A stretch of 64,000 nucleotides of DNA from Bacteroides sp. 224 (GTDB lineage: Bacteria; Bacteroidota; Bacteroidia; Bacteroidales; Bacteroidaceae). The notes under the pieces were generated by a model, which saw nothing but the letters and a program-made list of their open reading frames with translations, did no database searches and was not told the DNA's origin. Location of the stretch: NCBI RefSeq assembly GCF_010500995.1, contig NZ_QVMK01000004.1, positions 124,001-188,000 on the forward strand. The letters run 5' to 3'. The translations under genes and the position numbers were made by a program. Below, piece after piece: positions 1 through 64,000 of the stretch (its first letter is position 1; each line of letters opens with the position of its first letter).

Positions 1-2018
1 GTCGTCAACAAACCGCTGCTCCAAAGAAACCGACTAATGAAACTCCCGTACTGGACAATTTTGGTACGGATATGACAAAAGCGGCCGAAGAAGGCAAACT
101 TGACCCGGTGGTAGGAAGAGAGCGCGAAATAGAACGTTTGGCGCAAATTTTGAGTCGCCGTAAAAAGAATAATCCGGTACTGATAGGTGAGCCGGGAGTT
201 GGAAAATCTGCCATTGTTGAAGGATTAGCTCTCCGCATTGTTCAGAAAAAAGTATCGCGTATCTTATTCGACAAACGTGTAGTGGCTTTGGATATGGCTT
301 CTGTTGTAGCAGGAACAAAGTATCGTGGCCAGTTTGAAGAGCGTATACGTTCTATACTTAATGAGTTACAGAAAAACCCGAATGTAATCTTATTTATAGA
401 TGAGATACATACAATTGTAGGTGCAGGTTCTGCTGCCGGCTCTATGGATGCTGCCAATATGTTGAAACCTGCTTTGGCACGTGGGGAGATACAATGCATC
501 GGCGCTACCACTCTTGATGAATATAGGAAAAACATTGAAAAAGATGGTGCTTTGGAGCGCCGTTTCCAAAAGGTATTGGTAGAGCCAACTACTCCGGAAG
601 AAACATTGCAGATTCTTCGAAATATTAAAGAAAAATATGAAGATCATCACAATGTTACCTATACAGATGCCGCTTTAGAGGCTTGTGTGAAGTTAACCGA
701 CCGTTATATCACGGATCGCAATTTCCCGGATAAAGCAATTGATGCACTCGATGAATCAGGATCACGCGTTCATTTAACTAATATCAATGTACCTAAAGAA
801 ATAGAAGAACAAGAGCATCTGATAGAAGAAGCCAAAATAAAGAAAAATGAAGCTGTAAAATCTCAAAATTATGAACTTGCCGCCAGTTTCAGAGATAAAG
901 AAAAAGAACTTTCTTCTCAACTGGAAGTAATGAAAAAAAATTGGGAGGCAAAACTCAAAGAACATCGTGAAATTGTTGACGAAGAAGAAATTGCAAATGT
1001 CGTTTCAATGATGTCCGGAGTACCTGTACAGCGTATGGCTCAAGCAGAAGGCATCAAATTATCAGGGATGAAAGAAGATCTGAAAGCAAAAGTAATTGCT
1101 CAAGATACTGCCATTGACAAGTTAGTGAAAGCTATACTACGTAGCCGTGTTGGCTTGAAAGACCCTAACAGACCTATTGGGACATTTATGTTTCTGGGAC
1201 CTACCGGTGTTGGTAAAACACACTTAGCAAAGGAATTAGCCAAATATATGTTCGGATCATCTGATGCCTTAATACGCATTGATATGAGCGAATACATGGA
1301 GAAATTTACCGTGTCTCGTTTAGTCGGAGCACCTCCGGGATATGTTGGTTACGAAGAAGGTGGACAATTAACAGAGAAAGTTCGTCGCAGACCTTACTCA
1401 ATCGTATTACTTGATGAGGTAGAAAAAGCACATCCTGATGTATTTAACCTCTTGCTTCAGGTGATGGATGAAGGACGTTTGACTGACAGTCTTGGCAGAA
1501 TTGTAGACTTCAAAAATACCGTTATTATCATGACTTCCAATATTGGTACACGCCAGTTGAAAGACTTTGGTAAAGGTGTAGGATTTGCTGCTCAGATACG
1601 TACGGATGATATGGAACATTCGAGAAGTGTGATACAAAAAGCTTTAAATAAATCTTTTGCTCCCGAGTTTCTGAATCGTGTTGATGAGATAATTACCTTT
1701 GATCAACTACCTTTGGAAGCTATCAAGAAAATTATCGACATTGAGCTGAAAGGACTTTATGACAGACTTGAATCTATTGGGTACAAATTGGCCGTAGAAG
1801 ATAAAGCCAAAGAATTTATCGCCATCAAAGGATATGATGTTCAATATGGTGCACGCCCATTGAAACGAGCCATACAGACATACCTGGAAGATGGAATTTC
1901 TGAACTAATAATATCTTCTTCGTTAAAAGAGGGCGATACAATTAATGTCTCTTTAAACGAAGAAAAGGGTGAATTGGATATGAAAGTAAAGTCTGTTAAG
2001 AGCAGAAAAAAGGAATAA
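1..2018 (+). CDS. clpC: ClpC-type AAA+ unfoldase, 3' part of gene
   Basis: Hsp100 unfoldase that feeds substrates to the ClpP protease in the cytoplasm. The reading frame is open to the first base of the window, so the N-terminal Clp-N repeats are missing. Visible are the first AAA+ module (Walker A GEPGVGKS near nt 186, Walker B FIDEIH), then a UVR-type coiled segment ([15 protein letters not shown]), then the second AAA+ module (GPTGVGKT near nt 1198, LLDEVEKAH) and the ClpB-D2 small domain. The short UVR middle region, in place of the long ClpB coiled coil, marks it as ClpC. The methionine at 72 lies inside a conserved stretch and is not the start. A strong hairpin terminator follows. Confidence 0.95.
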
Positions 2019-2040
2019 AAAAGAGTTTGTAATACGTCAA

Positions 2041-2072
2041 AATGTCAGGCCAATTGGTCTGGCATTTTTTTT
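2041..2072 (+). terminator. Rho-independent terminator after clpC
   Basis: Eleven-base stem (2041-2051 with 2056-2066, two G-T pairs), AATT loop, then a run of T to 2072. It lies 22 bases after the clpC stop and separates clpC from htpG. Confidence 0.85.
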
Positions 2073-2114
2073 GCAATTCGTTGTATGGAAAATTAATTAT
2101 AAATTAAATAAACT

Positions 2115-4166
2115 ATGAGTAAGCAAAAAGGTAATATTGGGGTTACTACGGAAAATATTTTCCCCATTATCAAAAAGTTTTTGTATAGTGATCATGAAAT
2201 CTTTCTTAGAGAATTAGTTTCGAATGCTGTAGATGCTACCCAAAAGCTAAAAACACTGGCATCCATGAGTGATTTTACAGGTGAATTGGGCGATCTTGCT
2301 GTTCGCGTTTCATTAGGAAAGAAAACAATCACCATTTCCGATCGTGGTATCGGACTTACAGCCGAAGAAATTGATAAATATATCAATCAGATTGCCTTCT
2401 CGGGAGCTAATGATTTCCTTGAAAAATACAAGAATGATGCAAATGCCATTATAGGTCATTTCGGACTTGGTTTTTATTCAGCTTTTATGGTATCTAAAAA
2501 GGTTGAGATCATTACAAAATCATACAGAGAAGGTGCCCAAGCTGTTAAATGGACTTGCGATGGAAGCCCTGAATTCACTCTGGAAGAAGTTAAGAAAGAA
2601 GATCGCGGAACCGATATTATTCTTTATATTGATGATGAATCTAAAGAATTCTTAGAAGAAGATCGCGTATCCTCGTTATTGAAGAAGTATTGCAGCTATT
2701 TGCCTACCCCCATTGCATTCGGCAAAAAGAAAGAGTGGAAAGATGGCAAACAAGTAGAAACCGAAGAAGACAATATCATCAACAATACTAATCCGCTTTG
2801 GACACGTAAACCAAGCGAATTAACAGATGAAGACTATAAGAAATTCTACCGCGATCTTTACCCAATGTCTGATGAGCCTTTATTCTGGATTCATTTAAAT
2901 GTGGACTATCCATTCCATCTGACAGGTATCCTCTACTTCCCAAGAGTTAAATCAAATATTGATCTGACAAAAAATAAAATTCAGCTATATTCTAATCAGG
3001 TATATGTTACAGACTCTGTAGAAGGTATAGTTCCCGACTTTCTTACGCTTCTCCATGGAGTTATCGACTCTCCGGATATTCCATTGAACGTATCTCGTTC
3101 TTATCTACAAAGCGATTCAAATGTGAAGAAGATTTCAGCTCACATAACCAAGAAAGTTTCAGATCGCTTACAATCTATCTTCAAAAACGACAGAAAGCAA
3201 TTTGAAGAAAAGTGGAATGATCTTAAAATATTCATCAACTACGGAATGCTTACACAAGATGATTTCTACGAAAAAGCACAGAAATTTGCTTTATTCACAG
3301 ATACCGACGACAAGCATTATACTTATGAGGAATATAAAGCATTAATCAATGATAATCAAACAGATAAAGATAAAACTCTTGTTTATTTATATTCAAGCAA
3401 TAAGAATGAGCAATACAGTTATATCGAAGCTGCTACCAATAAAGGATACAATGTATTATTGCTCGACGGACAATTAGATGTAGCATTAGTCAGCATGTTG
3501 GAACAGAAATTTGAGAAATCTCGTTTCACCCGTGTAGACAGTGATATTGTCGACAATCTAATCGTAAAAGATGAACAAAAGGCTGATAATTTGGCATCTG
3601 ATAAGCAAGAAGCCTTGTCTGCTACATTCAAAAGTCAGCTTCCTAAAATAGAAAAAGTTGAATTTAGTGTAGTTACACAGTCTTTGGGCGAAAATAGTAA
3701 CCCTGTAATGATTACCCAAAGCGAGTATATGCGTCGTATGAAAGAAATGGCCAATATACAAGCCGGCATGAGTTTTTACGGTGAAATGCCCGATATGTTC
3801 AACTTGGTATTGAATGCTGATCATAAATTAATTAAAAATGTTCTGGAAGACGGAGAAAAAGCATGTGCTACTGAAATTTCTCCCATAAACGAGGAAATGG
3901 CACAAGTTGACAAGCGTCGTAATGAGTTAAGAAAAGAACATGAGAATAAGAAAGATGAAGAAGTTCCAACTGCCGAAAAAGACGAATTGAACAATTTGGA
4001 TGGCAAATGGGATGAACTGAAAAATAAAAAAGATTCTGTGTTTGCTCAATACGCCACAAATAATAAAGTGGTTCGTCAGTTAATAGATTTAGCCCTTTTA
4101 CAAAATAATATGTTGAAAGGAGAAGCTCTTAACAACTTCGTAAAACGAAGCATAGATCTGATCTGA
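2115..4166 (+). CDS. htpG: Molecular chaperone HtpG (Hsp90)
   Basis: Bacterial Hsp90, a dimeric ATP-dependent cytoplasmic chaperone. The GHKL ATPase domain is at the N-terminus: E33 and N37 lie in RELVSNAVDAT, D76 in SDRGIG, and the lid glycine motif is GHFGLGFYSAF. The middle and C-terminal domains follow to 683 residues, a normal length for Bacteroidetes. A charged lysine/glutamate-rich stretch lies near residues 595-625, before the dimerisation end. The start is the first ATG, 42 bases after the clpC terminator T-run. It is transcribed alone, with its own terminator at 4192-4229, and sits beside clpC, both protein quality-control genes. Confidence 0.97.
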   Translation: MSKQKGNIGVTTENIFPIIKKFLYSDHEIFLRELVSNAVDATQKLKTLASMSDFTGELGDLAVRVSLGKKTITISDRGIGLTAEEIDKYINQIAFSGANDFLEKYKNDANAIIGHFGLGFYSAFMVSKKVEIITKSYREGAQAVKWTCDGSPEFTLEEVKKEDRGTDIILYIDDESKEFLEEDRVSSLLKKYCSYLPTPIAFGKKKEWKDGKQVETEEDNIINNTNPLWTRKPSELTDEDYKKFYRDLYPMSDEPLFWIHLNVDYPFHLTGILYFPRVKSNIDLTKNKIQLYSNQVYVTDSVEGIVPDFLTLLHGVIDSPDIPLNVSRSYLQSDSNVKKISAHITKKVSDRLQSIFKNDRKQFEEKWNDLKIFINYGMLTQDDFYEKAQKFALFTDTDDKHYTYEEYKALINDNQTDKDKTLVYLYSSNKNEQYSYIEAATNKGYNVLLLDGQLDVALVSMLEQKFEKSRFTRVDSDIVDNLIVKDEQKADNLASDKQEALSATFKSQLPKIEKVEFSVVTQSLGENSNPVMITQSEYMRRMKEMANIQAGMSFYGEMPDMFNLVLNADHKLIKNVLEDGEKACATEISPINEEMAQVDKRRNELRKEHENKKDEEVPTAEKDELNNLDGKWDELKNKKDSVFAQYATNNKVVRQLIDLALLQNNMLKGEALNNFVKRSIDLI

Positions 4167-4191
4167 TTATAATCAGAATACTAATAAATAT

Positions 4192-4229
4192 AAAAAGAGC
4201 GTTATACAACAAAGTATAATGCTCTTTTT
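4192..4229 (+). terminator. Rho-independent terminator after htpG
   Basis: Sixteen-base stem, 4192-4207 with 4214-4229 (AAAAAGAGC and GCTCTTTTT at the base), with a six-base loop. The T-rich 3' arm forms the tail. Confidence 0.85.
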
Positions 4230-4301
4230 ATTGGAATAAAACCAAAGCTTTTGAAAACTATTTTCTATATTTGAGCCACAAAGCAATAGCAGCATTGTAA
4301 T

Positions 4302-6602
4302 ATGAAAAAGGTACTCTTAACTATACTGTTTTTTTTACTCCAGATTCCTACTCTACATGCACAAAAAGTAGGTTTGGTACTTAGTGGAGGGGGTGCTAAA
4401 GGAATGACTCATATTGGCATTATCCGTGCTTTGGAGGAAAACAATATTCCAATCGATTATATAACAGGTACTTCCATGGGGGCAATTATCGGCTCCATGT
4501 ATGCCATGGGATATTCTCCTGATGAAATGGCTGAATTAATTTCTTCTGAAGATTTTAAGCGCTGGTACACTGCTGTTGTCGAAGAGGATTACAGGTATTA
4601 TTTCAAATCTAACAGACAAACTCCGGAATTTTTTAATATTCGCATGTCTCTTAAAGACTCCCTCAACCTCAAACCGCAAATATTGCCTACACACATTGTA
4701 AACCCCATTCAAATGAATTTGGTTTTTATTCAGTTGTTTGCATCGGCTACAGCGGCATGCCAAGGGAGTTTCGACAATCTGTTTGTTCCATTTCGCTGTG
4801 TAGCGGCCGATGTATACAATAAAAAACAGCTTATTTTAGGAAATGGAGATCTGGGAGATGCTGTACGCGCCTCTATGAGTTTCCCTTTCGTTTTTAAACC
4901 CATTCCTATAGATGGCGTTCTTGCTTACGATGGCGGAATCTACAATAACTTTCCTGTAGATATTATGCAAGATGAGTTCAACCCTGATATAATTATAGGT
5001 TCTGTAGTTGCTAAAAATCCTCCTAAACCCAAAGAAGACGATTTGATGAGCCAGATTGATAATATGGTGATGCAAAAAACCGATTACACGATGGCCGATT
5101 CTCTTGGTGTGCTCCTGACCTTTAAATATACGGATGTTACTTTATTAGATTTTCATCGTCTTGAAGAACTTGAAAAGATAGGTTATGATAAGACTATGAG
5201 TATGATGGACTCCATAAAATCCAGAATTCCTCGCAGAGTAAATGCAGATAATATACGCCTGAGAAGAATGGTGTATCGCAGTAGCTATCCTGAATTACGT
5301 TTCAAAAATTTGTATATTGAAGGAGCCAACTCTCAGCAACAATCTTATATCAAAAAAGAATTCAGAGAATCAGAGAACGAAATTTTTGATTATGAAGACA
5401 TAAAACGCGCTTATTTCCGCCTATTATCCGATAACATCATATCCGAAATTATTCCTAAAGCTGTTTATAAAAAAGAGGAAGACATCTTTGACCTATACTT
5501 AAAAGTCAAAATGGAACATAAATTTTCGCTTAAATTTGGAGGTAGTGTATCCACTACAAGTTCTAACCAAATTTATGTAGGATTAAGCTATCAAGACTTA
5601 AATTATTATTCGAAAGAGTTCATGTTAGACGGTCAAATCGGTAAAGTATATAATAATGCACAGTTTATGGCCAAAGTTGATTTTCCGACTTCTATACCGA
5701 CCTCTTATCGACTTATAGCATCTCTTACAACATTTGATTACTTTAAGAATGATAAAATATTCGGTAGAAACAAACCAGCCTTCAACCGCAAAGATGAACG
5801 ATTTATAAAACTATACCTGGCACTTCCTTTTTTATCGAGTAAAAGAGCTGATTTCAGTATCGGTTTAGCTGAATTTAAAGACCGATACTTTCAAAATAAT
5901 GTTATCAACTTTGAAGAGGACAAATATGATAAAAACTCTTATATGCTTTTCGGAGGGTCTATCAGTATCAATGGAAGTACATTAAATAGCAGACAATATG
6001 CAACCAGAGGATATCGCGAATTCCTTACTGCTCAAATATATACAGGTAAGGAGAAATATATACCAGGATTAACCACCCTTGATCCGAGTCTTCCTTTTAA
6101 AAAGCATCATGCGTGGTTACAATTGTCTTATTTGCGAGAAGATTATCATAAAATAAGTTCCAAATTCACTTTGGGAAGTTATGTGCAAGCCTTATATGCT
6201 TCGAAAAATTTCTCCGAAAATTATACGGCTACTCTTTTGCAGGCAGGAGAATTTGCTCCCACTCCTTATAGTCAACTAACTTATAATGAAGCTTTCCGGG
6301 CAAATCAATTTGTCAGCGCAGGAATAAAACCAATCTATCACTTAAATGATTTATTTCATCTAAGAGGAGAATTTTATGGTTTCATGCCTATTTATCCAAT
6401 AGAAAGGAACAGTTTAAGCAATGCTTATTACGGAAAAGCATTCTCTAAGTTTGAATACATTGGAGAGGTATCTGTTATTTGTCAGCTTCCTTTTGGTACG
6501 ATTGCTGCCTATCTCAATCATTTCAGCTCACCGGCGAAGGAGTGGAATGTAGGGCTAACCATCGGTTGGCAGCTATTTAATAACCGTTTCATCGATTATT
6601 AA
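4302..6602 (+). CDS. Patatin-like phospholipase with C-terminal outer-membrane barrel
   Basis: A 766-residue exported protein. Residues 1-20 are a signal peptide ending LHA-Q. A patatin domain follows: oxyanion-hole GGGAKG at 29-34, nucleophile Ser58 in GTSMG, and catalytic Asp210 in DGG, so the Ser-Asp dyad is complete. After about residue 330 comes a POTRA-like linker, then a long stretch of alternating aromatic and polar residues ending in an aromatic residue (FNNRFIDY), as expected of a BamA/surface-antigen-type barrel. The layout resembles type Vd patatin proteins such as PlpD and the COG1752 proteins of Bacteroidetes. The physiological substrate is unknown. A TATATTTG -7-like element is at 4266-4273. 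Confidence is high for the architecture and low for the role. Confidence 0.88.
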   Translation: MKKVLLTILFFLLQIPTLHAQKVGLVLSGGGAKGMTHIGIIRALEENNIPIDYITGTSMGAIIGSMYAMGYSPDEMAELISSEDFKRWYTAVVEEDYRYYFKSNRQTPEFFNIRMSLKDSLNLKPQILPTHIVNPIQMNLVFIQLFASATAACQGSFDNLFVPFRCVAADVYNKKQLILGNGDLGDAVRASMSFPFVFKPIPIDGVLAYDGGIYNNFPVDIMQDEFNPDIIIGSVVAKNPPKPKEDDLMSQIDNMVMQKTDYTMADSLGVLLTFKYTDVTLLDFHRLEELEKIGYDKTMSMMDSIKSRIPRRVNADNIRLRRMVYRSSYPELRFKNLYIEGANSQQQSYIKKEFRESENEIFDYEDIKRAYFRLLSDNIISEIIPKAVYKKEEDIFDLYLKVKMEHKFSLKFGGSVSTTSSNQIYVGLSYQDLNYYSKEFMLDGQIGKVYNNAQFMAKVDFPTSIPTSYRLIASLTTFDYFKNDKIFGRNKPAFNRKDERFIKLYLALPFLSSKRADFSIGLAEFKDRYFQNNVINFEEDKYDKNSYMLFGGSISINGSTLNSRQYATRGYREFLTAQIYTGKEKYIPGLTTLDPSLPFKKHHAWLQLSYLREDYHKISSKFTLGSYVQALYASKNFSENYTATLLQAGEFAPTPYSQLTYNEAFRANQFVSAGIKPIYHLNDLFHLRGEFYGFMPIYPIERNSLSNAYYGKAFSKFEYIGEVSVICQLPFGTIAAYLNHFSSPAKEWNVGLTIGWQLFNNRFIDY

Positions 6603-6622
6603 TAAAAAAAACAGGAAAAAGA

Positions 6623-6653
6623 TTTGTATAATTACAAAAAAGCCCTATCTTTG
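6623..6653 (+). promoter_or_regulatory. Bacteroides-type promoter of the tRNA-Arg pair
   Basis: TTTG at 6623-6626, a 19-base spacer, then TATCTTTG at 6646-6653. This fits the Bacteroides -33/-7 consensus and lies 16 bases before the first tRNA. Confidence 0.8.
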
Positions 6654-6669
6654 CACCCGTTAAAGAAAT

Positions 6670-6746
6670 GGCCGCGTAGCTCAACTGAATAGAGTAGCTG
6701 ACTACGGATCAGCCGGTTACAGGTTTGAATCCTGTCGCGGTCACCA
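6670..6746 (+). tRNA. tRNA-Arg(ACG), copy 1, CCA encoded
   Basis: Full cloverleaf: 7-bp acceptor (GGCCGCG/CGCGGTC, one G-T), D stem GCTC/GAGT, anticodon stem GCTGA/TCAGC with loop CTACGGA giving anticodon ACG, T stem ACAGG/CCTGT, discriminator A at 6743 and CCA at 6744-6746. It is odd in the elbow: the D loop has A where G19 is expected, and the T loop is TTTGAAT, so position 56 is U rather than C. The pair therefore reads A19-U56. Confidence 0.95.
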
Positions 6747-6761
6747 TTCAGAAACAAAAAC

Positions 6762-6835
6762 GGTCGCGTAGCTCAACTGAATAGAGTAGCTGACTACGGA
6801 TCAGCCGGTTACAGGTTTGAATCCTGTCGCGATCA
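6762..6835 (+). tRNA. tRNA-Arg(ACG), copy 2, no CCA encoded
   Basis: Identical to copy 1 except for one acceptor base pair, changed on both sides: third position C in copy 1 is T here, and its partner G is A (GGTCGCG/CGCGATC). Pairing is kept, so the gene looks functional. The discriminator A is followed by CAAAG rather than CCA, so CCA must be added after transcription. It lies 15 bases after copy 1, shares its promoter and is followed by a terminator. It carries the same A19/U56 elbow change. Confidence 0.94.
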
Positions 6836-6840
6836 CAAAG

Positions 6841-6867
6841 ATCCTCTGCATTTGCAGGGGATTTTTT
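6841..6867 (+). terminator. Rho-independent terminator after the tRNA pair
   Basis: Nine-base stem ATCCTCTGC/GCAGGGGAT with an ATTT loop and a T-run to 6867. Confidence 0.85.
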
Positions 6868-6897
6868 GTTTGTTCGCCCAGCATGGATATATTGACA

Positions 6898-6985
6898 GGC
6901 CGTAACAAGATTCTTTCACGGCCGCAACAAGTTTTTTCTACGGCCGTGACAAAACTCTGCCGCGGCCGTGGAAAAAACTGACATA
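6898..6985. repeat. Four degenerate 22-base tandem repeats
   Basis: Units begin at 6898, 6920, 6942 and 6964, each starting GGCCG, with exact 22-base spacing. The inner parts are variable but share an ACAAG/AAAA core and a T-rich second half. They fill most of the gap between the tRNA terminator and the 3' end of dapA. The rest of this gap (6603-7021) holds only the tRNA unit and its promoter. The array resembles the 22-base-period array at 28036-28145. Its function is unknown. Confidence 0.7.
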
Positions 6986-7021
6986 AGAAGTTATGTGATA
7001 AATATGTGATTCATTTCCGAA

Positions 7022-7918
7022 TCAACACTTAATATTCAAGTTGTTCAATACCTTTCTGATTGCCTCGAAAGTAGTAATGCGAGTAGGTACCAATGGCAAA
7101 CGAAGTTTATTTTCAATCATTCCCATCGCGCTTAATATTGATTTTACTCCGGCGGGGTTCCCATCAACAAAAAGCAAATCAAATAGCTCAGTAAAACGAT
7201 GATGTATTTGCAGAGCATTAGCATAATCTCCTTGCAGTGCTAATCGGGTCATGCGACTGAATTCTTTGGGAAATGCATTACCTATAACAGAAATCACACC
7301 TACAGCTCCTAAAGTGATTAAAGGAAAAGCTACACCATCATCACCAGATATCACATCAAAGCTCTCCGGCTTATTTTTAATGATATCATCCATCTGGCTG
7401 ATATTGCCTGAGGCTTCTTTAATAGCTATAACATTTTTAAATTCACGAGCAATGCGCAATGTAGTGGCCGCTGTCATATTGACCCCTGTACGCCCAGGAA
7501 CATTATATAACACAATTGGAAGTTCTGTAGCTTCAGCAATTGCTTTATAATGCTGATAGATACCCTCTTGTGATGGTTTATTGTAATAAGGAACCACAGA
7601 TAATATGGCATCAACCCCGGTGAAATCGTCGTTTTTTAGCTGTTGAACAAGAGCACGGGTATTATTTCCACCTACACCTAACAAGATAGGAACTTTTCCA
7701 TTGACACGTTCAACCACCAGCTCTTTGATTTTCTTTTTTTCTTCTTCTGTCAATGTGGGGGTTTCGGCAGTGGTACCAAGCACGCATATATAATCGGCAT
7801 TGTTTTGCACCAAATAATCTACCATACGAATCAAAGCATCATAATCTATGCTTTCATCTTCTTTAAATGGAGTAATTAAAGCTACTCCCATTCCTTTCAA
7901 TCGAGTTGTATGTATCAT
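7022..7918 (-). CDS. dapA: 4-hydroxy-tetrahydrodipicolinate synthase
   Basis: Condenses pyruvate with aspartate semialdehyde, the first step of the lysine/diaminopimelate branch, in the cytoplasm. The TIM-barrel class I aldolase features are present: GTTAETPTL at the substrate loop, Tyr in LYNVPGRTG, and the Schiff-base lysine in IAIKEASGN near residue 165. The length of 298 is typical. A -7-like TACTTTTG lies on the same strand at 7953-7960. It is a single gene between the 22-base repeat array and ligA, which has the same orientation 93 bases upstream. Confidence 0.96.
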   Translation of the reverse strand: MIHTTRLKGMGVALITPFKEDESIDYDALIRMVDYLVQNNADYICVLGTTAETPTLTEEEKKKIKELVVERVNGKVPILLGVGGNNTRALVQQLKNDDFTGVDAILSVVPYYNKPSQEGIYQHYKAIAEATELPIVLYNVPGRTGVNMTAATTLRIAREFKNVIAIKEASGNISQMDDIIKNKPESFDVISGDDGVAFPLITLGAVGVISVIGNAFPKEFSRMTRLALQGDYANALQIHHRFTELFDLLFVDGNPAGVKSILSAMGMIENKLRLPLVPTRITTFEAIRKVLNNLNIKC

Positions 7919-8011
7919 GACTCTTATTAATCCCTCTTTTTTGAATTAGTGGCAAAAGTACGATTATTTTTATTTATTTCTCGTATTATCATTGCATAAA
8001 TTCAGATAAAC

Positions 8012-10093
<2,082 letters not shown>

Positions 10094-10102
10094 TTAAAAA
10101 GC

Positions 10103-10780
10103 ATGCGTATTGATATTATAACTGTTTTGCCCGAAATGATTGAAGGATTCTTTAATTGCTCAATCATGAAACGTGCTCAGAATAAAGGACTTGCCGAAAT
10201 ACATATTCATAATTTAAGAGATTATGCGGTCGATAAACACCGTCGGGTAGACGACTATCCATTTGGAGGATTTGCCGGCATGGTGATGAAAATAGAGCCC
10301 ATAGAGAGCTGCATTAACAAACTGAAAGCTGAAAGAACCTATGATGAAGTGATTTTCACAACTCCGGATGGGGAACAGTTCGATCAGAAAATGGCTAATA
10401 CTTTATCCTTATCGGGTAATCTCATCATTCTTTGTGGGCATTTTAAAGGTATTGACTATCGTATACGCGAGCACTTAATAACCAAAGAAATCAGTATCGG
10501 CGATTATGTACTTACAGGAGGCGAACTGGCAGCGGCAGTGATGGCTGATGCCATTGTGCGCATCATCCCCGGAGTTATTTCCGATGAACAATCAGCTTTA
10601 TCCGATTCCTTTCAGGATAATTTGTTGGCAGCACCCGTCTACACACGTCCTGCAGAATACAATGGATGGAAGGTTCCTGATATTTTACTTTCAGGCCATG
10701 AGGCTAATATTAAAGAATGGGAACTGCAACAATCTTTGGAGCGAACAAAAAGATTAAGACCGGATTTGCTAGAAGAATAA
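10103..10780 (+). CDS. trmD: tRNA (guanine-N1-)-methyltransferase TrmD
   Basis: Methylates G37 of tRNAs with S-adenosylmethionine, which prevents +1 frameshifting. The SPOUT fold shows the trefoil-knot sequence [18 protein letters not shown] and an N-terminal [11 protein letters not shown]. Length is 225 residues, normal for the family. It stands alone here rather than in the rpsP-rimM-trmD-rplS operon of many bacteria. TATCTTTG at 10063-10070, with ATTG 21 bases upstream, is a plausible promoter. Confidence 0.96.
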
Positions 10781-10792
10781 TTTTGAGAAAAG

Positions 10793-10834
10793 AAAAGAGG
10801 CATGAAAAAAAATGAATCATACCTCTTTTTTTAT
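10793..10834. terminator. Bidirectional terminator between trmD and pyrD
   Basis: Stem of an AGAGGCATGA-type arm with TCATACCTCT (one C/A mismatch), flanked by A-rich and T-rich ends. It lies between converging genes. Confidence 0.7.
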
Positions 10835-10858
10835 TTAGTCGAGAATAATGTTTTTCTA

Positions 10859-11770
10859 TCACACCTCAAGTGCACCTATAATCTCTGTAATAGACTTGTG
10901 ATTATGCTTATCTAAGTAATCATTTACACCATCAATTACTTTCATGGTAACTGTCGGGTCTATAAAATTTGCTGTACCAATTTGAACAGCAGATGCACCT
11001 GCCAAATGAAACTCAACGGCATCTCTCCAATTCATTATACCGCCCAATCCAATGATTGGAATTTTTACCACTTTAGAAACTTGCCATACCATACGTAATG
11101 CGACCGGTTTTACGGCGGCTCCGGAAAGACCTCCTGTAATAGTGGACAGTACAGGACGTTTAGTATCCGCATTGATAGCCATCCCTAACATTGTATTAAT
11201 TAAAGAAACACTATCCGCACCCGATTCTTCGACCGCACGAGCTATTTCGGTGATGTCGGTAACGTTGGGCGAGAGTTTTACGATAAGTGTCTTTTTGTAA
11301 GCAGAACGCACGGCTTTAACAACTTCTGCTGCTCCAGATGCAGTGACTCCAAAAGCCATTCCACCTTGCTTCACATTGGGGCAAGAGATATTTAATTCTA
11401 TAGCAGGAATTTTGTCAAGTTCATTAATGATTTCAGCCGTTTTTACATAATCTTCAATGGCGGAACCGGAAACATTCACAATTATATTTGTATCGATCTC
11501 TTTTATACGAGGATATATTACATTTGCAAAGTGTTCTACTCCCTTATTTTGCAGTCCAACCGCATTTAGCATACCCGAAGGAGTCTCTGCCATCCGAGGA
11601 TAGAAGTTTCCTTCACGCCTGTGAAGAGTAGTACCTTTAACTATAATACCACCTATTCGCGCTATATTAATAAAATCGGAAAACTCTTCTCCATATCCAA
11701 ATGTACCTGAGGCCGTCATTACAGGATTATTCAATTTTAATCCACCAATATTTACATTTAAATCTGCCAT
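10859..11770 (-). CDS. pyrD: Dihydroorotate dehydrogenase B, catalytic subunit
   Basis: FMN-binding subunit that oxidises dihydroorotate to orotate in pyrimidine synthesis. The class 1B fold is seen in [13 protein letters not shown], the active-site region [13 protein letters not shown] with the cysteine that acts as general base, and the FMN/phosphate site IGLGGI. Length is 303 residues. Its start overlaps the pyrK stop by 13 bases, so the two are translationally coupled. This is the NAD-linked heterotetramer with PyrK, not the membrane quinone-linked class 2 enzyme. Confidence 0.96.
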
Positions 11771-12534
11771 AGTAGTTTATTTATATTAAAAACAGGACCT
11801 TCTGTACACACACATAGATGACCTTCCTGAGTGTTTTCAACACAACACAAACAAGCACCTATACCACATGCCATTGTGTTTTCTAATGACACTTCACAGT
11901 TGATATTATTCGCTTTGGCATATTTAGCCACGGCTACCATCATAGGTTTAGGACCACATGTATAAATTTGATCAAATTTTATTTGCTCTAATATAGAATG
12001 CTGAGTTACATAACCTTGTTCTCCGTAACTTCCATCTTCGGTAGTAGTATATACATCTCCATAAGCGGCAAAAAGGTCTAATTGAAGCAAATCTTTTTTA
12101 CTTCGGGCTCCCAACAGAAAAACAGGTTTAAAACCTTGTTTAGAGAGTTGTTCTCCCAAGAAAAGCATAGGAGCAGTACCTACACCGCCACCTACTAATA
12201 GAAGCTTATCTGACGTTTTTTGGGGGGTAGTGAACGTATTTCCCAAAGGAAGCATTACATTTAAGAGATCACCACTACGTAATTCAGCCAAACGCTTGGT
12301 TCCGTCTCCAACAAGTTGTACCAGAAACCAGACCTCGTTTAATTTTTTATCTACAAAATTAATAGAAATAGGACGGCGTAAAAAAGTAGTAGGAGATCCG
12401 TCAATTCTTAATTCAGCAAACTGCCCCGGAAGCATATTGGGCAAGTTATCCTGAGAAGTCATTTTAAGCAAAACATTGGTATCGTTGAGCTTAACATTCT
12501 CTTTGACCATCAGGTCCAAAATAAATTTCTTCAT
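11758..12534 (-). CDS. pyrK: Dihydroorotate dehydrogenase B, electron-transfer subunit
   Basis: Carries electrons from the PyrD FMN to NAD+ through FAD and a [2Fe-2S] cluster. Seen are the FAD-binding TFLRRPISI, the NAD-binding GGGVGTAPM, and the C-terminal cysteine cluster ([10 protein letters not shown] ... HLCVCTEGP) that binds the iron-sulfur centre. Length is 258 residues. It is first in the operon with pyrD. A TATCTTTG -7 element on this strand (12570-12577) lies about 35 bases before the ATG. Confidence 0.95.
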
Positions 12535-12610
12535 GTAATAGAGAAAGTATATTAATTGTATTCAGACAACAAAGATACGCTAAAATGATCTACCCAACAG
12601 AGTTTATACC

Positions 12611-13111
12611 TTATTTTTCACCCTTAAAGATTTCATAAGTATTATCATCAAAGAAAATTCTTATTTCAGTAATTTTTCTGGGAGGCCTTTCTATATATCT
12701 AACTTCCTGTATAACAGTCTCTTTTGAGATGTTTTCAGCCTTTTCTAATGCCTTTTCCTTGCGATTTTTCGAATCATCTGATGAATCGGTCGGATTTATA
12801 GGATTCTGATCAAATAAAGAAGGTAATATTCCTTTGTTTTCTTTATTAAGTTCTTTATTTAATATAGAAGGTGATGAAAAAGGTATATTTTTAGATGAAT
12901 CCGAAATTTCACCAGTACCATATAATAACCACTCCAAGTTTATATGGCTATATGCTTGATGAACTTTCATTATTACATCTAAGCTTGGTTTATTTCGTCC
13001 ATTAAGAATATGAGAGAGAGTAGATTGCTGAACTCCAATGCTTTCAGCAAATGTTCCAGACTTCATATTCTCATTCTCCATGATTAAATTAATCCTATCT
13101 TTTATGTCCAT
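12611..13111 (-). CDS. XRE-family helix-turn-helix regulator
   Basis: A 166-residue DNA-binding protein. The Cro/C1-type HTH occupies about residues 5-65 (TFAESIGVQQSTLSHILNG, then LEWLLYG). The rest is polar and low in complexity, ending in a short conserved-looking tail (RYIERPPRKITEIRIFFDD). No partner gene is next to it: pyrK lies downstream and a 1.3 kb gene-free tract upstream. Its promoter overlaps a TACAAATGTA palindrome, and similar palindromes recur in the tract, so autoregulation is a reasonable inference. Its target is unknown. Confidence 0.85.
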   Translation of the reverse strand: MDIKDRINLIMENENMKSGTFAESIGVQQSTLSHILNGRNKPSLDVIMKVHQAYSHINLEWLLYGTGEISDSSKNIPFSSPSILNKELNKENKGILPSLFDQNPINPTDSSDDSKNRKEKALEKAENISKETVIQEVRYIERPPRKITEIRIFFDDNTYEIFKGEK

Positions 13112-13158
13112 AAATTCATATTTTACATATATAATGCATAATGCTGAAAATGCTGATA

Positions 13159-13190
13159 CAAATGTAATGATAAGATTTCACAAAAGCAAA
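13159..13190 (-). promoter_or_regulatory. Promoter of the XRE regulator, with an overlapping palindrome
   Basis: On the minus strand, TTTG (13190-13187), a 20-base spacer and TACATTTG (13166-13159) match the Bacteroides promoter consensus. The ATG is 47 bases further on. The -7 box is part of the palindromic-type element TACAAATGTA (13157-13166). Confidence 0.7.
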
Positions 13191-13230
13191 TTCATAATTC
13201 ACAAATATAAATATCACAAATCTAATCACT

Positions 13231-13632
13231 ATTCACATTTGTAGCATTGTGGAAATGTAAAGATACGAATGTATAATAATCTCAACCCAAAAACAACTTA
13301 AAGTAAAACTTTAATTATATGGTATATAACATTCATTATATGCACATTAGAATAAACAAATAATGATTATTTATTTGATTTCACAAATGTAACAGTTACA
13401 TAAATGGCAAATATAAAGTAACACTTTAAACACCGTATTAGTATATAGCTGATTTTAAGGTACTTAATTATTCAATATAGAACAGTTAAATACAAATGGG
13501 ATCATTATAGAAACTATAATACAATAATGAACAAACCGATATATAAATTTGTATTATTCTACGATTATTCATGTATACATTTGTAATATTAGCATGTTTA
13601 CGCTTGTAAACAACGCGCAGTATACATTTGTA
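13231..13632. promoter_or_regulatory. Cluster of operator-like palindromes
   Basis: Two near-identical dyads, TAAAGT-N3-ACTTTA, at 13299-13313 and 13414-13428. TGTAACAGTTACA at 13388-13400 is a perfect dyad around the central A. TACATTTGTA occurs at 13576-13585 and 13623-13632, with C-starting variants near 13235 and 13382. Such a concentration in AT-rich DNA suggests protein-binding sites, although TACATTTG also matches a Bacteroides -7 box. Confidence 0.45.
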
Positions 13633-14415
13633 TTAGTAATATTGTTCTATATGCAACTATTATTACTCTTGTAATTTGAAGAAATCTACAAATTCGCCCC
13701 CTTTGGTTCTACTTGGTTAACAAGCATATCAATTCTCCGACTACCACCTCATACAGTCTGACTACACCGCATTAATGTGGTTAGGTAAATCTGAATAAAA
13801 AAAATTACCTTGTCCTTTTTTGAGTGAATAGTCTCTTCTGAGTTTTTTAACCACTCTATTTTTCATTTTTTACGTGTAAAGGGTCAGATGAAAGAGAATA
13901 TCGAAAAATAGGAGCCTTTAAAATCGGATAAATCACTGAATATTAAATATTTACCCCCAATTTTAATACTTTAAAAAAAGTATGTTCCAGAAAATTTATG
14001 GCTAAGAATAATATAAAGAAGACTTTAACTAACAAAATGAAAGTTTTAGCATCAAATATAGAATTCAGAATATAGGAGCTTCATCGAAAAGTTTATCATT
14101 TTTGGCAAATAGCATGAAAGCTTCTAAATAATTAAAGATGTAAAAAATGAGAAACTACTTATTCGTAAAAAAAGGTTCGTAAAAAAAGAAGAGAAGAAGG
14201 GAATTTGAATAGAGAAAAAGACATATTAAAACGGAGAAAATTCAAATAAAAAATCGTAGAATAAAATGGCTTTCTATTGTAAAGGATTATTCTGCATAAA
14301 GCAATATACTAAAAGAAAATCTTATAGAAAAAACAGACATATACCTAAGCATAATCTGGCTTTACCTTTCTAATGAAAGGTAATTACAAGCAAATGGAAG
14401 AAAAAGCCTTCCGTA
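13633..14415. other. Gene-free AT-rich tract
   Basis: No open frame of useful length or with recognisable protein character is seen on either strand. A small hairpin, TTACCTTTC/GAAAGGTAA, at 14362-14383 lies just after the holA stop and may end its transcription, though it lacks a good T-run. Poly-A stretches are frequent. It could be a decayed gene region or the leader of an unseen RNA, and I cannot tell which. Confidence 0.5.
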
Positions 14416-15435
14416 TTAATGTAGAATTTTAAACACCAATTCTCTTAAAATATCAGCATCTGACATTGAAGAATTCCCTACTCCTTTAGATTTAGCATCA
14501 GCATATCTTATTTCTCCAACAATTTCCATAACCTTTACTCCATTGAATTTTCTCATACCAGCAACATAATCTTTAGCCTGCCATGGAGTACGAAGCCCTA
14601 ACATAGCAGCTATTCCCTGATCGGATTTATCGGGAGCATAATAAGCCAACATTAAATTTGAAAAGAAACCAAATAATAAAGAAAGTGTCATTTGAATTGG
14701 ATTTGTCTTTGGATTTTCTTCAAAGTATTTTATTATTTTATTAGCTTTCAATATGTCTTTTTCAATCAAAGCACTGCGCAATTCAAAATTATTATAGTCT
14801 TTACTAATACCAATGTTTCTTTCTATAAGCTCAGGGGTAACACGAGTTTGTCCGGCAGGAAGTGTAATCGCCAGCTTTTCCAATTCTCCGGTAAGTCGGC
14901 TGAGATCTGTCCCCACAAAATCAGCGAGCATGGCTACAGCTTTAGGCTCTATATCAATTGTTTTTTGTCTAAGATAAGAAGTGATAAACGCTGGTAGTTG
15001 AGCTTCTTTTATCTTTTTAGATTCGAAAAGCACCCCGGCTTTCTCTATTTCTGCGGATATTTTTTTACGTCTGTCTAATGTTCCATGTTTATGGCAAAAC
15101 ACCAATATGGTAGAAAGCAAAGGTTTTTGCAAATAATAAACCAATTCATCTATATTACGCATAGATTGTGATTCTTTCACCACAACTACCTGGTAATTAG
15201 ACATCATCGGATAACGTTTAGCAGCATTTATTACGGTAGAGATATCAGTATCCATTCCATAAAGTACCGTTTGATTAAACTCTTTTTCTTCTTCCGTAAG
15301 TATACAATCAATGATATAATCAGAAATCTTGTCAATAAAGTAAGACTCCTCTCCCATCAAATAATATACCGGCTGGTATTTACCTGCTTTCAAATCTCTG
15401 ATTATATCATCGTATGTAAGTTCTTGCTTTGCCAT
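14416..15435 (-). CDS. holA: DNA polymerase III subunit delta
   Basis: Clamp-loader subunit that opens the sliding clamp. The 339 residues show the delta N-terminal fold (PVYYLMGEESYFIDKISDYI) and the typical DLSRLTGELEKLAI segment, with weak overall conservation, as is usual for HolA. It shares an orientation with the AMP nucleosidase gene 18 bases upstream, suggesting a small operon. Confidence 0.92.
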   Translation of the reverse strand: MAKQELTYDDIIRDLKAGKYQPVYYLMGEESYFIDKISDYIIDCILTEEEKEFNQTVLYGMDTDISTVINAAKRYPMMSNYQVVVVKESQSMRNIDELVYYLQKPLLSTILVFCHKHGTLDRRKKISAEIEKAGVLFESKKIKEAQLPAFITSYLRQKTIDIEPKAVAMLADFVGTDLSRLTGELEKLAITLPAGQTRVTPELIERNIGISKDYNNFELRSALIEKDILKANKIIKYFEENPKTNPIQMTLSLLFGFFSNLMLAYYAPDKSDQGIAAMLGLRTPWQAKDYVAGMRKFNGVKVMEIVGEIRYADAKSKGVGNSSMSDADILRELVFKILH

Positions 15436-15453
15436 AAATTAGGATAAATGTAT

Positions 15454-16230
15454 TTACCAATCAAATTTTAGATGTTTTACTGTCTTCTGCTTATCAATTA
15501 TCATTCGAAGAGAAGCAATTCCCATTTCCACATGCTCCTGAACAAATGTTTTGGTTACAATTGTATCGCTCTTTTCGGTTTTTACACCTTCCGGAATCAT
15601 AGGTTGATCGGATACCAAAAGCAACGCTCCGGTGGGAATATGATTGGCAAACCCAACACTAAATAGTGTAGCAGTTTCCATATCTACAGCCATAGCCCGG
15701 GTGGTACGCAAATACTCTTTGAAAGCGTCATCATGCTCCCAGATACGACGGTTGGTGGTATAAACTGTCCCTGTCCAATAATCAAGCCCATTGTCACGGA
15801 TAGCCGATGATACAGCACGTTGCAACATAAAAGCAGGAAGAGAAGGCACTTCGGGAGGAAAATAATCATTGGATGTACCTTCACCTCGAATAGCCGCTAT
15901 CGGTAGAATCAAGTCTCCGATTTTATTTTTTTTATCAATACCCCCGCATTTCCCCAAAAACAAACAAGCTTTAGGTTTTACAGCGCTCAATAAATCCATA
16001 ATGATAGCTGCATTAGGACTACCCATACCAAAATTAATAATGGTAATTCCCTCTGCAGTGGCAGATATCATATTAGCGTCTTTACCATGAATCGGAACAT
16101 CAAATATCTCCGCAAATATTTCTACATACTTATTGAAATTAGTCAACAAAAAATATTTACCGAAGTCTTCCAGGTTTCTTTTTGTGTAGCGAGGAAGCCA
16201 GTTTGCTACAATTTCTTGCTTTGTTTTCAT
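15454..16230 (-). CDS. amn: AMP nucleosidase
   Basis: Hydrolyses AMP to adenine and ribose 5-phosphate. It is a phosphorylase/MTAN-superfamily fold: glycine-rich FGMGSPNAA and KCGGI near the ribose site, and the nucleoside-binding VDMETATLFSVG. Its 258 residues match the short form found in Bacteroidetes, which lacks the extra N-terminal domain of the E. coli enzyme. It lies upstream of holA and is divergent from the HSDR_N gene. I cannot fully exclude another purine nucleoside phosphorylase-family activity. Confidence 0.88.
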   Translation of the reverse strand: MKTKQEIVANWLPRYTKRNLEDFGKYFLLTNFNKYVEIFAEIFDVPIHGKDANMISATAEGITIINFGMGSPNAAIIMDLLSAVKPKACLFLGKCGGIDKKNKIGDLILPIAAIRGEGTSNDYFPPEVPSLPAFMLQRAVSSAIRDNGLDYWTGTVYTTNRRIWEHDDAFKEYLRTTRAMAVDMETATLFSVGFANHIPTGALLLVSDQPMIPEGVKTEKSDTIVTKTFVQEHVEMGIASLRMIIDKQKTVKHLKFDW

Positions 16231-16295
16231 TATAATCCATTAAATTTGTGTTCCTGAAATTACAGGAATCATTATTTAACTTACAAAAATAATAA

Positions 16296-16757
16296 ATGTT
16301 ATCGTTAAACCTACCTGAATGTAGCACGAAAGTTATTCTTCAAAACGGGAAAGAAGCAATTTTTGATATTATTCGCAAACGATATGTTGCGTTAACTCCT
16401 GAGGAATGGGTGCGACAGCATTTTGTCCATTTTCTTATTTCGCACAAAGGCTATCCTAAATCACTAATGGCGAATGAGGTAAAAGTTAAACTCAACGGTA
16501 CTTGTAAACGCTGTGATACTGTTTTGTTCGGAAAAGATTTATCAGCACGGATGATTGTAGAATATAAAGCTCCTTCGGTAGAAATCACCCAAGCAGTGTT
16601 TGATCAGATAACCCGCTATAATATGGTATTAAAAGTCGAATATCTGGTGGTTACCAATGGATTGGATCATTATTGTTGCAAAATAAACTACTCAGATATG
16701 AGCTATAGCTTTTTGAGAGAGATACCTCAATACGAGGAGTTAAAAGATAAGAGTTAA
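16296..16757 (+). CDS. Orphan HSDR_N-type (PD-(D/E)XK-like) protein
   Basis: A 153-residue protein like the N-terminal nuclease-fold domain of type I restriction R subunits. Motifs are RCDTVLFGKD with an Asp, then MIVEYKAPSVEITQ, in which E-Y-K matches the (D/E)XK signature, and a terminal QITRYNMVLKVEYLVVTNG. No helicase, HsdM or HsdS gene is nearby, so it is not a restriction system. The same small protein is familiar from Bacteroidetes chromosomes beside housekeeping genes. Its function is unknown. It could be a DNA-end-processing or repair factor. Confidence 0.82.
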   Translation: MLSLNLPECSTKVILQNGKEAIFDIIRKRYVALTPEEWVRQHFVHFLISHKGYPKSLMANEVKVKLNGTCKRCDTVLFGKDLSARMIVEYKAPSVEITQAVFDQITRYNMVLKVEYLVVTNGLDHYCCKINYSDMSYSFLREIPQYEELKDKS

Positions 16758-16762
16758 AAGAA

Positions 16763-16826
16763 AAAAGTAAAGAGAGGAAGATAAAAGTTACTGAATTAAA
16801 CTTATACTTTCCTCTCTTTACTTTTA
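16763..16826. terminator. Bidirectional terminator, long hairpin
   Basis: AAAAGTAAAGAGAGGAA at 16763-16779 pairs with the complementary arm ending at 16826, with an AAGTT/AACTT inner pair. It sits between converging genes. Confidence 0.75.
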
Positions 16827-16844
16827 ACTATTATATTTTAGTTC

Positions 16845-17666
16845 TTAACTTTCCTTGCTTCTGCTTGTTCTCTTCTTTACCGGTGCTTCTTCTTTTACCT
16901 CTAAAGTAATTCCAGCCAATTCCGGGTCAATCATGATACGACCGCAATATTCGCAAACAATGATTTTTTTACGAGAACGAATATCCAACTGTCTCTGAGG
17001 TGGAATTTTATTAAAGCAACCACCACAAGCATCACGCTGAACATATACAATTCCCAATCCGTTTCTTAAATTCTTGCGAATACGTTTAAAAGATTGAAGT
17101 AAACGAGGTTCAATGGTTGTTTCCAGATTTTTAGCTTTTTCTCTGAGTTTTTCTTCCTCTTGCTTAGTTTCAGAAACGATTTCATCCAACTCGTTTTTCT
17201 TTTGTTCCAAATCTTTCTTTCTTTCTTCCAAAGCTTCGGCACTGGCAACAATTTCTTCCGATTTTATTTTTTCCTCTACAGTAAACTCTTTGATGCGTTT
17301 TTCGCAAAGTTCCACTTCCAAGTTTTGGAATTCGATTTCTTTAGTTAAGAAGTCATATTCGCGGTTGTTACGAACATTTTCCTGTTGGTCCTGATATTTT
17401 GCAATTGTAGCTTTAGCTGTTTCTATTTCAATTTTCTTAGCAGCGATTGCTGATTTCAGTTCTGAAACTTCTGCTTTAATTTTATCTATACGGGTTGACA
17501 GACCTGCAATTTCATCTTCAAGGTCTTGCACTTCAAGTGGTAATTCTCCGCGTAAAGTTTTAATCTTGTCTATTTCTGACAACATTGTCTGCAACTCGTA
17601 CAAAGCTTTGAGCTTTTGTTCCACTGTCAACTCTTTCGGATCAGTGTTTTTAGTTTCTTTTGCCAT
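16845..17666 (-). CDS. Coiled-coil protein with C4 zinc ribbon
   Basis: A 273-residue COG1579-type protein. About residues 15-190 are a long, highly charged coiled coil. A zinc ribbon follows (CGGCFNKIPP ... CEYCGR), two CxxC pairs about 20 residues apart, and then a basic tail (KKRTSRSKES). The gene starts only 5 bases after the Nif3-like gene, an arrangement common in Bacteroidetes, so the two products probably act together. Nucleic-acid or ribosome binding is plausible for the family. The actual role is not established by the sequence. Confidence 0.88.
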   Translation of the reverse strand: MAKETKNTDPKELTVEQKLKALYELQTMLSEIDKIKTLRGELPLEVQDLEDEIAGLSTRIDKIKAEVSELKSAIAAKKIEIETAKATIAKYQDQQENVRNNREYDFLTKEIEFQNLEVELCEKRIKEFTVEEKIKSEEIVASAEALEERKKDLEQKKNELDEIVSETKQEEEKLREKAKNLETTIEPRLLQSFKRIRKNLRNGLGIVYVQRDACGGCFNKIPPQRQLDIRSRKKIIVCEYCGRIMIDPELAGITLEVKEEAPVKKRTSRSKES

Positions 17667-17671
17667 TTAAT

Positions 17672-18688
17672 TTATAAATATTTAATAGGATTCGTATTTA
17701 CTTTACTATAATGAAGGTCGAAGTTTGGCAATAGCCCTTTTATAATGGAATAAAAAATTTCTTTTGTATATTGTTCACTTTCGTAATGTCCGATTTCAGC
17801 TATCAGCAAATCCGATTCATGACCAAAATATTCATGATACTTCATCTCTCCAGTAATAAAAACATCTGCTTGTCGAGCTATGGCTTGAGGAAGTAGGAAG
17901 GCACCGGAACCACCACAAAGAGCTACTTTCTCTATTAATCGGCCGGATAGTTTATTATGTTTCAGACAATCTACTTCAAAGATTTTCTTGACGCGTTTTA
18001 GAAAATCGAGCTCCGTTTCCGGCTTTTCTAATTCTCCAATAATACCGGAACCTGCCTGTTTCCAGGAGTTCTTTAAGGGATAGAAATCAAAAGCAGGTTC
18101 TTCATAAGGATGCGCAGTTATCAAAGCCTTCAATACTTGCGACTTTTTATATGCAGGAAGTATGGTCTCTATACGCAATTCATTTTCGCGATGCAATTCA
18201 CCAACGGAACTGATATGACCGCAACCTGCATTAAAAAGGGCTTCGCGAACAATTTCACTTTGCGCAACCGGAACAAATGTTACTAATTTAAGTAAACTGT
18301 CTTCTTTTTCGGACAGGAAACTTATATTTTTCAATCCGATTTTCTCTGCTATTTTGTAATTGACTCCGCCCACAGCGTTATCCAAATTGGTATGGGCAGA
18401 GTAAACAACTATATCATTCTTGATAGCTTTCATGATACAGCGTTCCACATAATCCCTTCCGGTAATGGATTTATAGCCTCTAAAAATTAGCGGATGATGA
18501 GATATGACAAGATTGCACCCTAATGAAATAGCTTCATCAAGTACAGATTCAGTAACGTCAAGACACAACAAAGCCCCTGTTGTTTCCGCATCTGTTAGTC
18601 CGATTTGCATGCCGGCATTATCAAATCCGTCTTGCAAGGGCAGAGGCGCGAACCGTTCAAGGGCGCTTACTACTTCTTTAATTTTCAT
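17672..18688 (-). CDS. Nif3-like dinuclear metal-centre protein
   Basis: YbgI/NIF3 family, hexameric, with a two-metal site. Conserved parts are FDNAGMQIG, the HHPLIFRG metal ligands, SAHTNLDNAVGG and the C-terminal GHYESEQYT. An inserted domain of about 100 residues in the middle (residues 125-230, containing TAHPYEEPAFDFYPL) is the usual long-form insert. I set the start at the ATG at 18688 (MKIKEVV). The frame extends 22 residues further up, but that part is a hydrophobic run overlapping the thiF end. Annotations as GTP cyclohydrolase I type 2 for this family are not well supported. Confidence 0.88.
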   Translation of the reverse strand: MKIKEVVSALERFAPLPLQDGFDNAGMQIGLTDAETTGALLCLDVTESVLDEAISLGCNLVISHHPLIFRGYKSITGRDYVERCIMKAIKNDIVVYSAHTNLDNAVGGVNYKIAEKIGLKNISFLSEKEDSLLKLVTFVPVAQSEIVREALFNAGCGHISSVGELHRENELRIETILPAYKKSQVLKALITAHPYEEPAFDFYPLKNSWKQAGSGIIGELEKPETELDFLKRVKKIFEVDCLKHNKLSGRLIEKVALCGGSGAFLLPQAIARQADVFITGEMKYHEYFGHESDLLIAEIGHYESEQYTKEIFYSIIKGLLPNFDLHYSKVNTNPIKYL

Positions 18689-18738
18689 TATTATAGAAAA
18701 TTGAAATGCAAATATACATATAAAGACTGAGAATCCAC

Positions 18739-19458
18739 TCAGGAGCAACAACAATTACTTGTTTTTTTAACTTTAAGCGTATAAAAAGTCATGGTTTTAG
18801 CATCTATCAGGAGCAATTTATTGGTAAGCAGCTCTCCTACTCCCGTAAAGTATTTTACCACTTCCGTAGCTTGAATGCTTCCAACAATTCCAGCCACAGC
18901 ACCTAAGACACCTATTTCGGATGACGTTGCCACATCACCTTCTGCCGGAGGTTCAGGAAAGGCACAACGATAACAGGCACTTTCCGGAAGAATAGTCATA
19001 ACCTCCCCTTTCATTGCTGTAACCGCGGCATGGCAATAAGGTGTTTTAGTCTTCACACATATATCATTAATAAGGAATTTGGTATCATAATTATCGCTGC
19101 AATCCACAATGAAATCATAATTCCGGGCTAAGTTTTCTCCATTTTGAGCTGAGAATAATTCTATATATGTATGAAATTTGATATCCGGATTTAGCTTTTC
19201 TAATTTTTCTTTGGCAGAGTCCACCTTATAATTATATAGATTTTCTGTATAGTGCAGAATCTGGCGTTGAAGATTAGATATATTCACCTTGTCACTATCT
19301 ATCATACCAATTGTTCCCACTCCGGCCGCTGCCAAATAAAAAAGAACCGGAGAACCCAAGCCCCCCACTCCTATTACTAACACTTTGGCATTCTGCAATT
19401 TATCCTGTCCTTCTTTTCCAAAACCGGGTATCAGAATGTTACGATAATATCTCTCCAT
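18739..19458 (-). CDS. thiF: ThiF/MoeB/HesA-family adenylyltransferase
   Basis: E1-like enzyme that adenylates the C-terminal glycine of a sulfur-carrier protein. ThiS, encoded upstream in the same direction, is the likely partner. The nucleotide-binding GVGGLGSPVL, the SNLQRQ arginine finger region and CYRCAFPEP (first zinc CxxC) are present. The second zinc pair, normally CxxC, is replaced by a terminal NCCCS. Length is 239 residues. It overlaps the DUF1287 start by one base and is separated from thiH by that gene and an inverted repeat. MoeB-like service to molybdopterin synthase is the main alternative. Confidence 0.85.
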   Translation of the reverse strand: MERYYRNILIPGFGKEGQDKLQNAKVLVIGVGGLGSPVLFYLAAAGVGTIGMIDSDKVNISNLQRQILHYTENLYNYKVDSAKEKLEKLNPDIKFHTYIELFSAQNGENLARNYDFIVDCSDNYDTKFLINDICVKTKTPYCHAAVTAMKGEVMTILPESACYRCAFPEPPAEGDVATSSEIGVLGAVAGIVGSIQATEVVKYFTGVGELLTNKLLLIDAKTMTFYTLKVKKTSNCCCS

Positions 19459-20045
19459 TATTTTTTATATTTGTAATGACCGATTATTTTAAAACTGAAT
19501 AAACAATCTTCCACTACTTGTCCATACCCAATGTTGTGAATAACCTTATATCTGTTGCCTGCTGCATTCTTCTCCTTGACGACTAGCCCTATATGTGTCA
19601 TTCCATTTGAAAGTCGCCAGCAAACAACATCGCCGGGATTATAATCTTCTCCTTTTTCCGACATTGGAAGAATGGTTCCTTTCCGAGAGAAAAATGTCAT
19701 TAAATTAGGAACCCGTCGATGATCTATATTGGTATCCGGCTTCTTGAGTCCCCAAATCTTGGGATAAAGAGAAAAATTAGCCCTCATATCCGTATGAACT
19801 TCTTTTTGCAAATCTATATTTTCCAAACGGTATGTCCGGATTATTACATCGGTACACACTCCTTTAGATGAAGCTACGTCTCCATTGGGATAAGATATTC
19901 GTGTATATGCCGGATCATAAACCACGTTAGGATTTACAATTTTCATGGCTGCATCAGCCAAACGGGAATAAAAATCTTCTTGGGCAACCAGATTAAAAAC
20001 GAAGACCCAGCCAAAAATAAGTAAGACAGATAATCTTTTTCTCAT
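19458..20045 (-). CDS. Exported DUF1287 protein (NlpC/P60-like fold)
   Basis: A 195-residue protein with a signal peptide (about residues 1-21, ending NLVAQ). The DUF1287 family is seen in the conserved GVCTDVIIRTYR, with a candidate nucleophile cysteine, and in GDVVCWRLSNGMTHIGLV, with the histidine. These fit a papain/NlpC-type cysteine hydrolase acting in the periplasm. It sits between thiH and thiF without any evident link to thiamine. Its substrate is unknown. Confidence 0.85.
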   Translation of the reverse strand: MRKRLSVLLIFGWVFVFNLVAQEDFYSRLADAAMKIVNPNVVYDPAYTRISYPNGDVASSKGVCTDVIIRTYRLENIDLQKEVHTDMRANFSLYPKIWGLKKPDTNIDHRRVPNLMTFFSRKGTILPMSEKGEDYNPGDVVCWRLSNGMTHIGLVVKEKNAAGNRYKVIHNIGYGQVVEDCLFSFKIIGHYKYKK

Positions 20046-20093
20046 GACTTTTATTTGCTTGAAGAATGATTATAAGCGATTTATATTATTTCG

Positions 20094-20182
20094 AACCGCA
20101 GAGTTTCGCAGATTAACGCAAAGTTAATATTTATATATAATAATACATAAAACTCTGCGTTAATCTGCGAAACTCTGCGGTT
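20094..20182. repeat. Dispersed inverted repeat, copy 1
   Basis: Two 32-base arms (20094-20125 and 20151-20182) that match at all but one position, and that position can still pair as G-T in one strand's RNA. The core is GCAGATTAACGCA, with outer ends AACCGC/GCGGTT and a 25-base AT-rich centre. Related copies are at 47405-47522 and 58131-58227. It lies between thiH and the DUF1287 gene and could form a stable RNA hairpin there. Confidence 0.85.
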
Positions 20183-20215
20183 TAAAAAGTAAAAAATATG
20201 ATTATTAAAGCCTGA

Positions 20216-21331
20216 TTATTGCAAGCTAAGATCCCAATCTTTCCAAATCACTTCATATCCCTGTTTCTTTACAGCACTCAATACTTCCTCTGGAGTGCGT
20301 CCGTCATTTATCTCAAATTGTTCCAGTTCATTTTTATAAACGGCATATCCTCCGGGATCAGTTTTAGAGCCTGCACTTAAGGAAGTTATTCCTAAAGTAG
20401 TCATACAATCTCTTAATCTGCTTTCTTCTCGGGTGGACATAGCTATCTCAATATCATGGTCGAATATCCGGAAAGCAAAAACTAATTGTGCAAATTCTTT
20501 ATCACTCATAATTACATTCGGTTGAAAACCATTTCCCATATAGGGGCGCATTCGTGGAAATGATAAAGAATATTTCGTCTGCCAATATGTTTTTTGAAGA
20601 TATCGAAGATGAAGAGCCATCATTGTTGTATCTGTTCGCCAATCCTCTAAACCGATCAGTACTCCCAGCCCAATCTTATGTACACCCGCTTTTCCCATTC
20701 TTTCATAACCATCAATTCTCCAATCGTATTTGGATTTCATGCCTTTCGGATGATATATTTTATACCGTTCTTTATTATAAGTTTCCTGATAACAATACAC
20801 GGCATTCATTCCGGCATCCGTGAGTTGTCGGTATTCATTTTCTTTCAGCGGTTGTACTTCAATAGAAATAGAAGAAAAATAAGGCTTTACCAACTCAATG
20901 GCGTGTGCAATATAGTCTGCGCCGGCATCCCGGGGATTTTCGCCGGTAACTAATAAAAGATGTCGAAAGTCTCCTATTTTCTTAATGGCTTCTACCTCTC
21001 GGAGGATTTGCTCATCAGTCAAAATAATTCTTTGTATGTCATTGGAATGATTAAATCCGCAATACACACAATGATTGATACACGAGTTGGTTAAATACAA
21101 TGGCACATAAAATTGAATCGTTTTTCCAAAGCGTTGTTGGGTGTACTTTCTGCTCAATACAGCCATCTGTTCCAGATAAGGTTGAGCGGCCGGAGAGATC
21201 AAAGCCATAAAATCTTCTATGGAACACTTACTTTTACTCAGGGCAAGTTCTACATCTCTTGTGGTTTTGGAATAAACAGAAGCTTTGATATCTTCCCATT
21301 TATAATTATTTATTAATTCTTTAAACTCCAT
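20216..21331 (-). CDS. thiH: 2-iminoacetate synthase ThiH
   Basis: Radical SAM tyrosine lyase that supplies dehydroglycine for the thiazole ring. The CINHCVYC cluster motif (CxxxCxxC) is near residue 85, with VTGENPRDAG and the biotin/thiamin-synthase-associated C-terminal region after it. Length is 371 residues. It is the last thi gene before the inverted repeat, 10 bases after thiC. Using ThiH rather than the glycine oxidase ThiO fits an anaerobe. Confidence 0.95.
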   Translation of the reverse strand: MEFKELINNYKWEDIKASVYSKTTRDVELALSKSKCSIEDFMALISPAAQPYLEQMAVLSRKYTQQRFGKTIQFYVPLYLTNSCINHCVYCGFNHSNDIQRIILTDEQILREVEAIKKIGDFRHLLLVTGENPRDAGADYIAHAIELVKPYFSSISIEVQPLKENEYRQLTDAGMNAVYCYQETYNKERYKIYHPKGMKSKYDWRIDGYERMGKAGVHKIGLGVLIGLEDWRTDTTMMALHLRYLQKTYWQTKYSLSFPRMRPYMGNGFQPNVIMSDKEFAQLVFAFRIFDHDIEIAMSTREESRLRDCMTTLGITSLSAGSKTDPGGYAVYKNELEQFEINDGRTPEEVLSAVKKQGYEVIWKDWDLSLQ

Positions 21332-21341
21332 TTCCTATCCT

Positions 21342-23045
<1,704 letters not shown>

Positions 23046-23816
23046 TTAATCGTTTAAAAATGAAGTTAAGGGACTACTTGCAATGGCCGTATTCGTTTGT
23101 CCTGCCAACCCAGCTTCATACCCGATCCTACCGGCTTCCACTGCCATTTGAAATGCTTTGCCCATTGCAACAGGATCTCCGGCCACGGCAATGGCTGTAT
23201 TTACCAATACGGCATCTGCTCCCATTTCCATTGCTTCGGCAGCATGAGAAGGTGCTCCGATACCTGCGTCAACAACCACCGGAATATTGCTTTGTTCAAT
23301 AATGATCTCCAATAAATCGCGCGTACAAAGACCTTTATTTGTGCCTATAGGTGCCCCCAAAGGCATAACTGTAGCAGCTCCGGCAGATTCCAGGAGTTTG
23401 CATAACACCGGATCGGCTTGAATATAAGGTAGAATTACAAAACCTAATTTGGCCAGTTCTTCGGTTGCTTTCAATGTTTCAATGGGATCCGGAAGTAAAT
23501 AGCGCGGATCGGGATGAATTTCCAACTTCAACCAATTTGTTTCAAAAGCATCACGCGCAAGTTTAGCTGCAAAAACAGCTTCTTTAGCATTTCGTACACC
23601 GGATGTATTAGGCAATAATTGGATATGAGGTTTTTGAATATGTTTCAACATATCATCTTCTTTATTTTCAGGGTCTAACCTTTTCATGGCTACGGTCACC
23701 ATTTCGGTTTGAGAAACCTCAATAGCTTTACTCATTACATCATTTGAACTGAATTTTCCGGTCCCAAGAAAAAGACGAGAGTTAAACTCTTTTCCTGCTA
23801 TCACTAACTTTTTCAT
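23046..23816 (-). CDS. thiG: Thiazole synthase ThiG
   Basis: Forms the thiazole phosphate from deoxyxylulose phosphate, dehydroglycine and ThiS thiocarboxylate. TIM barrel with the Schiff-base lysine in [10 protein letters not shown] and the phosphate-binding [18 protein letters not shown]. The start is [19 protein letters not shown]. Length is 256 residues. It overlaps thiE by 4 bases and works with ThiH and ThiS encoded in the same operon. Confidence 0.96.
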
Positions 23817-24445
23817 TGTTGATATGTATTTATTAGATTTACAATTCGTTGTGTTTCTGCCACAGGATCTGCAGCATTCAAAATGGTGGAAGAAAGCGCG
23901 ATACCCGAAACACCTGTTTGCATAATCTCAGGAATATCATTTATAGTTATTCCTCCGATGGCTAATATAGGTAAGTGTATGTGACGCTCTCTACAGTTGT
24001 TTATAATCCGACGATATCCTTCCAAACCGATTATCGGACTTAAATTCTTTTTGGTAGAAGTAAACCTGAAAGGACCTAAACCTATATAATCAACTCCCTC
24101 TTCATCTAATTTTCGGATATCCTCAAAGGTATTGGCCGTTCCACCAATTATAAACCGATTTCCTAATATAGTACGTGCTGCAGAAGGAGACATATCTAAT
24201 TTCCCCAGATGAACGCCCTTTGCTCCGATTTCCTCACAAACACTCACATGGTCATCAATGTAAAGTTGTGCCTCATATTGATTACATAGTTTTAAGCTTT
24301 CTGTTCCAGTTTTTTGGATTTCTTCCAGATCAGCCTCTTTCATTCTTAACTGTATTTGTTTGCAACCACCTTCTAAGGCTATTTGCACTGATTGCAGATA
24401 AGAATATTTTTCTGTTTGATGAGATATAAATAATAGTCCTTTCAT
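23813..24445 (-). CDS. thiE: Thiamine phosphate synthase ThiE
   Basis: Joins HMP pyrophosphate and thiazole phosphate. The TIM-barrel motifs are [41 protein letters not shown] and ILAIGGI, which include the pyrophosphate-binding residues. I chose the ATG at 24445 ([10 protein letters not shown]), the base after the upstream gene's stop. The longer frame would overlap that gene by 38 bases. The second, more divergent ThiE-like protein lies directly upstream. Confidence 0.93.
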
Positions 24446-24446
24446 A

Positions 24447-25058
24447 TTATAGTAATGTTTCACATATATTTTGCAATGCAACAAAACGTTTTTGTAATGC
24501 TTTCACATCTTTGTCTTTTTCAAATTCCTGCCAAAGAGTTCCCAATACAGCCACTCCTCCAAATCCATAGTTATGTATTAATGGTATATTGTTGATCGTA
24601 ATTCCTCCCAGAGCGATAGTTTGAGAATGAATAATTCCTTGTTTATGAGCTTCGGATAATTGCTCTCCTGTAAAAGAACTCTCATAGCCCGCTTTGGAAA
24701 GGCTATTGAATATCGGACTCAGAAACACATAGTCGCAAACATTCAACTGTTGTGTACATTCATCTAAAGAATGACAGGAAGAACTTAACATTCTGTTTTT
24801 ATAAACAGGAGCTACAGGGTTTCTTCTATTTAAATGAAGTCCTTTTACAGTATAAGAATCAGCCAATTCAAAATGATCATGTAACATGATTCTCGAATGA
24901 AATTCAGACGAAATACTCTGCAATAAATTTTCAGTCTCTTCCAGTGAAACCTGCGGCTTTCGCAAATGCAATGTAGATAATCCCACTCTAAAAAGAGCGT
25001 TTAGTACATCTCCTTCTTTAGGAAACAAATTCTCAGAGGTAATTACAATTAGTTTCAT
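24447..25058 (-). CDS. ThiE-like protein (TenI-type paralogue)
   Basis: A 203-residue ThiE/TenI-family barrel with VGLSTLHLRKP, IMLHDHFELA, GLHLNRRN, YVFLSPIFNSLSK and TIALGGI. The TKK-like pyrophosphate loop of ThiE is replaced by SLSKAGY. This suggests either a TenI-like thiazole tautomerase, which aromatises the ThiG product, or a second synthase of changed specificity. It sits between thiS and thiE with gaps of 3 and 1 bases. Confidence 0.85.
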   Translation of the reverse strand: MKLIVITSENLFPKEGDVLNALFRVGLSTLHLRKPQVSLEETENLLQSISSEFHSRIMLHDHFELADSYTVKGLHLNRRNPVAPVYKNRMLSSSCHSLDECTQQLNVCDYVFLSPIFNSLSKAGYESSFTGEQLSEAHKQGIIHSQTIALGGITINNIPLIHNYGFGGVAVLGTLWQEFEKDKDVKALQKRFVALQNICETLL

Positions 25059-25061
25059 AAT

Positions 25062-25265
25062 TTACCCTCCTGAAACAGCATGTATCAACATCAACTCCAT
25101 ATCGTTCGATAAAATAGTTGTTTCCCATAACTCTTTCGGAATAACCTCATAATTAATCGCAATAGCAATTCCTTGCGGTTTAATTTCAAGGCTTTCTATA
25201 AATGAAATGAGCGTTGTACCCACTTCAATCTTATATGGTTTGTTGTTTAACTGAATGGTAATCAT
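25062..25265 (-). CDS. thiS: Sulfur carrier protein ThiS
   Basis: A 67-residue beta-grasp protein that ends in the required Gly-Gly (HAVSGG), which is adenylated by ThiF and thiocarboxylated. It starts MITIQLNNKPY and has the typical GIAIAINYEVIPKELW core. It overlaps thiD by 4 bases. Confidence 0.95.
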   Translation of the reverse strand: MITIQLNNKPYKIEVGTTLISFIESLEIKPQGIAIAINYEVIPKELWETTILSNDMELMLIHAVSGG

Positions 25266-26083
25266 ATTTTTAGTTTTAATGATTGAGGATGAAAGAAGTG
25301 ATTGATGGGACCATTCCCACCATTAAAATCAGCATGAGATCCGGATTTAATCGCTTCAGTGATATATTCTTTAGCATTTTTTATAGCAACAGTCATTTCA
25401 TCTCCCAATGCCATATATGCAGCAATAGCAGAAGCCAATGAGCACCCTGTGCCGTGCATATTGAGTGTACGAATAAAACCGGAAGAAAAAGACTGAGGAG
25501 CCGAATCTTGAGAAAAAAGAACATCTACTGATTCTTTGTTATCAGTCCAATGCCCGCCTTTAATCAATACAGCTTTGCAACCTTGATTCAAAAAATAATC
25601 TCCGGCTTGGGCTCTGTCTTTCTCGTTTTTGATAGGTATGCCTGTTAGCAATTCTGCTTCGGGAATATTGGGAGTCAACAAACTAACACGAGGGTATAGT
25701 AGTTCCTGATAGGCATTTGCCAAATCGGCTTTAGTTAAATTTGCACCAGTAGTAGCAACCATCACAGGGTCTACAATAACCCTCTTTACCTGATATTTAT
25801 CGATGGCTTGGGCTACAATTTCTATAATTTGTGGAGTAACCAACATACCGGTTTTAAGAACATCCATCTGAAGATCGTCAAGTACAGTTTCCAATTGTTG
25901 ACGAATGATATTGACAGATAAAGCTTCTACGGCACGTACTTCATGTGTATTCTGTGCTGTGATAGCTGTAATCACCGATGCTCCAAATACACCTAAAGCA
26001 GAAAATGTTTTCAGGTCTGCCTGAATACCGGCACCCCCTCCACTATCCGAACCCGCAATGGTTAATGCTGTGGGATATCTCAT
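25262..26083 (-). CDS. thiD: Hydroxymethylpyrimidine (phosphate) kinase ThiD
   Basis: Phosphorylates HMP and HMP-P in pyrimidine supply for thiamine. Ribokinase fold: N-terminal TIAGSDSGGGAGIQADLKTF, VIVDPVMVATTGA, and the C-terminal anion hole with catalytic Asp/Cys in HGTGCSLASAIAA. Length is 273 residues. It is the first gene after the TPP riboswitch, so the whole thi operon appears to be under thiamine control. Confidence 0.96.
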   Translation of the reverse strand: MRYPTALTIAGSDSGGGAGIQADLKTFSALGVFGASVITAITAQNTHEVRAVEALSVNIIRQQLETVLDDLQMDVLKTGMLVTPQIIEIVAQAIDKYQVKRVIVDPVMVATTGANLTKADLANAYQELLYPRVSLLTPNIPEAELLTGIPIKNEKDRAQAGDYFLNQGCKAVLIKGGHWTDNKESVDVLFSQDSAPQSFSSGFIRTLNMHGTGCSLASAIAAYMALGDEMTVAIKNAKEYITEAIKSGSHADFNGGNGPINHFFHPQSLKLKI

Positions 26084-26145
26084 AATTGTTGCATTTAATT
26101 ACAAATAAGCAACCAAGAGATATCTTTACTAAGAAGAGAATCTTA

Positions 26146-26220
26146 TCATTCCTACGTCGGTATTATCCGCATCAGGTTATAAGGGTATAATCTCAGCCTT
26201 TGGTAGGGCACCCCTTGATT
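26146..26220 (-). promoter_or_regulatory. TPP (THI-box) riboswitch
   Basis: Read on the minus strand it begins AAGGGGTGCCC and contains GGCTGAGA, ACCCTTATAACCTGAT, GGATAATACC and CGTAGGAA, which are the defining blocks of the thiamine pyrophosphate aptamer in order. It ends about 60 bases before the thiD ATG. A TATCTTTG -7 element on the same strand at 26230-26237 lies just upstream. With no strong terminator seen after it, control may be at translation initiation, as inference. Confidence 0.97.
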
Positions 26221-26305
26221 GTTGTTGCGCAAAGATAGTGTTTTTATTTAAACACCTTATTTTTCAATGCATATTTTTCATCAACTACTTCATCTTTTAA
26301 TTCAT

Positions 26306-27097
26306 TCATTTATCTTCTTTCATTATATGAAGGAGATTTCCGAAGCTATCAAATGATTTGCGTGAGGCAAGTGAAATGGTAATCATTAACGAAAGCATAG
26401 AAGCAGAGAATGTAATTACCATAATCATCATTTGATATTTAATGGCTACATTTGGATTACTTCCTCCCAGAATCTGCCCAATCATGGTACCCGGTAAAGC
26501 TACCAACCCCATCACTGCAATATTAGCAATGAGAGGACTGAATGCTTTTCGAAGAGCTTCCCGAATAAAAGGCGCTTGGGCTTCTTGTCGGGTAGCTCCG
26601 TTACCAAGCAGATAGTAATATTGTTGGTGTTCTCGTTGTAGCCCAGTATAATAGGCGTTCAAAGCAATTACATTAGAAGAAAGCATATTGCCCATCAGAA
26701 TACCAAATATAGGTATAAAATATCGGGCACTGAAGATATTGTCTAATTGAAGTACAAATCCTAAAAAGTACAATCCGATAAGGACAACAGAAGTCAGAAA
26801 GCCAATGCAAATAGGCAACAAAAGAATCTTTGTCTTTATTCGTGTGCGGGATATAGCGGTTTGGGAAGCCACTAAAATCATGATAACCACCCACAGAAAG
26901 TTAATCCACGGATTATCCCATATAAAAAGATATTGAAGATATACTCCTACCAGAAGTAACTGAATAATCATTCTTACAACTCCTATAATAGTTGCTTTAA
27001 CCAATCCTGTTTTAAACTTCCAAAGATAATAGATGGGAATAATCAATAATAATAACCCTATTCCTAAACTTAGATACGAAATATCTATTGTACTCAT
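26306..27097 (-). CDS. fetB: FetB-type ABC transporter permease
   Basis: Inner-membrane permease of the UPF0014/YbbM family, with about seven hydrophobic segments and the family blocks GMLMGNMLSSN-like (FGILMGNMLSSNVIA) and ALPGTMIGQILGGSNP. Length is 263 residues. It is encoded 18 bases after its ATPase. In E. coli, FetAB exports iron and aids oxidative-stress resistance. A similar role is inferred here. It is followed by the thi riboswitch, which faces the same way but starts a separate unit. Confidence 0.88.
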   Translation of the reverse strand: MSTIDISYLSLGIGLLLLIIPIYYLWKFKTGLVKATIIGVVRMIIQLLLVGVYLQYLFIWDNPWINFLWVVIMILVASQTAISRTRIKTKILLLPICIGFLTSVVLIGLYFLGFVLQLDNIFSARYFIPIFGILMGNMLSSNVIALNAYYTGLQREHQQYYYLLGNGATRQEAQAPFIREALRKAFSPLIANIAVMGLVALPGTMIGQILGGSNPNVAIKYQMMIMVITFSASMLSLMITISLASRKSFDSFGNLLHIMKEDK

Positions 27098-27115
27098 TCT
27101 TCAACTATTCTTTAT

Positions 27116-27739
27116 TTATAAATAAATTGTTTTATCACAACCTGACGCAAATCCTTTGTCATGAGAAACCGACAAAACAGCCGTTCCCTGAGCTGCTGTC
27201 TTTCGAAAAAAAGCTAATACCCGATCCATAGATATACCATCGAGTGCCGAAGTTGGTTCATCAATAATTATCAGAGGTTTATTGAGCATGGCAGCTACAA
27301 TTAGCATAATGCGTTGCCGTTGCCCGCCTGATATTTCAGTAACACGTTTATTATATAAATCCTGGTTTAAGCCTAACTCAACAAAGTTCTCCATAAGTTT
27401 ATCTTTGGAAAAACCGGCTTTCTTTTTATTGGCTTTCAATTCAAAAGGAAGTTTAATCATTTCGCTGACCCATTCAGCAGGAAGTGAAAGTTCCTGTGGT
27501 ATCCAAGCTATTTGTTTCCTGATTGTATCAATAGTGAATTTATCGAGTTTGATTCCATTTACTTCAATTTCTCCTTCTCGTAAAGGAATAAAGCCCATAA
27601 TAGCATTTAATAAGGACGTTTTCCCTCTACCCGACTCTCCAGAGATACAAATCATCTCACTTTGGTAAAGGTGCATATTTAAACCTGAAAACAGGATGTC
27701 TTCTCCAAAAGCAATACTTGCATTGGTAACTTTCAACAT
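27116..27739 (-). CDS. fetA: FetA-type ABC transporter ATPase
   Basis: Single ABC domain of 207 residues: Walker A GESGRGKTS, signature ISGGQRQRI, Walker B LIIIDEPTSALD, H-loop SVSHD. Walker A has Arg in a position that is usually Ser/Ala or Cys (SGRGKT), so the core glycines and Lys-Thr are kept. It partners with the UPF0014 permease directly downstream, which supports an iron-exporter assignment over a generic one. Confidence 0.87.
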   Translation of the reverse strand: MLKVTNASIAFGEDILFSGLNMHLYQSEMICISGESGRGKTSLLNAIMGFIPLREGEIEVNGIKLDKFTIDTIRKQIAWIPQELSLPAEWVSEMIKLPFELKANKKKAGFSKDKLMENFVELGLNQDLYNKRVTEISGGQRQRIMLIVAAMLNKPLIIIDEPTSALDGISMDRVLAFFRKTAAQGTAVLSVSHDKGFASGCDKTIYL

Positions 27740-28035
27740 ACAACATAATTATTAGCCTGTAAAGTTAATGGGATTTTGAGATTAATAAATACCCAAGAAC
27801 CTCTTTTTAATTATTGTTTAGAGATAAACGAAAGCATCCTATAATAGTTATTCTGTGGAAAACTTAAACGGATTTAGAGCCAATTCTTGCAAAAAGTACC
27901 TGTACTTATACAAAATATAGCACTAATTTTGGGGTACTATTAATCGGTACAATTCATCAATATGTAACAATATACAACTTTAGAATAGTATATAAATCGA
28001 TTTATTTCAAACCTTGGGATTACCTGTTTTAAAGT

Positions 28036-28145
28036 GGCAAACAAATTGTTTTCCGGTTTCAAACTACTTGTTTCATAGTAGCAAACAAGTAGTTTCATAC
28101 TGGCAAACTGATAGAAACTACTCGGCAAATTCCCCAGTAAATAGT
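28036..28145. repeat. Five degenerate 22-base tandem repeats
   Basis: Units begin at 28036, 28058, 28080, 28102 and 28124. CAAAC (last unit CAAAT) recurs at the same place in each, exactly 22 bases apart, and most units start GGC or AGC. Within it, AAACTACTTGTTT (28061-28073) and AAACAAGTAGTTT (28083-28095) form a perfect 13-base inverted repeat. It lies in the 687-base gap 27740-28426, which has no convincing gene. Similar period and content are seen at 6898-6985. Confidence 0.7.
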
Positions 28146-28166
28146 ACACTAATTTTATCAAATCAC

Positions 28167-28275
28167 AAGCGTGCTGGCAAATTTGCCGTCACGCTGCCAA
28201 CACGGGTTGCCAGCACGCTTTAACTGATTAAATATCAATTAGATACAAGCGAATCGTGCTGGCGTGCTGGCAAAA
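28167..28275. repeat. GC-richer palindromic repeat cluster
   Basis: AAGCGTGCTGGCAA (28167-28180) is the exact reverse complement of the 14 bases at 28207-28220. Between them are smaller dyads (GGCAAATTTGCC; CAACACGGGTTG). The GTGCTGGC core returns twice at 28255-28272. The block contrasts with the AT-rich DNA around it. It could be a REP-like element or a terminator, but there is no T-run. Confidence 0.6.
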
Positions 28276-28426
28276 ATGCAAAAAACAAAATCATGGGAGG
28301 GAAAGAAGAAATAACTAAAATAGAATAATTTCTTAATAAAGCATATTATAATTTTAATTCCACAGGCAAGGGTTATACTAATACTATTTTTTATCTTTGC
28401 CCGTTAATTTATAAAGAGACTAAGTT

Positions 28427-28966
28427 ATGATATTGAATGAACGCGATTGTCGTCACGAAGAAGCAGTAAATGTAGGCAGACAAATGATGGTTGCTGCCCG
28501 TACAGCCCCCAAGGGCAAAGGTGTTGATATTATAGAAACAGCACTCATTACAGGAGAGGAGATACAGATTCTTTCCGAAACTATGATTGAAATTAATAAA
28601 GAAAACGGTTTCAAATTCTTTCTTCGGGATGCCGAAAACATTCTAAATGCCGAATGCATTATATTAATAGGTACAAGAGAACAAGCTCAAGGACTGAACT
28701 GCTCTCATTGTGGTTATAATACTTGCGCAGAAAGACCCAGCGGCGTTCCCTGCTCTCTGAATGCAATTGACTTGGGTATTGCCATAGGTTCGGCCTGTGC
28801 AACAGCCGCCGATCATCGGGTAGACAGCCGCGTTATGTTTTCTGCCGGGATAGCCGCGCAACGATTAAACTGGTTGGAAGACTGTAAAATGGTAATGGCT
28901 ATCCCTATCAGTGCATCTTCTAAAAATCCTTTTTTCGATCGAAAACCTAAAGATATTAATAAATGA
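28427..28966 (+). CDS. DUF2148 ferredoxin-domain protein
   Basis: A 179-residue protein. The cysteine-rich segment CSHCGYNTC ... GVPC, followed by DLGIAIGSACATAADHRVDSRVMFSAG, is the DUF2148 signature, with four to five cysteines able to hold an iron-sulfur cluster. The rest is alpha-helical in character. A TATCTTTG -7 box lies at 28392-28399, 28 bases before the ATG, with a poor -33. Its stop overlaps the aguA start by 4 bases (ATGA), so it is co-translated with agmatine breakdown, though no link to that pathway is known to me. Confidence 0.85.
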   Translation: MILNERDCRHEEAVNVGRQMMVAARTAPKGKGVDIIETALITGEEIQILSETMIEINKENGFKFFLRDAENILNAECIILIGTREQAQGLNCSHCGYNTCAERPSGVPCSLNAIDLGIAIGSACATAADHRVDSRVMFSAGIAAQRLNWLEDCKMVMAIPISASSKNPFFDRKPKDINK

Positions 28967-29988
28967 GACAAGCTCATTTGCCTGCCGAATGGTATCCGCA
29001 AAGCGGGGTACAACTGACATGGCCCCATAAAGAAACGGATTGGGATTATATTTTATCTGAAGTTCAGGAGTGTTTTATTCGCATAGCTCATGAAATAGCT
29101 AAAAGAGAACTACTTTTGATAGTAACCCCCAATCCCGAAGAGGTAAAAGCACAGATTGAAGAGCGTGTTAATATGAAAAACGTTCGTTTTCTTACCTGTG
29201 ATACCAATGACACATGGGCAAGAGATCACGGTGCTATTACAATTATAGATGGAGATACTCCCATTCTACTTGATTTTACATTTAATGGTTGGGGACTAAA
29301 ATTTGCGTCTGATAAAGACAATCTGATTACTCGCCATGCCGTAAAAGAAAAAGCATTGAAAGGAATATACGAGAATTGTTTGGGATTTGTATTGGAAGGA
29401 GGATCAATCGAAAGCGACGGAATGGGCACCTTACTTACATCATCTGCTTGTTTGCTTTCTCCAAATCGAAACGGGCAGATGAATAAGGTAGAGATAGAAG
29501 AATATTTAAAATCAGTATTCCATTTACAGCAAATTCTATGGTTAGATTATGGTTATTTGGCCGGAGATGACACCGATAGCCATATAGATACATTGGCCAG
29601 ATTTTGTTCTCCGGACACAATTGCATATATACAATGTACAAATCCTGAGGACGAACATTACGAAGCATTGCAGCAAATGGAAAAACAACTCAAAAGCTTC
29701 AGAACATTATCTGGGAAACCATATAAGCTATTTGCTTTACCTATGGCAGACAAAATTGTGGAGAATGGGGAAAGATTGCCGGCCACTTATGCTAACTTTT
29801 TGATTATCAACGAAGCTGTACTATTCCCAACTTACAATCAAGCGGAAAATGATTTAAAAGCCGAAGAAGTATTAAAAAAAGTTTTCCCTAATCATGCAGT
29901 AATTGGCATAGATTGTCGTTTATTAATAAAACAACATGGTTCATTGCATTGTGTAACTATGCAATATCCACTAAATGTTATAGGATGA
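28963..29988 (+). CDS. aguA: Agmatine deiminase
   Basis: Converts agmatine to N-carbamoylputrescine and ammonia. Guanidino-modifying (PPAD) fold of 341 residues: substrate-site TNDTWARDHG, GGSIESDG, GDDTDSHIDTLARF with the catalytic His, and the nucleophile cysteine in GSLHCVTMQYP near the C-terminus. It overlaps the next gene by 4 bases. With aguB it gives a two-step route from agmatine to putrescine. Confidence 0.95.
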   Translation: MRQAHLPAEWYPQSGVQLTWPHKETDWDYILSEVQECFIRIAHEIAKRELLLIVTPNPEEVKAQIEERVNMKNVRFLTCDTNDTWARDHGAITIIDGDTPILLDFTFNGWGLKFASDKDNLITRHAVKEKALKGIYENCLGFVLEGGSIESDGMGTLLTSSACLLSPNRNGQMNKVEIEEYLKSVFHLQQILWLDYGYLAGDDTDSHIDTLARFCSPDTIAYIQCTNPEDEHYEALQQMEKQLKSFRTLSGKPYKLFALPMADKIVENGERLPATYANFLIINEAVLFPTYNQAENDLKAEEVLKKVFPNHAVIGIDCRLLIKQHGSLHCVTMQYPLNVIG

Positions 29989-30869
29989 AAAAACTAAAAG
30001 TAGGGTTGGTTCAGCAGGCAAATACATCCGACGTAGAGAAGAATTTGGAGAATCTGGCAAAGAATATAGAGCTGTGTGCACAGGAAGGTGCGCAACTCAT
30101 TGTCTTGCAAGAACTTCATAATACACTTTATTTTTGCCAGACAGAAAATACTCAGTTATTTGATTTAGCGGAACCCATTCCTGGTCCTTCTACTGAGTTC
30201 TACTCCAAATTAGCAAAAAAATACAATATAGTATTGATTACCTCCCTGTTTGAGAAACGAGCACCAGGATTATATCATAACACCGCAGTTGTATTTGATA
30301 CTAATGGAGAGATAGCCGGAAAATATAGAAAGATGCATATCCCCGATGATCCTGCATATTACGAAAAATTCTATTTTACTCCCGGTGATATTGGATTTGA
30401 GCCCATACAAACATCTTTAGGGAAATTAGGAGTACTTATTTGCTGGGATCAATGGTACCCGGAAGCGGCCCGATTAATGGCATTAAAAGGGGCAGAAATT
30501 CTAATCTACCCAACTGCTATCGGCTGGGAAAGCAGTGACACCCCCGAAGAACAAAGTAGGCAATTAAATGCATGGATAATTTCGCAACGTGCTCATGCCG
30601 TAGCCAATGGAATTCCGGTTATTTCTGTTAACCGTGTAGGTCACGAACCCGATCCTTCATCACAAACAAATGGTATCTCATTCTGGGGAAATAGCTTTGT
30701 TGCAGGTCCTCAAGGGGAAATTTTGGCGCAGGCAGGCAATGAGAACCCAGAGAACATCATTGTAGATTTAGATCTTACACGTTCGGAAAATGTACGTCGC
30801 TGGTGGCCTTTCCTCCGAGATAGAAGAATTGATAAATATCAAGGGATGATGGAAAGATATTTGGATTGA
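29985..30869 (+). CDS. aguB: N-carbamoylputrescine amidohydrolase
   Basis: Nitrilase-superfamily enzyme that hydrolyses N-carbamoylputrescine to putrescine, CO2 and ammonia. The Glu-Lys-Cys triad is visible: QELHNTLYF, YRKMHIPDD and LICWDQWYPEAAR. I chose the ATG at 29985, which overlaps the aguA stop as ATGA. The frame runs 24 residues further into aguA, but that part has no family similarity. The length of 294 is typical. Confidence 0.95.
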   Translation: MKKLKVGLVQQANTSDVEKNLENLAKNIELCAQEGAQLIVLQELHNTLYFCQTENTQLFDLAEPIPGPSTEFYSKLAKKYNIVLITSLFEKRAPGLYHNTAVVFDTNGEIAGKYRKMHIPDDPAYYEKFYFTPGDIGFEPIQTSLGKLGVLICWDQWYPEAARLMALKGAEILIYPTAIGWESSDTPEEQSRQLNAWIISQRAHAVANGIPVISVNRVGHEPDPSSQTNGISFWGNSFVAGPQGEILAQAGNENPENIIVDLDLTRSENVRRWWPFLRDRRIDKYQGMMERYLD

Positions 30870-31041
30870 ATATTAAATAACTAATAATACTACAGAAATA
30901 ACTCTCAAATGACATAAAATAATCTGGTTATTATACACACACATTACTCAGTATTGAAATTTTATGTTACTTTTGCGGATTTATTATGAGTAGTTAGTAA
31001 ACTACTAAATTTGCACTATAGATTTTTATATATATATTTTA

Positions 31042-32391
31042 ATGGAAACTAAAAGCACTGATCTGAAAGACCAAATATTATCTTTAGTATCTGAATACTA
31101 TAAACAGAAGTTTGGTGAAACCAAAGCATTTGTCCCTGAGAAAATGTTCGTAAATTATGGAGGACGATATTTTGATGAAAAAGAACTAATAAATCTTGTT
31201 GACTCTTCGCTGGATTTCTGGTTAACAGCCGGTCCGTGGGCACATAAATTTGAAAAACGATTTGCACAATGGCTGGGGGTTTCTTTCTGCTCATTAACAA
31301 ATTCCGGGTCTTCAGCTAATCTTCTTGCCTTCATGGCACTAACAGCCCAAGAACTGGGTGATAGACGCATCAAACGTGGAGATGAGGTTATTACTGTGGC
31401 ATGCGGTTTCCCTACTACTGTAACCCCATGTATTCAATATGGAGCAGTTCCGGTTTTTGTTGATGTTACAATACCTGAATATAATATTGATGTAACTCAG
31501 CTTGAAGCAGCTCTTTCACCTAAGACCAAGGCTGTAATGATAGCCCATTCATTAGGAAATCCTTTTAACTTAGCTGCCGTAAAAGAATTCTGTGACAAAC
31601 ATAACCTTTGGTTAGTTGAAGATAATTGTGATGCATTAGGTTCTACCTATACTATAGGAGGAGAAAAGAAAAAAACAGGTACTGTGGGGCACATTGGCAC
31701 CAGTAGCTTCTACCCTCCTCACCACATGACTATGGGAGAAGGCGGTGCTGTATATACAAACGATCCACTACTACATAAACTCGTAAATTCTTTCCGCGAC
31801 TGGGGACGTGACTGCTGGTGTGTAGGAGGTATTGATAATACATGCAAACATCGTTTCGATAAACAATTTGGCGAGCTTCCGGTAGGATACGATCATAAAT
31901 ATGTTTATTCTCATTTCGGATATAATCTGAAAGTAACAGATATGCAAGCAGCCATTGGTTGTGCACAATTAGATAAACTGGATGATATAGTAGAAGCCCG
32001 CAAAAGAAACTTCTCTATATTGAGACAAGGTCTTGAAGGCATTGAAAGTCTGATACTTCCCGAACCTCAAACAGATTCAGAGCCCAGTTGGTTTGGCTTC
32101 TTGATTACAGTGAAAGAAAATGCAGGATTCAGCCGGAATGATTTAGCCAAACATCTGGAAGAAAAGAAAGTTCAAACCAGAAATCTTTTTGCCGGCAATT
32201 TGTTGAAACACCCTGCCTTCGATGAAATGAGAAAATCGGGAGAAGGCTATCGAGTGGTTGGAGATCTTAAAACAACTGATTACATAATGAATAATACATT
32301 ATGGATTGGAGTTTATCCGGGAATGACTGATGAAATGTTGCAATACATGATATCTGTTATAAAAACTTTTACTTTAAAGCACACTAAATAA
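31042..32391 (+). CDS. rfbH: CDP-4-keto-6-deoxyglucose 3-dehydratase (E1, RfbH)
   Basis: PMP-dependent iron-sulfur enzyme that removes the C3 hydroxyl of CDP-4-keto-6-deoxyglucose. It has the sugar-aminotransferase fold, but the usual lysine is a histidine (FYPPHHMTMGEGG), the E1 hallmark, and the [2Fe-2S] cysteines are in RDCWCVGGIDNTC. Length is 449 residues. It needs an E3 reductase (RfbI/AscD type), which is not in this window. It is the first gene of the glycan cluster, with TAnnTTTG -7-like boxes at 30968-30975 and 31006-31013. Confidence 0.95.
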   Translation: METKSTDLKDQILSLVSEYYKQKFGETKAFVPEKMFVNYGGRYFDEKELINLVDSSLDFWLTAGPWAHKFEKRFAQWLGVSFCSLTNSGSSANLLAFMALTAQELGDRRIKRGDEVITVACGFPTTVTPCIQYGAVPVFVDVTIPEYNIDVTQLEAALSPKTKAVMIAHSLGNPFNLAAVKEFCDKHNLWLVEDNCDALGSTYTIGGEKKKTGTVGHIGTSSFYPPHHMTMGEGGAVYTNDPLLHKLVNSFRDWGRDCWCVGGIDNTCKHRFDKQFGELPVGYDHKYVYSHFGYNLKVTDMQAAIGCAQLDKLDDIVEARKRNFSILRQGLEGIESLILPEPQTDSEPSWFGFLITVKENAGFSRNDLAKHLEEKKVQTRNLFAGNLLKHPAFDEMRKSGEGYRVVGDLKTTDYIMNNTLWIGVYPGMTDEMLQYMISVIKTFTLKHTK

Positions 32392-32399
32392 TTTTAATA

Positions 32400-33176
32400 A
32401 TGAAAGCCGTAATTCTTGCAGGTGGCTTCGGTACACGATTGAGCGAAGCTACTACATCGATTCCTAAACCTATGGTTGAAATTGGAGGTAAACCTATTCT
32501 TTGGCATATCATGAAAGCTTACAACTACTACGGCATTAATGAATTTATTATTTGCTGTGGATATAAGCAATATATAATCAAAGAATATTTCGCCAACTAT
32601 TTTCGACATAACTGTGACCTGACAGTAGACCTATCGAATAATACAGTACAAGTACATGACTCCCACTCCGAGAATTGGAAAGTTACTATGGTAGACACCG
32701 GTTTAAATACAATGACCGGAGGACGCATTAAGCGTATTCAACAATATGTAGGCAATGAACCATTTTTGTTGACCTATGGTGATGGAGTATCCGATTTGAA
32801 TATAGCCGATTCAATAAAAGCTCATCAAGAATCCGGATGTATTCTTTCTGTTACTGCTTATAAGCCGGGAGGTAAATTTGGAGCCTTACAAATAGATTTG
32901 GAAACTGATAAAGTCCTTTCTTTTCAAGAGAAACCCGATGGAGACCGCAACTGGATTAACGCAGGATTTTTCGTTTGCGAACCAGAAGTTTTTGATTTTA
33001 TCCCAGATGGAGACAATGTAACCTTTGAACGAAAACCCTTGGAAAACATTGCTCGTGCAGGTAAAATGCATGCTTATCGTCATAACGGATTCTGGAAACC
33101 AATGGATACTCTAAGAGATAACAACGAGTTAAATGAAATGTGGGATGCCGGAGAAGCGCCCTGGAAAGTATGGTAA
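32400..33176 (+). CDS. rfbF: Glucose-1-phosphate cytidylyltransferase
   Basis: Makes CDP-glucose from glucose 1-phosphate and CTP, the entry to CDP-dideoxyhexoses. It has the nucleotidyltransferase signature LAGGFGTRLSEATTSIPKPM, then TYGDGVSDL and NAGFFVCEPEVF. Length is 258 residues. It lies 8 bases after rfbH and 2 bases before rfbG. Confidence 0.96.
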   Translation: MKAVILAGGFGTRLSEATTSIPKPMVEIGGKPILWHIMKAYNYYGINEFIICCGYKQYIIKEYFANYFRHNCDLTVDLSNNTVQVHDSHSENWKVTMVDTGLNTMTGGRIKRIQQYVGNEPFLLTYGDGVSDLNIADSIKAHQESGCILSVTAYKPGGKFGALQIDLETDKVLSFQEKPDGDRNWINAGFFVCEPEVFDFIPDGDNVTFERKPLENIARAGKMHAYRHNGFWKPMDTLRDNNELNEMWDAGEAPWKVW

Positions 33177-33178
33177 AC

Positions 33179-34252
33179 ATGTCTATAGATTTATATAATA
33201 ATTTCTATCGAGGCAAACGCGTTCTAATTACAGGACATACAGGATTTAAAGGATCTTGGATGGCTATTTGGCTACACCAGCTTGGAGCCGAAGTAATTGG
33301 GTTTGCGCTTGACCCTGCTACTGATAAAGATAATTATGTTCTTTCCGGCATTGGGAGCAAGATTACAGATATACGAGGAGATATTCGCGATGGTAATCTC
33401 TTAAAAGACGTTTTTCAACAATACCAACCGGAAATTGTATTTCATCTGGCAGCTCAACCCTTAGTTAGGTTAAGCTACGAGATACCCGTTGAAACATACG
33501 AAACCAATGTAATGGGTAGCATTCATGTAATGGAAGCCATCAGAGTAACCCCCAGTGTAAAAATTGCTGTTATGATAACCACAGATAAATGCTATGAAAA
33601 TAAAGAGCAGATCTGGGGGTATCGTGAGGATGAACCAATGGGAGGATATGACCCCTACTCCAGTAGTAAAGGAGCAGCAGAAATTGCTATTGCTTCATGG
33701 CGTCGCTCTTTCTTTCATCCCAACAGTTATTCCAAACACGGAAAATCAATAGCCAGTGCTCGTGCCGGTAACGTGATTGGTGGTGGCGACTGGGCACTGG
33801 ATCGAATAATCCCCGATTGCATAAGAGCATTGGAAGCGAACAAAACAATTGATATTCGCAGTCCCAAAGCTATCCGTCCGTGGCAGCATGTATTAGAACC
33901 TTTAAGTGGATACATGCTATTAGCTCAAAAAATGTGGAATGATCCCATCAGCTATTGCGAAGGTTGGAACTTTGGTCCTCATGCCGAATCCATAGCTAAT
34001 GTATGGGAAGTAGCTACACAAGTTATAAAAAGCTACGGAAAAGGCGAATTAAAAGACCTCTCCGACCCTACAGCCGTTCATGAAGCTAAATTGTTGATGC
34101 TTGATATTTCGAAAGCGGTGTTCAAGTTAGGATGGAAGCCTCGATTAAATCTTTCGGAAACGGTTGGGTTGACAACTGAGTGGTATAAGAGGTATAAGAA
34201 AGAAAGTGTGTATGATTTGTGTGTGGAACAGATAAAATCTTTTACTTTATAA
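33179..34252 (+). CDS. rfbG: CDP-glucose 4,6-dehydratase
   Basis: Extended short-chain dehydrogenase that makes CDP-4-keto-6-deoxyglucose. The NAD-binding GHTGFKGSW, MITTDKCYEN and catalytic YDPYSSSKGAAE (YxxxK) are present. I chose the ATG at 33179 (MSIDLYNNFY). A second ATG at 33170 overlaps the rfbF stop. Length is 357 residues. It is the last gene of normal base composition. The next gene starts on its final base, and AT content rises sharply there. Confidence 0.95.
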   Translation: MSIDLYNNFYRGKRVLITGHTGFKGSWMAIWLHQLGAEVIGFALDPATDKDNYVLSGIGSKITDIRGDIRDGNLLKDVFQQYQPEIVFHLAAQPLVRLSYEIPVETYETNVMGSIHVMEAIRVTPSVKIAVMITTDKCYENKEQIWGYREDEPMGGYDPYSSSKGAAEIAIASWRRSFFHPNSYSKHGKSIASARAGNVIGGGDWALDRIIPDCIRALEANKTIDIRSPKAIRPWQHVLEPLSGYMLLAQKMWNDPISYCEGWNFGPHAESIANVWEVATQVIKSYGKGELKDLSDPTAVHEAKLLMLDISKAVFKLGWKPRLNLSETVGLTTEWYKRYKKESVYDLCVEQIKSFTL

Positions 34253-35136
34253 TGAAGAATATTTTATTAACTGGAGGAAATGGATTTATTGGTAAAAATA
34301 TTCTTGAGAGTTTTTTAGCTGATAAATATTCTATAAAAGCCCCCTCAAGTAAGGAATTAGATTTAGTTGATGAAGAAAGTGTAGAAAAGTATTTCTCAAC
34401 ATATTCTCCAGACATTGTAATTCATGCAGCAGTAAAGCCAAGTCATCGTAATGCAATAGACTTTAATAATATACTCTATTCAAATACAAGAATGTTTTTC
34501 AACTTGGAAAGATATTCACAGTATTTTGAAAAGATGTTAGTTATAGGATCTGGTGCTATTTATGATATGCGATATTATCATTCTAAAATGAAAGAAGAAG
34601 ATTATATTAGGCATATCCCTGTTGATGAACACGGCTATTGCAAATATATCTGCGAAAAGGTTATAGAAAAGTCTTCAAATATTTATGACTTACGAGTTTT
34701 TGGAATTTATGGAAAATATGAAGATTATGCCATTCGATTTATTTCAAATGCTATTTGCAAAACAATATTTAATTTACCAATTACCATTAAACAAAACAGA
34801 AAATTTGATTATCTTTTTATAGATGATTTAATGCCTATATTAGATTGGTTTATTACACAAAATCCTCTGTACAAATCCTATAATATTACTCCAGACAATT
34901 CTGTTTCCTTACAAGAATTAGCTTTTTTAGTTAATCAGAATGCCAATAGAGAATTACCAATTAAAATAGTACAAGATGGTTTAGGATTAGAGTATAGTGG
35001 TGATAATTCAAGACTAAAGAATGAGTACCAGAGTATACACTTCACATCTCCATCCGAAGGAATTAAAAAATTATTCAAATGGTACAATAGTCGTAAAAAC
35101 ATAATCAATAAAGAGTTACTACTGATAGACAAATAA
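34252..35136 (+). CDS. SDR-family NAD(P)-dependent sugar reductase/epimerase
   Basis: Extended SDR of 294 residues: N-terminal LTGGNGFIGKNILESF, then VIHAAVKPS, a Ser-containing IGSGAIYD and the YICEK active site (YxxxK). By position after RfbF-G-H it may reduce the 4-keto group of the CDP-3,6-dideoxyhexose (RfbJ/RfbS role), or the acetyl branch in a yersiniose-type route (YerF role). The ATG at 34252 uses the last base of the rfbG stop. A longer frame into rfbG is less likely. AT-rich codon use begins here. Confidence 0.8.
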   Translation: MKNILLTGGNGFIGKNILESFLADKYSIKAPSSKELDLVDEESVEKYFSTYSPDIVIHAAVKPSHRNAIDFNNILYSNTRMFFNLERYSQYFEKMLVIGSGAIYDMRYYHSKMKEEDYIRHIPVDEHGYCKYICEKVIEKSSNIYDLRVFGIYGKYEDYAIRFISNAICKTIFNLPITIKQNRKFDYLFIDDLMPILDWFITQNPLYKSYNITPDNSVSLQELAFLVNQNANRELPIKIVQDGLGLEYSGDNSRLKNEYQSIHFTSPSEGIKKLFKWYNSRKNIINKELLLIDK

Positions 35137-35141
35137 AAAAA

Positions 35142-36908
35142 ATGATTCAACGTTATTTATATAATTATAAAGTAGGAATTGCAATTTCAATTGCTTTCTT
35201 TTATCAATTAATCTGTATTATTCAAGGATTTGATCTATCAGATGAAGGCTGGTTAATGTACTTCTATCAACAAATATTTAGAAATCCAGAAAGTGTAGAA
35301 GCACAGATGCCCTACTGGTTTACTGGAATTATTGGAGGTCTATGGTATAAACTATGGCCAGAAGGTGGTTTTTTCTCTATGCGCCTATTAGGTATAATGA
35401 TTAATACTTTTATGCTTTATGTTATCTATCGGTTTCTAAAACGATTTATAAATACTCCTTTATTATTAATTGCTTTGTTAGCTCAGGTTTTAATAGTTTC
35501 CGGAGACCCTAAGCCTTTTGGCTATAACCCATTATCAGCTTTTTTAGTAATATTTGTCATTATCATATTCTATTATGGGGTTGAAAAGAAAAATGTTTTT
35601 TATTTCATAACAGGCGGTTTTATTTTAGGCTTAACCTTTTTTGTTCGATTACCTAATGTAGTATATTCTATTTTCTTATTATTAATACCATTTTATCAAT
35701 CAATAAAAGAGAAAAAGTTGATTCTCATAAATAAGCAAATTATATCAGCAATTCTAGGGGTTATTATAGCGATATTTTTTTGTTTAGCTTTAATGAAAGT
35801 TCTGGGGCATTTTGAGATTTATGTAAATTCAATATCTGATATAATAAACACTTCTTCAGATGAAACTAATTCGCATAAATTAGGGACAATGCTATCAATT
35901 TACATTAAAAACTATGTTAGTATATTGTACATAGCATCTTTTTTTCTTGGACTAGGATTGATTTATATTGTTCTTAGATATTATATCTCAATAAAAATAT
36001 TTAGCTATTTTCTTCAAAGTTTGATTACTGTTTTTATAGGATATTTATCTATAAAATATAATCAAGCGCTAAGAGACTATGATATGTTTTTTATTAATTT
36101 CATATCCTTATTGGGGATTATTCTTTTATTTTTTAATTGGCGTAAAGAGCAAGTTAGCATTAAATATATTGGAATAGCATCTTTACTTATGGTATTATTC
36201 ACATCTGTAGGAAGTGATCATGGTATACTTACTATGTGGACATCAACATGGTTATCATTGCCTTTCGCTATAGCATATATATATAAATCTATTCAGGATT
36301 TTAAAATTAAATTCAAAAAGATTCAGCTTATTATTCTCAAAAAAAGTATTATAGAGTATTCAATTATTATTATTGTAGTCTTTTTTATTACTGGTATTTA
36401 TAAAGTAGATTGTTGCGCATACTATGATCCTGGTTGTAGAAAAGAAAAAATATTCTCTATCAACAATAAATTTTGCCATAATATCTACACTAATGAATAT
36501 AGAACCAAACTAACTAATGAATTATTAGTTGGTTTATCATTGTATGTTAAGCCAAATGATTATTTATTGGCATATGATTTTATTCCGGGAATAAATTATC
36601 TTACAGAAACACGTTCTTATACATCAAATTCATGGATACATTTTTATTCAGATAATAGATTACACTTAGCATTAGAAAAAGCTGTAATAGAGAAAAAGAC
36701 TCTTCCTGTAATTGTTAGGCATCATTTTCTACCCTGTAACAAATGGAGCGAATATGATCCAGACTATTATAATGAAAATCGTCCGGAAAGTCCTCATTTC
36801 AAAAATAAACGTACTCAAGCTATAAATAGATTCATATCAAGTTATGATTATAAAACAGCTTGGAGTAATCAACATTTTGAGATCCTAATTCCACAAAACA
36901 TATATTGA
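35142..36908 (+). CDS. GT-C-like polytopic membrane glycosyltransferase, paralogue 1
   Basis: A 588-residue membrane protein with about ten or more hydrophobic helices in the first 410 residues and a soluble C-terminal part after residue 420. Right after the first helix comes GFDLSDEGWLMYF. An acidic Asp-Glu in the first outer loop is the mark of GT-C enzymes, which use polyprenyl-phosphate sugars. Other conserved blocks are GDPKPFGYNPLSAF and FVRLPN. It is a tandem paralogue of the next gene. Its neighbours GtrA, GT2 and UbiA support a lipid-linked donor. The acceptor and sugar are unknown, and the GT-C call rests on topology and the acidic motif. Confidence 0.7.
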   Translation: MIQRYLYNYKVGIAISIAFFYQLICIIQGFDLSDEGWLMYFYQQIFRNPESVEAQMPYWFTGIIGGLWYKLWPEGGFFSMRLLGIMINTFMLYVIYRFLKRFINTPLLLIALLAQVLIVSGDPKPFGYNPLSAFLVIFVIIIFYYGVEKKNVFYFITGGFILGLTFFVRLPNVVYSIFLLLIPFYQSIKEKKLILINKQIISAILGVIIAIFFCLALMKVLGHFEIYVNSISDIINTSSDETNSHKLGTMLSIYIKNYVSILYIASFFLGLGLIYIVLRYYISIKIFSYFLQSLITVFIGYLSIKYNQALRDYDMFFINFISLLGIILLFFNWRKEQVSIKYIGIASLLMVLFTSVGSDHGILTMWTSTWLSLPFAIAYIYKSIQDFKIKFKKIQLIILKKSIIEYSIIIIVVFFITGIYKVDCCAYYDPGCRKEKIFSINNKFCHNIYTNEYRTKLTNELLVGLSLYVKPNDYLLAYDFIPGINYLTETRSYTSNSWIHFYSDNRLHLALEKAVIEKKTLPVIVRHHFLPCNKWSEYDPDYYNENRPESPHFKNKRTQAINRFISSYDYKTAWSNQHFEILIPQNIY

Positions 36909-36937
36909 TAATAGATATAATATAAATAAAACTTCTT

Positions 36938-38698
36938 ATGGTTCAATTCATTAGTAAACACAAATTGGCAATTACTTTATTAATAGCTTTCCTATATCAA
37001 TTATTGTGTATCATCCAAGGATTCGATTTATCCGATGAAGGATGGTTAATGTATTTCTGCCAACAAATATTTAAAAATCCGGAATGCGTAGAAGCACAAA
37101 TGCCTTATTGGTTTACAGGAATAATAGGGGGAGCATGGTATGAGCTATGGCCAGGAGGCGGTTTTTTCTTTATGCGCTTTTTAGGAATAAGTATAAATAC
37201 TTTAATGGCATATTTGATTTATACATTTCTAAAACGATTTATAGATAATCCATTATTGTTACTAGGTTTATTAGTTCAGGTAGTAGTTGTAGCAGGTGAT
37301 CCTAAACCATTTGGATATAATCCACTATCAGCTTTCCTAGTAATCTTCGTTATTATTTTATTTTTTAGTGGAATGGAGCAAAAGAAACTGTCACATTTAT
37401 TTTTAGGTGGCATCATATTAGGATTAAACTTTTTTGTTAGACTACCTAATATCTCTTATTTAGTATTCATTCTGCTTATTCCAATTTACCATTACATAAA
37501 ATATAATAAAATTGTTATTATAAATAAAGAAATGCTCATTTCAATATTAGGAGTATTAACAGCTGTTTTAATTTGTATAGTTTCAATGAAGTCACTTGGT
37601 CACTGGAATTTGTATCTAAATTCTTTAACTGATACTATTGCGAGTGCTTCTGATGAGACAAACTCTCACCAGCTAGGTGCAATGTTGCTAGTATATTTGA
37701 AAAACTACAAAGGAATTTTTCTTGTTGGCCTCTTTTTTATTGGAATAGGTGTTTTTTATTCTTATTCTACAAACAAAATAAAAAGCATATATTATAAACG
37801 AATTATTCAAATTATACTCCTATTTTTTATAAGCTATTTATCCATAATGTTAAATAAGGCTTTGAGGCATAATGATATGTATTTCGTTAATTTTATTTCT
37901 TTATTAGGAATTATCCTACTTTTTATTAACCGAAAAAAAGAGTCGTACAGATTAAAATTTATTGGACTTGCATCTTTGTTTATGGTTTTGTTTATATCTA
38001 TTGGTAGCGATAAAGGCATAAAAACAATGTGGACTTCTACATGGCTTTCACTCCCATTTGCTACAGCATATATTTATAAATGTATCAGAGGATTTAAATT
38101 TAAAATAAGAAACACTGAAGTTCTCGTTTCTCGGAAAAGTATCATTGAATATTCATTAATTGTTAGCATAGTCTATTTTGTTACAGGTATTTACAAAGTT
38201 GATTATCAGGCATATTATGATCCTGGCAGTAGATGTGAGAAACTATATGCTATAGATAATAAGTTCACAAGATTGGTTTATACAAATGAATATAGAGCGA
38301 AAATAACTAATGAGTTATTAGAAAAGCTACCTGAATATATAAAACCAAATGATTATCTGCTTGCCTATGATTTTATTCCCGGAATCAATTATATGACAGA
38401 CACTCGTTCATATACTCCCAATTCATGGATTTGGTGTTATTCAGGGCATAAATTTGAATATGAACTTAAAAAGGCTGTTATCCAGAAAAAAGAATTACCT
38501 GTAATTGTTAGACAACATTTTATTGCAACGAATAGATGGGGGGATTATGATAAGAATTTCTATAATGAAAACCGAATAGAAACCGGATATTTCAAGAAAA
38601 AGAGAACACAAGTTATCAATTCTTTCATTTTAGAAAATAAATATATATCAGTATGGAATAATAAAAATTATGAAATACTTATTCCTTCTAAAAAATAA
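36938..38698 (+). CDS. GT-C-like polytopic membrane glycosyltransferase, paralogue 2
   Basis: A 586-residue protein alignable end to end with the one before it. The first 150 residues are well over half identical by eye, including the GFDLSDEGWLMYF loop, EAQMPYWFTGIIGG, GDPKPFGYNPLSAF and, near the C-terminus, LLAYDFIPGINY. Differences gather in the middle helices and the soluble tail. This looks like a tandem duplication followed by divergence, perhaps giving two acceptor or donor specificities. It lies 29 bases after paralogue 1 and 3 bases before gtrA. Confidence 0.7.
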   Translation: MVQFISKHKLAITLLIAFLYQLLCIIQGFDLSDEGWLMYFCQQIFKNPECVEAQMPYWFTGIIGGAWYELWPGGGFFFMRFLGISINTLMAYLIYTFLKRFIDNPLLLLGLLVQVVVVAGDPKPFGYNPLSAFLVIFVIILFFSGMEQKKLSHLFLGGIILGLNFFVRLPNISYLVFILLIPIYHYIKYNKIVIINKEMLISILGVLTAVLICIVSMKSLGHWNLYLNSLTDTIASASDETNSHQLGAMLLVYLKNYKGIFLVGLFFIGIGVFYSYSTNKIKSIYYKRIIQIILLFFISYLSIMLNKALRHNDMYFVNFISLLGIILLFINRKKESYRLKFIGLASLFMVLFISIGSDKGIKTMWTSTWLSLPFATAYIYKCIRGFKFKIRNTEVLVSRKSIIEYSLIVSIVYFVTGIYKVDYQAYYDPGSRCEKLYAIDNKFTRLVYTNEYRAKITNELLEKLPEYIKPNDYLLAYDFIPGINYMTDTRSYTPNSWIWCYSGHKFEYELKKAVIQKKELPVIVRQHFIATNRWGDYDKNFYNENRIETGYFKKKRTQVINSFILENKYISVWNNKNYEILIPSKK

Positions 38699-38701
38699 AT
38701 C

Positions 38702-39088
38702 ATGAATATTTTTTTAAAAAAGGTCAATACTGAGATTATTCGTTTTATTTGTGTTGGAATTATCAATACATTATTTGGTGTTGGCCTATATTGTTTATTC
38801 ATATATCTAGGTTTATCTTATAAATTCTCTGTGCTTTTAAGTACAATATTAGGAGTTTTATTTAATTTTAAAACAATTGGTACTTTTGTTTTTAAGAATA
38901 AAGAAAACAAATTAATTTTCAAATTTATAATTTCATATACTATTACTTATTTTATAAATATTGGATTAATTAGAATTCTTCTTATGTTTGAAGGAACCAA
39001 CGAATATACTGCAGGTATCTTTTCAACACCTATCGTTGCGATTATATCATACATTATCCAAAAGAATTTTGTATTCAAAAAAGCCTAA
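38702..39088 (+). CDS. gtrA: GtrA-family small membrane protein
   Basis: A 128-residue protein with four predicted helices and GtrA-family features (IIRFICVGIINTLFGVGLY, LGVLFNFKTIGTFVFK, a positively charged end). The family is thought to help flip or present polyprenyl-phosphate sugars made by a GtrB-like GT2. It is followed 6 bases later by just such a GT2 and preceded by the two GT-C-like genes, matching the GtrA-GtrB-Gtr logic of O-antigen modification. Confidence 0.88.
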   Translation: MNIFLKKVNTEIIRFICVGIINTLFGVGLYCLFIYLGLSYKFSVLLSTILGVLFNFKTIGTFVFKNKENKLIFKFIISYTITYFINIGLIRILLMFEGTNEYTAGIFSTPIVAIISYIIQKNFVFKKA

Positions 39089-39094
39089 TTTAAC

Positions 39095-40024
39095 ATGAAA
39101 AAGAAAATAAGCATTGTTACTCCTTGTTATAATGAAGAAGAGAACGTTGAAGAACTTTCTAAAGCCGTAAAATCAATATTCGAAAATCTCAATTATGATT
39201 ACGAACATATATTTATTGATAATGCATCGACAGATAATACAATAAAAAAATTGCGACAATTAGCCCAAAATGACATTAATGTTAAGGTTATATTGAACAC
39301 AAAGAATTTTGGGCATATTCGTTCTCCTTACTATGGTTTATTACAAGCATATGGTGATGCTGTGATATTAGTGGCAGCTGATTTTCAGGATCCTCCCAAT
39401 CTAATCCCCAAACTTATCGAAGAATGGGAAAAAGGTCATCCATTAGTTTTAGCTATCAAAAGTAAGAGTGAAGAAAGCCCTTTAGTTTTTGCTCTTAGAA
39501 AATTATATTATAAAGTAATAGCAAAAACATCTTCATCTGAGCACATCAGTAACTTTACAGGATTTGGTTTGTATAATCAATCTTTTATTGAGACTTTAAG
39601 AAAAGTAGATGATCCTTACCCTTATTTTCGTGGAATGGTGGCTGAATTAGGTAATAACTATTCTAAAATAGAATTTACTCAACCCATACGTACTAAAGGA
39701 AAAACTAAAAATAATATAAATACACTTTATGATATGGCTATGCTCGGTTTTGTGAATCAATCAAAATTACCTCTTCGAATGGCCTGTTTCATTGGTTTTA
39801 TATTAGCAATATTGAGTTTATTAACAGGTGTTGGATATATGGTATATAAACTAATGTATTGGGATAGTTTTAGTATAGGAATAGCTCCTTTAATAATAAG
39901 TTTATTTTTCTTTTCTTCAGTACAGCTAATATTTATTGGAATTATAGGAGAATATATTGGAGCAATTTATACTCAAGTACATAAACGTCCTTTAGTTATA
40001 GAAAAAGAAAGAATAAATTTTTAA
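39095..40024 (+). CDS. gtrB: GtrB-like polyprenyl-phosphate glycosyltransferase (GT2)
   Basis: A 309-residue GT2 enzyme. The N-terminal Rossmann-like part has SIVTPCYNEEENVEEL. Two C-terminal helices and the conserved GEYIGAIYTQVHKRP tail match GtrB/DPM1-type enzymes that transfer a hexose to polyprenyl phosphate. Odd: the usual DADLQDPP is AADFQDPP, so the first Asp of the DxD motif is Ala while the second Asp and QDPP remain. Either catalysis tolerates this or the enzyme is altered. The donor is likely UDP-glucose or similar, by family. Confidence 0.85.
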   Translation: MKKKISIVTPCYNEEENVEELSKAVKSIFENLNYDYEHIFIDNASTDNTIKKLRQLAQNDINVKVILNTKNFGHIRSPYYGLLQAYGDAVILVAADFQDPPNLIPKLIEEWEKGHPLVLAIKSKSEESPLVFALRKLYYKVIAKTSSSEHISNFTGFGLYNQSFIETLRKVDDPYPYFRGMVAELGNNYSKIEFTQPIRTKGKTKNNINTLYDMAMLGFVNQSKLPLRMACFIGFILAILSLLTGVGYMVYKLMYWDSFSIGIAPLIISLFFFSSVQLIFIGIIGEYIGAIYTQVHKRPLVIEKERINF

Positions 40025-40033
40025 TAGAACATT

Positions 40034-41845
40034 ATGATAAAGATTAGCGATTATATATTTAAGTATTTAAGAGATGCTTACCAAATTGATCATGTTTTTC
40101 TAGTCACGGGTGGTGGAGCTATGCATTTAAATAATTCTATTGGACGTACTACAGGTGTAAAATATATTTGCAACCATCACGAACAAGCATCAGCAATAGC
40201 TTCTGAGGGTTATTATAGAACATCTGGTAAGTTATCTGTTACTAATGTTACAACTGGTCCAGGGGGAACCAATGCAATAACAGGGATTCTTGGACAGTGG
40301 TGCGACTCAATACCTGGATTATATATTTCTGGACAAGTAAAAGAAAGTACAACAATTGCTTCTTGTCCTCACATAAAACTTAGACAATTAGGAGATCAAG
40401 AAGTAGACATTGTAAGCATAGTAAAACCCATCACAAAATATGCGGTAATGATTACAAATCCACTTGAAATTAAATATCATATTGATAAAGCAATTTATAT
40501 AGCTCTGAATGGTCGTCCTGGTCCTGTATGGATTGATATTCCATTAGATGTACAAGGCACAATGATTGACGAATCCAAATTGAGAGAGTTTGATGTTAAT
40601 GAAATAAAAATAGAAGAAGACAATAATACACTCTCACTTCAAATTGATCAATTAGTAAATAAAATATCTAAAGCATCAAATCCTGTAATTTATGTTGGTA
40701 ATGGAGTAAGACTAGCCAATAAAGTAGATGAATTCATAAGTATAGCAGAACAGCTTGAAATACCTGTAGTAACTGCTATTAGTGGTTCAGATATATTGTG
40801 GTATGACCATCCTCTATACTATGGTAAACCGGGTATTTGTGGAGATCGTATTGGGAACATCATGGTGCAGAACTCTGATTTAATTATTATTTTAGGTACC
40901 AGATTGAGCATTCGCCAAATTAGCTATGCATATGATTTATTTGCACCTCATGCTTATAAAGTAATGGTAGATATTGATAACGCTGAATTGAATAAACCAA
41001 CATTATCAATTGATCTTAAAATCAATGCTGACCTACGTAATTTCTTTACTATATTAAAAGAAAAGTTGAAAAATTTCACATCTCCAAGATTTAAAGAATG
41101 GAGAGAATGGGGAAAAGAATGTGAATCAGTGCTTCCTAATTTATTCACAGATAATCCATCCAGTTCTGATTATGTTAGTTCCTATATTTTTGCGGATGAA
41201 TTATTTAGTCAATTGCAAGCTGGTGATGTTGTAGTCACAGGAAATGGAACTGCATATACTTCTACTTTTCAGGCTATGAAAGTTAAAAAAGGAATAAGAG
41301 TATTTGCTAATCAGGGTTGTGCAGCTATGGGGTATGATTTACCTGCGGCTATAGGAGCAGCAGCAGCTAATACATCAGGCCAAACAATTTTAATAACAGG
41401 AGACGGTAGTATACAAATGAATTTGCAAGAACTGCAAACTTTAAAAACCTACAATCTTCCCATTAAAATATTTATTTTAGAAAATCAGGGATATTTGGCA
41501 ATAAAAACTACACAAGAGTCATTCTTTGAAGGTTATTACACTGGTAGTGATCCAAGTAGTGGCGTTATTTGCCCTGATATGGAGCGTATTGCTTATGCAT
41601 ACGACATTCCTTTTATACGTATAAAGCAAGAAGGAGAGGATTTAGTTTCTTCAATAAAAAAAGTGTTAGACGCAAAAAGTTCTATGATATGTGAAATAAA
41701 AATGAATCCTATGCAAACACTTTTCCCTAAATCAGCTTCTTTCATGGATGAAAATGGAAAAATGAGTTCAGCACCTCTAGATAAAATGGCTCCATTTTTG
41801 CCCGACGAATTACAGATAAAGTGCATTTTTCCCACAAAAAAATAA
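40034..41845 (+). CDS. ThDP-dependent acetolactate-synthase-like enzyme, possibly YerE-like
   Basis: A 603-residue enzyme with the three-domain ALS/pyruvate-oxidase layout. N-terminal Pyr domain: catalytic Glu50 in NHHEQASAIA, then TTGPGGTNAITG. Central domain: VIYVGNGVRLA. C-terminal PP domain: ITGDGSIQMNLQELQTL with ENQGY. It sits among sugar genes, away from ilv genes. With RfbF-G-H in the same cluster it recalls YerE of Yersinia, a ThDP/FAD enzyme that adds a two-carbon unit from pyruvate to CDP-4-keto-3,6-dideoxyglucose on the way to yersiniose. Other ThDP carboligases or decarboxylases of nucleotide-sugar or lipid pathways remain possible. Confidence 0.72.
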   Translation: MIKISDYIFKYLRDAYQIDHVFLVTGGGAMHLNNSIGRTTGVKYICNHHEQASAIASEGYYRTSGKLSVTNVTTGPGGTNAITGILGQWCDSIPGLYISGQVKESTTIASCPHIKLRQLGDQEVDIVSIVKPITKYAVMITNPLEIKYHIDKAIYIALNGRPGPVWIDIPLDVQGTMIDESKLREFDVNEIKIEEDNNTLSLQIDQLVNKISKASNPVIYVGNGVRLANKVDEFISIAEQLEIPVVTAISGSDILWYDHPLYYGKPGICGDRIGNIMVQNSDLIIILGTRLSIRQISYAYDLFAPHAYKVMVDIDNAELNKPTLSIDLKINADLRNFFTILKEKLKNFTSPRFKEWREWGKECESVLPNLFTDNPSSSDYVSSYIFADELFSQLQAGDVVVTGNGTAYTSTFQAMKVKKGIRVFANQGCAAMGYDLPAAIGAAAANTSGQTILITGDGSIQMNLQELQTLKTYNLPIKIFILENQGYLAIKTTQESFFEGYYTGSDPSSGVICPDMERIAYAYDIPFIRIKQEGEDLVSSIKKVLDAKSSMICEIKMNPMQTLFPKSASFMDENGKMSSAPLDKMAPFLPDELQIKCIFPTKK

Positions 41846-41962
41846 AAGAGAAATGTTACAAAAATTAAATATCAAGAAATATACTGTTGCATTTCGATTA
41901 AAAATAGCCATATTATCCAAATACTTAAATTAAGTGAAACTATATCTGAGAGTATTTTAATT

Positions 41963-42838
41963 ATGAACAAAATATTAGCACTTCTTCGAATTCATCAATG
42001 GGCTAAAAATTTTTTTATCTTTTTACCCTTGTTTTTTGATAAACGATTTGGAGACCTAAAATTACTCACAACATGTTTCATTGTTTTTCTAGGATTTTCT
42101 TTTATAACAAGTGCTGTTTATTGTTTTAATGATATTATTGATAGAGAAGATGACAAAAAGCATCCTTTAAAGAAAAAAAGGCCTATTGCTAGTGGAGATA
42201 TTACAACACTTTCAGGTTGGATAATATCTTTTTGTTTAATAATATCAGGTGGTAGCATTTTATTTTTGGCTTATAGAAGTATATCTGTAATTTTAATTGT
42301 TTTGTTATATTTAATCCTTAACATAGCATATAGCATAGAATTTAAAAGAATAGCAATTATAGATGTTTTTATTATAGGAATCGGATTTGTAATTAGAATA
42401 ATCATTGGTGGAATCATAGGAGATATCACTCTTTCTCACTGGATCGTTATTATGACATTCTTATTAGCTATATTTTTAGGATTTGCAAAACGTTTAGATG
42501 ATGTGCAAATTTACACCAAAACAGGGGTTGCAGGAAGAAAAAATATTATTAGATATAATGTACCTTTTTTATACGCACTTTTAATGATAACTTCAACAGT
42601 TACAGTTGTTGCATATCTAATGTATTCTATATCTGATGAAATTACTAATCGTTTTGGAAGTAATTATATTTACCTAACCTCTTTATTTGTAATCCTTGGT
42701 ATATTTAGATATTTGCAATTAACAATAGTTGATAAAAAAGGAGGAAGTCCAACCTTTATATTATTAAAAGATTTTTTCATACAAGGTTGTATCATTGCAT
42801 GGCTATTATCCTTTGCTTTAATAATATACTTTATATGA
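41963..42838 (+). CDS. UbiA-family prenyltransferase, polyprenyl-phosphoribose synthase-like
   Basis: A 291-residue membrane protein with 7-9 helices. The first Asp-rich motif, NDIIDREDDKKHP, followed by KKKRPIASGDI, and the second region with YSIEFKRIAIIDVF and GFAKRLDDV resemble decaprenyl-phosphate 5-phosphoribosyltransferase (Rv3806c type), where PRPP, not a quinone ring precursor, is the partner. The next gene is a HAD phosphatase overlapping by 4 bases, and UbiA-HAD pairs and fusions are known for this route. No quinone genes are near. A 117-base gap precedes it, so it may have its own promoter. Confidence 0.78.
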   Translation: MNKILALLRIHQWAKNFFIFLPLFFDKRFGDLKLLTTCFIVFLGFSFITSAVYCFNDIIDREDDKKHPLKKKRPIASGDITTLSGWIISFCLIISGGSILFLAYRSISVILIVLLYLILNIAYSIEFKRIAIIDVFIIGIGFVIRIIIGGIIGDITLSHWIVIMTFLLAIFLGFAKRLDDVQIYTKTGVAGRKNIIRYNVPFLYALLMITSTVTVVAYLMYSISDEITNRFGSNYIYLTSLFVILGIFRYLQLTIVDKKGGSPTFILLKDFFIQGCIIAWLLSFALIIYFI

Positions 42839-43422
42839 AAAAAGTAGTCGCTTTTGATTTTGATGGAACAATAACAAAACAAGATACACTTCTTGAATTT
42901 CTCAAGTTTACTCATGGATGGAAGAGCTATTTATATCTTCTATTTTTATCCCCAATTCTTTTAGCCTATAAATTAGGTATTATAAAGAATTATATTGCAA
43001 AAGAGAAATTATTTTCTCTTTTTTATAAAGGTTGGACAATTGAAGATTTTAATTCTTCATGTTCTTTATTTGCTAGTACTATTGAAACTTATTCTAGTGC
43101 ATTAGAATGCATTAAAGAACATATTAGTAATAATAATGATGTTATTATAATTAGCGCATCACTTGAAAACTGGATTTATCCATGGGCAATCTCTCATAAC
43201 ATTCATAAAGTATTAGCAACTCAAGTAGAAGTAAGTGAGGGAAAAATCACAGGAACATTTCTGAGTAAAAATTGCTACGGGCAAGAAAAAGTTAATAGAC
43301 TACTTCAATATTTTCCAATGCGAGATAACTATTATTTAATTGTATATGGAGATAGCAAAGGAGATAAAGAACTTCTTGAATATGCAGACGAAAGACATTT
43401 CAAAAAATTCAATATTAAATAA
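42835..43422 (+). CDS. HAD-superfamily (subclass IB) phosphatase
   Basis: A 195-residue phosphatase with all HAD motifs: DFDGTITKQD (nucleophile Asp8, acid Asp10), Ser in IISASLENW, Lys in the GQEKV region and the acidic YGDSKGDKEL. I chose the ATG at 42835, which overlaps the UbiA stop as ATGA. Given that coupling, it may remove the 5-phosphate from polyprenyl-phosphoryl-5-phosphoribose. A phosphoserine phosphatase-like role is the default family alternative. Confidence 0.85.
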   Translation: MKKVVAFDFDGTITKQDTLLEFLKFTHGWKSYLYLLFLSPILLAYKLGIIKNYIAKEKLFSLFYKGWTIEDFNSSCSLFASTIETYSSALECIKEHISNNNDVIIISASLENWIYPWAISHNIHKVLATQVEVSEGKITGTFLSKNCYGQEKVNRLLQYFPMRDNYYLIVYGDSKGDKELLEYADERHFKKFNIK

Positions 43423-43433
43423 TTATTTCATCA

Positions 43434-44435
43434 ATGAATAACAATTTAAAAGAACAGCGTAATCGTACTTTTGATATCTTAAAAGGAATAACAATTATTT
43501 TTGTTATTATTGGACATGCAAATCCTCCTATTTCATTATCAAGCTTTATATACAGTTTCCATTTACCTCTTTTCTTTATTATTTCGGGTTATTTTTATAA
43601 CAAAGAAAAATACTCAAATATATTCTTCCTGATTAAAAAGAAAATCAAATCATGCATTATTCCTGCATTAATTACAACCATTATGATATTTCTCTTATGG
43701 TTAATTTTCATGTGCCCTTCCCCATTCAAAGACACGCCAACAATCCATATATTAGAAGTGCTACTTGAAAATTCAAAAACTTTTCTATGGGGAAATGGAA
43801 TTAATTGTAATGGAATTACTGCTGTTGGTCCCGCTTGGTTTCTTTATTGTCTTTTTTGTGGCTTAATTATTCTTAATTTAGTATTAAGAATAAAAATCCT
43901 ATTTATACAAATCTGTGTCATTCTATTCTTAGCCCATTTAAAATATATATTCCCTAATATTCCTGTTTTGCCATGGAGTTTGGATGTTTCATTTTGGGCA
44001 GTATACTATTTATTTGTAGGATACTGTATAAATCATTTTGATTTTTTATCTATATTAAATATGAAATTGGGGTTAGTTCTAATACTCCTATTTTTAGCAA
44101 ATCCGCTATATACTTTTGTTTCGTTAAACAACAGAGACATTGAAAACATTTTACTATCTGCCATTCCTGCTATTTCATTTCTATGTTGTTTTTGTTATAT
44201 CAACAAAGTTGCGCCTAAAATATTTAACAACAAAATCGGAGATATATTAGTCTTATTCGGGAAAGAGTCTATTATTATTCTTTGTTTTCATTTACTTTGG
44301 AAAGATTGGTTATTCCCTCTTTCATTTATAAAATATAATTGGGTAATTTTATCTGTTTATATGTGTTTCACATCATATATAACCATTATTATTATATCAA
44401 ATCTAAAATTTATTTATAAACTATATCATAAATAA
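43434..44435 (+). CDS. Acyltransferase-3 family membrane protein
   Basis: A 333-residue polytopic protein of the OafA/NodX-like acyltransferase-3 family. It starts with RTFDILKGITIIFVIIGHAN, with the conserved histidine, then SFHLPLFFIISGYFY, and has about ten helices. It probably adds an acyl (often acetyl) group to the glycan made by this cluster. It is the last gene of the AT-rich block, before a bidirectional terminator shared with aspS. Confidence 0.87.
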   Translation: MNNNLKEQRNRTFDILKGITIIFVIIGHANPPISLSSFIYSFHLPLFFIISGYFYNKEKYSNIFFLIKKKIKSCIIPALITTIMIFLLWLIFMCPSPFKDTPTIHILEVLLENSKTFLWGNGINCNGITAVGPAWFLYCLFCGLIILNLVLRIKILFIQICVILFLAHLKYIFPNIPVLPWSLDVSFWAVYYLFVGYCINHFDFLSILNMKLGLVLILLFLANPLYTFVSLNNRDIENILLSAIPAISFLCCFCYINKVAPKIFNNKIGDILVLFGKESIIILCFHLLWKDWLFPLSFIKYNWVILSVYMCFTSYITIIIISNLKFIYKLYHK

Positions 44436-44449
44436 AATTATTAAGACTA

Positions 44450-44491
44450 AAAAAAATGGTCTATAGGTAATAATTCCTATTAGACCATTTC
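44450..44491. terminator. Bidirectional terminator ending the glycan cluster and aspS
   Basis: AAATGGTCTATAGG (44454-44467) pairs with CCTATTAGACCATTT (44476-44490) with one bulged base. A-rich DNA before it serves as the T-run for the minus strand. Confidence 0.75.
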
Positions 44492-44498
44492 TCTATCA

Positions 44499-46259
44499 TC
44501 AATTTTCTTTCACCTTCACCACCAAATTCAACTCTTCCAACTGTGCCGGTTCAAGCACTGAAGGAGCATCCAGCATCACATCACGTCCTGAATTATTCTT
44601 TGGGAATGCTATACAGTCGCGAATAGAATCTAAACCGGCAAACAAAGACACAAAGCGATCTAATCCATAAGCTAAACCACCATGAGGAGGTGCACCATAC
44701 TTAAATGCATTCATCAGGAAGCCAAATTGCTCTTCTGCTCTTTCGGGAGTGAATCCTAATAATTCGAACATTTTATTTTGTAAAGCACTATCATAAATAC
44801 GGATAGAGCCCCCTCCTACTTCAACGCCATTAATAACCATATCGTAAGCATTAGCACGTACCGCTCCCGGATCGGAATCGAGTAAATGGATATCTTCCGG
44901 TTTAGGAGATGTAAACGGATGATGCACAGCCATGAATCGTCCGGATTCTTCGTCCCACTCAAATAATGGGAAATCTACTACCCATAAGCAAGAGAATTGG
45001 TTTTTATCACGTAATCCTAACTGAGAAGCAACTTCCAGGCGAAGCTCACAAAGCTGTTTGCGAGTCTTCATAATATCTTCTCCGGAAAGAATTAAGATCA
45101 AATCGCCCGGTTTAGCTCCAAAAGCTTCTTTCATCTTTTGCAATACCTCTTGCGAATAGAATTTATCGACACTTGATTTTACATTTCCATCTGCTTCTAC
45201 ACGAGCATACACCATTCCTTTGGCACCAATCTGCGGTCTTTTCACAAAATCGGTTAGGGCATCCAGTTGTTTGCGCGTATAAGAAGCGGCACCTTCTGCA
45301 CAGATACCACCTACATAAGCTGCATCGTCGAATACAGAGAAACCATGACCTTTCATAATCTCCATCAGCTCAACGAATTTCATTTCAAAACGCGTATCGG
45401 GCTTATCGCTTCCGTAATACTTCATCGCATCATGCCAAGACATACGTTGGAAAGGCTCTTGAATATCTATACCTCTCAAGGATTTGAAAAGATGCTTAGA
45501 CATTCCTTCAAATATACCGAGAACATCCTCCTGATCTACAAAGCTCATCTCACAGTCGATCTGAGTAAATTCCGGTTGACGGTCGGCACGTAAATCTTCA
45601 TCGCGGAAACATTTCACGATTTGAAAATAACGATCGAAGCCGGAAACCATCAGTAATTGTTTCAATATCTGTGGAGATTGTGGTAAAGCATAGAACTGCC
45701 CGGGGTTCATGCGCGAAGGAACTACAAAGTCGCGAGCACCTTCGGGAGTTGACCCCACCAATACAGGAGTTTCAACTTCCAGGAAGCCCAATTTATCAAG
45801 ATAACTACGTACCTCAATAGTCATTTTATGACGAAGTTCCAAGTTGGCACGAACAGCATTACGACGCAAATCCAGGTAACGGTACTTCATGCGGATATCA
45901 TCGCCACCATCTGTATTATCTTCAATGGTAAATGGAGGAACTATGGAAGCATTCAATACTTTCAATTCAGATACAATGATTTCAATATCACCGGTAGGAA
46001 TATTGGCGTTTTTATTAAAACGCTCGTTCACCGAACCGGTTACTTGAATTACAAATTCGCGTCCCAGCTTATTGGCCTGGTCACAAAGTTCGGCATCTAC
46101 CTCTTCATTGAATACTAATTGAGTAATTCCATAACGGTCGCGCAGGTCAATGAAAGTCATTCCACCCATTTTACGAGAGCGTTGTACCCACCCTGCCAAG
46201 GTAACCATGTTATTCACATCGGAGATTCGAAGTTCTCCGCACGTATGCGTTCTATACAT
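44499..46259 (-). CDS. aspS: Aspartyl-tRNA synthetase
   Basis: Class II synthetase charging tRNA-Asp. N-terminal OB fold ([20 protein letters not shown]), motif 2 [18 protein letters not shown], the bacterial GAD insertion domain, and motif 3 [13 protein letters not shown]. Length is 586 residues. A -7-like TACTTTTG is on this strand at 46293-46300. The next gene upstream, a lipid kinase, has the same orientation 81 bases away. Confidence 0.97.
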
Positions 46260-46340
46260 ATATATATTATTTTGATTTATTCAAAGTTGATGCAAAAGTA
46301 CATATTTATTCGATATAGATTATTTGAGTGCATCTTAATT

Positions 46341-47354
46341 TCATTCTTTCTTGGTCAGTTTCTTTATCAAATCTTTATTTCTTTGGGCTATATCGCCTAC
46401 AATTGCTTCATTCAACAAGCGTAATCCGCTAATATAATCGGAAGCTCTATTCAATACGTTAGAAACCTGTTTTTGTTTCTCCGAGGGAGTCAACATATAC
46501 AAACCATCTTTAATTACTTCTACATAAATATCTTCTCCGGTCATCATTGGGTCGCCGTCAAAATGTACCACTCCTTTTTTAGATCGGTGAATATGTAGCT
46601 TCTTACAACGAAATGTCTTTATCCGGCTGTTATGATCGATGGTTCTATTAAATAGCTGAAAAGAAAGCGAAGGAATATCGAGCACGGTAAACGGCTCTAA
46701 GATAGTTACATCCAGCAAACCATCGGTAATAGTGGCCTGAGGAGTTATATAAGCATTATTTCCATATTGAGAAGCATTGCCGCAGGCTATCAGAAATGCT
46801 TTATACTTTACCATGCCGTCTTCTGTTTCCAACTCGTAGGTTTCCGGTTGATATTTCAGGCTTTCCTGAAGCGTTTTCTCCAGGTAAGTTAACACCCCTC
46901 TTTTACCGGCTTCGGCAAATTTCAGACTGACAAAAGCATCAAACCCTACTCCACAAGTACAAAAGAAAGGAGTATCGTTTATCTTTCCATAATCTACCAA
47001 TTCAATTATTCCGTTGTTAATGATCTCAAGTGCTTTCTTGGCTTCCATCGGAATTTGCAGATGCCTGGCCAATCCGTTTCCTGAGCCAAAAGGTATGATT
47101 CCAAGGGCGGTCTTTGTATGAACCAGCGAGCGAGCTATTTCATTAATTGTGCCATCTCCTCCTACTGCAACTACCAAATCTACTTTATCTTCAGTGGCTT
47201 TAATGGTAAGTTCGGAGGCATGTCCTGCATATTGAGTATAAATAACCTCCCATGTAAAACGAGTTTTATCTATCACCTCATTAATAAGAGAGGTGAGAGA
47301 GTTTTTACTTTGTGTTCCGGATTTCGGGTTTATTATAAATAGTACCTTCTTCAT
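46341..47354 (-). CDS. Diacylglycerol/sphingoid-base kinase-family lipid kinase
   Basis: A 337-residue DAGK-catalytic-family protein (YegS/BmrU type): N-terminal FIINPKSGTQSK, ATP-site VAVGGDGTINEIA, and PFGSGNGLARHLQIP. Members phosphorylate diacylglycerol, phosphatidylglycerol or sphingoid bases. It is divergent from serine palmitoyltransferase with 402 bases between, which makes a sphingolipid substrate worth testing, but position is the only support. Cytoplasmic or membrane-associated. Confidence 0.87.
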   Translation of the reverse strand: MKKVLFIINPKSGTQSKNSLTSLINEVIDKTRFTWEVIYTQYAGHASELTIKATEDKVDLVVAVGGDGTINEIARSLVHTKTALGIIPFGSGNGLARHLQIPMEAKKALEIINNGIIELVDYGKINDTPFFCTCGVGFDAFVSLKFAEAGKRGVLTYLEKTLQESLKYQPETYELETEDGMVKYKAFLIACGNASQYGNNAYITPQATITDGLLDVTILEPFTVLDIPSLSFQLFNRTIDHNSRIKTFRCKKLHIHRSKKGVVHFDGDPMMTGEDIYVEVIKDGLYMLTPSEKQKQVSNVLNRASDYISGLRLLNEAIVGDIAQRNKDLIKKLTKKE

Positions 47355-47404
47355 AAAGTACAGTTTCTGTTTTTTAGTTTTAAAGTAATATGCTGCTTGT
47401 TTTT

Positions 47405-47522
47405 GAACTACAGATTAACACAGATGTCCACAGATCTTTAGTAAGAAATTCACCACAGAAGACACAAAGGGTACAGAGTTTTAATTTAATAATCTGTGAA
47501 AATCTGTGTTAATCTGCGGTTC
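47405..47522. repeat. Dispersed inverted repeat, copy 2
   Basis: Arms of about 32-35 bases at 47405-47439 and 47491-47522 pair imperfectly, sharing AGATTAACACAGAT and outer GAAC/GTTC with the other copies. The longer centre contains CACCACAGAAGACACAAAGG. It fills much of the 402-base gap 47355-47756, which otherwise holds only promoter sequence. Confidence 0.75.
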
Positions 47523-47687
47523 ATTTAATAATATCAACTATTCCGTGGTGTTTATCATTGTGTTATATTCAAAAATATGCAATGACAAAAATAGTATAAA
47601 TCTCTCAAAAGTAAGGCAGGAGCCATCATTTAAAATAGAAACAGAATATTTTCATGTAAAAAAGAAACAGGCAAATACATATTTTAC

Positions 47688-47695
47688 TATCTTTG
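47688..47695 (+). promoter_or_regulatory. Putative -7 box of spt
   Basis: TATCTTTG, 61 bases before the spt ATG. No good -33 TTTG is seen at the usual spacing. Confidence 0.45.
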
Positions 47696-47756
47696 ACCCC
47701 GATTTTGAAAACAGATTCAAAAGGAATTAATAAATTTATTTATAGGGAAATAAATA

Positions 47757-48941
47757 ATGGGATTATTACAAGATAAGTTAGCTAAGTATGATATTCCTCA
47801 GAAAATAAAAGCAAAGGGTGTATATCCATACTTTCGCTGTATTGAGAGTGAGCAACATACAGAGGTGATGATGAGCGGAAAAAAAGTGCTTATGTTTGGC
47901 TCAAATTCATACTTAGGGCTAACCAATCATCCAAAAGTTATTGAAGCTGCGATTGAAGCTACTAAAAGGTATGGTACAGGATGTGCCGGATCAAGATTTC
48001 TGAATGGAACACTCGACCTCCATATTCAATTAGAGAAAGAATTAGCCGAGTTTGTAGGTAAAGAAGATGCCCTTATATATTCTACCGGGTTTCAGGTGAA
48101 TTTAGGAGTTGTATCTTGCATTACCGGCCGCGAAGACTATATTATATGCGATGAACTCGATCATGCTTCTATCGTAGAAGGTCGTCGTTTGTCATTCTCT
48201 ACAACATTTAAGTTTAAGCACAACGACATGAACTCGCTGGAAAAGGAATTGCAGAAGTGCAGGCCCGAATCCGTGAAGCTCATTGTAGTAGATGGCGTTT
48301 TCAGCATGGAAGGAGATATCACCAACCTACCCGAAATCGTTCGCTTAGCCAAGAAGTACAACGCCAATATCATGGTAGACGAAGCTCACGGACTTGGCGT
48401 ATTAGGTCGTCAGGGAAGAGGGACTTGCGATCATTTCGGATTGACTGGCGACGTAGATTTAATTATGGGTACTTTCAGTAAGTCGTTAGCTTCTTTGGGA
48501 GGCTTTATTGCTGCCGACGAATCTATTATTAACTATCTTCGCCATAACTCTCGCTCTTATATATTCAGTGCAAGTAGCACTCCTGCCGCCACTGCCGCTG
48601 CCCGTGCCGCTTTGCATATCATGAAGACTGAGCCGGAACGCCTCCAACAACTTTGGGATAATACCAACTACTCATTAAAACGTTTCCGCGAACTCGGATT
48701 CGAGATCGGTCATACCGCCACCCCTATCATACCGCTATATGTAAGAGATATAGATAAGACATTTATGGTAACCAAAATGTTGTTCGACGAAGGCGTATTC
48801 GTTAATCCGGTAATTCCTCCGGCATGTTCTCCGGAAGATACATTGATTCGTTTCTCTCTGATGGCTACTCATACCATCGATCAGATAGATTATGCTATAG
48901 AGAAACTGTTTAAGTGTTTCAAACAACTGGGAATCATTTAA
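47757..48941 (+). CDS. spt: Serine palmitoyltransferase (alpha-oxoamine synthase)
   Basis: PLP enzyme that condenses serine with an acyl-CoA to begin sphingolipid synthesis. Fold-type I features: [47 protein letters not shown] and the PLP lysine in [12 protein letters not shown]. The 394 residues and the sequence resemble the Bacteroides enzyme (BT_0870 type). 2-amino-3-ketobutyrate CoA ligase and 8-amino-7-oxononanoate synthase belong to the same family, but the Bacteroidales setting and lipid-kinase neighbour favour SPT. It stands alone and ends at a hairpin. Confidence 0.9.
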
Positions 48942-49030
48942 AAAATAAAGGGAAAAGCTTGCTTTCCCTCTCCCAATGTAGTATATTTGTGAAACAATCG
49001 TGAATTAGATTTCAATCAATTCACCCATAT

Positions 49031-49060
49031 AAGAGGAAAGCTGTTGCTTTCCTCTTTTTT
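49031..49060 (+). terminator. Rho-independent terminator downstream of spt
   Basis: AAGAGGAAAGC/GCTTTCCTCTT stem with a TGTT loop and a T-run. A smaller AGGGAAA/TTTCCCT hairpin lies closer to the stop, at 48949-48969. Confidence 0.8.
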
Positions 49061-49140
49061 TACGCCTACCCCTTCCAAAAGCCTTCTAAACGAGGTGAAA
49101 GACGGTTTCATTCCATCAAAGAAACACTTTTATTCAATTT

Positions 49141-49222
49141 AAAAGGTAGCACCTTTTCATTGGTTAAGTGCCACCTTTTGATAAATTAAGTCCGACCTAA
49201 CGAACAATTAGGTCGGACTTAA
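49141..49222. terminator. Hairpins after the export operon
   Basis: TTAAGTCCGACCTAA (49186-49200) and its exact reverse complement (49208-49222) form a 15-bp stem with a 7-base loop. A second, weaker pair of AAAAGGT/ACCTTTT repeats lies at 49141-49180. They follow the minus-strand operon stop and could end it, although no long T-run follows. The gap 48942-49272 holds nothing else except the spt terminator. Confidence 0.55.
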
Positions 49223-49272
49223 AGAAAAGAGAGGAAGTTTAGTTAAGAATATATAAAGTTGCTATTGACACC

Positions 49273-49947
49273 CTAAACCGTTACTTCAGTAACCACCTGC
49301 CCGTCAAACAGATTAATAATACGTGTGGCATAACCGGCATCGTGCTGAGAGTGTGTTACCATTACAATAGTGGTTCCTTCATTATTCAGTTCGCTTAATA
49401 ATGCCATCACCTCTTTACCATTTTTCGAGTCGAGATTACCGGTAGGCTCATCTGCCAGAATCAACTTCGGATTGGCCACCACCGCGCGGGCTATTGCCAC
49501 ACGTTGTTGTTGCCCTCCTGAGAGTTGTTGCGGAAAATGCTTGCTACGATGAGTAATATCCATACGCTTCATTGCTTTTTCTACTCTTGATTTTCTTTCT
49601 GCCGAAGAAATACCCATATAGAGCAAAGGCAGCTCTATGTTTTCGTAAACATTTAGTTCATCAATCAGGTTAAAGCTTTGGAATACGAAGCCAATAACCC
49701 CTTTCCGAAGATTTGTTCGCTGAGATTCGGTATAGTTGGATACTTCGATTCCATTCAGATAGTAAGCTCCGCTTGTTGGATTATCAAGCAACCCTAAAAT
49801 ATTCAAAAGCGTAGACTTTCCACAACCCGATGGACCCATAATAGCCACAAATTCTCCTTCGTTAATCAGGATACTTACATTATTCAATGCCCAGGTTTCC
49901 ACTTCTTCCGTACGGAATATTTTCTGTAAGTTTTCTGTTTTAATCAT
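49273..49947 (-). CDS. MacB/LolD-type ABC transporter ATPase
   Basis: A 224-residue ABC domain: Walker [10 protein letters not shown], signature [14 protein letters not shown], Walker [15 protein letters not shown]-loop VTHS. The LDS/NLD features mark the MacB/LolD/FtsE class, which powers FtsX-type permeases by mechanotransmission. It is the last gene of the operon, 26 bases after permease 2. It has no own permease domain, so it presumably serves the two permeases upstream. Confidence 0.92.
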
Positions 49948-49973
49948 AATCTTTTCGTTTTATAAATAATTTA

Positions 49974-52280
49974 TTATTCTGATTTAATCACTTCTGCCGG
50001 ATTCTGCACAGCCGCCTTCCAAACCCTCCAAAGAATAGTCAGAGCCAATACAAGGAGCGTAAAGCAAAATATTACCGCATAAATCCACCAACTTATTTCT
50101 GTTTGTAATATAAATGATTCTATCCAGGAGCTCATTATAAAATAACCTACCGAGAAAGCTATAACTGAGGCTATAACCAATAGCACAAAGTATTCATCAA
50201 AAAACATCAATAGAATATTGATACGCTTTGCACCATTTACCTTGCGTATAGCAATCTCTTTACGACGCTGCTCGCAAGTTAACGTAATCAAAGAGAACAC
50301 ACCAAATACAGAGATGAGCATACAAACAAAAGCAACAAAAATAAGCATTGTCAATAAGGCATTTTCCGACTTTAAGGCTTCATCATATACTTCTTCTATA
50401 TTTCGAATATAAAAACTTTCGTTTTTATATTCCTGTTTCATCCATTCTTCAATAATCTTTTTACATTCAGACCAAGTATTTTCCTGATACTTGAATAATA
50501 CCACAGGAGGAATGTATGTATATTCTGATTCTCTTGGAAGAACAAAACCAATTGGAGTTGACGGAGTACTATAAGAAGCCAAATAAAAATCTTTAATTAC
50601 CCCTATCACTGTTTTATCTAATATTTTTTTGCCAATAGGCTTATGCCATCCCAACACCTTCACCGCTTTTTCATTAAGCAGAATACTTTCTTTGGGACTC
50701 TTATCACTCAGCATTTCTCCTTCTAACAAAACCAACCCGTGAAACTTTAAATATTCCTCATTTGTTTCGATAAGTTCTATTTGAAAAGACTCAGCATCTT
50801 CAGGCTTTCCTTCCCAATTTACTACTTGTTCATAATATTTAGGTCTTCCAATTAAAGGATAACTACCTTCTATCATATCTGTAACCATTGGGAGTTCTGT
50901 TACTTTTTTCACAAGAACATCATTCTTTATAGGGAAAAGCGCACCGAACATTGCACTATTTTTTCTTTCCATGCCTATATCTGTATTTTTCCAAAACTGC
51001 AACTGCTTTATCATCACAACAGAACAAAACATAATACCCAAACCAACTATCAATTGAAGCATGATACTGGATTTGCGGAAAATATTTCTGCGTCTTCCAT
51101 CCGATGTTTCTTTTATAGAGAGGTAAAGCGCCCGTTTGTTTACATAATAAATAGAAAAACGAACTATTAACAAGGCTATCAAAACGATTACGAACATATA
51201 GCCAATGGCTTCTAAATAAATCTCTCCCTTTGTAGAACTAACCGATGAAAGTTCTTTAAATGCAGGCAATGCAATTTCAAGAAAAGCCATTCCTATAACT
51301 GTAGATAACAACAAAATAATTAATAGCTCCACCGAATAAAGCATAAATAAACTCCCATTAGTTGACCCACAGATTTTGCGCAAGGCTGTTTCTCTTAAAC
51401 GCATATACAGCCTGCTTACAAAGATGGTAAGGTAGTTAAACAATGCACAAAAAATAATCAGTGCACTTACAATAGAGAAAATGATTAAATGATTGAACTT
51501 AACATTTAAAATAAACATTGCACCACTGTAATGTAATTTACTAAGAGGGAGCAACGTTAATGAGTTGATAACTACATGTTCTTTTCTGATTTCGTGAGCA
51601 GCCAATTTAGTTGCAAATTTCTCGAAATCCTCTCCTTTTTTTAGTTTTATATAGGTAATCCAAGATGCATACCCCCAAGAATAACTTGCTTGTTCATAAC
51701 CGGATATAAAATCATAATACATATTAGAATGTTCACTCCAGCCTGTTATTATAGCCGAAATGGTGTACAGAGTTCCGTAACTACTTACTTCTTTTCCTAT
51801 AGGACTTTCATCTCCAAAAAAACGGGCAGCAGCTTGTTGGGTTATTGCTATCTTTTTGCTGTTGGGTGCCAGAAAATCTATGCTTCCTTCTACCGTTTTA
51901 ATGTCGAACATATCAAGATAGCGTTCATTGGTAAACATTATACAGCTTTGTTGCTTTATTCCATCTATGATAACATCATTCATGTAAGGATGATGATTAT
52001 TAGAACTACTTTCTATCTCCGGAAAGGTTTCCTTTAAATAAGCTGCCAAAGCATGCGTTGTAGTTGTAGTTTGCCTCGTTCCTGCCATATCTTCCATTTG
52101 TACTAGATAAATCCGGTCTGCACCATCATGGAAAGAGTCATAGGTTAGTTCATAATGTATCCAGAGCATGGATAATGCAAAAAAAGTAAAGCCTATGGCT
52201 AATCCTAAAATACTAATGATACTTTGTGTTTTATATTTCAGTAAGTTTCGAACTGCTATTTTTATGTAATGGTATAACAT
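49974..52280 (-). CDS. FtsX/MacB-type ABC permease 2
   Basis: A 768-residue double permease: helix near residues 20-40, a MacB periplasmic core domain (YDSFHDGADRIYLVQ...), three helices near 275-380, then a second half repeating this plan and ending in three helices with TLTCEQRRKEIAIRKVNGA, the conserved cytoplasmic motif seen also as RETALRKICGST in the first half. It carries MacB_PCD and FtsX domains. It ends NPAEVIKSE, nearly the same as permease 1. Likely role: driving export of a peptide, lipid or drug through TolC. Confidence 0.9.
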   Translation of the reverse strand: MLYHYIKIAVRNLLKYKTQSIISILGLAIGFTFFALSMLWIHYELTYDSFHDGADRIYLVQMEDMAGTRQTTTTTHALAAYLKETFPEIESSSNNHHPYMNDVIIDGIKQQSCIMFTNERYLDMFDIKTVEGSIDFLAPNSKKIAITQQAAARFFGDESPIGKEVSSYGTLYTISAIITGWSEHSNMYYDFISGYEQASYSWGYASWITYIKLKKGEDFEKFATKLAAHEIRKEHVVINSLTLLPLSKLHYSGAMFILNVKFNHLIIFSIVSALIIFCALFNYLTIFVSRLYMRLRETALRKICGSTNGSLFMLYSVELLIILLLSTVIGMAFLEIALPAFKELSSVSSTKGEIYLEAIGYMFVIVLIALLIVRFSIYYVNKRALYLSIKETSDGRRRNIFRKSSIMLQLIVGLGIMFCSVVMIKQLQFWKNTDIGMERKNSAMFGALFPIKNDVLVKKVTELPMVTDMIEGSYPLIGRPKYYEQVVNWEGKPEDAESFQIELIETNEEYLKFHGLVLLEGEMLSDKSPKESILLNEKAVKVLGWHKPIGKKILDKTVIGVIKDFYLASYSTPSTPIGFVLPRESEYTYIPPVVLFKYQENTWSECKKIIEEWMKQEYKNESFYIRNIEEVYDEALKSENALLTMLIFVAFVCMLISVFGVFSLITLTCEQRRKEIAIRKVNGAKRINILLMFFDEYFVLLVIASVIAFSVGYFIMSSWIESFILQTEISWWIYAVIFCFTLLVLALTILWRVWKAAVQNPAEVIKSE

Positions 52281-52318
52281 GATTTCTTTTTTTATAAATA
52301 TTCTTAATTAGTTATTAT

Positions 52319-52395
52319 AATCCCTCTGCTCTTCGGGCATCTCCCTTGCAGGAGAGGTATTCCTGCGGCATCGGGAATCTGGCTTCGGCACCTCG
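52319..52395. other. Small GC-rich hairpin segment between the permease genes
   Basis: Contains short dyads CTCC/GGAG and ATTCC/GGGAAT. The DNA just before it, in transcription order ATG-upstream of each permease, shares GATTTCTTTTTTTAT and a TCCCTC.GCTCTTC block with the segment upstream of permease 1 (54698-54745). This suggests both permease genes arose by duplication with their leaders. Confidence 0.4.
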
Positions 52396-52399
52396 CCGA

Positions 52400-54697
52400 T
52401 TATTCACTCTTTATTGTTTCTGCCGGGTTTTGCCTTGAAGTAAGATATATGCGAGATGCAATAGTTAGAATGATAATAAAAGTTGCTATTGCTAATGCAT
52501 AAATCCAAAAGAGTGGATTCTTGTAATTAAACATTTCAAAACTCTCAGAAAGCTTAATACATACTGCCAAGCCAAGAATAACGCATAAGCAAGATACTAT
52601 AACAAACAATCTTATATATAACTTAGCAAAAAGCAAATAAATATCCTTTATAACGGCTCCGTTTATTTTACGAATAGCTACTTCTTTTTGCCTTCTCTGC
52701 GTATCAAGAGTTATTGCACTGTAAATACCTAATACAGTAATCATTAAGCATACAATAACACAAATTAGAAATAAAATTTTCAGCAGCACCAATTCAAGAG
52801 ATTCATTGTGTTTTTCTAATGTTGTTACTTCATAGTAAGAACCTGCCGGCAAAAAACTTTTTATGTAGTTGGTTAAGCTGTCGGCTATTTCTTCGCTATC
52901 TATTTCCGGTTTCACTTTTATATAAATTGTTCTTGGTGATTTCTCCCAAAAAGGAATGAAAGCTACTTCTGTAAGATAAGAATTTCGTTCTTTATAGTTT
53001 ATTAATCCTGTAACTGAATAATATTTGTTTTTTACTCTAAAACCACTCAGCAATGAATCCTTTTCTAATTGATCTTTCAGGCTATGGTTAATGTAACAAT
53101 AGGGTTTATTCTCCAAAGGTAGCTCTATCGGATAATTCATTATAGAAAAATATTCCGGAGAAACGCCTTTCAGTTGAAGGTCTGTTGTCCCATTAGCAGA
53201 TTGGTACTCTGTATAATCAGCAGAATAAAATGCTATCTTTTCTACCCAATTTGTATTCTTTATATAATGAATGATTTCATCGGCATGGTCATATAGTTTG
53301 TGCTCATTCTCAAAAGACATAAATAGAATTTGCTTCTGCTCCTTCAATGTTAAATAAGGGTTGTATTGAGTTTTTATATAATCTGATTGCAAGATGGCAC
53401 CTACTGTAGCCAGAAGAAACGCAACACAAATAAATAGTTGAACACCCAATAGTATATTTCTTAATTTATGCCGATTGCCATTCCGAATCCATACCATAAC
53501 ATTCTTTTTGTTCTTTATTCTCCAGACGTTTACAAGGGCTACCAATAAGCAAATAATAATAATGCATATAAAATATTGACCTTGATGAAACATTAATTCC
53601 TTTATATCAAGTGAAAAATCGGCTTGAACTTTATAAGGAAGAATAGATAGAATATATGATATCAGCGATTCGGTTAAAGACACAGTCAACAAAAAAGAGA
53701 TGAGAGTTAATAAGCACAATTCAGTAAATAGCAATCCGAATAAATTCTTTGAAGTTGCCCCTAAAATTTTGCGTAAGCTGATTTCTTTAGACCTGTTCAG
53801 GAAAGAACTCACTGTAAAACTCAGAAAGTTTATTAATCCGGCAAACAACACTAAAAATCCAATAAAAGACAGATACATGGCGGTCGGGTTGCGAACTCTC
53901 ATATCTGAATATAACTGCACTTCCAGTGTTTGCTCTCTTAAATCTCCACCCCCAAATATCTTTCCTTGCAATCGTTTGTTTATGCTCTCTACATTTACTT
54001 CCGGAAACATTAATAGAGAAATATCACCGGAGGCTTTATCATTCCGGGTTATAACATCTATTTCTCTCTGAAGGTTTGTCCATAAAGGATAATCCTCAAT
54101 AACCCCAACAATTATACAGAACTTGGGCTGATCAAACTTCATGTATCTAAAAGAATTAACCATTAGCTGTTTCCCTACAATAGAATGATTGTCTAATCCC
54201 AATCGGGCTACGAACGAACGCGTAACTAAAGCTGCATCAAGTCGCTCGGAGAACGAAAAAACAGTTCCCTCAATCACTTTAGGAGGATATACTTTAAAGA
54301 AATCCCGACTTCCTTCAAAAAGACGAACTCTATATTCATTGGATAAAGTATCTGATATTTCAAGCTCTATATTTGCAGAAGTTGAAGTATTATAACGAGC
54401 TACATACTCAACTTCCGGAAATCCTAATTCCAGAAACTGATCAATGACGCTTCCTGCTGCCTGATGATATTTATAAATTCCATTACCTCCATCAGGGATA
54501 CCCTCATAATGAGTAAAAAGCCCTGCCATTCGGTTGTAAGTGGAGAAACAACTATCTCCACGAAACATCGCTCTTCCATAATAAGAACAAACACTAAAAC
54601 AGAGCACACCTGTTGTTAGCCCTAAAACACAAATAGTAGTTTGTATTTTATGCCTTATTATATTACGGAATGCATTCTTTATATAATTATATAACAT
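52400..54697 (-). CDS. FtsX/MacB-type ABC permease 1
   Basis: A 765-residue double FtsX permease with the same plan as its downstream neighbour: MacB-type periplasmic domain, a three-helix bundle after the KEISLRKILGAT motif, then the second half ending RRQKEVAIRKINGAV and a terminal NPAETIKSE. Overall similarity to permease 2 is modest outside these motifs, so the duplication is old. The two may form a heterodimer, which is unusual since MacB works as a homodimer. This is inference from gene order. Confidence 0.9.
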   Translation of the reverse strand: MLYNYIKNAFRNIIRHKIQTTICVLGLTTGVLCFSVCSYYGRAMFRGDSCFSTYNRMAGLFTHYEGIPDGGNGIYKYHQAAGSVIDQFLELGFPEVEYVARYNTSTSANIELEISDTLSNEYRVRLFEGSRDFFKVYPPKVIEGTVFSFSERLDAALVTRSFVARLGLDNHSIVGKQLMVNSFRYMKFDQPKFCIIVGVIEDYPLWTNLQREIDVITRNDKASGDISLLMFPEVNVESINKRLQGKIFGGGDLREQTLEVQLYSDMRVRNPTAMYLSFIGFLVLFAGLINFLSFTVSSFLNRSKEISLRKILGATSKNLFGLLFTELCLLTLISFLLTVSLTESLISYILSILPYKVQADFSLDIKELMFHQGQYFICIIIICLLVALVNVWRIKNKKNVMVWIRNGNRHKLRNILLGVQLFICVAFLLATVGAILQSDYIKTQYNPYLTLKEQKQILFMSFENEHKLYDHADEIIHYIKNTNWVEKIAFYSADYTEYQSANGTTDLQLKGVSPEYFSIMNYPIELPLENKPYCYINHSLKDQLEKDSLLSGFRVKNKYYSVTGLINYKERNSYLTEVAFIPFWEKSPRTIYIKVKPEIDSEEIADSLTNYIKSFLPAGSYYEVTTLEKHNESLELVLLKILFLICVIVCLMITVLGIYSAITLDTQRRQKEVAIRKINGAVIKDIYLLFAKLYIRLFVIVSCLCVILGLAVCIKLSESFEMFNYKNPLFWIYALAIATFIIILTIASRIYLTSRQNPAETIKSE

Positions 54698-54748
54698 GAT
54701 TTCTTTTTTTATTAGTTATAAGTCCCTCGCTCTTCAATAACTATTGTT

Positions 54749-55999
54749 TTATTTTACTATCAACTCCTGTGCATCCCCAAAAGTATCATACCCGGTAGTT
54801 ACCACATAATCGCCAACTTCTAAGCCACTTGTCACTTCATATTGCTGTGGATTTTGTCTACCTATAGATAATGGTATACGGGTGGCTTTTGTTTTTGAAG
54901 CATCCAGCTTATAAATCCATTGTCCGCCGGTGTACTGATAAAAGTTTCCACGAGAGATAACTATAGCTTCTTCGGGTTGGCCAAGCTCTATCTGTATGCG
55001 GTAGCTTTTGCCGATACGTGCATTGTCCGGAATTTCATCGGTAAATACCAAGTCGACCTGAAACATTCGTTCTTTTACTTCCGGCACTACTTTTGAAATC
55101 TTTAACGGATACTTTTTACCTTGATAGTTAACAGATGCCGGTAAACCCGTTACTATACGGTCAATATAGTATTCGCTCAATGATGTTTGTATCTTAAACT
55201 GATCCAGGATTTTAATCTCTGCAATAGCTTCATTCTGAGAAACAATCTGTCCCGGGGTGACTTTTACGAAACTAAGTTGCCCATCAATGGGAGCTCTTAC
55301 TACTAAATCTTCAAGTCTTTCTTTGCTTCGTTCGTATTTCTTTTGCTCCCACTCCATCTCGTTTCGGATAAGGTTTTTACGAATAATGGCAACGGCAGAA
55401 TCTCTTTTCAGGGTTTCTCGTTGTAGCTCGGCACTTTTTGTTTTGAAAGTATATTCATCTTCGGCTACTTCCAGTTGTGCTTTGCTCTTAATCCCCATCT
55501 TGTATTCTTCTTTATCCAGTTCGTAGCTTTTCTTTAGCAAAGCCAGTTCATATTCGGTTTGCAAAGATTGCTTTTGCAAGTTCAGGCTTTTTTGCTCCAT
55601 TTCAATTTCTTTTTCCTGAAAAGATATTAATTGCTTCTGCCATTCATCTTGCTGATCTTCAATAGCACGGATTAAACTTGGGTTCGACAATACAAGAATA
55701 GTATCTCCTTTATGAAGCATACTGCCCTCCTCGCCTATTATACGAGCCACACTCCCCGTTTCGCGACTATTTACTTTGATGGTTAAAATGGGTTGCACAA
55801 CGCCTTCCGCATCTACATACTCCATAAACTTATCGTTTTTTACTTCTACTATCTGAATTCTGTCTGCTTCAACACGCAACCTCCTCGGACTCAAAGATAG
55901 AGTGATTACGTAAATAAAGAAAGCAAAAAACAACACCCCAACCATCAGGTAATACTTATACCGAATATACCAAGGTTTCTTTTTAAGTTTTATATCCAT
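54749..55999 (-). CDS. HlyD/MacA-type periplasmic adaptor
   Basis: A 416-residue membrane-fusion protein. One N-terminal helix (residues 14-35) anchors it. The lipoyl-like halves (VVQPILTIKVNSRETGSV and VRAPIDGQLSFVKVTPGQ) flank a long coiled-coil hairpin (about residues 110-225), and beta-barrel and membrane-proximal domains follow. It bridges the inner-membrane permeases and the outer-membrane TolC-like channel encoded just upstream. Confidence 0.93.
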   Translation of the reverse strand: MDIKLKKKPWYIRYKYYLMVGVLFFAFFIYVITLSLSPRRLRVEADRIQIVEVKNDKFMEYVDAEGVVQPILTIKVNSRETGSVARIIGEEGSMLHKGDTILVLSNPSLIRAIEDQQDEWQKQLISFQEKEIEMEQKSLNLQKQSLQTEYELALLKKSYELDKEEYKMGIKSKAQLEVAEDEYTFKTKSAELQRETLKRDSAVAIIRKNLIRNEMEWEQKKYERSKERLEDLVVRAPIDGQLSFVKVTPGQIVSQNEAIAEIKILDQFKIQTSLSEYYIDRIVTGLPASVNYQGKKYPLKISKVVPEVKERMFQVDLVFTDEIPDNARIGKSYRIQIELGQPEEAIVISRGNFYQYTGGQWIYKLDASKTKATRIPLSIGRQNPQQYEVTSGLEVGDYVVTTGYDTFGDAQELIVK

Positions 56000-56106
56000 T
56001 GCTTTTTTGAAGATTAGTTGTTTTTAATTATAGCTCTTAAGTTAATGTTCGCAATTAGTCATAAGTTCTGTGCACTTTTATCATCGGAATCCCGAGGGGA
56101 TTCAAT

Positions 56107-56256
56107 TTGAATAACCCCCAGTGAAGCGAAGCGACTGGGGGATAGTAAGTCGCCACACACAGCCTGAACCCCGAAGTGGGTTCAACACCTTCAGCGTTGA
56201 GAGGCGTTGGCACGTTACCCCCCCCCAGTCGCTTCGCTTCACTGGGGGTTATTCAA
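56107..56256. repeat. GC-rich palindromic element with 35-base perfect inverted repeats
   Basis: Arm 56107-56141 is the exact reverse complement of 56222-56256, including GTGAAGCGAAGCGACTGGGG. Inside are further dyads, GAACCC/GGGTTC at 56166-56183 and CAAC...GTTG at about 56183-56210. An outer AATCCC/GGGATT pair flanks the element. It occupies most of the 357-base gap between the TolC and adaptor genes of one operon. Composition is far richer in G+C than the surroundings. It looks like a non-autonomous mobile or MITE-like element, or a structured RNA spacer. Confidence 0.75.
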
Positions 56257-56356
56257 GGTTCAATCCCTGCGGGATTTACTGAAAGTATATAAAAATGTCT
56301 CAAACTTCTTCTTAAAACAAATTCTTTTCTTGATTTCATAATTGTATTCTTTTAAT

Positions 56357-57823
56357 TTATTGTTCTAATTCTTTTATATTAACCATTAATTCTCTCTGAA
56401 ATTCAAAATCATATAAAGTAATACTACGTAGTGTATAATAGAGGCTCCAATATTTATAAAGAGCACTTACGTAACCTTTCCGGGCATTATCTTTCTCTAC
56501 AATAGAGGCATTCAGATCCAGTATAGTAGATTTCCCAAGAAGATAAAGCCTGCGAGCTACATCGTTTCTGCGTTGAGCAGTTTCATCTGTACGCACAGCT
56601 ATCTTCACACGTTGTGCCTGCAAATTGAATTGCTTTACCAGTTTGCGGATATTCAGTTCGAAGTCCGTTTTATTTTGTTCCACCTGCGTGTAGATCAGGT
56701 CGCGCTGAGAACGTGCCACACGAATCCTTCCTTTTCCTCGTCCCCAATCAAGGATAGGTAATGAAATGCCCAAGCTAATATGTTGTTGCTCAATCGGATT
56801 CTTGTAAGCCTCTCGCAATTTATCTGCGGTTTGAGTTAACCCAAACTTTATATAAATGTCTGCTTTAAGCCCTGCATTGGCTTTTGCTTGTGCCACTGCA
56901 TTTTCACTTTCCAGCTTGCGACGTATCATATTTTGTATATCCGGACTATTTTCATTAGCCATCAACAGTGCTTCGCTCAACCCTATTATAAAATCCGGTA
57001 CAGAATCGTTTATTACTACTTTCAACTCTATATCTTCCTGAATACCCAAAAAGGAACGAAAGTTCTGCATAGAATTGTCAACCTCATTACGCGCGTTCAT
57101 CCGATTCGTTTCTTCCGAAAGTTTATTTAACTCCAATTGCAACATTTCATTTTCGGTAATTGTACCTATCTTATATCTGCCTTCTGCATATTTGTAGAGC
57201 GTATCTGCATTGGCATAGTTAAAACAAGCTATTTCATAATTGCTTTGTGCGTTAGCAAGATCAAAGAATCTGTCTACAGCTCTTGAGGCAACCAGCTCCA
57301 GCGTTTCCATATAACTCTTCTTGGCTTCCAGATAACGTACAGGTTCAATCCGCCTGCTCCACTTCAACCCATTATACCCGAATATAGACTGACGATAAAC
57401 GATATTTACCGGTGATGTTTGCCAGGAAACGGTTTTATCGCCCAACATGTCCATTCGTTGCACTTCTGTTTGTAGTGAAAGGCTTCCACCGGTCCATGGA
57501 ATATTTTGGGTGATAGACAAGGAAAGATCGGTACCCAACATGTTTTGTTCTACAAACTTCATCTTTCCATCCTGCAAAGAAATTTTGTTTATAGACCTGT
57601 TTAAGTAAGGGTCTGACGCTAATGTAACTGACGGCAAATAGTTTGCCTGATAATATTTGTAATTCCAATATTCCGACCGGAAACTATGCCGTGCCGTCTG
57701 AGCATCAGGAGAAAACTTTTGTGCTCTGGTTATTGTTTCCTCAAGAGTCAGTTCCCATACTTTTTGCGCATTGCTTTGTATGGAGAATAAAGAAATGAAT
57801 AATATTAATAACGTTCTGATCAT
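56357..57823 (-). CDS. TolC-family outer-membrane efflux protein
   Basis: A 488-residue TolC-like channel. Signal peptide MIRTLLILFISLFSIQSNAQ, then two outer-membrane-efflux repeats rich in coiled coil (QAKANAGLKADIYIKFG; ISLPILDWGRGKGRIRVARS, the usual LPI.DWG motif). I chose the ATG at 57823, because the frame extends 21 residues further without signal-peptide character. It is the first gene of the export operon and the one nearest the divergent NtrC-type regulator. Confidence 0.92.
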   Translation of the reverse strand: MIRTLLILFISLFSIQSNAQKVWELTLEETITRAQKFSPDAQTARHSFRSEYWNYKYYQANYLPSVTLASDPYLNRSINKISLQDGKMKFVEQNMLGTDLSLSITQNIPWTGGSLSLQTEVQRMDMLGDKTVSWQTSPVNIVYRQSIFGYNGLKWSRRIEPVRYLEAKKSYMETLELVASRAVDRFFDLANAQSNYEIACFNYANADTLYKYAEGRYKIGTITENEMLQLELNKLSEETNRMNARNEVDNSMQNFRSFLGIQEDIELKVVINDSVPDFIIGLSEALLMANENSPDIQNMIRRKLESENAVAQAKANAGLKADIYIKFGLTQTADKLREAYKNPIEQQHISLGISLPILDWGRGKGRIRVARSQRDLIYTQVEQNKTDFELNIRKLVKQFNLQAQRVKIAVRTDETAQRRNDVARRLYLLGKSTILDLNASIVEKDNARKGYVSALYKYWSLYYTLRSITLYDFEFQRELMVNIKELEQ

Positions 57824-57982
57824 AGTTTCTTTTAAATTTTTAATATGGTATCTTTTGAAAGTAGCGCTTATGATAATAATATTCACATACTATAATATAC
57901 AAACCTAAAAGATTGTAGTATCACAAGCATATTGCTACTTTGTACAATTAGTGTTTAAAAATTAATCTTCGGTTATTAATAG

Positions 57983-57997
57983 TCAAAAGCTGTGCCA
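57983..57997 (-). promoter_or_regulatory. Candidate sigma-54 promoter of the export operon
   Basis: Minus-strand reading TTTGGCACAGCTTTTGACT gives TGGCAC, 5 bases, then TTGA, against a consensus of TGGCAC-N5-TTGC. The -24 GG is perfect, and the -12 has A where C is expected. It lies about 160 bases before the TolC ATG. Support is the adjacent NtrC-type regulator. Confidence 0.5.
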
Positions 57998-58052
57998 AAG
58001 TCGTAATCAACTTATAATCAGGACTATTCGAAAATAGATAGAGAGAAAACAA

Positions 58053-58098
58053 TGTGCGTATGTGCACAAATTACGTGCAATAACGCACATACAGCACA
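58053..58098. promoter_or_regulatory. Enhancer-like inverted repeat between the divergent operons
   Basis: TGTGCGTATGTGC (58053-58065) opposes GCACATACAGCACA (58085-58098) with a one-base difference, and GCAC/GTGC occur between them. It is centred about 80 bases upstream of the candidate sigma-54 site, where NtrC-family activators normally bind. The gap 57824-58250 has no gene. Confidence 0.55.
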
Positions 58099-58130
58099 GG
58101 GGAATAATACCTATATTTGCATTATTAATT

Positions 58131-58227
58131 GAACCACGGAGTTACGCAGATTAACGCAGAGTTTTTCTAATTTTCTTGCGGCAACGTAACTTAAAACTCC
58201 GCGTTAATCCGCGTAACTCTGCGGTTC
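58131..58227. repeat. Dispersed inverted repeat, copy 3
   Basis: Arms 58131-58165 and 58193-58227 are 35 bases each with three differences, all of the transition type that still pair as G-T in one strand. The core GCAGATTAACGCAGAG is shared with copy 1. It ends 23 bases before the regulator ATG and after a TATATTTG -7-like box (58112-58119), so it may be transcribed as a leader hairpin. Confidence 0.85.
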
Positions 58228-58250
58228 AAACATTAAAATAAACTTTGGAT

Positions 58251-59618
58251 ATGAATAAACAAGGGAAAATATTAATTGTAGACGACAATGAAGATGTACT
58301 TTTTGCTCTTAACCTACTATTAGAGCCCTATTTCGAAAAAATAAAGGTAGCCACTACTCCGGAAAGAATTGCCCACTTTATGCATACGTATGATCCTGAC
58401 ATTATTCTGCTGGACATGAATTTCAGAAGAGATGCAATCAGCGGACAAGAAGGTTTCGAAAGTTTAAAAGAGATTCTTTCTATAAATCCGCAAGCCATAG
58501 TTATTTTTATGACTGCTTATGCCGATACCGATAAAGCCGTAAAAGCAATTAAAGCAGGAGCCACAGATTTTATATCCAAACCCTGGGAGAAGGAAAAGCT
58601 GCTGGCTACTTTATCGTCGAGCATTAAGTTAAGCAACTCGCGCAAAGAGGTATCCATACTCAAAAAACAAGTGGAAGTATTAAGCAGCTCTTCTTATACG
58701 GAAAATGAAATTATAGGCGAATCGACCGCCATGCAAAATGTTTTCTCTACCATCCAAAAATTAAGCGATACCGATGCCAATATACTTATATTAGGAGAAA
58801 ACGGCACCGGAAAGGATGTTTTTGCGCGATTATTATACCGGTCTTCCTCTCGTTTCGGCAAACCCTTCATTACTATAGATCTTGGAAGCATACCCGAGCA
58901 GTTATTCGAAAGCGAACTCTTTGGGTACGAAAAAGGAGCTTTCACCGATGCCCGGAAGTCAAAAGAGGGTCGTATGGAAATGGCAACCGGCGGCACGCTG
59001 TTTTTAGATGAAATAGGCAATCTGTCTTTACCCATGCAAGCCAAGCTGTTAACAGCTTTAGAAAAACAACAAATCAGCCGGTTAGGAAGCACGCAAATGC
59101 AATCTATTGATGTAAGACTTATCTGTGCAACCAATGCGAATATTCATCAAATGGTTAACGAGGGAGCTTTCAGGCAAGATTTACTATATCGCATCAATAC
59201 AATCGAAATTCATATCCCTCCCTTACGCGAACGGGGGAATGACATTATTCTGCTTGCGGAACACTTCTTAAAAATCTATACCACTAAATACAAGAAGAAA
59301 ATCAGTGGTTTTAATAGAGAAGCCAAGAATAAGCTATTAAAATATGGTTGGCCGGGCAATGTACGCGAGCTTCAACACAGTGTGGAGCGAGCCGTTATAT
59401 TAAATGATAATTTGCAATTGCGTCCTAATGATTTCATGTTTCAATCTGCTTCGCAACAGTCACACAAGGAGATTGAAACACTGAATTTAGAACAATTGGA
59501 GCGTAAAGCTATAGAGAAAGCCATGAAAATAAGCGAAGGAAACATTACACGTGCGGCCGAATACCTGGGCATAACCCGTTTTGCTTTATACCGGAAACTC
59601 GAAAAATTAGGTTTATGA
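58251..59618 (+). CDS. NtrC-family sigma-54-dependent response regulator
   Basis: A 455-residue activator. Receiver domain with Asp11/Asp12 and phospho-acceptor Asp55 in ILLDMNF. A central AAA+ domain (Walker A GENGTGKD, Walker B GGTLFLDEIGN, arginine-finger region) and a Fis-type HTH at the C-terminus (NITRAAEYLGITRFALYRKLE). The sigma-54 contact loop reads GAFTDA instead of GAFTGA. I chose the ATG at 58251 rather than a TTG two codons earlier. It overlaps the kinase gene by 4 bases and is divergent from the export operon, its likely target. Confidence 0.94.
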   Translation: MNKQGKILIVDDNEDVLFALNLLLEPYFEKIKVATTPERIAHFMHTYDPDIILLDMNFRRDAISGQEGFESLKEILSINPQAIVIFMTAYADTDKAVKAIKAGATDFISKPWEKEKLLATLSSSIKLSNSRKEVSILKKQVEVLSSSSYTENEIIGESTAMQNVFSTIQKLSDTDANILILGENGTGKDVFARLLYRSSSRFGKPFITIDLGSIPEQLFESELFGYEKGAFTDARKSKEGRMEMATGGTLFLDEIGNLSLPMQAKLLTALEKQQISRLGSTQMQSIDVRLICATNANIHQMVNEGAFRQDLLYRINTIEIHIPPLRERGNDIILLAEHFLKIYTTKYKKKISGFNREAKNKLLKYGWPGNVRELQHSVERAVILNDNLQLRPNDFMFQSASQQSHKEIETLNLEQLERKAIEKAMKISEGNITRAAEYLGITRFALYRKLEKLGL

Positions 59619-60826
59619 AGAAATATCCTTTGTCAGTAGCCATACATATATTGCTTATTATCTCCCTTTCCATCGTAAGTTTTATGTGTTTGCAAAAACA
59701 GCTATGGTTTAGCTCTATTGTATCCACAGTTATTCTTATTGCTGTCTGCATACATCTGTACAGCATGCAAATAAAGCATATCAATTCGATGTACAGAATC
59801 ACAGAGAACGTGCGCGCCAGAGAAATAGAACTTAAACAACGAATGGCAACCGAAGAAATAAAGCATCAATATTATGAAAACCTGCTAAACAAAGTAGATA
59901 CGGCCGTTTTGGTTAGTAACATACACGGAAAAGTGGAATGGTCTAACCAAGCAGCCAAAGAGCTGTTGGGAATTAAACCACAAGTTCCGGATATATTGCT
60001 CTCGCTTTCCACACACGAAACACGAATTATCCGTTTGGAAGTAAATAAAACCATTCAGGAAATGGCGGTATCCTCTACTCTTTTCTCGGCACAGGGCAAA
60101 GAACAGCTTATCATCAGCTTGAAAAACATTCATTCTGTGCTGGAACAAAATGAAATGGAAGCATGGCAAAAGCTGATTAGGGTATTAACCCACGAAATTA
60201 TGAATTCCATTACTCCCATCATTTCCCTCTCAGAAACAATCAGCGAGCGCCAAGCAGAACTAACCGAGAACACCAAAGAATCTAAAGTAATGCTTCAAGC
60301 CATACAGGTTATCCACCGAAGAAGTAAGGGGTTATTAAACTTTGTAGAAAACTACAGGAAGCTGACAAGGCTGCCTGCTCCCACTTGTTCCGACGTACGC
60401 GTGGAAGATCTGTTGGGCGATATCAAGAGATTATTTGCCAATAAGAACTTGGTATTCGAAAACAATTACCCAAACCTTACCTTACATATAGATCGTTCTC
60501 AGATAGAGCAGGTGCTGATTAATTTGATAAAGAATGCTCTTGAAACTACAGAGAAAAAAGAAAATCCACACATCCTAATTAGCACCGAAGTAAAGAAGAC
60601 AGAAGAAATAAGCATTCATGTAAAAGATAACGGAGAAGGCATTTTGCCGGAAGTAACCGACAAAATTTTTGTGCCGTTCTTTACTACCAAAACATCTGGA
60701 TCGGGTATTGGACTCAGTCTTTGCAAACAAATCATGAGTGCTCACCAAGGTACTATTCAGGTGAAATCGGAACTGAAAAAAGGGAGCTGCTTTACACTGA
60801 GATTTTATATGCGCGGACTCCCATAA
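59615..60826 (+). CDS. Membrane sensor histidine kinase
   Basis: A 403-residue kinase. Two N-terminal helices (about residues 5-25 and 29-48) with almost no periplasmic loop, so sensing is probably within the membrane or cytoplasmic. A PAS-like domain (VDTAVLVSNIHGKVEWSN) follows, then the phospho-acceptor His193 in LTHEIMNSITP, the N box NLIKNALE, and the G boxes DNGEGI and SGSGIGLSL. Its partner is the response regulator just upstream. The last 22 bases overlap the convergent unknown gene. Confidence 0.94.
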   Translation: MKKYPLSVAIHILLIISLSIVSFMCLQKQLWFSSIVSTVILIAVCIHLYSMQIKHINSMYRITENVRAREIELKQRMATEEIKHQYYENLLNKVDTAVLVSNIHGKVEWSNQAAKELLGIKPQVPDILLSLSTHETRIIRLEVNKTIQEMAVSSTLFSAQGKEQLIISLKNIHSVLEQNEMEAWQKLIRVLTHEIMNSITPIISLSETISERQAELTENTKESKVMLQAIQVIHRRSKGLLNFVENYRKLTRLPAPTCSDVRVEDLLGDIKRLFANKNLVFENNYPNLTLHIDRSQIEQVLINLIKNALETTEKKENPHILISTEVKKTEEISIHVKDNGEGILPEVTDKIFVPFFTTKTSGSGIGLSLCKQIMSAHQGTIQVKSELKKGSCFTLRFYMRGLP

Positions 60827-61311
60827 CCCTTACTAATATTAAGGTCTCGAATTTTTGTGTAAAGATCAAACATTGTTCCTTTATTCGATATCCAATCCAT
60901 TATTATATTAATCAATTCATTAATATCCGGAATATATGCCATTCTGCCATCAGCGCCTCTAATTCCTTTTTCGTTTTTTCTATGACCTCTGGTTAGAAAA
61001 GTATTCTTTTCTTCATAAATCAATTCTCTTGCATCTTTATTTTCTTCACCTTTAGGAAGATGCTTTTTTAACAAACGATTCACTACATTATAATACAAAT
61101 TAAATTTTTCCTCAGGATCGTCTATTTGTTCTAACACCAAATCCGCAATTTCATTTTTAAACTCAATTTGACCATCCATGTCAAAGATTAAAGTTTCTTC
61201 TTTAACTTCATCGGCTTTCATAAGAATAACTTCACGCTCCATCTCTTGCTCACGTTCCTTTTTTATCTTTTCAAGCTCTTCTTTAGAGAGTTTTTTTCTT
61301 TTTTCTTCCAT
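60805..61311 (-). CDS. Unknown protein paired with the ImmA/IrrE gene
   Basis: A 168-residue cytoplasmic protein I do not recognise. The first 30 residues are almost all Lys and Glu (a likely charged helix). The middle is acidic. The end is mixed, with DINELINIIMDWISN. No signal peptide or membrane helix. It starts 6 bases after the stop of the HTH-protease gene, so they form an operon, and its 3' end overlaps the histidine kinase end by 22 bases on the opposite strand. It could be the protease target or the effector of the pair. Confidence 0.75.
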   Translation of the reverse strand: MEEKRKKLSKEELEKIKKEREQEMEREVILMKADEVKEETLIFDMDGQIEFKNEIADLVLEQIDDPEEKFNLYYNVVNRLLKKHLPKGEENKDARELIYEEKNTFLTRGHRKNEKGIRGADGRMAYIPDINELINIIMDWISNKGTMFDLYTKIRDLNISKGYGSPRI

Positions 61312-61317
61312 TCTTTA

Positions 61318-62514
61318 TTATATGGCTATTATTTTTTTAATTTGTTTGGCAGATTCAATTAGAGTCTCTCGTTCAAATGGATGCGTATTTAATAACTGTA
61401 ACGCACTATCCATTTTAGGTATATATTTATTATAAAAAGCCCACTCGCTTGTTTTATAGCAGTAAATAGAATAAATTATAGAAGAATGAACCCCCCACTC
61501 TTTTGCGAGTTTCTCAATGCTTAAAGGTGACGAAATATACCCTGAAGCAAATTTTAGCCGAGATTCATTCAGCAAATACTCCTGAGCAAAGCTATCAGCT
61601 TTTTCTTCATTCATCAAAAAAAGATCTCCTTCTCCACTACTAATATGATATGTTCTTTTTTCTATTTCTTCTATATCATACAAAACATGGTGCAATTCAT
61701 GCAGCAAAGTAAACCAGAGTGTAGGATAATTATTTTGTAAATCAGACAAAACAATACAAGGCTTACTGTTTACAACCATAGTTGCTCCTCTTACTTGGAG
61801 TTTCTCAACACTGGGTTGAAAAAGAACAGTTACACCAACTCTGTATAATGCTTTTAGTACCTTGATAAGACCATTTTCAATATCTCTTGTATGTGGACGA
61901 ATTTTGGGAATCAAATCAATCAGTTCTTTCCTGTCATAATTATAGGGATTTGCAATTGTTTCAAATTGAACAAATGCAGATTTCACCCAGAAATTACGCA
62001 TTAAATCATTGGAATTCCTTTTAGTTCGACTGAAAGCAGACTGCAATGAGTCCTCTGAATAGTTATACAAAGTTTCTATATTGAAAAAAGTTTTTATTTT
62101 TTCAGCCATTTCATAAGAAGATGATCCTGATTTAAAAAACTTTATCTTATTTAAAATCGAAACATCAAAATACTCTACAATATATCCAGCTTCTCTCGCT
62201 CGCTGGATATCGCCTATTTGTTTACTATCCAAATCCGGCACATATACTTTAATTAGATCATTAACCGAAATGCCAAGAAAATGAGCCAGCTTTATTACAT
62301 TAACAAAATTAATCTGTTTAGCCTCACCATTGAGTATAGGGTTAAGGGTCTTGGCATCCATCCCTAACATCTTCTGTATTTGTCTGTCAGACAATTTTAG
62401 GCTATTTCTTTTGGAAATATATAGTTCTTTCAGTGACTTAACTTCATCAATGTTGACTGATGATTGAATAGCTGCATCAATAACTTTTCTAAGTTCTATA
62501 TCTATATTATCCAT
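61318..62514 (-). CDS. HTH and ImmA/IrrE-family metallopeptidase protein
   Basis: A 399-residue protein. An XRE-type HTH is at about residues 35-90 (SDRQIQKMLGMDAKTLNPIL). A DUF955 zinc-protease domain at about 190-340 has HELHH starting at His272 and a downstream acidic ligand region NEEKADSFAQEYLL. I chose the ATG at 62514 (MDNIDIELRK). The frame runs eight residues further. Such proteins cleave repressors in stress responses, control mobile elements or form toxin-antitoxin-like pairs. The partner here is the small gene downstream. Confidence 0.88.
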   Translation of the reverse strand: MDNIDIELRKVIDAAIQSSVNIDEVKSLKELYISKRNSLKLSDRQIQKMLGMDAKTLNPILNGEAKQINFVNVIKLAHFLGISVNDLIKVYVPDLDSKQIGDIQRAREAGYIVEYFDVSILNKIKFFKSGSSSYEMAEKIKTFFNIETLYNYSEDSLQSAFSRTKRNSNDLMRNFWVKSAFVQFETIANPYNYDRKELIDLIPKIRPHTRDIENGLIKVLKALYRVGVTVLFQPSVEKLQVRGATMVVNSKPCIVLSDLQNNYPTLWFTLLHELHHVLYDIEEIEKRTYHISSGEGDLFLMNEEKADSFAQEYLLNESRLKFASGYISSPLSIEKLAKEWGVHSSIIYSIYCYKTSEWAFYNKYIPKMDSALQLLNTHPFERETLIESAKQIKKIIAI

Positions 62515-62603
62515 ATTTATGAGGAATATTTTCCACAAAAATACAAAAACAAATCAAATCCATGCCATTCAGTGAGGAAAATCTTCTTCACTAAGTTGTT
62601 AAT

Positions 62604-62984
62604 CTACCCCTTTTTATCCACCACCGTTTTCCCAAACGGAGCTAACGCTAAAGCTGCCAGTTTAAAATGCTGTCTTCCGAAAGGAATGCCAATAATGGTA
62701 ATGCAAAGCACTATGCCAAATACAAGGTGAGAAAGACTGATCCAGATTCCACCTACGAAAAACCATAATATATTCATAAATACACTCAAACATCCTCCGG
62801 ATTGAGGAGAAGTTCTCACTTCTTTTCCAAAAGGAAGCAAAGCCAGCCCTGCCATTTTGAATGTTTGAATACCAAAAGGAATACCTATAATGGTAATCAT
62901 CATCAATAAACTGGAAATTATATACTCGATACAGGTAAATATACCTCCTAAAAGCAGCCAAAGGATATTTAATAGAATGTTCAT
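62604..62984 (-). CDS. yccF: YccF-domain inner-membrane protein
   Basis: A 126-residue protein with two copies of the YccF domain, each a hydrophobic stretch followed by TIIGIPFGIQTFKMA or TIIGIPFGRQHFKLA and then LxPFGK. The function of the family is unknown. It is a single gene between the metallopeptidase gene and the ABC ATPase, all on the minus strand. Confidence 0.92.
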   Translation of the reverse strand: MNILLNILWLLLGGIFTCIEYIISSLLMMITIIGIPFGIQTFKMAGLALLPFGKEVRTSPQSGGCLSVFMNILWFFVGGIWISLSHLVFGIVLCITIIGIPFGRQHFKLAALALAPFGKTVVDKKG

Positions 62985-63038
62985 AATACTATAAAATAAA
63001 GGATTAAATGATGATTATATGTACACAAATGTAACAGA

Positions 63039-64000
63039 TTAATTTATCTTACCCAATAATTCGTCAACAGAATTCACTTTTACAGTTTCTCCGGTTGCAG
63101 TAATATAAATACTGAAAGTAGTTTCATTTATTATTTCAATCACATACTCCTGATTAGTTGTGCTCTTTGTTGCCCGAATTCCATTTCGTAAAAGCGCCTT
63201 CCGAATCATGGTATATGCTTGCCCTTCTCCTATTAATGCCGCTTCTTTCTTTATTTCAGTATGAATGCGAAACAACCCGGTTTCTAAATCAAAAGCCAGC
63301 CCTTTGCCCGAGAAGGAATGTGCCAAAGTGCCGTCTAAGGAAAGATCTTCGGGGGTTCCCACCGTAATGCCCCCCTGGTTCATAAGCCATATTTTATCGG
63401 CTATCTGAAGAGCCAGTTCCAAATCATGGGTAGACAGGAAGATGGTTTTATGGGTGTGCCGACTTAATTCATGCAGTAATTGCATCATCTCTACTTTACT
63501 TGGGAAATCGAGAAAGGCAGTAGGCTCATCTAAGAATATGATAGGCGTTTCTTGTGCCAATGCCTTGGCTATTAGTGTTTTTTGCTTTTCACCATCACTT
63601 AAAGTATGCACCATTCTCCGAGAGAGGTGGGTGATATTTACCAAACTCAAAGAACGATCTATTACGGCATCATCTTCTTTATTCAGCGACCCAAAGAATC
63701 CGGTATAAGGTGTTCTGCCTAAAGCTACCAGTTCTCTTACAGTCATGTTTCGTACATCTATTTTGTCGGTTAGCACCACACTGATTAAAGAAGATAATTC
63801 TTTGCCGGAATAGCTTTCAAGTTCTTTACCCAGGAGGGATATTTTTCCATCTATTTTAGGTTGAAAAGCAGATAAGGTACGAAGGAGGGTTGATTTCCCA
63901 ATACCATTAGCACCAAGCAAACAGGTAAGCTCTCTATTATACAAGGTAGCATTGATATGTTGGGCAACGACCTTCTTATGAGAAGAAGAACTCTGATATC
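63039..64000 (-). CDS. Iron-siderophore/heme/B12-type ABC ATPase, 5' end beyond the window
   Basis: FecE/BtuD-class ATPase. Walker A GANGIGKST, signature TLSDGEKQKTLIAKAL, Walker B IIFLDEPTAFLD, H-loop LSTHD. The frame continues to the last base of the window (codons read ...HINATLYNREL), so the start is not visible. An apparent start at 63944 is only a TTG inside the domain. After the ABC domain comes an extra stretch of about 75 residues (EIKKEAALIGEGQAYTMIRK to the end) of unknown role. Its permease and binding protein are presumably upstream, outside the window. Confidence 0.9.
   Translation of the reverse strand, partial: YQSSSSHKKVVAQHINATLYNRELTCLLGANGIGKSTLLRTLSAFQPKIDGKISLLGKELESYSGKELSSLISVVLTDKIDVRNMTVRELVALGRTPYTGFFGSLNKEDDAVIDRSLSLVNITHLSRRMVHTLSDGEKQKTLIAKALAQETPIIFLDEPTAFLDFPSKVEMMQLLHELSRHTHKTIFLSTHDLELALQIADKIWLMNQGGITVGTPEDLSLDGTLAHSFSGKGLAFDLETGLFRIHTEIKKEAALIGEGQAYTMIRKALLRNGIRATKSTTNQEYVIEIINETTFSIYITATGETVKVNSVDELLGKIN

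Follow-up and report, generated by a model that had tools for sequence, protein, structure and literature searches.

We propose, with a probability of about 0.65, that a 13.6-kb island in Bacteroides sp. 224 makes a C4-branched CDP-3,6-dideoxy sugar. Judged from sequence, a ThDP enzyme from a clade sister to JanthE would transfer a short acyl group onto the C4 ketone of the sugar, with an acetyl unit derived from pyruvate as the most likely one. The product would likely be placed on the surface glycans of this Bacteroidales host.

Borders and gene content of the island

All coordinates are positions in the window, the whole 64,000-nt stretch of Bacteroides sp. 224 DNA that was analyzed. The island (30870..44498) reaches from the end of an aguB-like gene at 30869 to an aspS-like gene on the - strand (44499-46259), both named from their translations. 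It holds twelve genes in one + strand run that extends to 44435. We searched 20 other genomes of the same genus, 14 of which carried both flanking genes on one contig. The gap between these genes was 348-696 bp in ten genomes, 1.4-2.4 kb in three, and 37.6 kb in one, so that 13 of the 14 testable genomes had a gap below 2.5 kb compared with 13.6 kb here. Because the flanking genes are nearly adjacent in most same-genus genomes examined, we call the run an island. The sequence-only reading of this DNA mentioned neither the extension to 44435 nor the island. A terminator scan of 30800-44600 found none, compared with a mean of 5.8 in shuffled sequences, and the operon ends were therefore not placed from the scan. 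When the ThDP protein was compared by tblastn with 72,556 plasmid records, none matched at 1e-60.

Genes for the CDP-3,6-dideoxysugar precursor

Three genes at the start of the run passed the NCBIfam cut-offs for precursor synthesis. RfbH, the CDP-4-keto-6-deoxyglucose 3-dehydrase (E1), is encoded at 31042..32391 on the + strand and scored 729.5 bits against an equivalog cut-off of 423. Cys196, Cys258, Cys260, Cys268, and His227 were identical in 40/40 aligned RfbH rows; we take the histidine to be the replacement of the PLP lysine and the four cysteines to be the cluster ligands. Together with the equivalog score, these residues place the protein among the E1 dehydrases. The glucose-1-phosphate cytidylyltransferase RfbF (32400..33176, +) scored 396.5 bits with a cut-off of 300.25, and the CDP-glucose 4,6-dehydratase RfbG (33140..34252, +), whose true start is likely to lie downstream of the GTG at 33140, scored 498.8 bits with a cut-off of 278.45. 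From these equivalog-level family assignments, RfbF and RfbG would produce CDP-4-keto-6-deoxyglucose, from which RfbH would remove O3.

A search of the genome for NAD_binding_1 (PF00175) returned three places. One was read as NqrF (L003), one as Nfn/glutamate-synthase-like (L005), and the third, in the window at about 11926-12198, was taken for PyrK by its size and place. None was read as E3, and a dedicated E3 (RfbI/DdhD) was not seen in the assembly by this search. Since no E3 was found, we propose that RfbH uses a borrowed electron donor. These results uphold the sequence-only reading of this DNA: rfbH, rfbF, and rfbG would form the CDP-3,6-dideoxy-4-ketohexose precursor set; their ORFs lie in a single + strand run with those of an SDR and a ThDP enzyme bearing Glu50; and no E3 reductase was seen in the window.

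A predicted ThDP carboligase distinct from IlvB and YerE

The ThDP enzyme (40034..41845, +) looks like a sugar-linked carboligase that is neither IlvB nor YerE proper, as judged from its domains, residues, and position in the tree. The protein has all three TPP domains, Glu50, Asp121, Lys566, and a GDG...N motif at 456-484 (GDG at 456-458). It is 36% identical to JanthE, 29-33% identical to YerE, and 28% identical to the genome's own IlvB-like protein. The ranking of solved structures was led by JanthE (8rph, 405 bits), with PpYerE (5ahk) at 229.5 bits and plant ALS at 217. JanthE, the YerE-like lyase of Janthinobacterium sp. HH01 (PDB 8rph/8rpi/8rpj), is a tested ketone-accepting carboligase.

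In a tree built without the YerF, ErwE, SpirE, RhopE, and MMAR_2332 sequences, the protein fell in a Bacteroidales clade within a pan-phylum clade that is sister to JanthE. The YerE-like proteins of Pseudomonas and Yersinia formed a separate starred clade, with our protein on the JanthE side (99*, 100/99*; long-branch warnings). The phylogeny that the sequence-only reading had proposed as a check thus separated the protein from the genome's IlvB-like protein, and the TIGR00118 score of 330 bits did not reach the ALS equivalog cut-off of 538. On these grounds, and given the pocket residue Asp121, we rejected an IlvB or decarboxylase identity. The proposal of a YerE-like enzyme held in part: the protein looks like a carboligase of sugar metabolism whose gene is linked to those for CDP-3,6-dideoxyhexose synthesis, but its place outside the starred YerE clade excludes it as a YerE orthologue. 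The protein shares with the YerE of the yersiniose pathway (Y. pseudotuberculosis) its class as a ThDP carboligase and the predicted acceptor CDP-4-keto-3,6-dideoxyglucose, and differs in clade, in lacking the pocket Phe of YerE, and in having no E3 seen alongside it.

The Tyr and Lys of JanthE, Y297 and K567, are matched by Y298 and K566 in 11/11 clade rows, while nine YerE rows have A/V and R and the IlvB row has G and M. This conservation carries little weight because, according to PMC12188165, both JanthE residues lie more than 10 Å away from where the reaction takes place, and variants at Y297 are nearly normal in activity. JanthE residues C458, M406, V121, Y268, P293, H494, and F564 are not conserved in our protein, which we counted against the main reading. 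C269 and R294 align to the FAD-stabilising Y268 and P293 of JanthE, and the Arg also occurs in the YerE and IlvB rows. At the position of V121 in JanthE, all 11 clade rows have Asp121 where YerE and IlvB have the pocket Phe; Asp121 occurs with both donor types and so is not decisive for the donor. With G456 and N404 in place of a CDG motif with Met406, the protein falls outside the JanthE-like (CDG) class. It shows sequence and context features of the broad YerE-like class that includes JanthE: DC-superfamily domains, the catalytic Glu, the ThDP motif, and adjoining CDP-4-keto-dideoxy sugar genes. The clade does not fix the acceptor, since PMC12188165 describes the physiological substrates of JanthE as not known.

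Linkage to rfb genes and candidate branch reductases

We examined an order-level sample of 393 Bacteroidales genomes, 8 ThDP-positive and 385 ThDP-negative. RfbH was present in 7/8 of the former compared with 14/385 of the latter (Fisher p 3e-9, related genomes treated as independent), and it lay within 10 kb of the ThDP gene on one contig in 6/8. In one ThDP-positive genome, G473, the rfb genes were on a different contig from the ThDP gene, which was counted against the main reading. We also read the best 80 of the 566 related loci found, including several fragments shorter than 8 kb. Among these, any of rfbF, rfbG, or rfbH occurred in 53/80 loci, and in 36 of the 43 well-flanked loci, defined by 8 kb or more of sequence in each direction; the other 7, which lacked all three, were counted against the main reading. 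The 17 separate clusters of the Bacteroidales clade included RfbG in 14 and RfbH in 13.

The extended SDR (34219..35136, +; true start likely to lie downstream of the GTG at 34219) reached no NCBIfam cut-off. It carries GGNGFIG and YxxxK motifs, and its predicted model (pLDDT 93.5) has GDP-fucose synthase and RmlD as nearest folds. The SDR was found in 4/393 genomes, all four ThDP-positive, and either it or an alternative SDR occupying its slot, SDR2, was found in 6/8 ThDP-positive genomes (SDR in four, SDR2 in two) and in 0/385 others. This co-occurrence with the carboligase, together with the fold class, makes the SDR the likely branch-ketone reductase. The 17 clade clusters contained SDR in 4 and SDR2 in 10, and never both. 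Several observations were counted against the main reading: both SDRs were absent from 3/17 clusters, two of them (L026 and L042) also showed none of the rfb genes within the sequence read, and the SDR and ThDP genes in the window are 4.9 kb apart. The ThDP-positive genomes G315 and G355 had neither SDR, and the SDR2 match in G473, at 36%, barely passed the threshold.

Acyl donor and alternative readings

The ThDP enzyme would decarboxylate a 2-oxo acid and add the acyl anion equivalent to C4, as suggested by its clade and linkage, and the SDR would then reduce the branch ketone. An HpcH/HpaI-like aldolase or NeuB-like gene was present in 46/70 distant loci, and in 28/37 of those that were well flanked, among the best 80 of 566. 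No such gene was seen in 16/17 clade clusters, including the window, in the stretch read, which in some clusters ends at a contig end, and well-flanked clade clusters in the same best 80 of 566 had one in 0/6. That no donor-making gene was seen in 16/17 clusters points to pyruvate or a similarly simple donor and to a product resembling yersiniose. A two-carbon transfer from pyruvate is plausible. We give a minority chance to the alternative that the enzyme does branch the CDP-sugar but uses a 2-oxo acid that is longer or functionalised, supplied either by general metabolism or by the action of a gene outside the cluster, to give a product larger than a yersiniose-like octose. According to PMC12247030, JanthE accepts longer donors, and ErwE, which branches CDP-4-keto-3,6-dideoxyglucose, prefers long hydroxylated ones, as do MMAR_2332 and other long-donor YerE-like enzymes. 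ErwE, compared by description and outside our tree, shares the predicted acceptor. The frequency of aldolase-like and NeuB-like genes in the distant loci also favors a longer donor, as does one clade member, L039, with aldolase-like and KDG-kinase-like genes between rfbH and the ThDP gene. Against it, a search that covered the stretch read around each cluster showed no donor-making gene in the other 16.

The SDR might instead reduce the C4 ketone itself to give a plain dideoxyhexose of the paratose or abequose type, with the ThDP enzyme acting on another substrate. The modeled fold belongs to a class of 4-ketosugar reductases, and a reductase of this kind would be all that RfbFGH needs to yield a plain dideoxyhexose. 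However, neither SDR nor SDR2 was found in the 14 genomes with RfbH but without the ThDP gene (up to five candidates per genome scored), and the idea of the SDR as a general partner of RfbH was rejected on this count. In addition, 11 of the 29 SDR-containing loci among the best 80 of 566, from several phyla, had no more than 60 bp between the SDR and ThDP genes. From this distribution a plain paratose or abequose product is unlikely, and we regard the alternative as a whole as having a small chance. It is highly improbable that the ThDP protein is a passenger of the island, acting as an additional acetolactate synthase or as a decarboxylase. Its relatives are named acetolactate synthase in source databases and it does score against TIGR00118, but the score is under the cut-off, the identity to the genome's own IlvB-like protein is low, Asp replaces the pocket Phe throughout the clade, and the rfb linkage is strong. 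Branching of the dideoxysugar at C4 with a short acyl group remains our preferred reading.

Lipid-linked sugar transfer

GtrA, GtrB, and GT-C proteins form late glycan modification systems. The island has a GT2, a GtrA protein, and GT-C-like membrane proteins in one run; it differs from such systems in that the predicted branched 3,6-dideoxy donor would be made in the same run and in having two GT-C-like paralogues. The candidate glycosyltransferase TM1 (35142..36908, +) has no Pfam match. The top 33 structural matches of its predicted model (pLDDT 72) were GT-C enzymes or translocon complexes containing one, with TM-scores of at most 0.51 and 15 at E <= 0.001. TM2 (36938..38698, +) is its paralogue with 61% identity. 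A GtrA family protein (38702..39088, +; PF04138, 61.6 bits, cut-off 26.1) is a candidate lipid-sugar flippase, and a GtrB-like GT2 (39095..40024, +; PF00535) is a candidate polyprenyl-phosphate glycosyltransferase with PgfS and ArnC-type NCBIfam scores far under the cut-offs. A GtrB relative of at least 42% identity occurred in 32/80 related loci (best 80 of 566). These proteins suggest lipid-linked sugar transfer, in which GtrB would load the sugar onto polyprenyl phosphate, GtrA would flip it, and TM1 or TM2 would transfer it to the glycan in the periplasm.

The run ends with a UbiA family, decaprenyl-phosphate phosphoribosyltransferase-like protein (41963..42838, +; PRK12324.1-2, 231 bits, slightly under the cut-off of 234), an HAD-IB phosphatase (42787..43422, +; TIGR01490, 106.7 bits, cut-off 98.3), and an acyltransferase-3 family membrane protein (43434..44435, +; PF01757, 72.8 bits, cut-off 31). 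UbiA and HAD could conceivably provide another lipid-linked sugar, one of the ribose type. Among 21 same-genus genomes the UbiA gene was found only in its own. Both were rejected as core partners, as phmmer (E <= 1e-5) found neither outside the window in the ORFs of 95 loci, a set in which four places are present twice and three loci have no ThDP gene.

Implications

Yersiniose A and other C4-branched octoses have been reported in O-antigens from a few Gram-negative genera (PMC4753412), and the ketoreduction that gives yersiniose A and B is called uncharacterised in the same paper. Among the literature matches listed, none reported such octoses in Bacteroides. SDR and SDR2 are candidates for the yersiniose-type ketoreduction step. 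The cluster combines a precursor pathway that is clear with a predicted carboligase from its own clade and a reductase that follows this enzyme in its distribution, and it offers a direct test of chain-length control in ketone-accepting ThDP enzymes. A rare surface sugar is likewise predicted in relatives including Xylanibacter muris and X. rodentium (L034, L041). A broader proposal, which we hold tentatively and at a little under even odds, is that the window belongs to a modular pan-phylum pathway for branched sugars, built around the putative JanthE-sister carboligase clade with Asp for the pocket Phe. Branch length would be set by an exchangeable donor gene (an HpcH/HpaI-like aldolase or a NeuB-like synthase, almost never both) and the finish by exchangeable reductases. 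Gut-type Bacteroidales would dispense with such a gene, rely on a plain 2-oxo acid, and pass the octose to the polyprenyl-phosphate/GT-C route, so that branched CDP-sugars may be widespread in anaerobic gut bacteria rather than a rarity of Yersinia O-antigens.

Gene content of the island

A run on the plus strand (31042-41845) encodes RfbH, RfbF, RfbG, an extended short-chain dehydrogenase/reductase (SDR, 34219-35136), two membrane proteins that are 61% identical (TM1, 35142-36908; TM2, 36938-38698), GtrA (38702-39088), a GtrB-like GT2 protein (39095-40024) and a ThDP enzyme (40034-41845). Three more plus-strand genes, for a UbiA-family protein, a HAD-IB phosphatase and an acyltransferase-3 family protein, extend it to 44435. 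Its predicted product is a C4-branched CDP-3,6-dideoxy sugar. RfbH, RfbF and RfbG passed the NCBIfam equivalog cut-offs in a profile search, bearing out the sequence-only reading of these genes as making the CDP-3,6-dideoxy-4-ketohexose precursor; the SDR and the ThDP enzyme, with its Glu50, were likewise confirmed in the same run. Four cysteines and a histidine at the usual place of the PLP lysine were present in all 40 aligned RfbH rows. The sequence-only reading had found no E3 reductase in the window; this was borne out, and a dedicated E3 was not seen anywhere in the genome. As the computed completeness of the assembly is 99.99%, an overlooked E3 gene is unlikely but possible. Because the genome search found no dedicated E3, RfbH would have to depend on some other reductase.

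The genes flanking the block, which we interpret from their sequences as aguB-like and aspS-like, each occur in 20 of 21 same-genus genomes, including that of the window. Both share one contig in 14 of the 20 other genomes, where the gap between them is 348-696 bp in ten, 1.4-2.4 kb in three and 37.6 kb in one (G554); in the window it is 13.6 kb. The block between them is an island. Among the 21 genomes UbiA was found in that of the window only (E ≤ 1e-20). In a sample with ten same-genus genomes, the ThDP gene was in one, again the window's own (E ≤ 1e-150). Wider sampling placed the ThDP gene in 7 of 151 genomes of the family (E ≤ 1e-150) and 8 of 393 of the order (E ≤ 1e-100, up to three candidates scored per genome). 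A protein search that scored 7997 candidates gave identities of 68-76% among the 120 matches listed, the query's own aside. A contig search confirmed at least 566 relatives, and the best 80 were taken as related loci: ten from Bacteroidales at 66-72% identity and 70 distant ones at 43-50%, labelled as Nitrospirae, Melainabacteria, Elusimicrobia, Spirochaetes, Alphaproteobacteria, Lachnospiraceae, Planctomycetes or other groups. The spread of the gene is patchy, resembling that of glycan islands.

The ThDP enzyme and its relatives

The solved structures closest to the ThDP enzyme were 8rph (405 bits), PpYerE 5ahk (229.5) and plant ALS (217). An excerpt of PMC12188165 names 8rph as JanthE, and the JanthE protein used for comparison agrees with that excerpt at positions 297, 406, 458 and 567. 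By blastp the enzyme is 36% identical to JanthE, 29-33% to YerE-like rows and 28% to the genome's own IlvB-like protein. The proposed phylogeny against YerE and IlvB was run as a quick tree (70 rows) and a careful one (25 rows), both rooted on one IlvB row. The enzyme fell in a Bacteroidales clade (support 100 and 100/100, respectively) nested within a many-phyla clade (98 and 98/100) that is sister to JanthE (99 and 100/99), and the YerE rows stood apart (100 and 100/99). The sequence-only reading of a YerE-like enzyme is supported as regards a sugar-linked relative distinct from IlvB, but not as regards membership of the YerE clade. Both runs warned of long JanthE and YerE branches; because of these and the single root row, confidence is lower for the deep joins than for the clades. 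Pocket position 121 is Asp in all 11 clade rows (Asp121 in the window) and in 40 of 42 distant rows; JanthE has Val there, and the YerE and IlvB rows have Phe. JanthE Y297 and K567 are retained, while its CDG motif, V121, Y268, P293, H494 and F564 are absent.

Partner genes

RfbH occurred in 21 of the 393 order genomes, 7 of 8 with the ThDP gene versus 14 of 385 lacking it (threshold E ≤ 1e-120; at most four candidates per genome were scored). The two genes lay less than 10 kb apart in six of the eight; they were on different contigs in G473, and G162, with no RfbH, has a ThDP contig of only 4.4 kb. Among the best 80 of at least 566 loci, RfbH was present in 41, RfbG in 40, RfbF in 47 and any of the three in 53; for the 43 well-flanked ones (at least 8 kb on each side of ThDP) the counts were 31, 31, 35 and 36. 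Six loci (L085, L086, L087, L107, L064, L100) carry rfbF and/or rfbG near ThDP with rfbH absent from the stretch read, and their acceptor might be a 4-keto-6-deoxy sugar retaining O3. L030 (G393) and L031 (G481), two clusters that have RfbH but no ThDP gene, contain different SDR-like proteins and are candidates for plain 3,6-dideoxyhexose loci within this order.

The window SDR family was found in 29 of the best 80 of at least 566 loci, 11 of which have it no more than 60 bp from ThDP, and an alternative SDR, SDR2, in 11 further loci; none had both. Across 17 separate Bacteroidales-clade clusters, four had SDR, ten SDR2, none both and three neither (L026, L039, L042). The two occupy one slot despite scant similarity (24%). 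In the 393 order genomes SDR occurred in four and SDR2 (query from L018) in two, all six ThDP-positive, and neither was detected in the 385 ThDP-negative genomes with up to five candidates scored per genome. The SDR2 match in G473 (36% identity, 6.8e-41) is barely within the 1e-40 threshold, and dropping it leaves five of eight. The SDR model (pLDDT 93.5) has GDP-fucose synthase and RmlD, both 4-ketosugar reductases, as closest folds. Because SDR and SDR2 follow ThDP rather than RfbH, their likeliest predicted role is to reduce the branch ketone. The ketoreduction giving yersiniose A and B is called uncharacterised in an excerpt of PMC4753412.

Branch length

Among the 70 distant loci in the best 80 of at least 566, an HpcH/HpaI-like aldolase (named from Pfam scores of 27.8-42.2 bits in three scanned proteins, the cut-off being 25) was found anywhere in the stretch in 29 and a NeuB-like synthase in 18, with both in L109 only (exclusivity p 2e-4). 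Such aldolases and synthases would yield longer-chain 2-oxo acids. Donors of this kind agree with those described for ErwE (PMC12247030). A putative donor-making gene was present in 28 of 37 well-flanked distant loci versus one of all 17 clade clusters (p 2e-6); several clade loci end at contig ends, and the six well-flanked ones have none. Since the clade clusters mostly lack such a gene, we infer that the donor in the window clade is ready-made, pyruvate being the simplest, and the product a yersiniose-like 4-C-(1-hydroxyethyl) 3,6-dideoxyhexose.

L039 is the sole clade cluster seen with such a gene: between its rfbH and ThDP genes lie one for an HpcH/HpaI-like aldolase and one for a PfkB protein that is KDG-kinase-like (L039:1591-3392). 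The NeuB-like synthase near ThDP in 18 of the best 80 loci (L045, L048, L052, L057, L063, L064, L071, L072, L079, L081, L083, L093, L096, L099, L100, L103, L104, L109) could be the source of a long 2-oxo acid donor. An AroB-related gene occurs in 13 of the 70 distant loci. In L050 (11805-14322) the stretch with ThDP also encodes an AroB-related protein and a short SDR, as it does in L043, L045, L053, L057, L058, L059, L068, L072, L081 and L084; six of these 11 loci have the aldolase too. The AroB-related protein of L050 is TIGR04425-like and cyclizing (369.7 bits against a cut-off of 400). They may encode a route to a cyclised branched sugar, at a guess of bradyrhizose-like chemistry.

Predicted lipid-linked delivery

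A GtrB relative (at least 42% identity) was found in 32 of the best 80 of at least 566 loci (19 of 43 well-flanked), and TM1/TM2 relatives in just three other clusters (L033, L037, L019, identical to L041). The TM1 model, built from six sequences (pLDDT 72), had as its top 33 structural matches GT-C enzymes or translocon complexes containing one (STT3-type OST, PglB, AglB, PMT, AftB, Emb and ALG; TM-score ≤0.51). GtrB would load the branched sugar onto polyprenyl phosphate, GtrA would flip the lipid-linked sugar and a GT-C-like protein would transfer it. The UbiA-family protein, close to decaprenyl-phosphate phosphoribosyltransferase, overlaps the HAD-IB phosphatase (41963-43422, plus strand). 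We take the pair to resemble the first two steps toward polyprenyl-phosphate-ribose (after Rv3806c), and a second lipid-linked sugar, of ribose type, is possible. The two genes are not conserved alongside the remaining cluster genes.

Titles and abstracts of open-licence papers held nothing pertinent among the matches listed for Bacteroides yersiniose, branched-chain sugar, dideoxy or octose, nor for 3,6-dideoxyhexoses in Bacteroidetes or rfbH in Bacteroides capsule. The type of chemistry predicted here is already known; in light of that literature, we rate as new the distinct enzyme clade, the distinct reductases, the donor-gene pattern and the predicted lipid-linked route in Bacteroidales.
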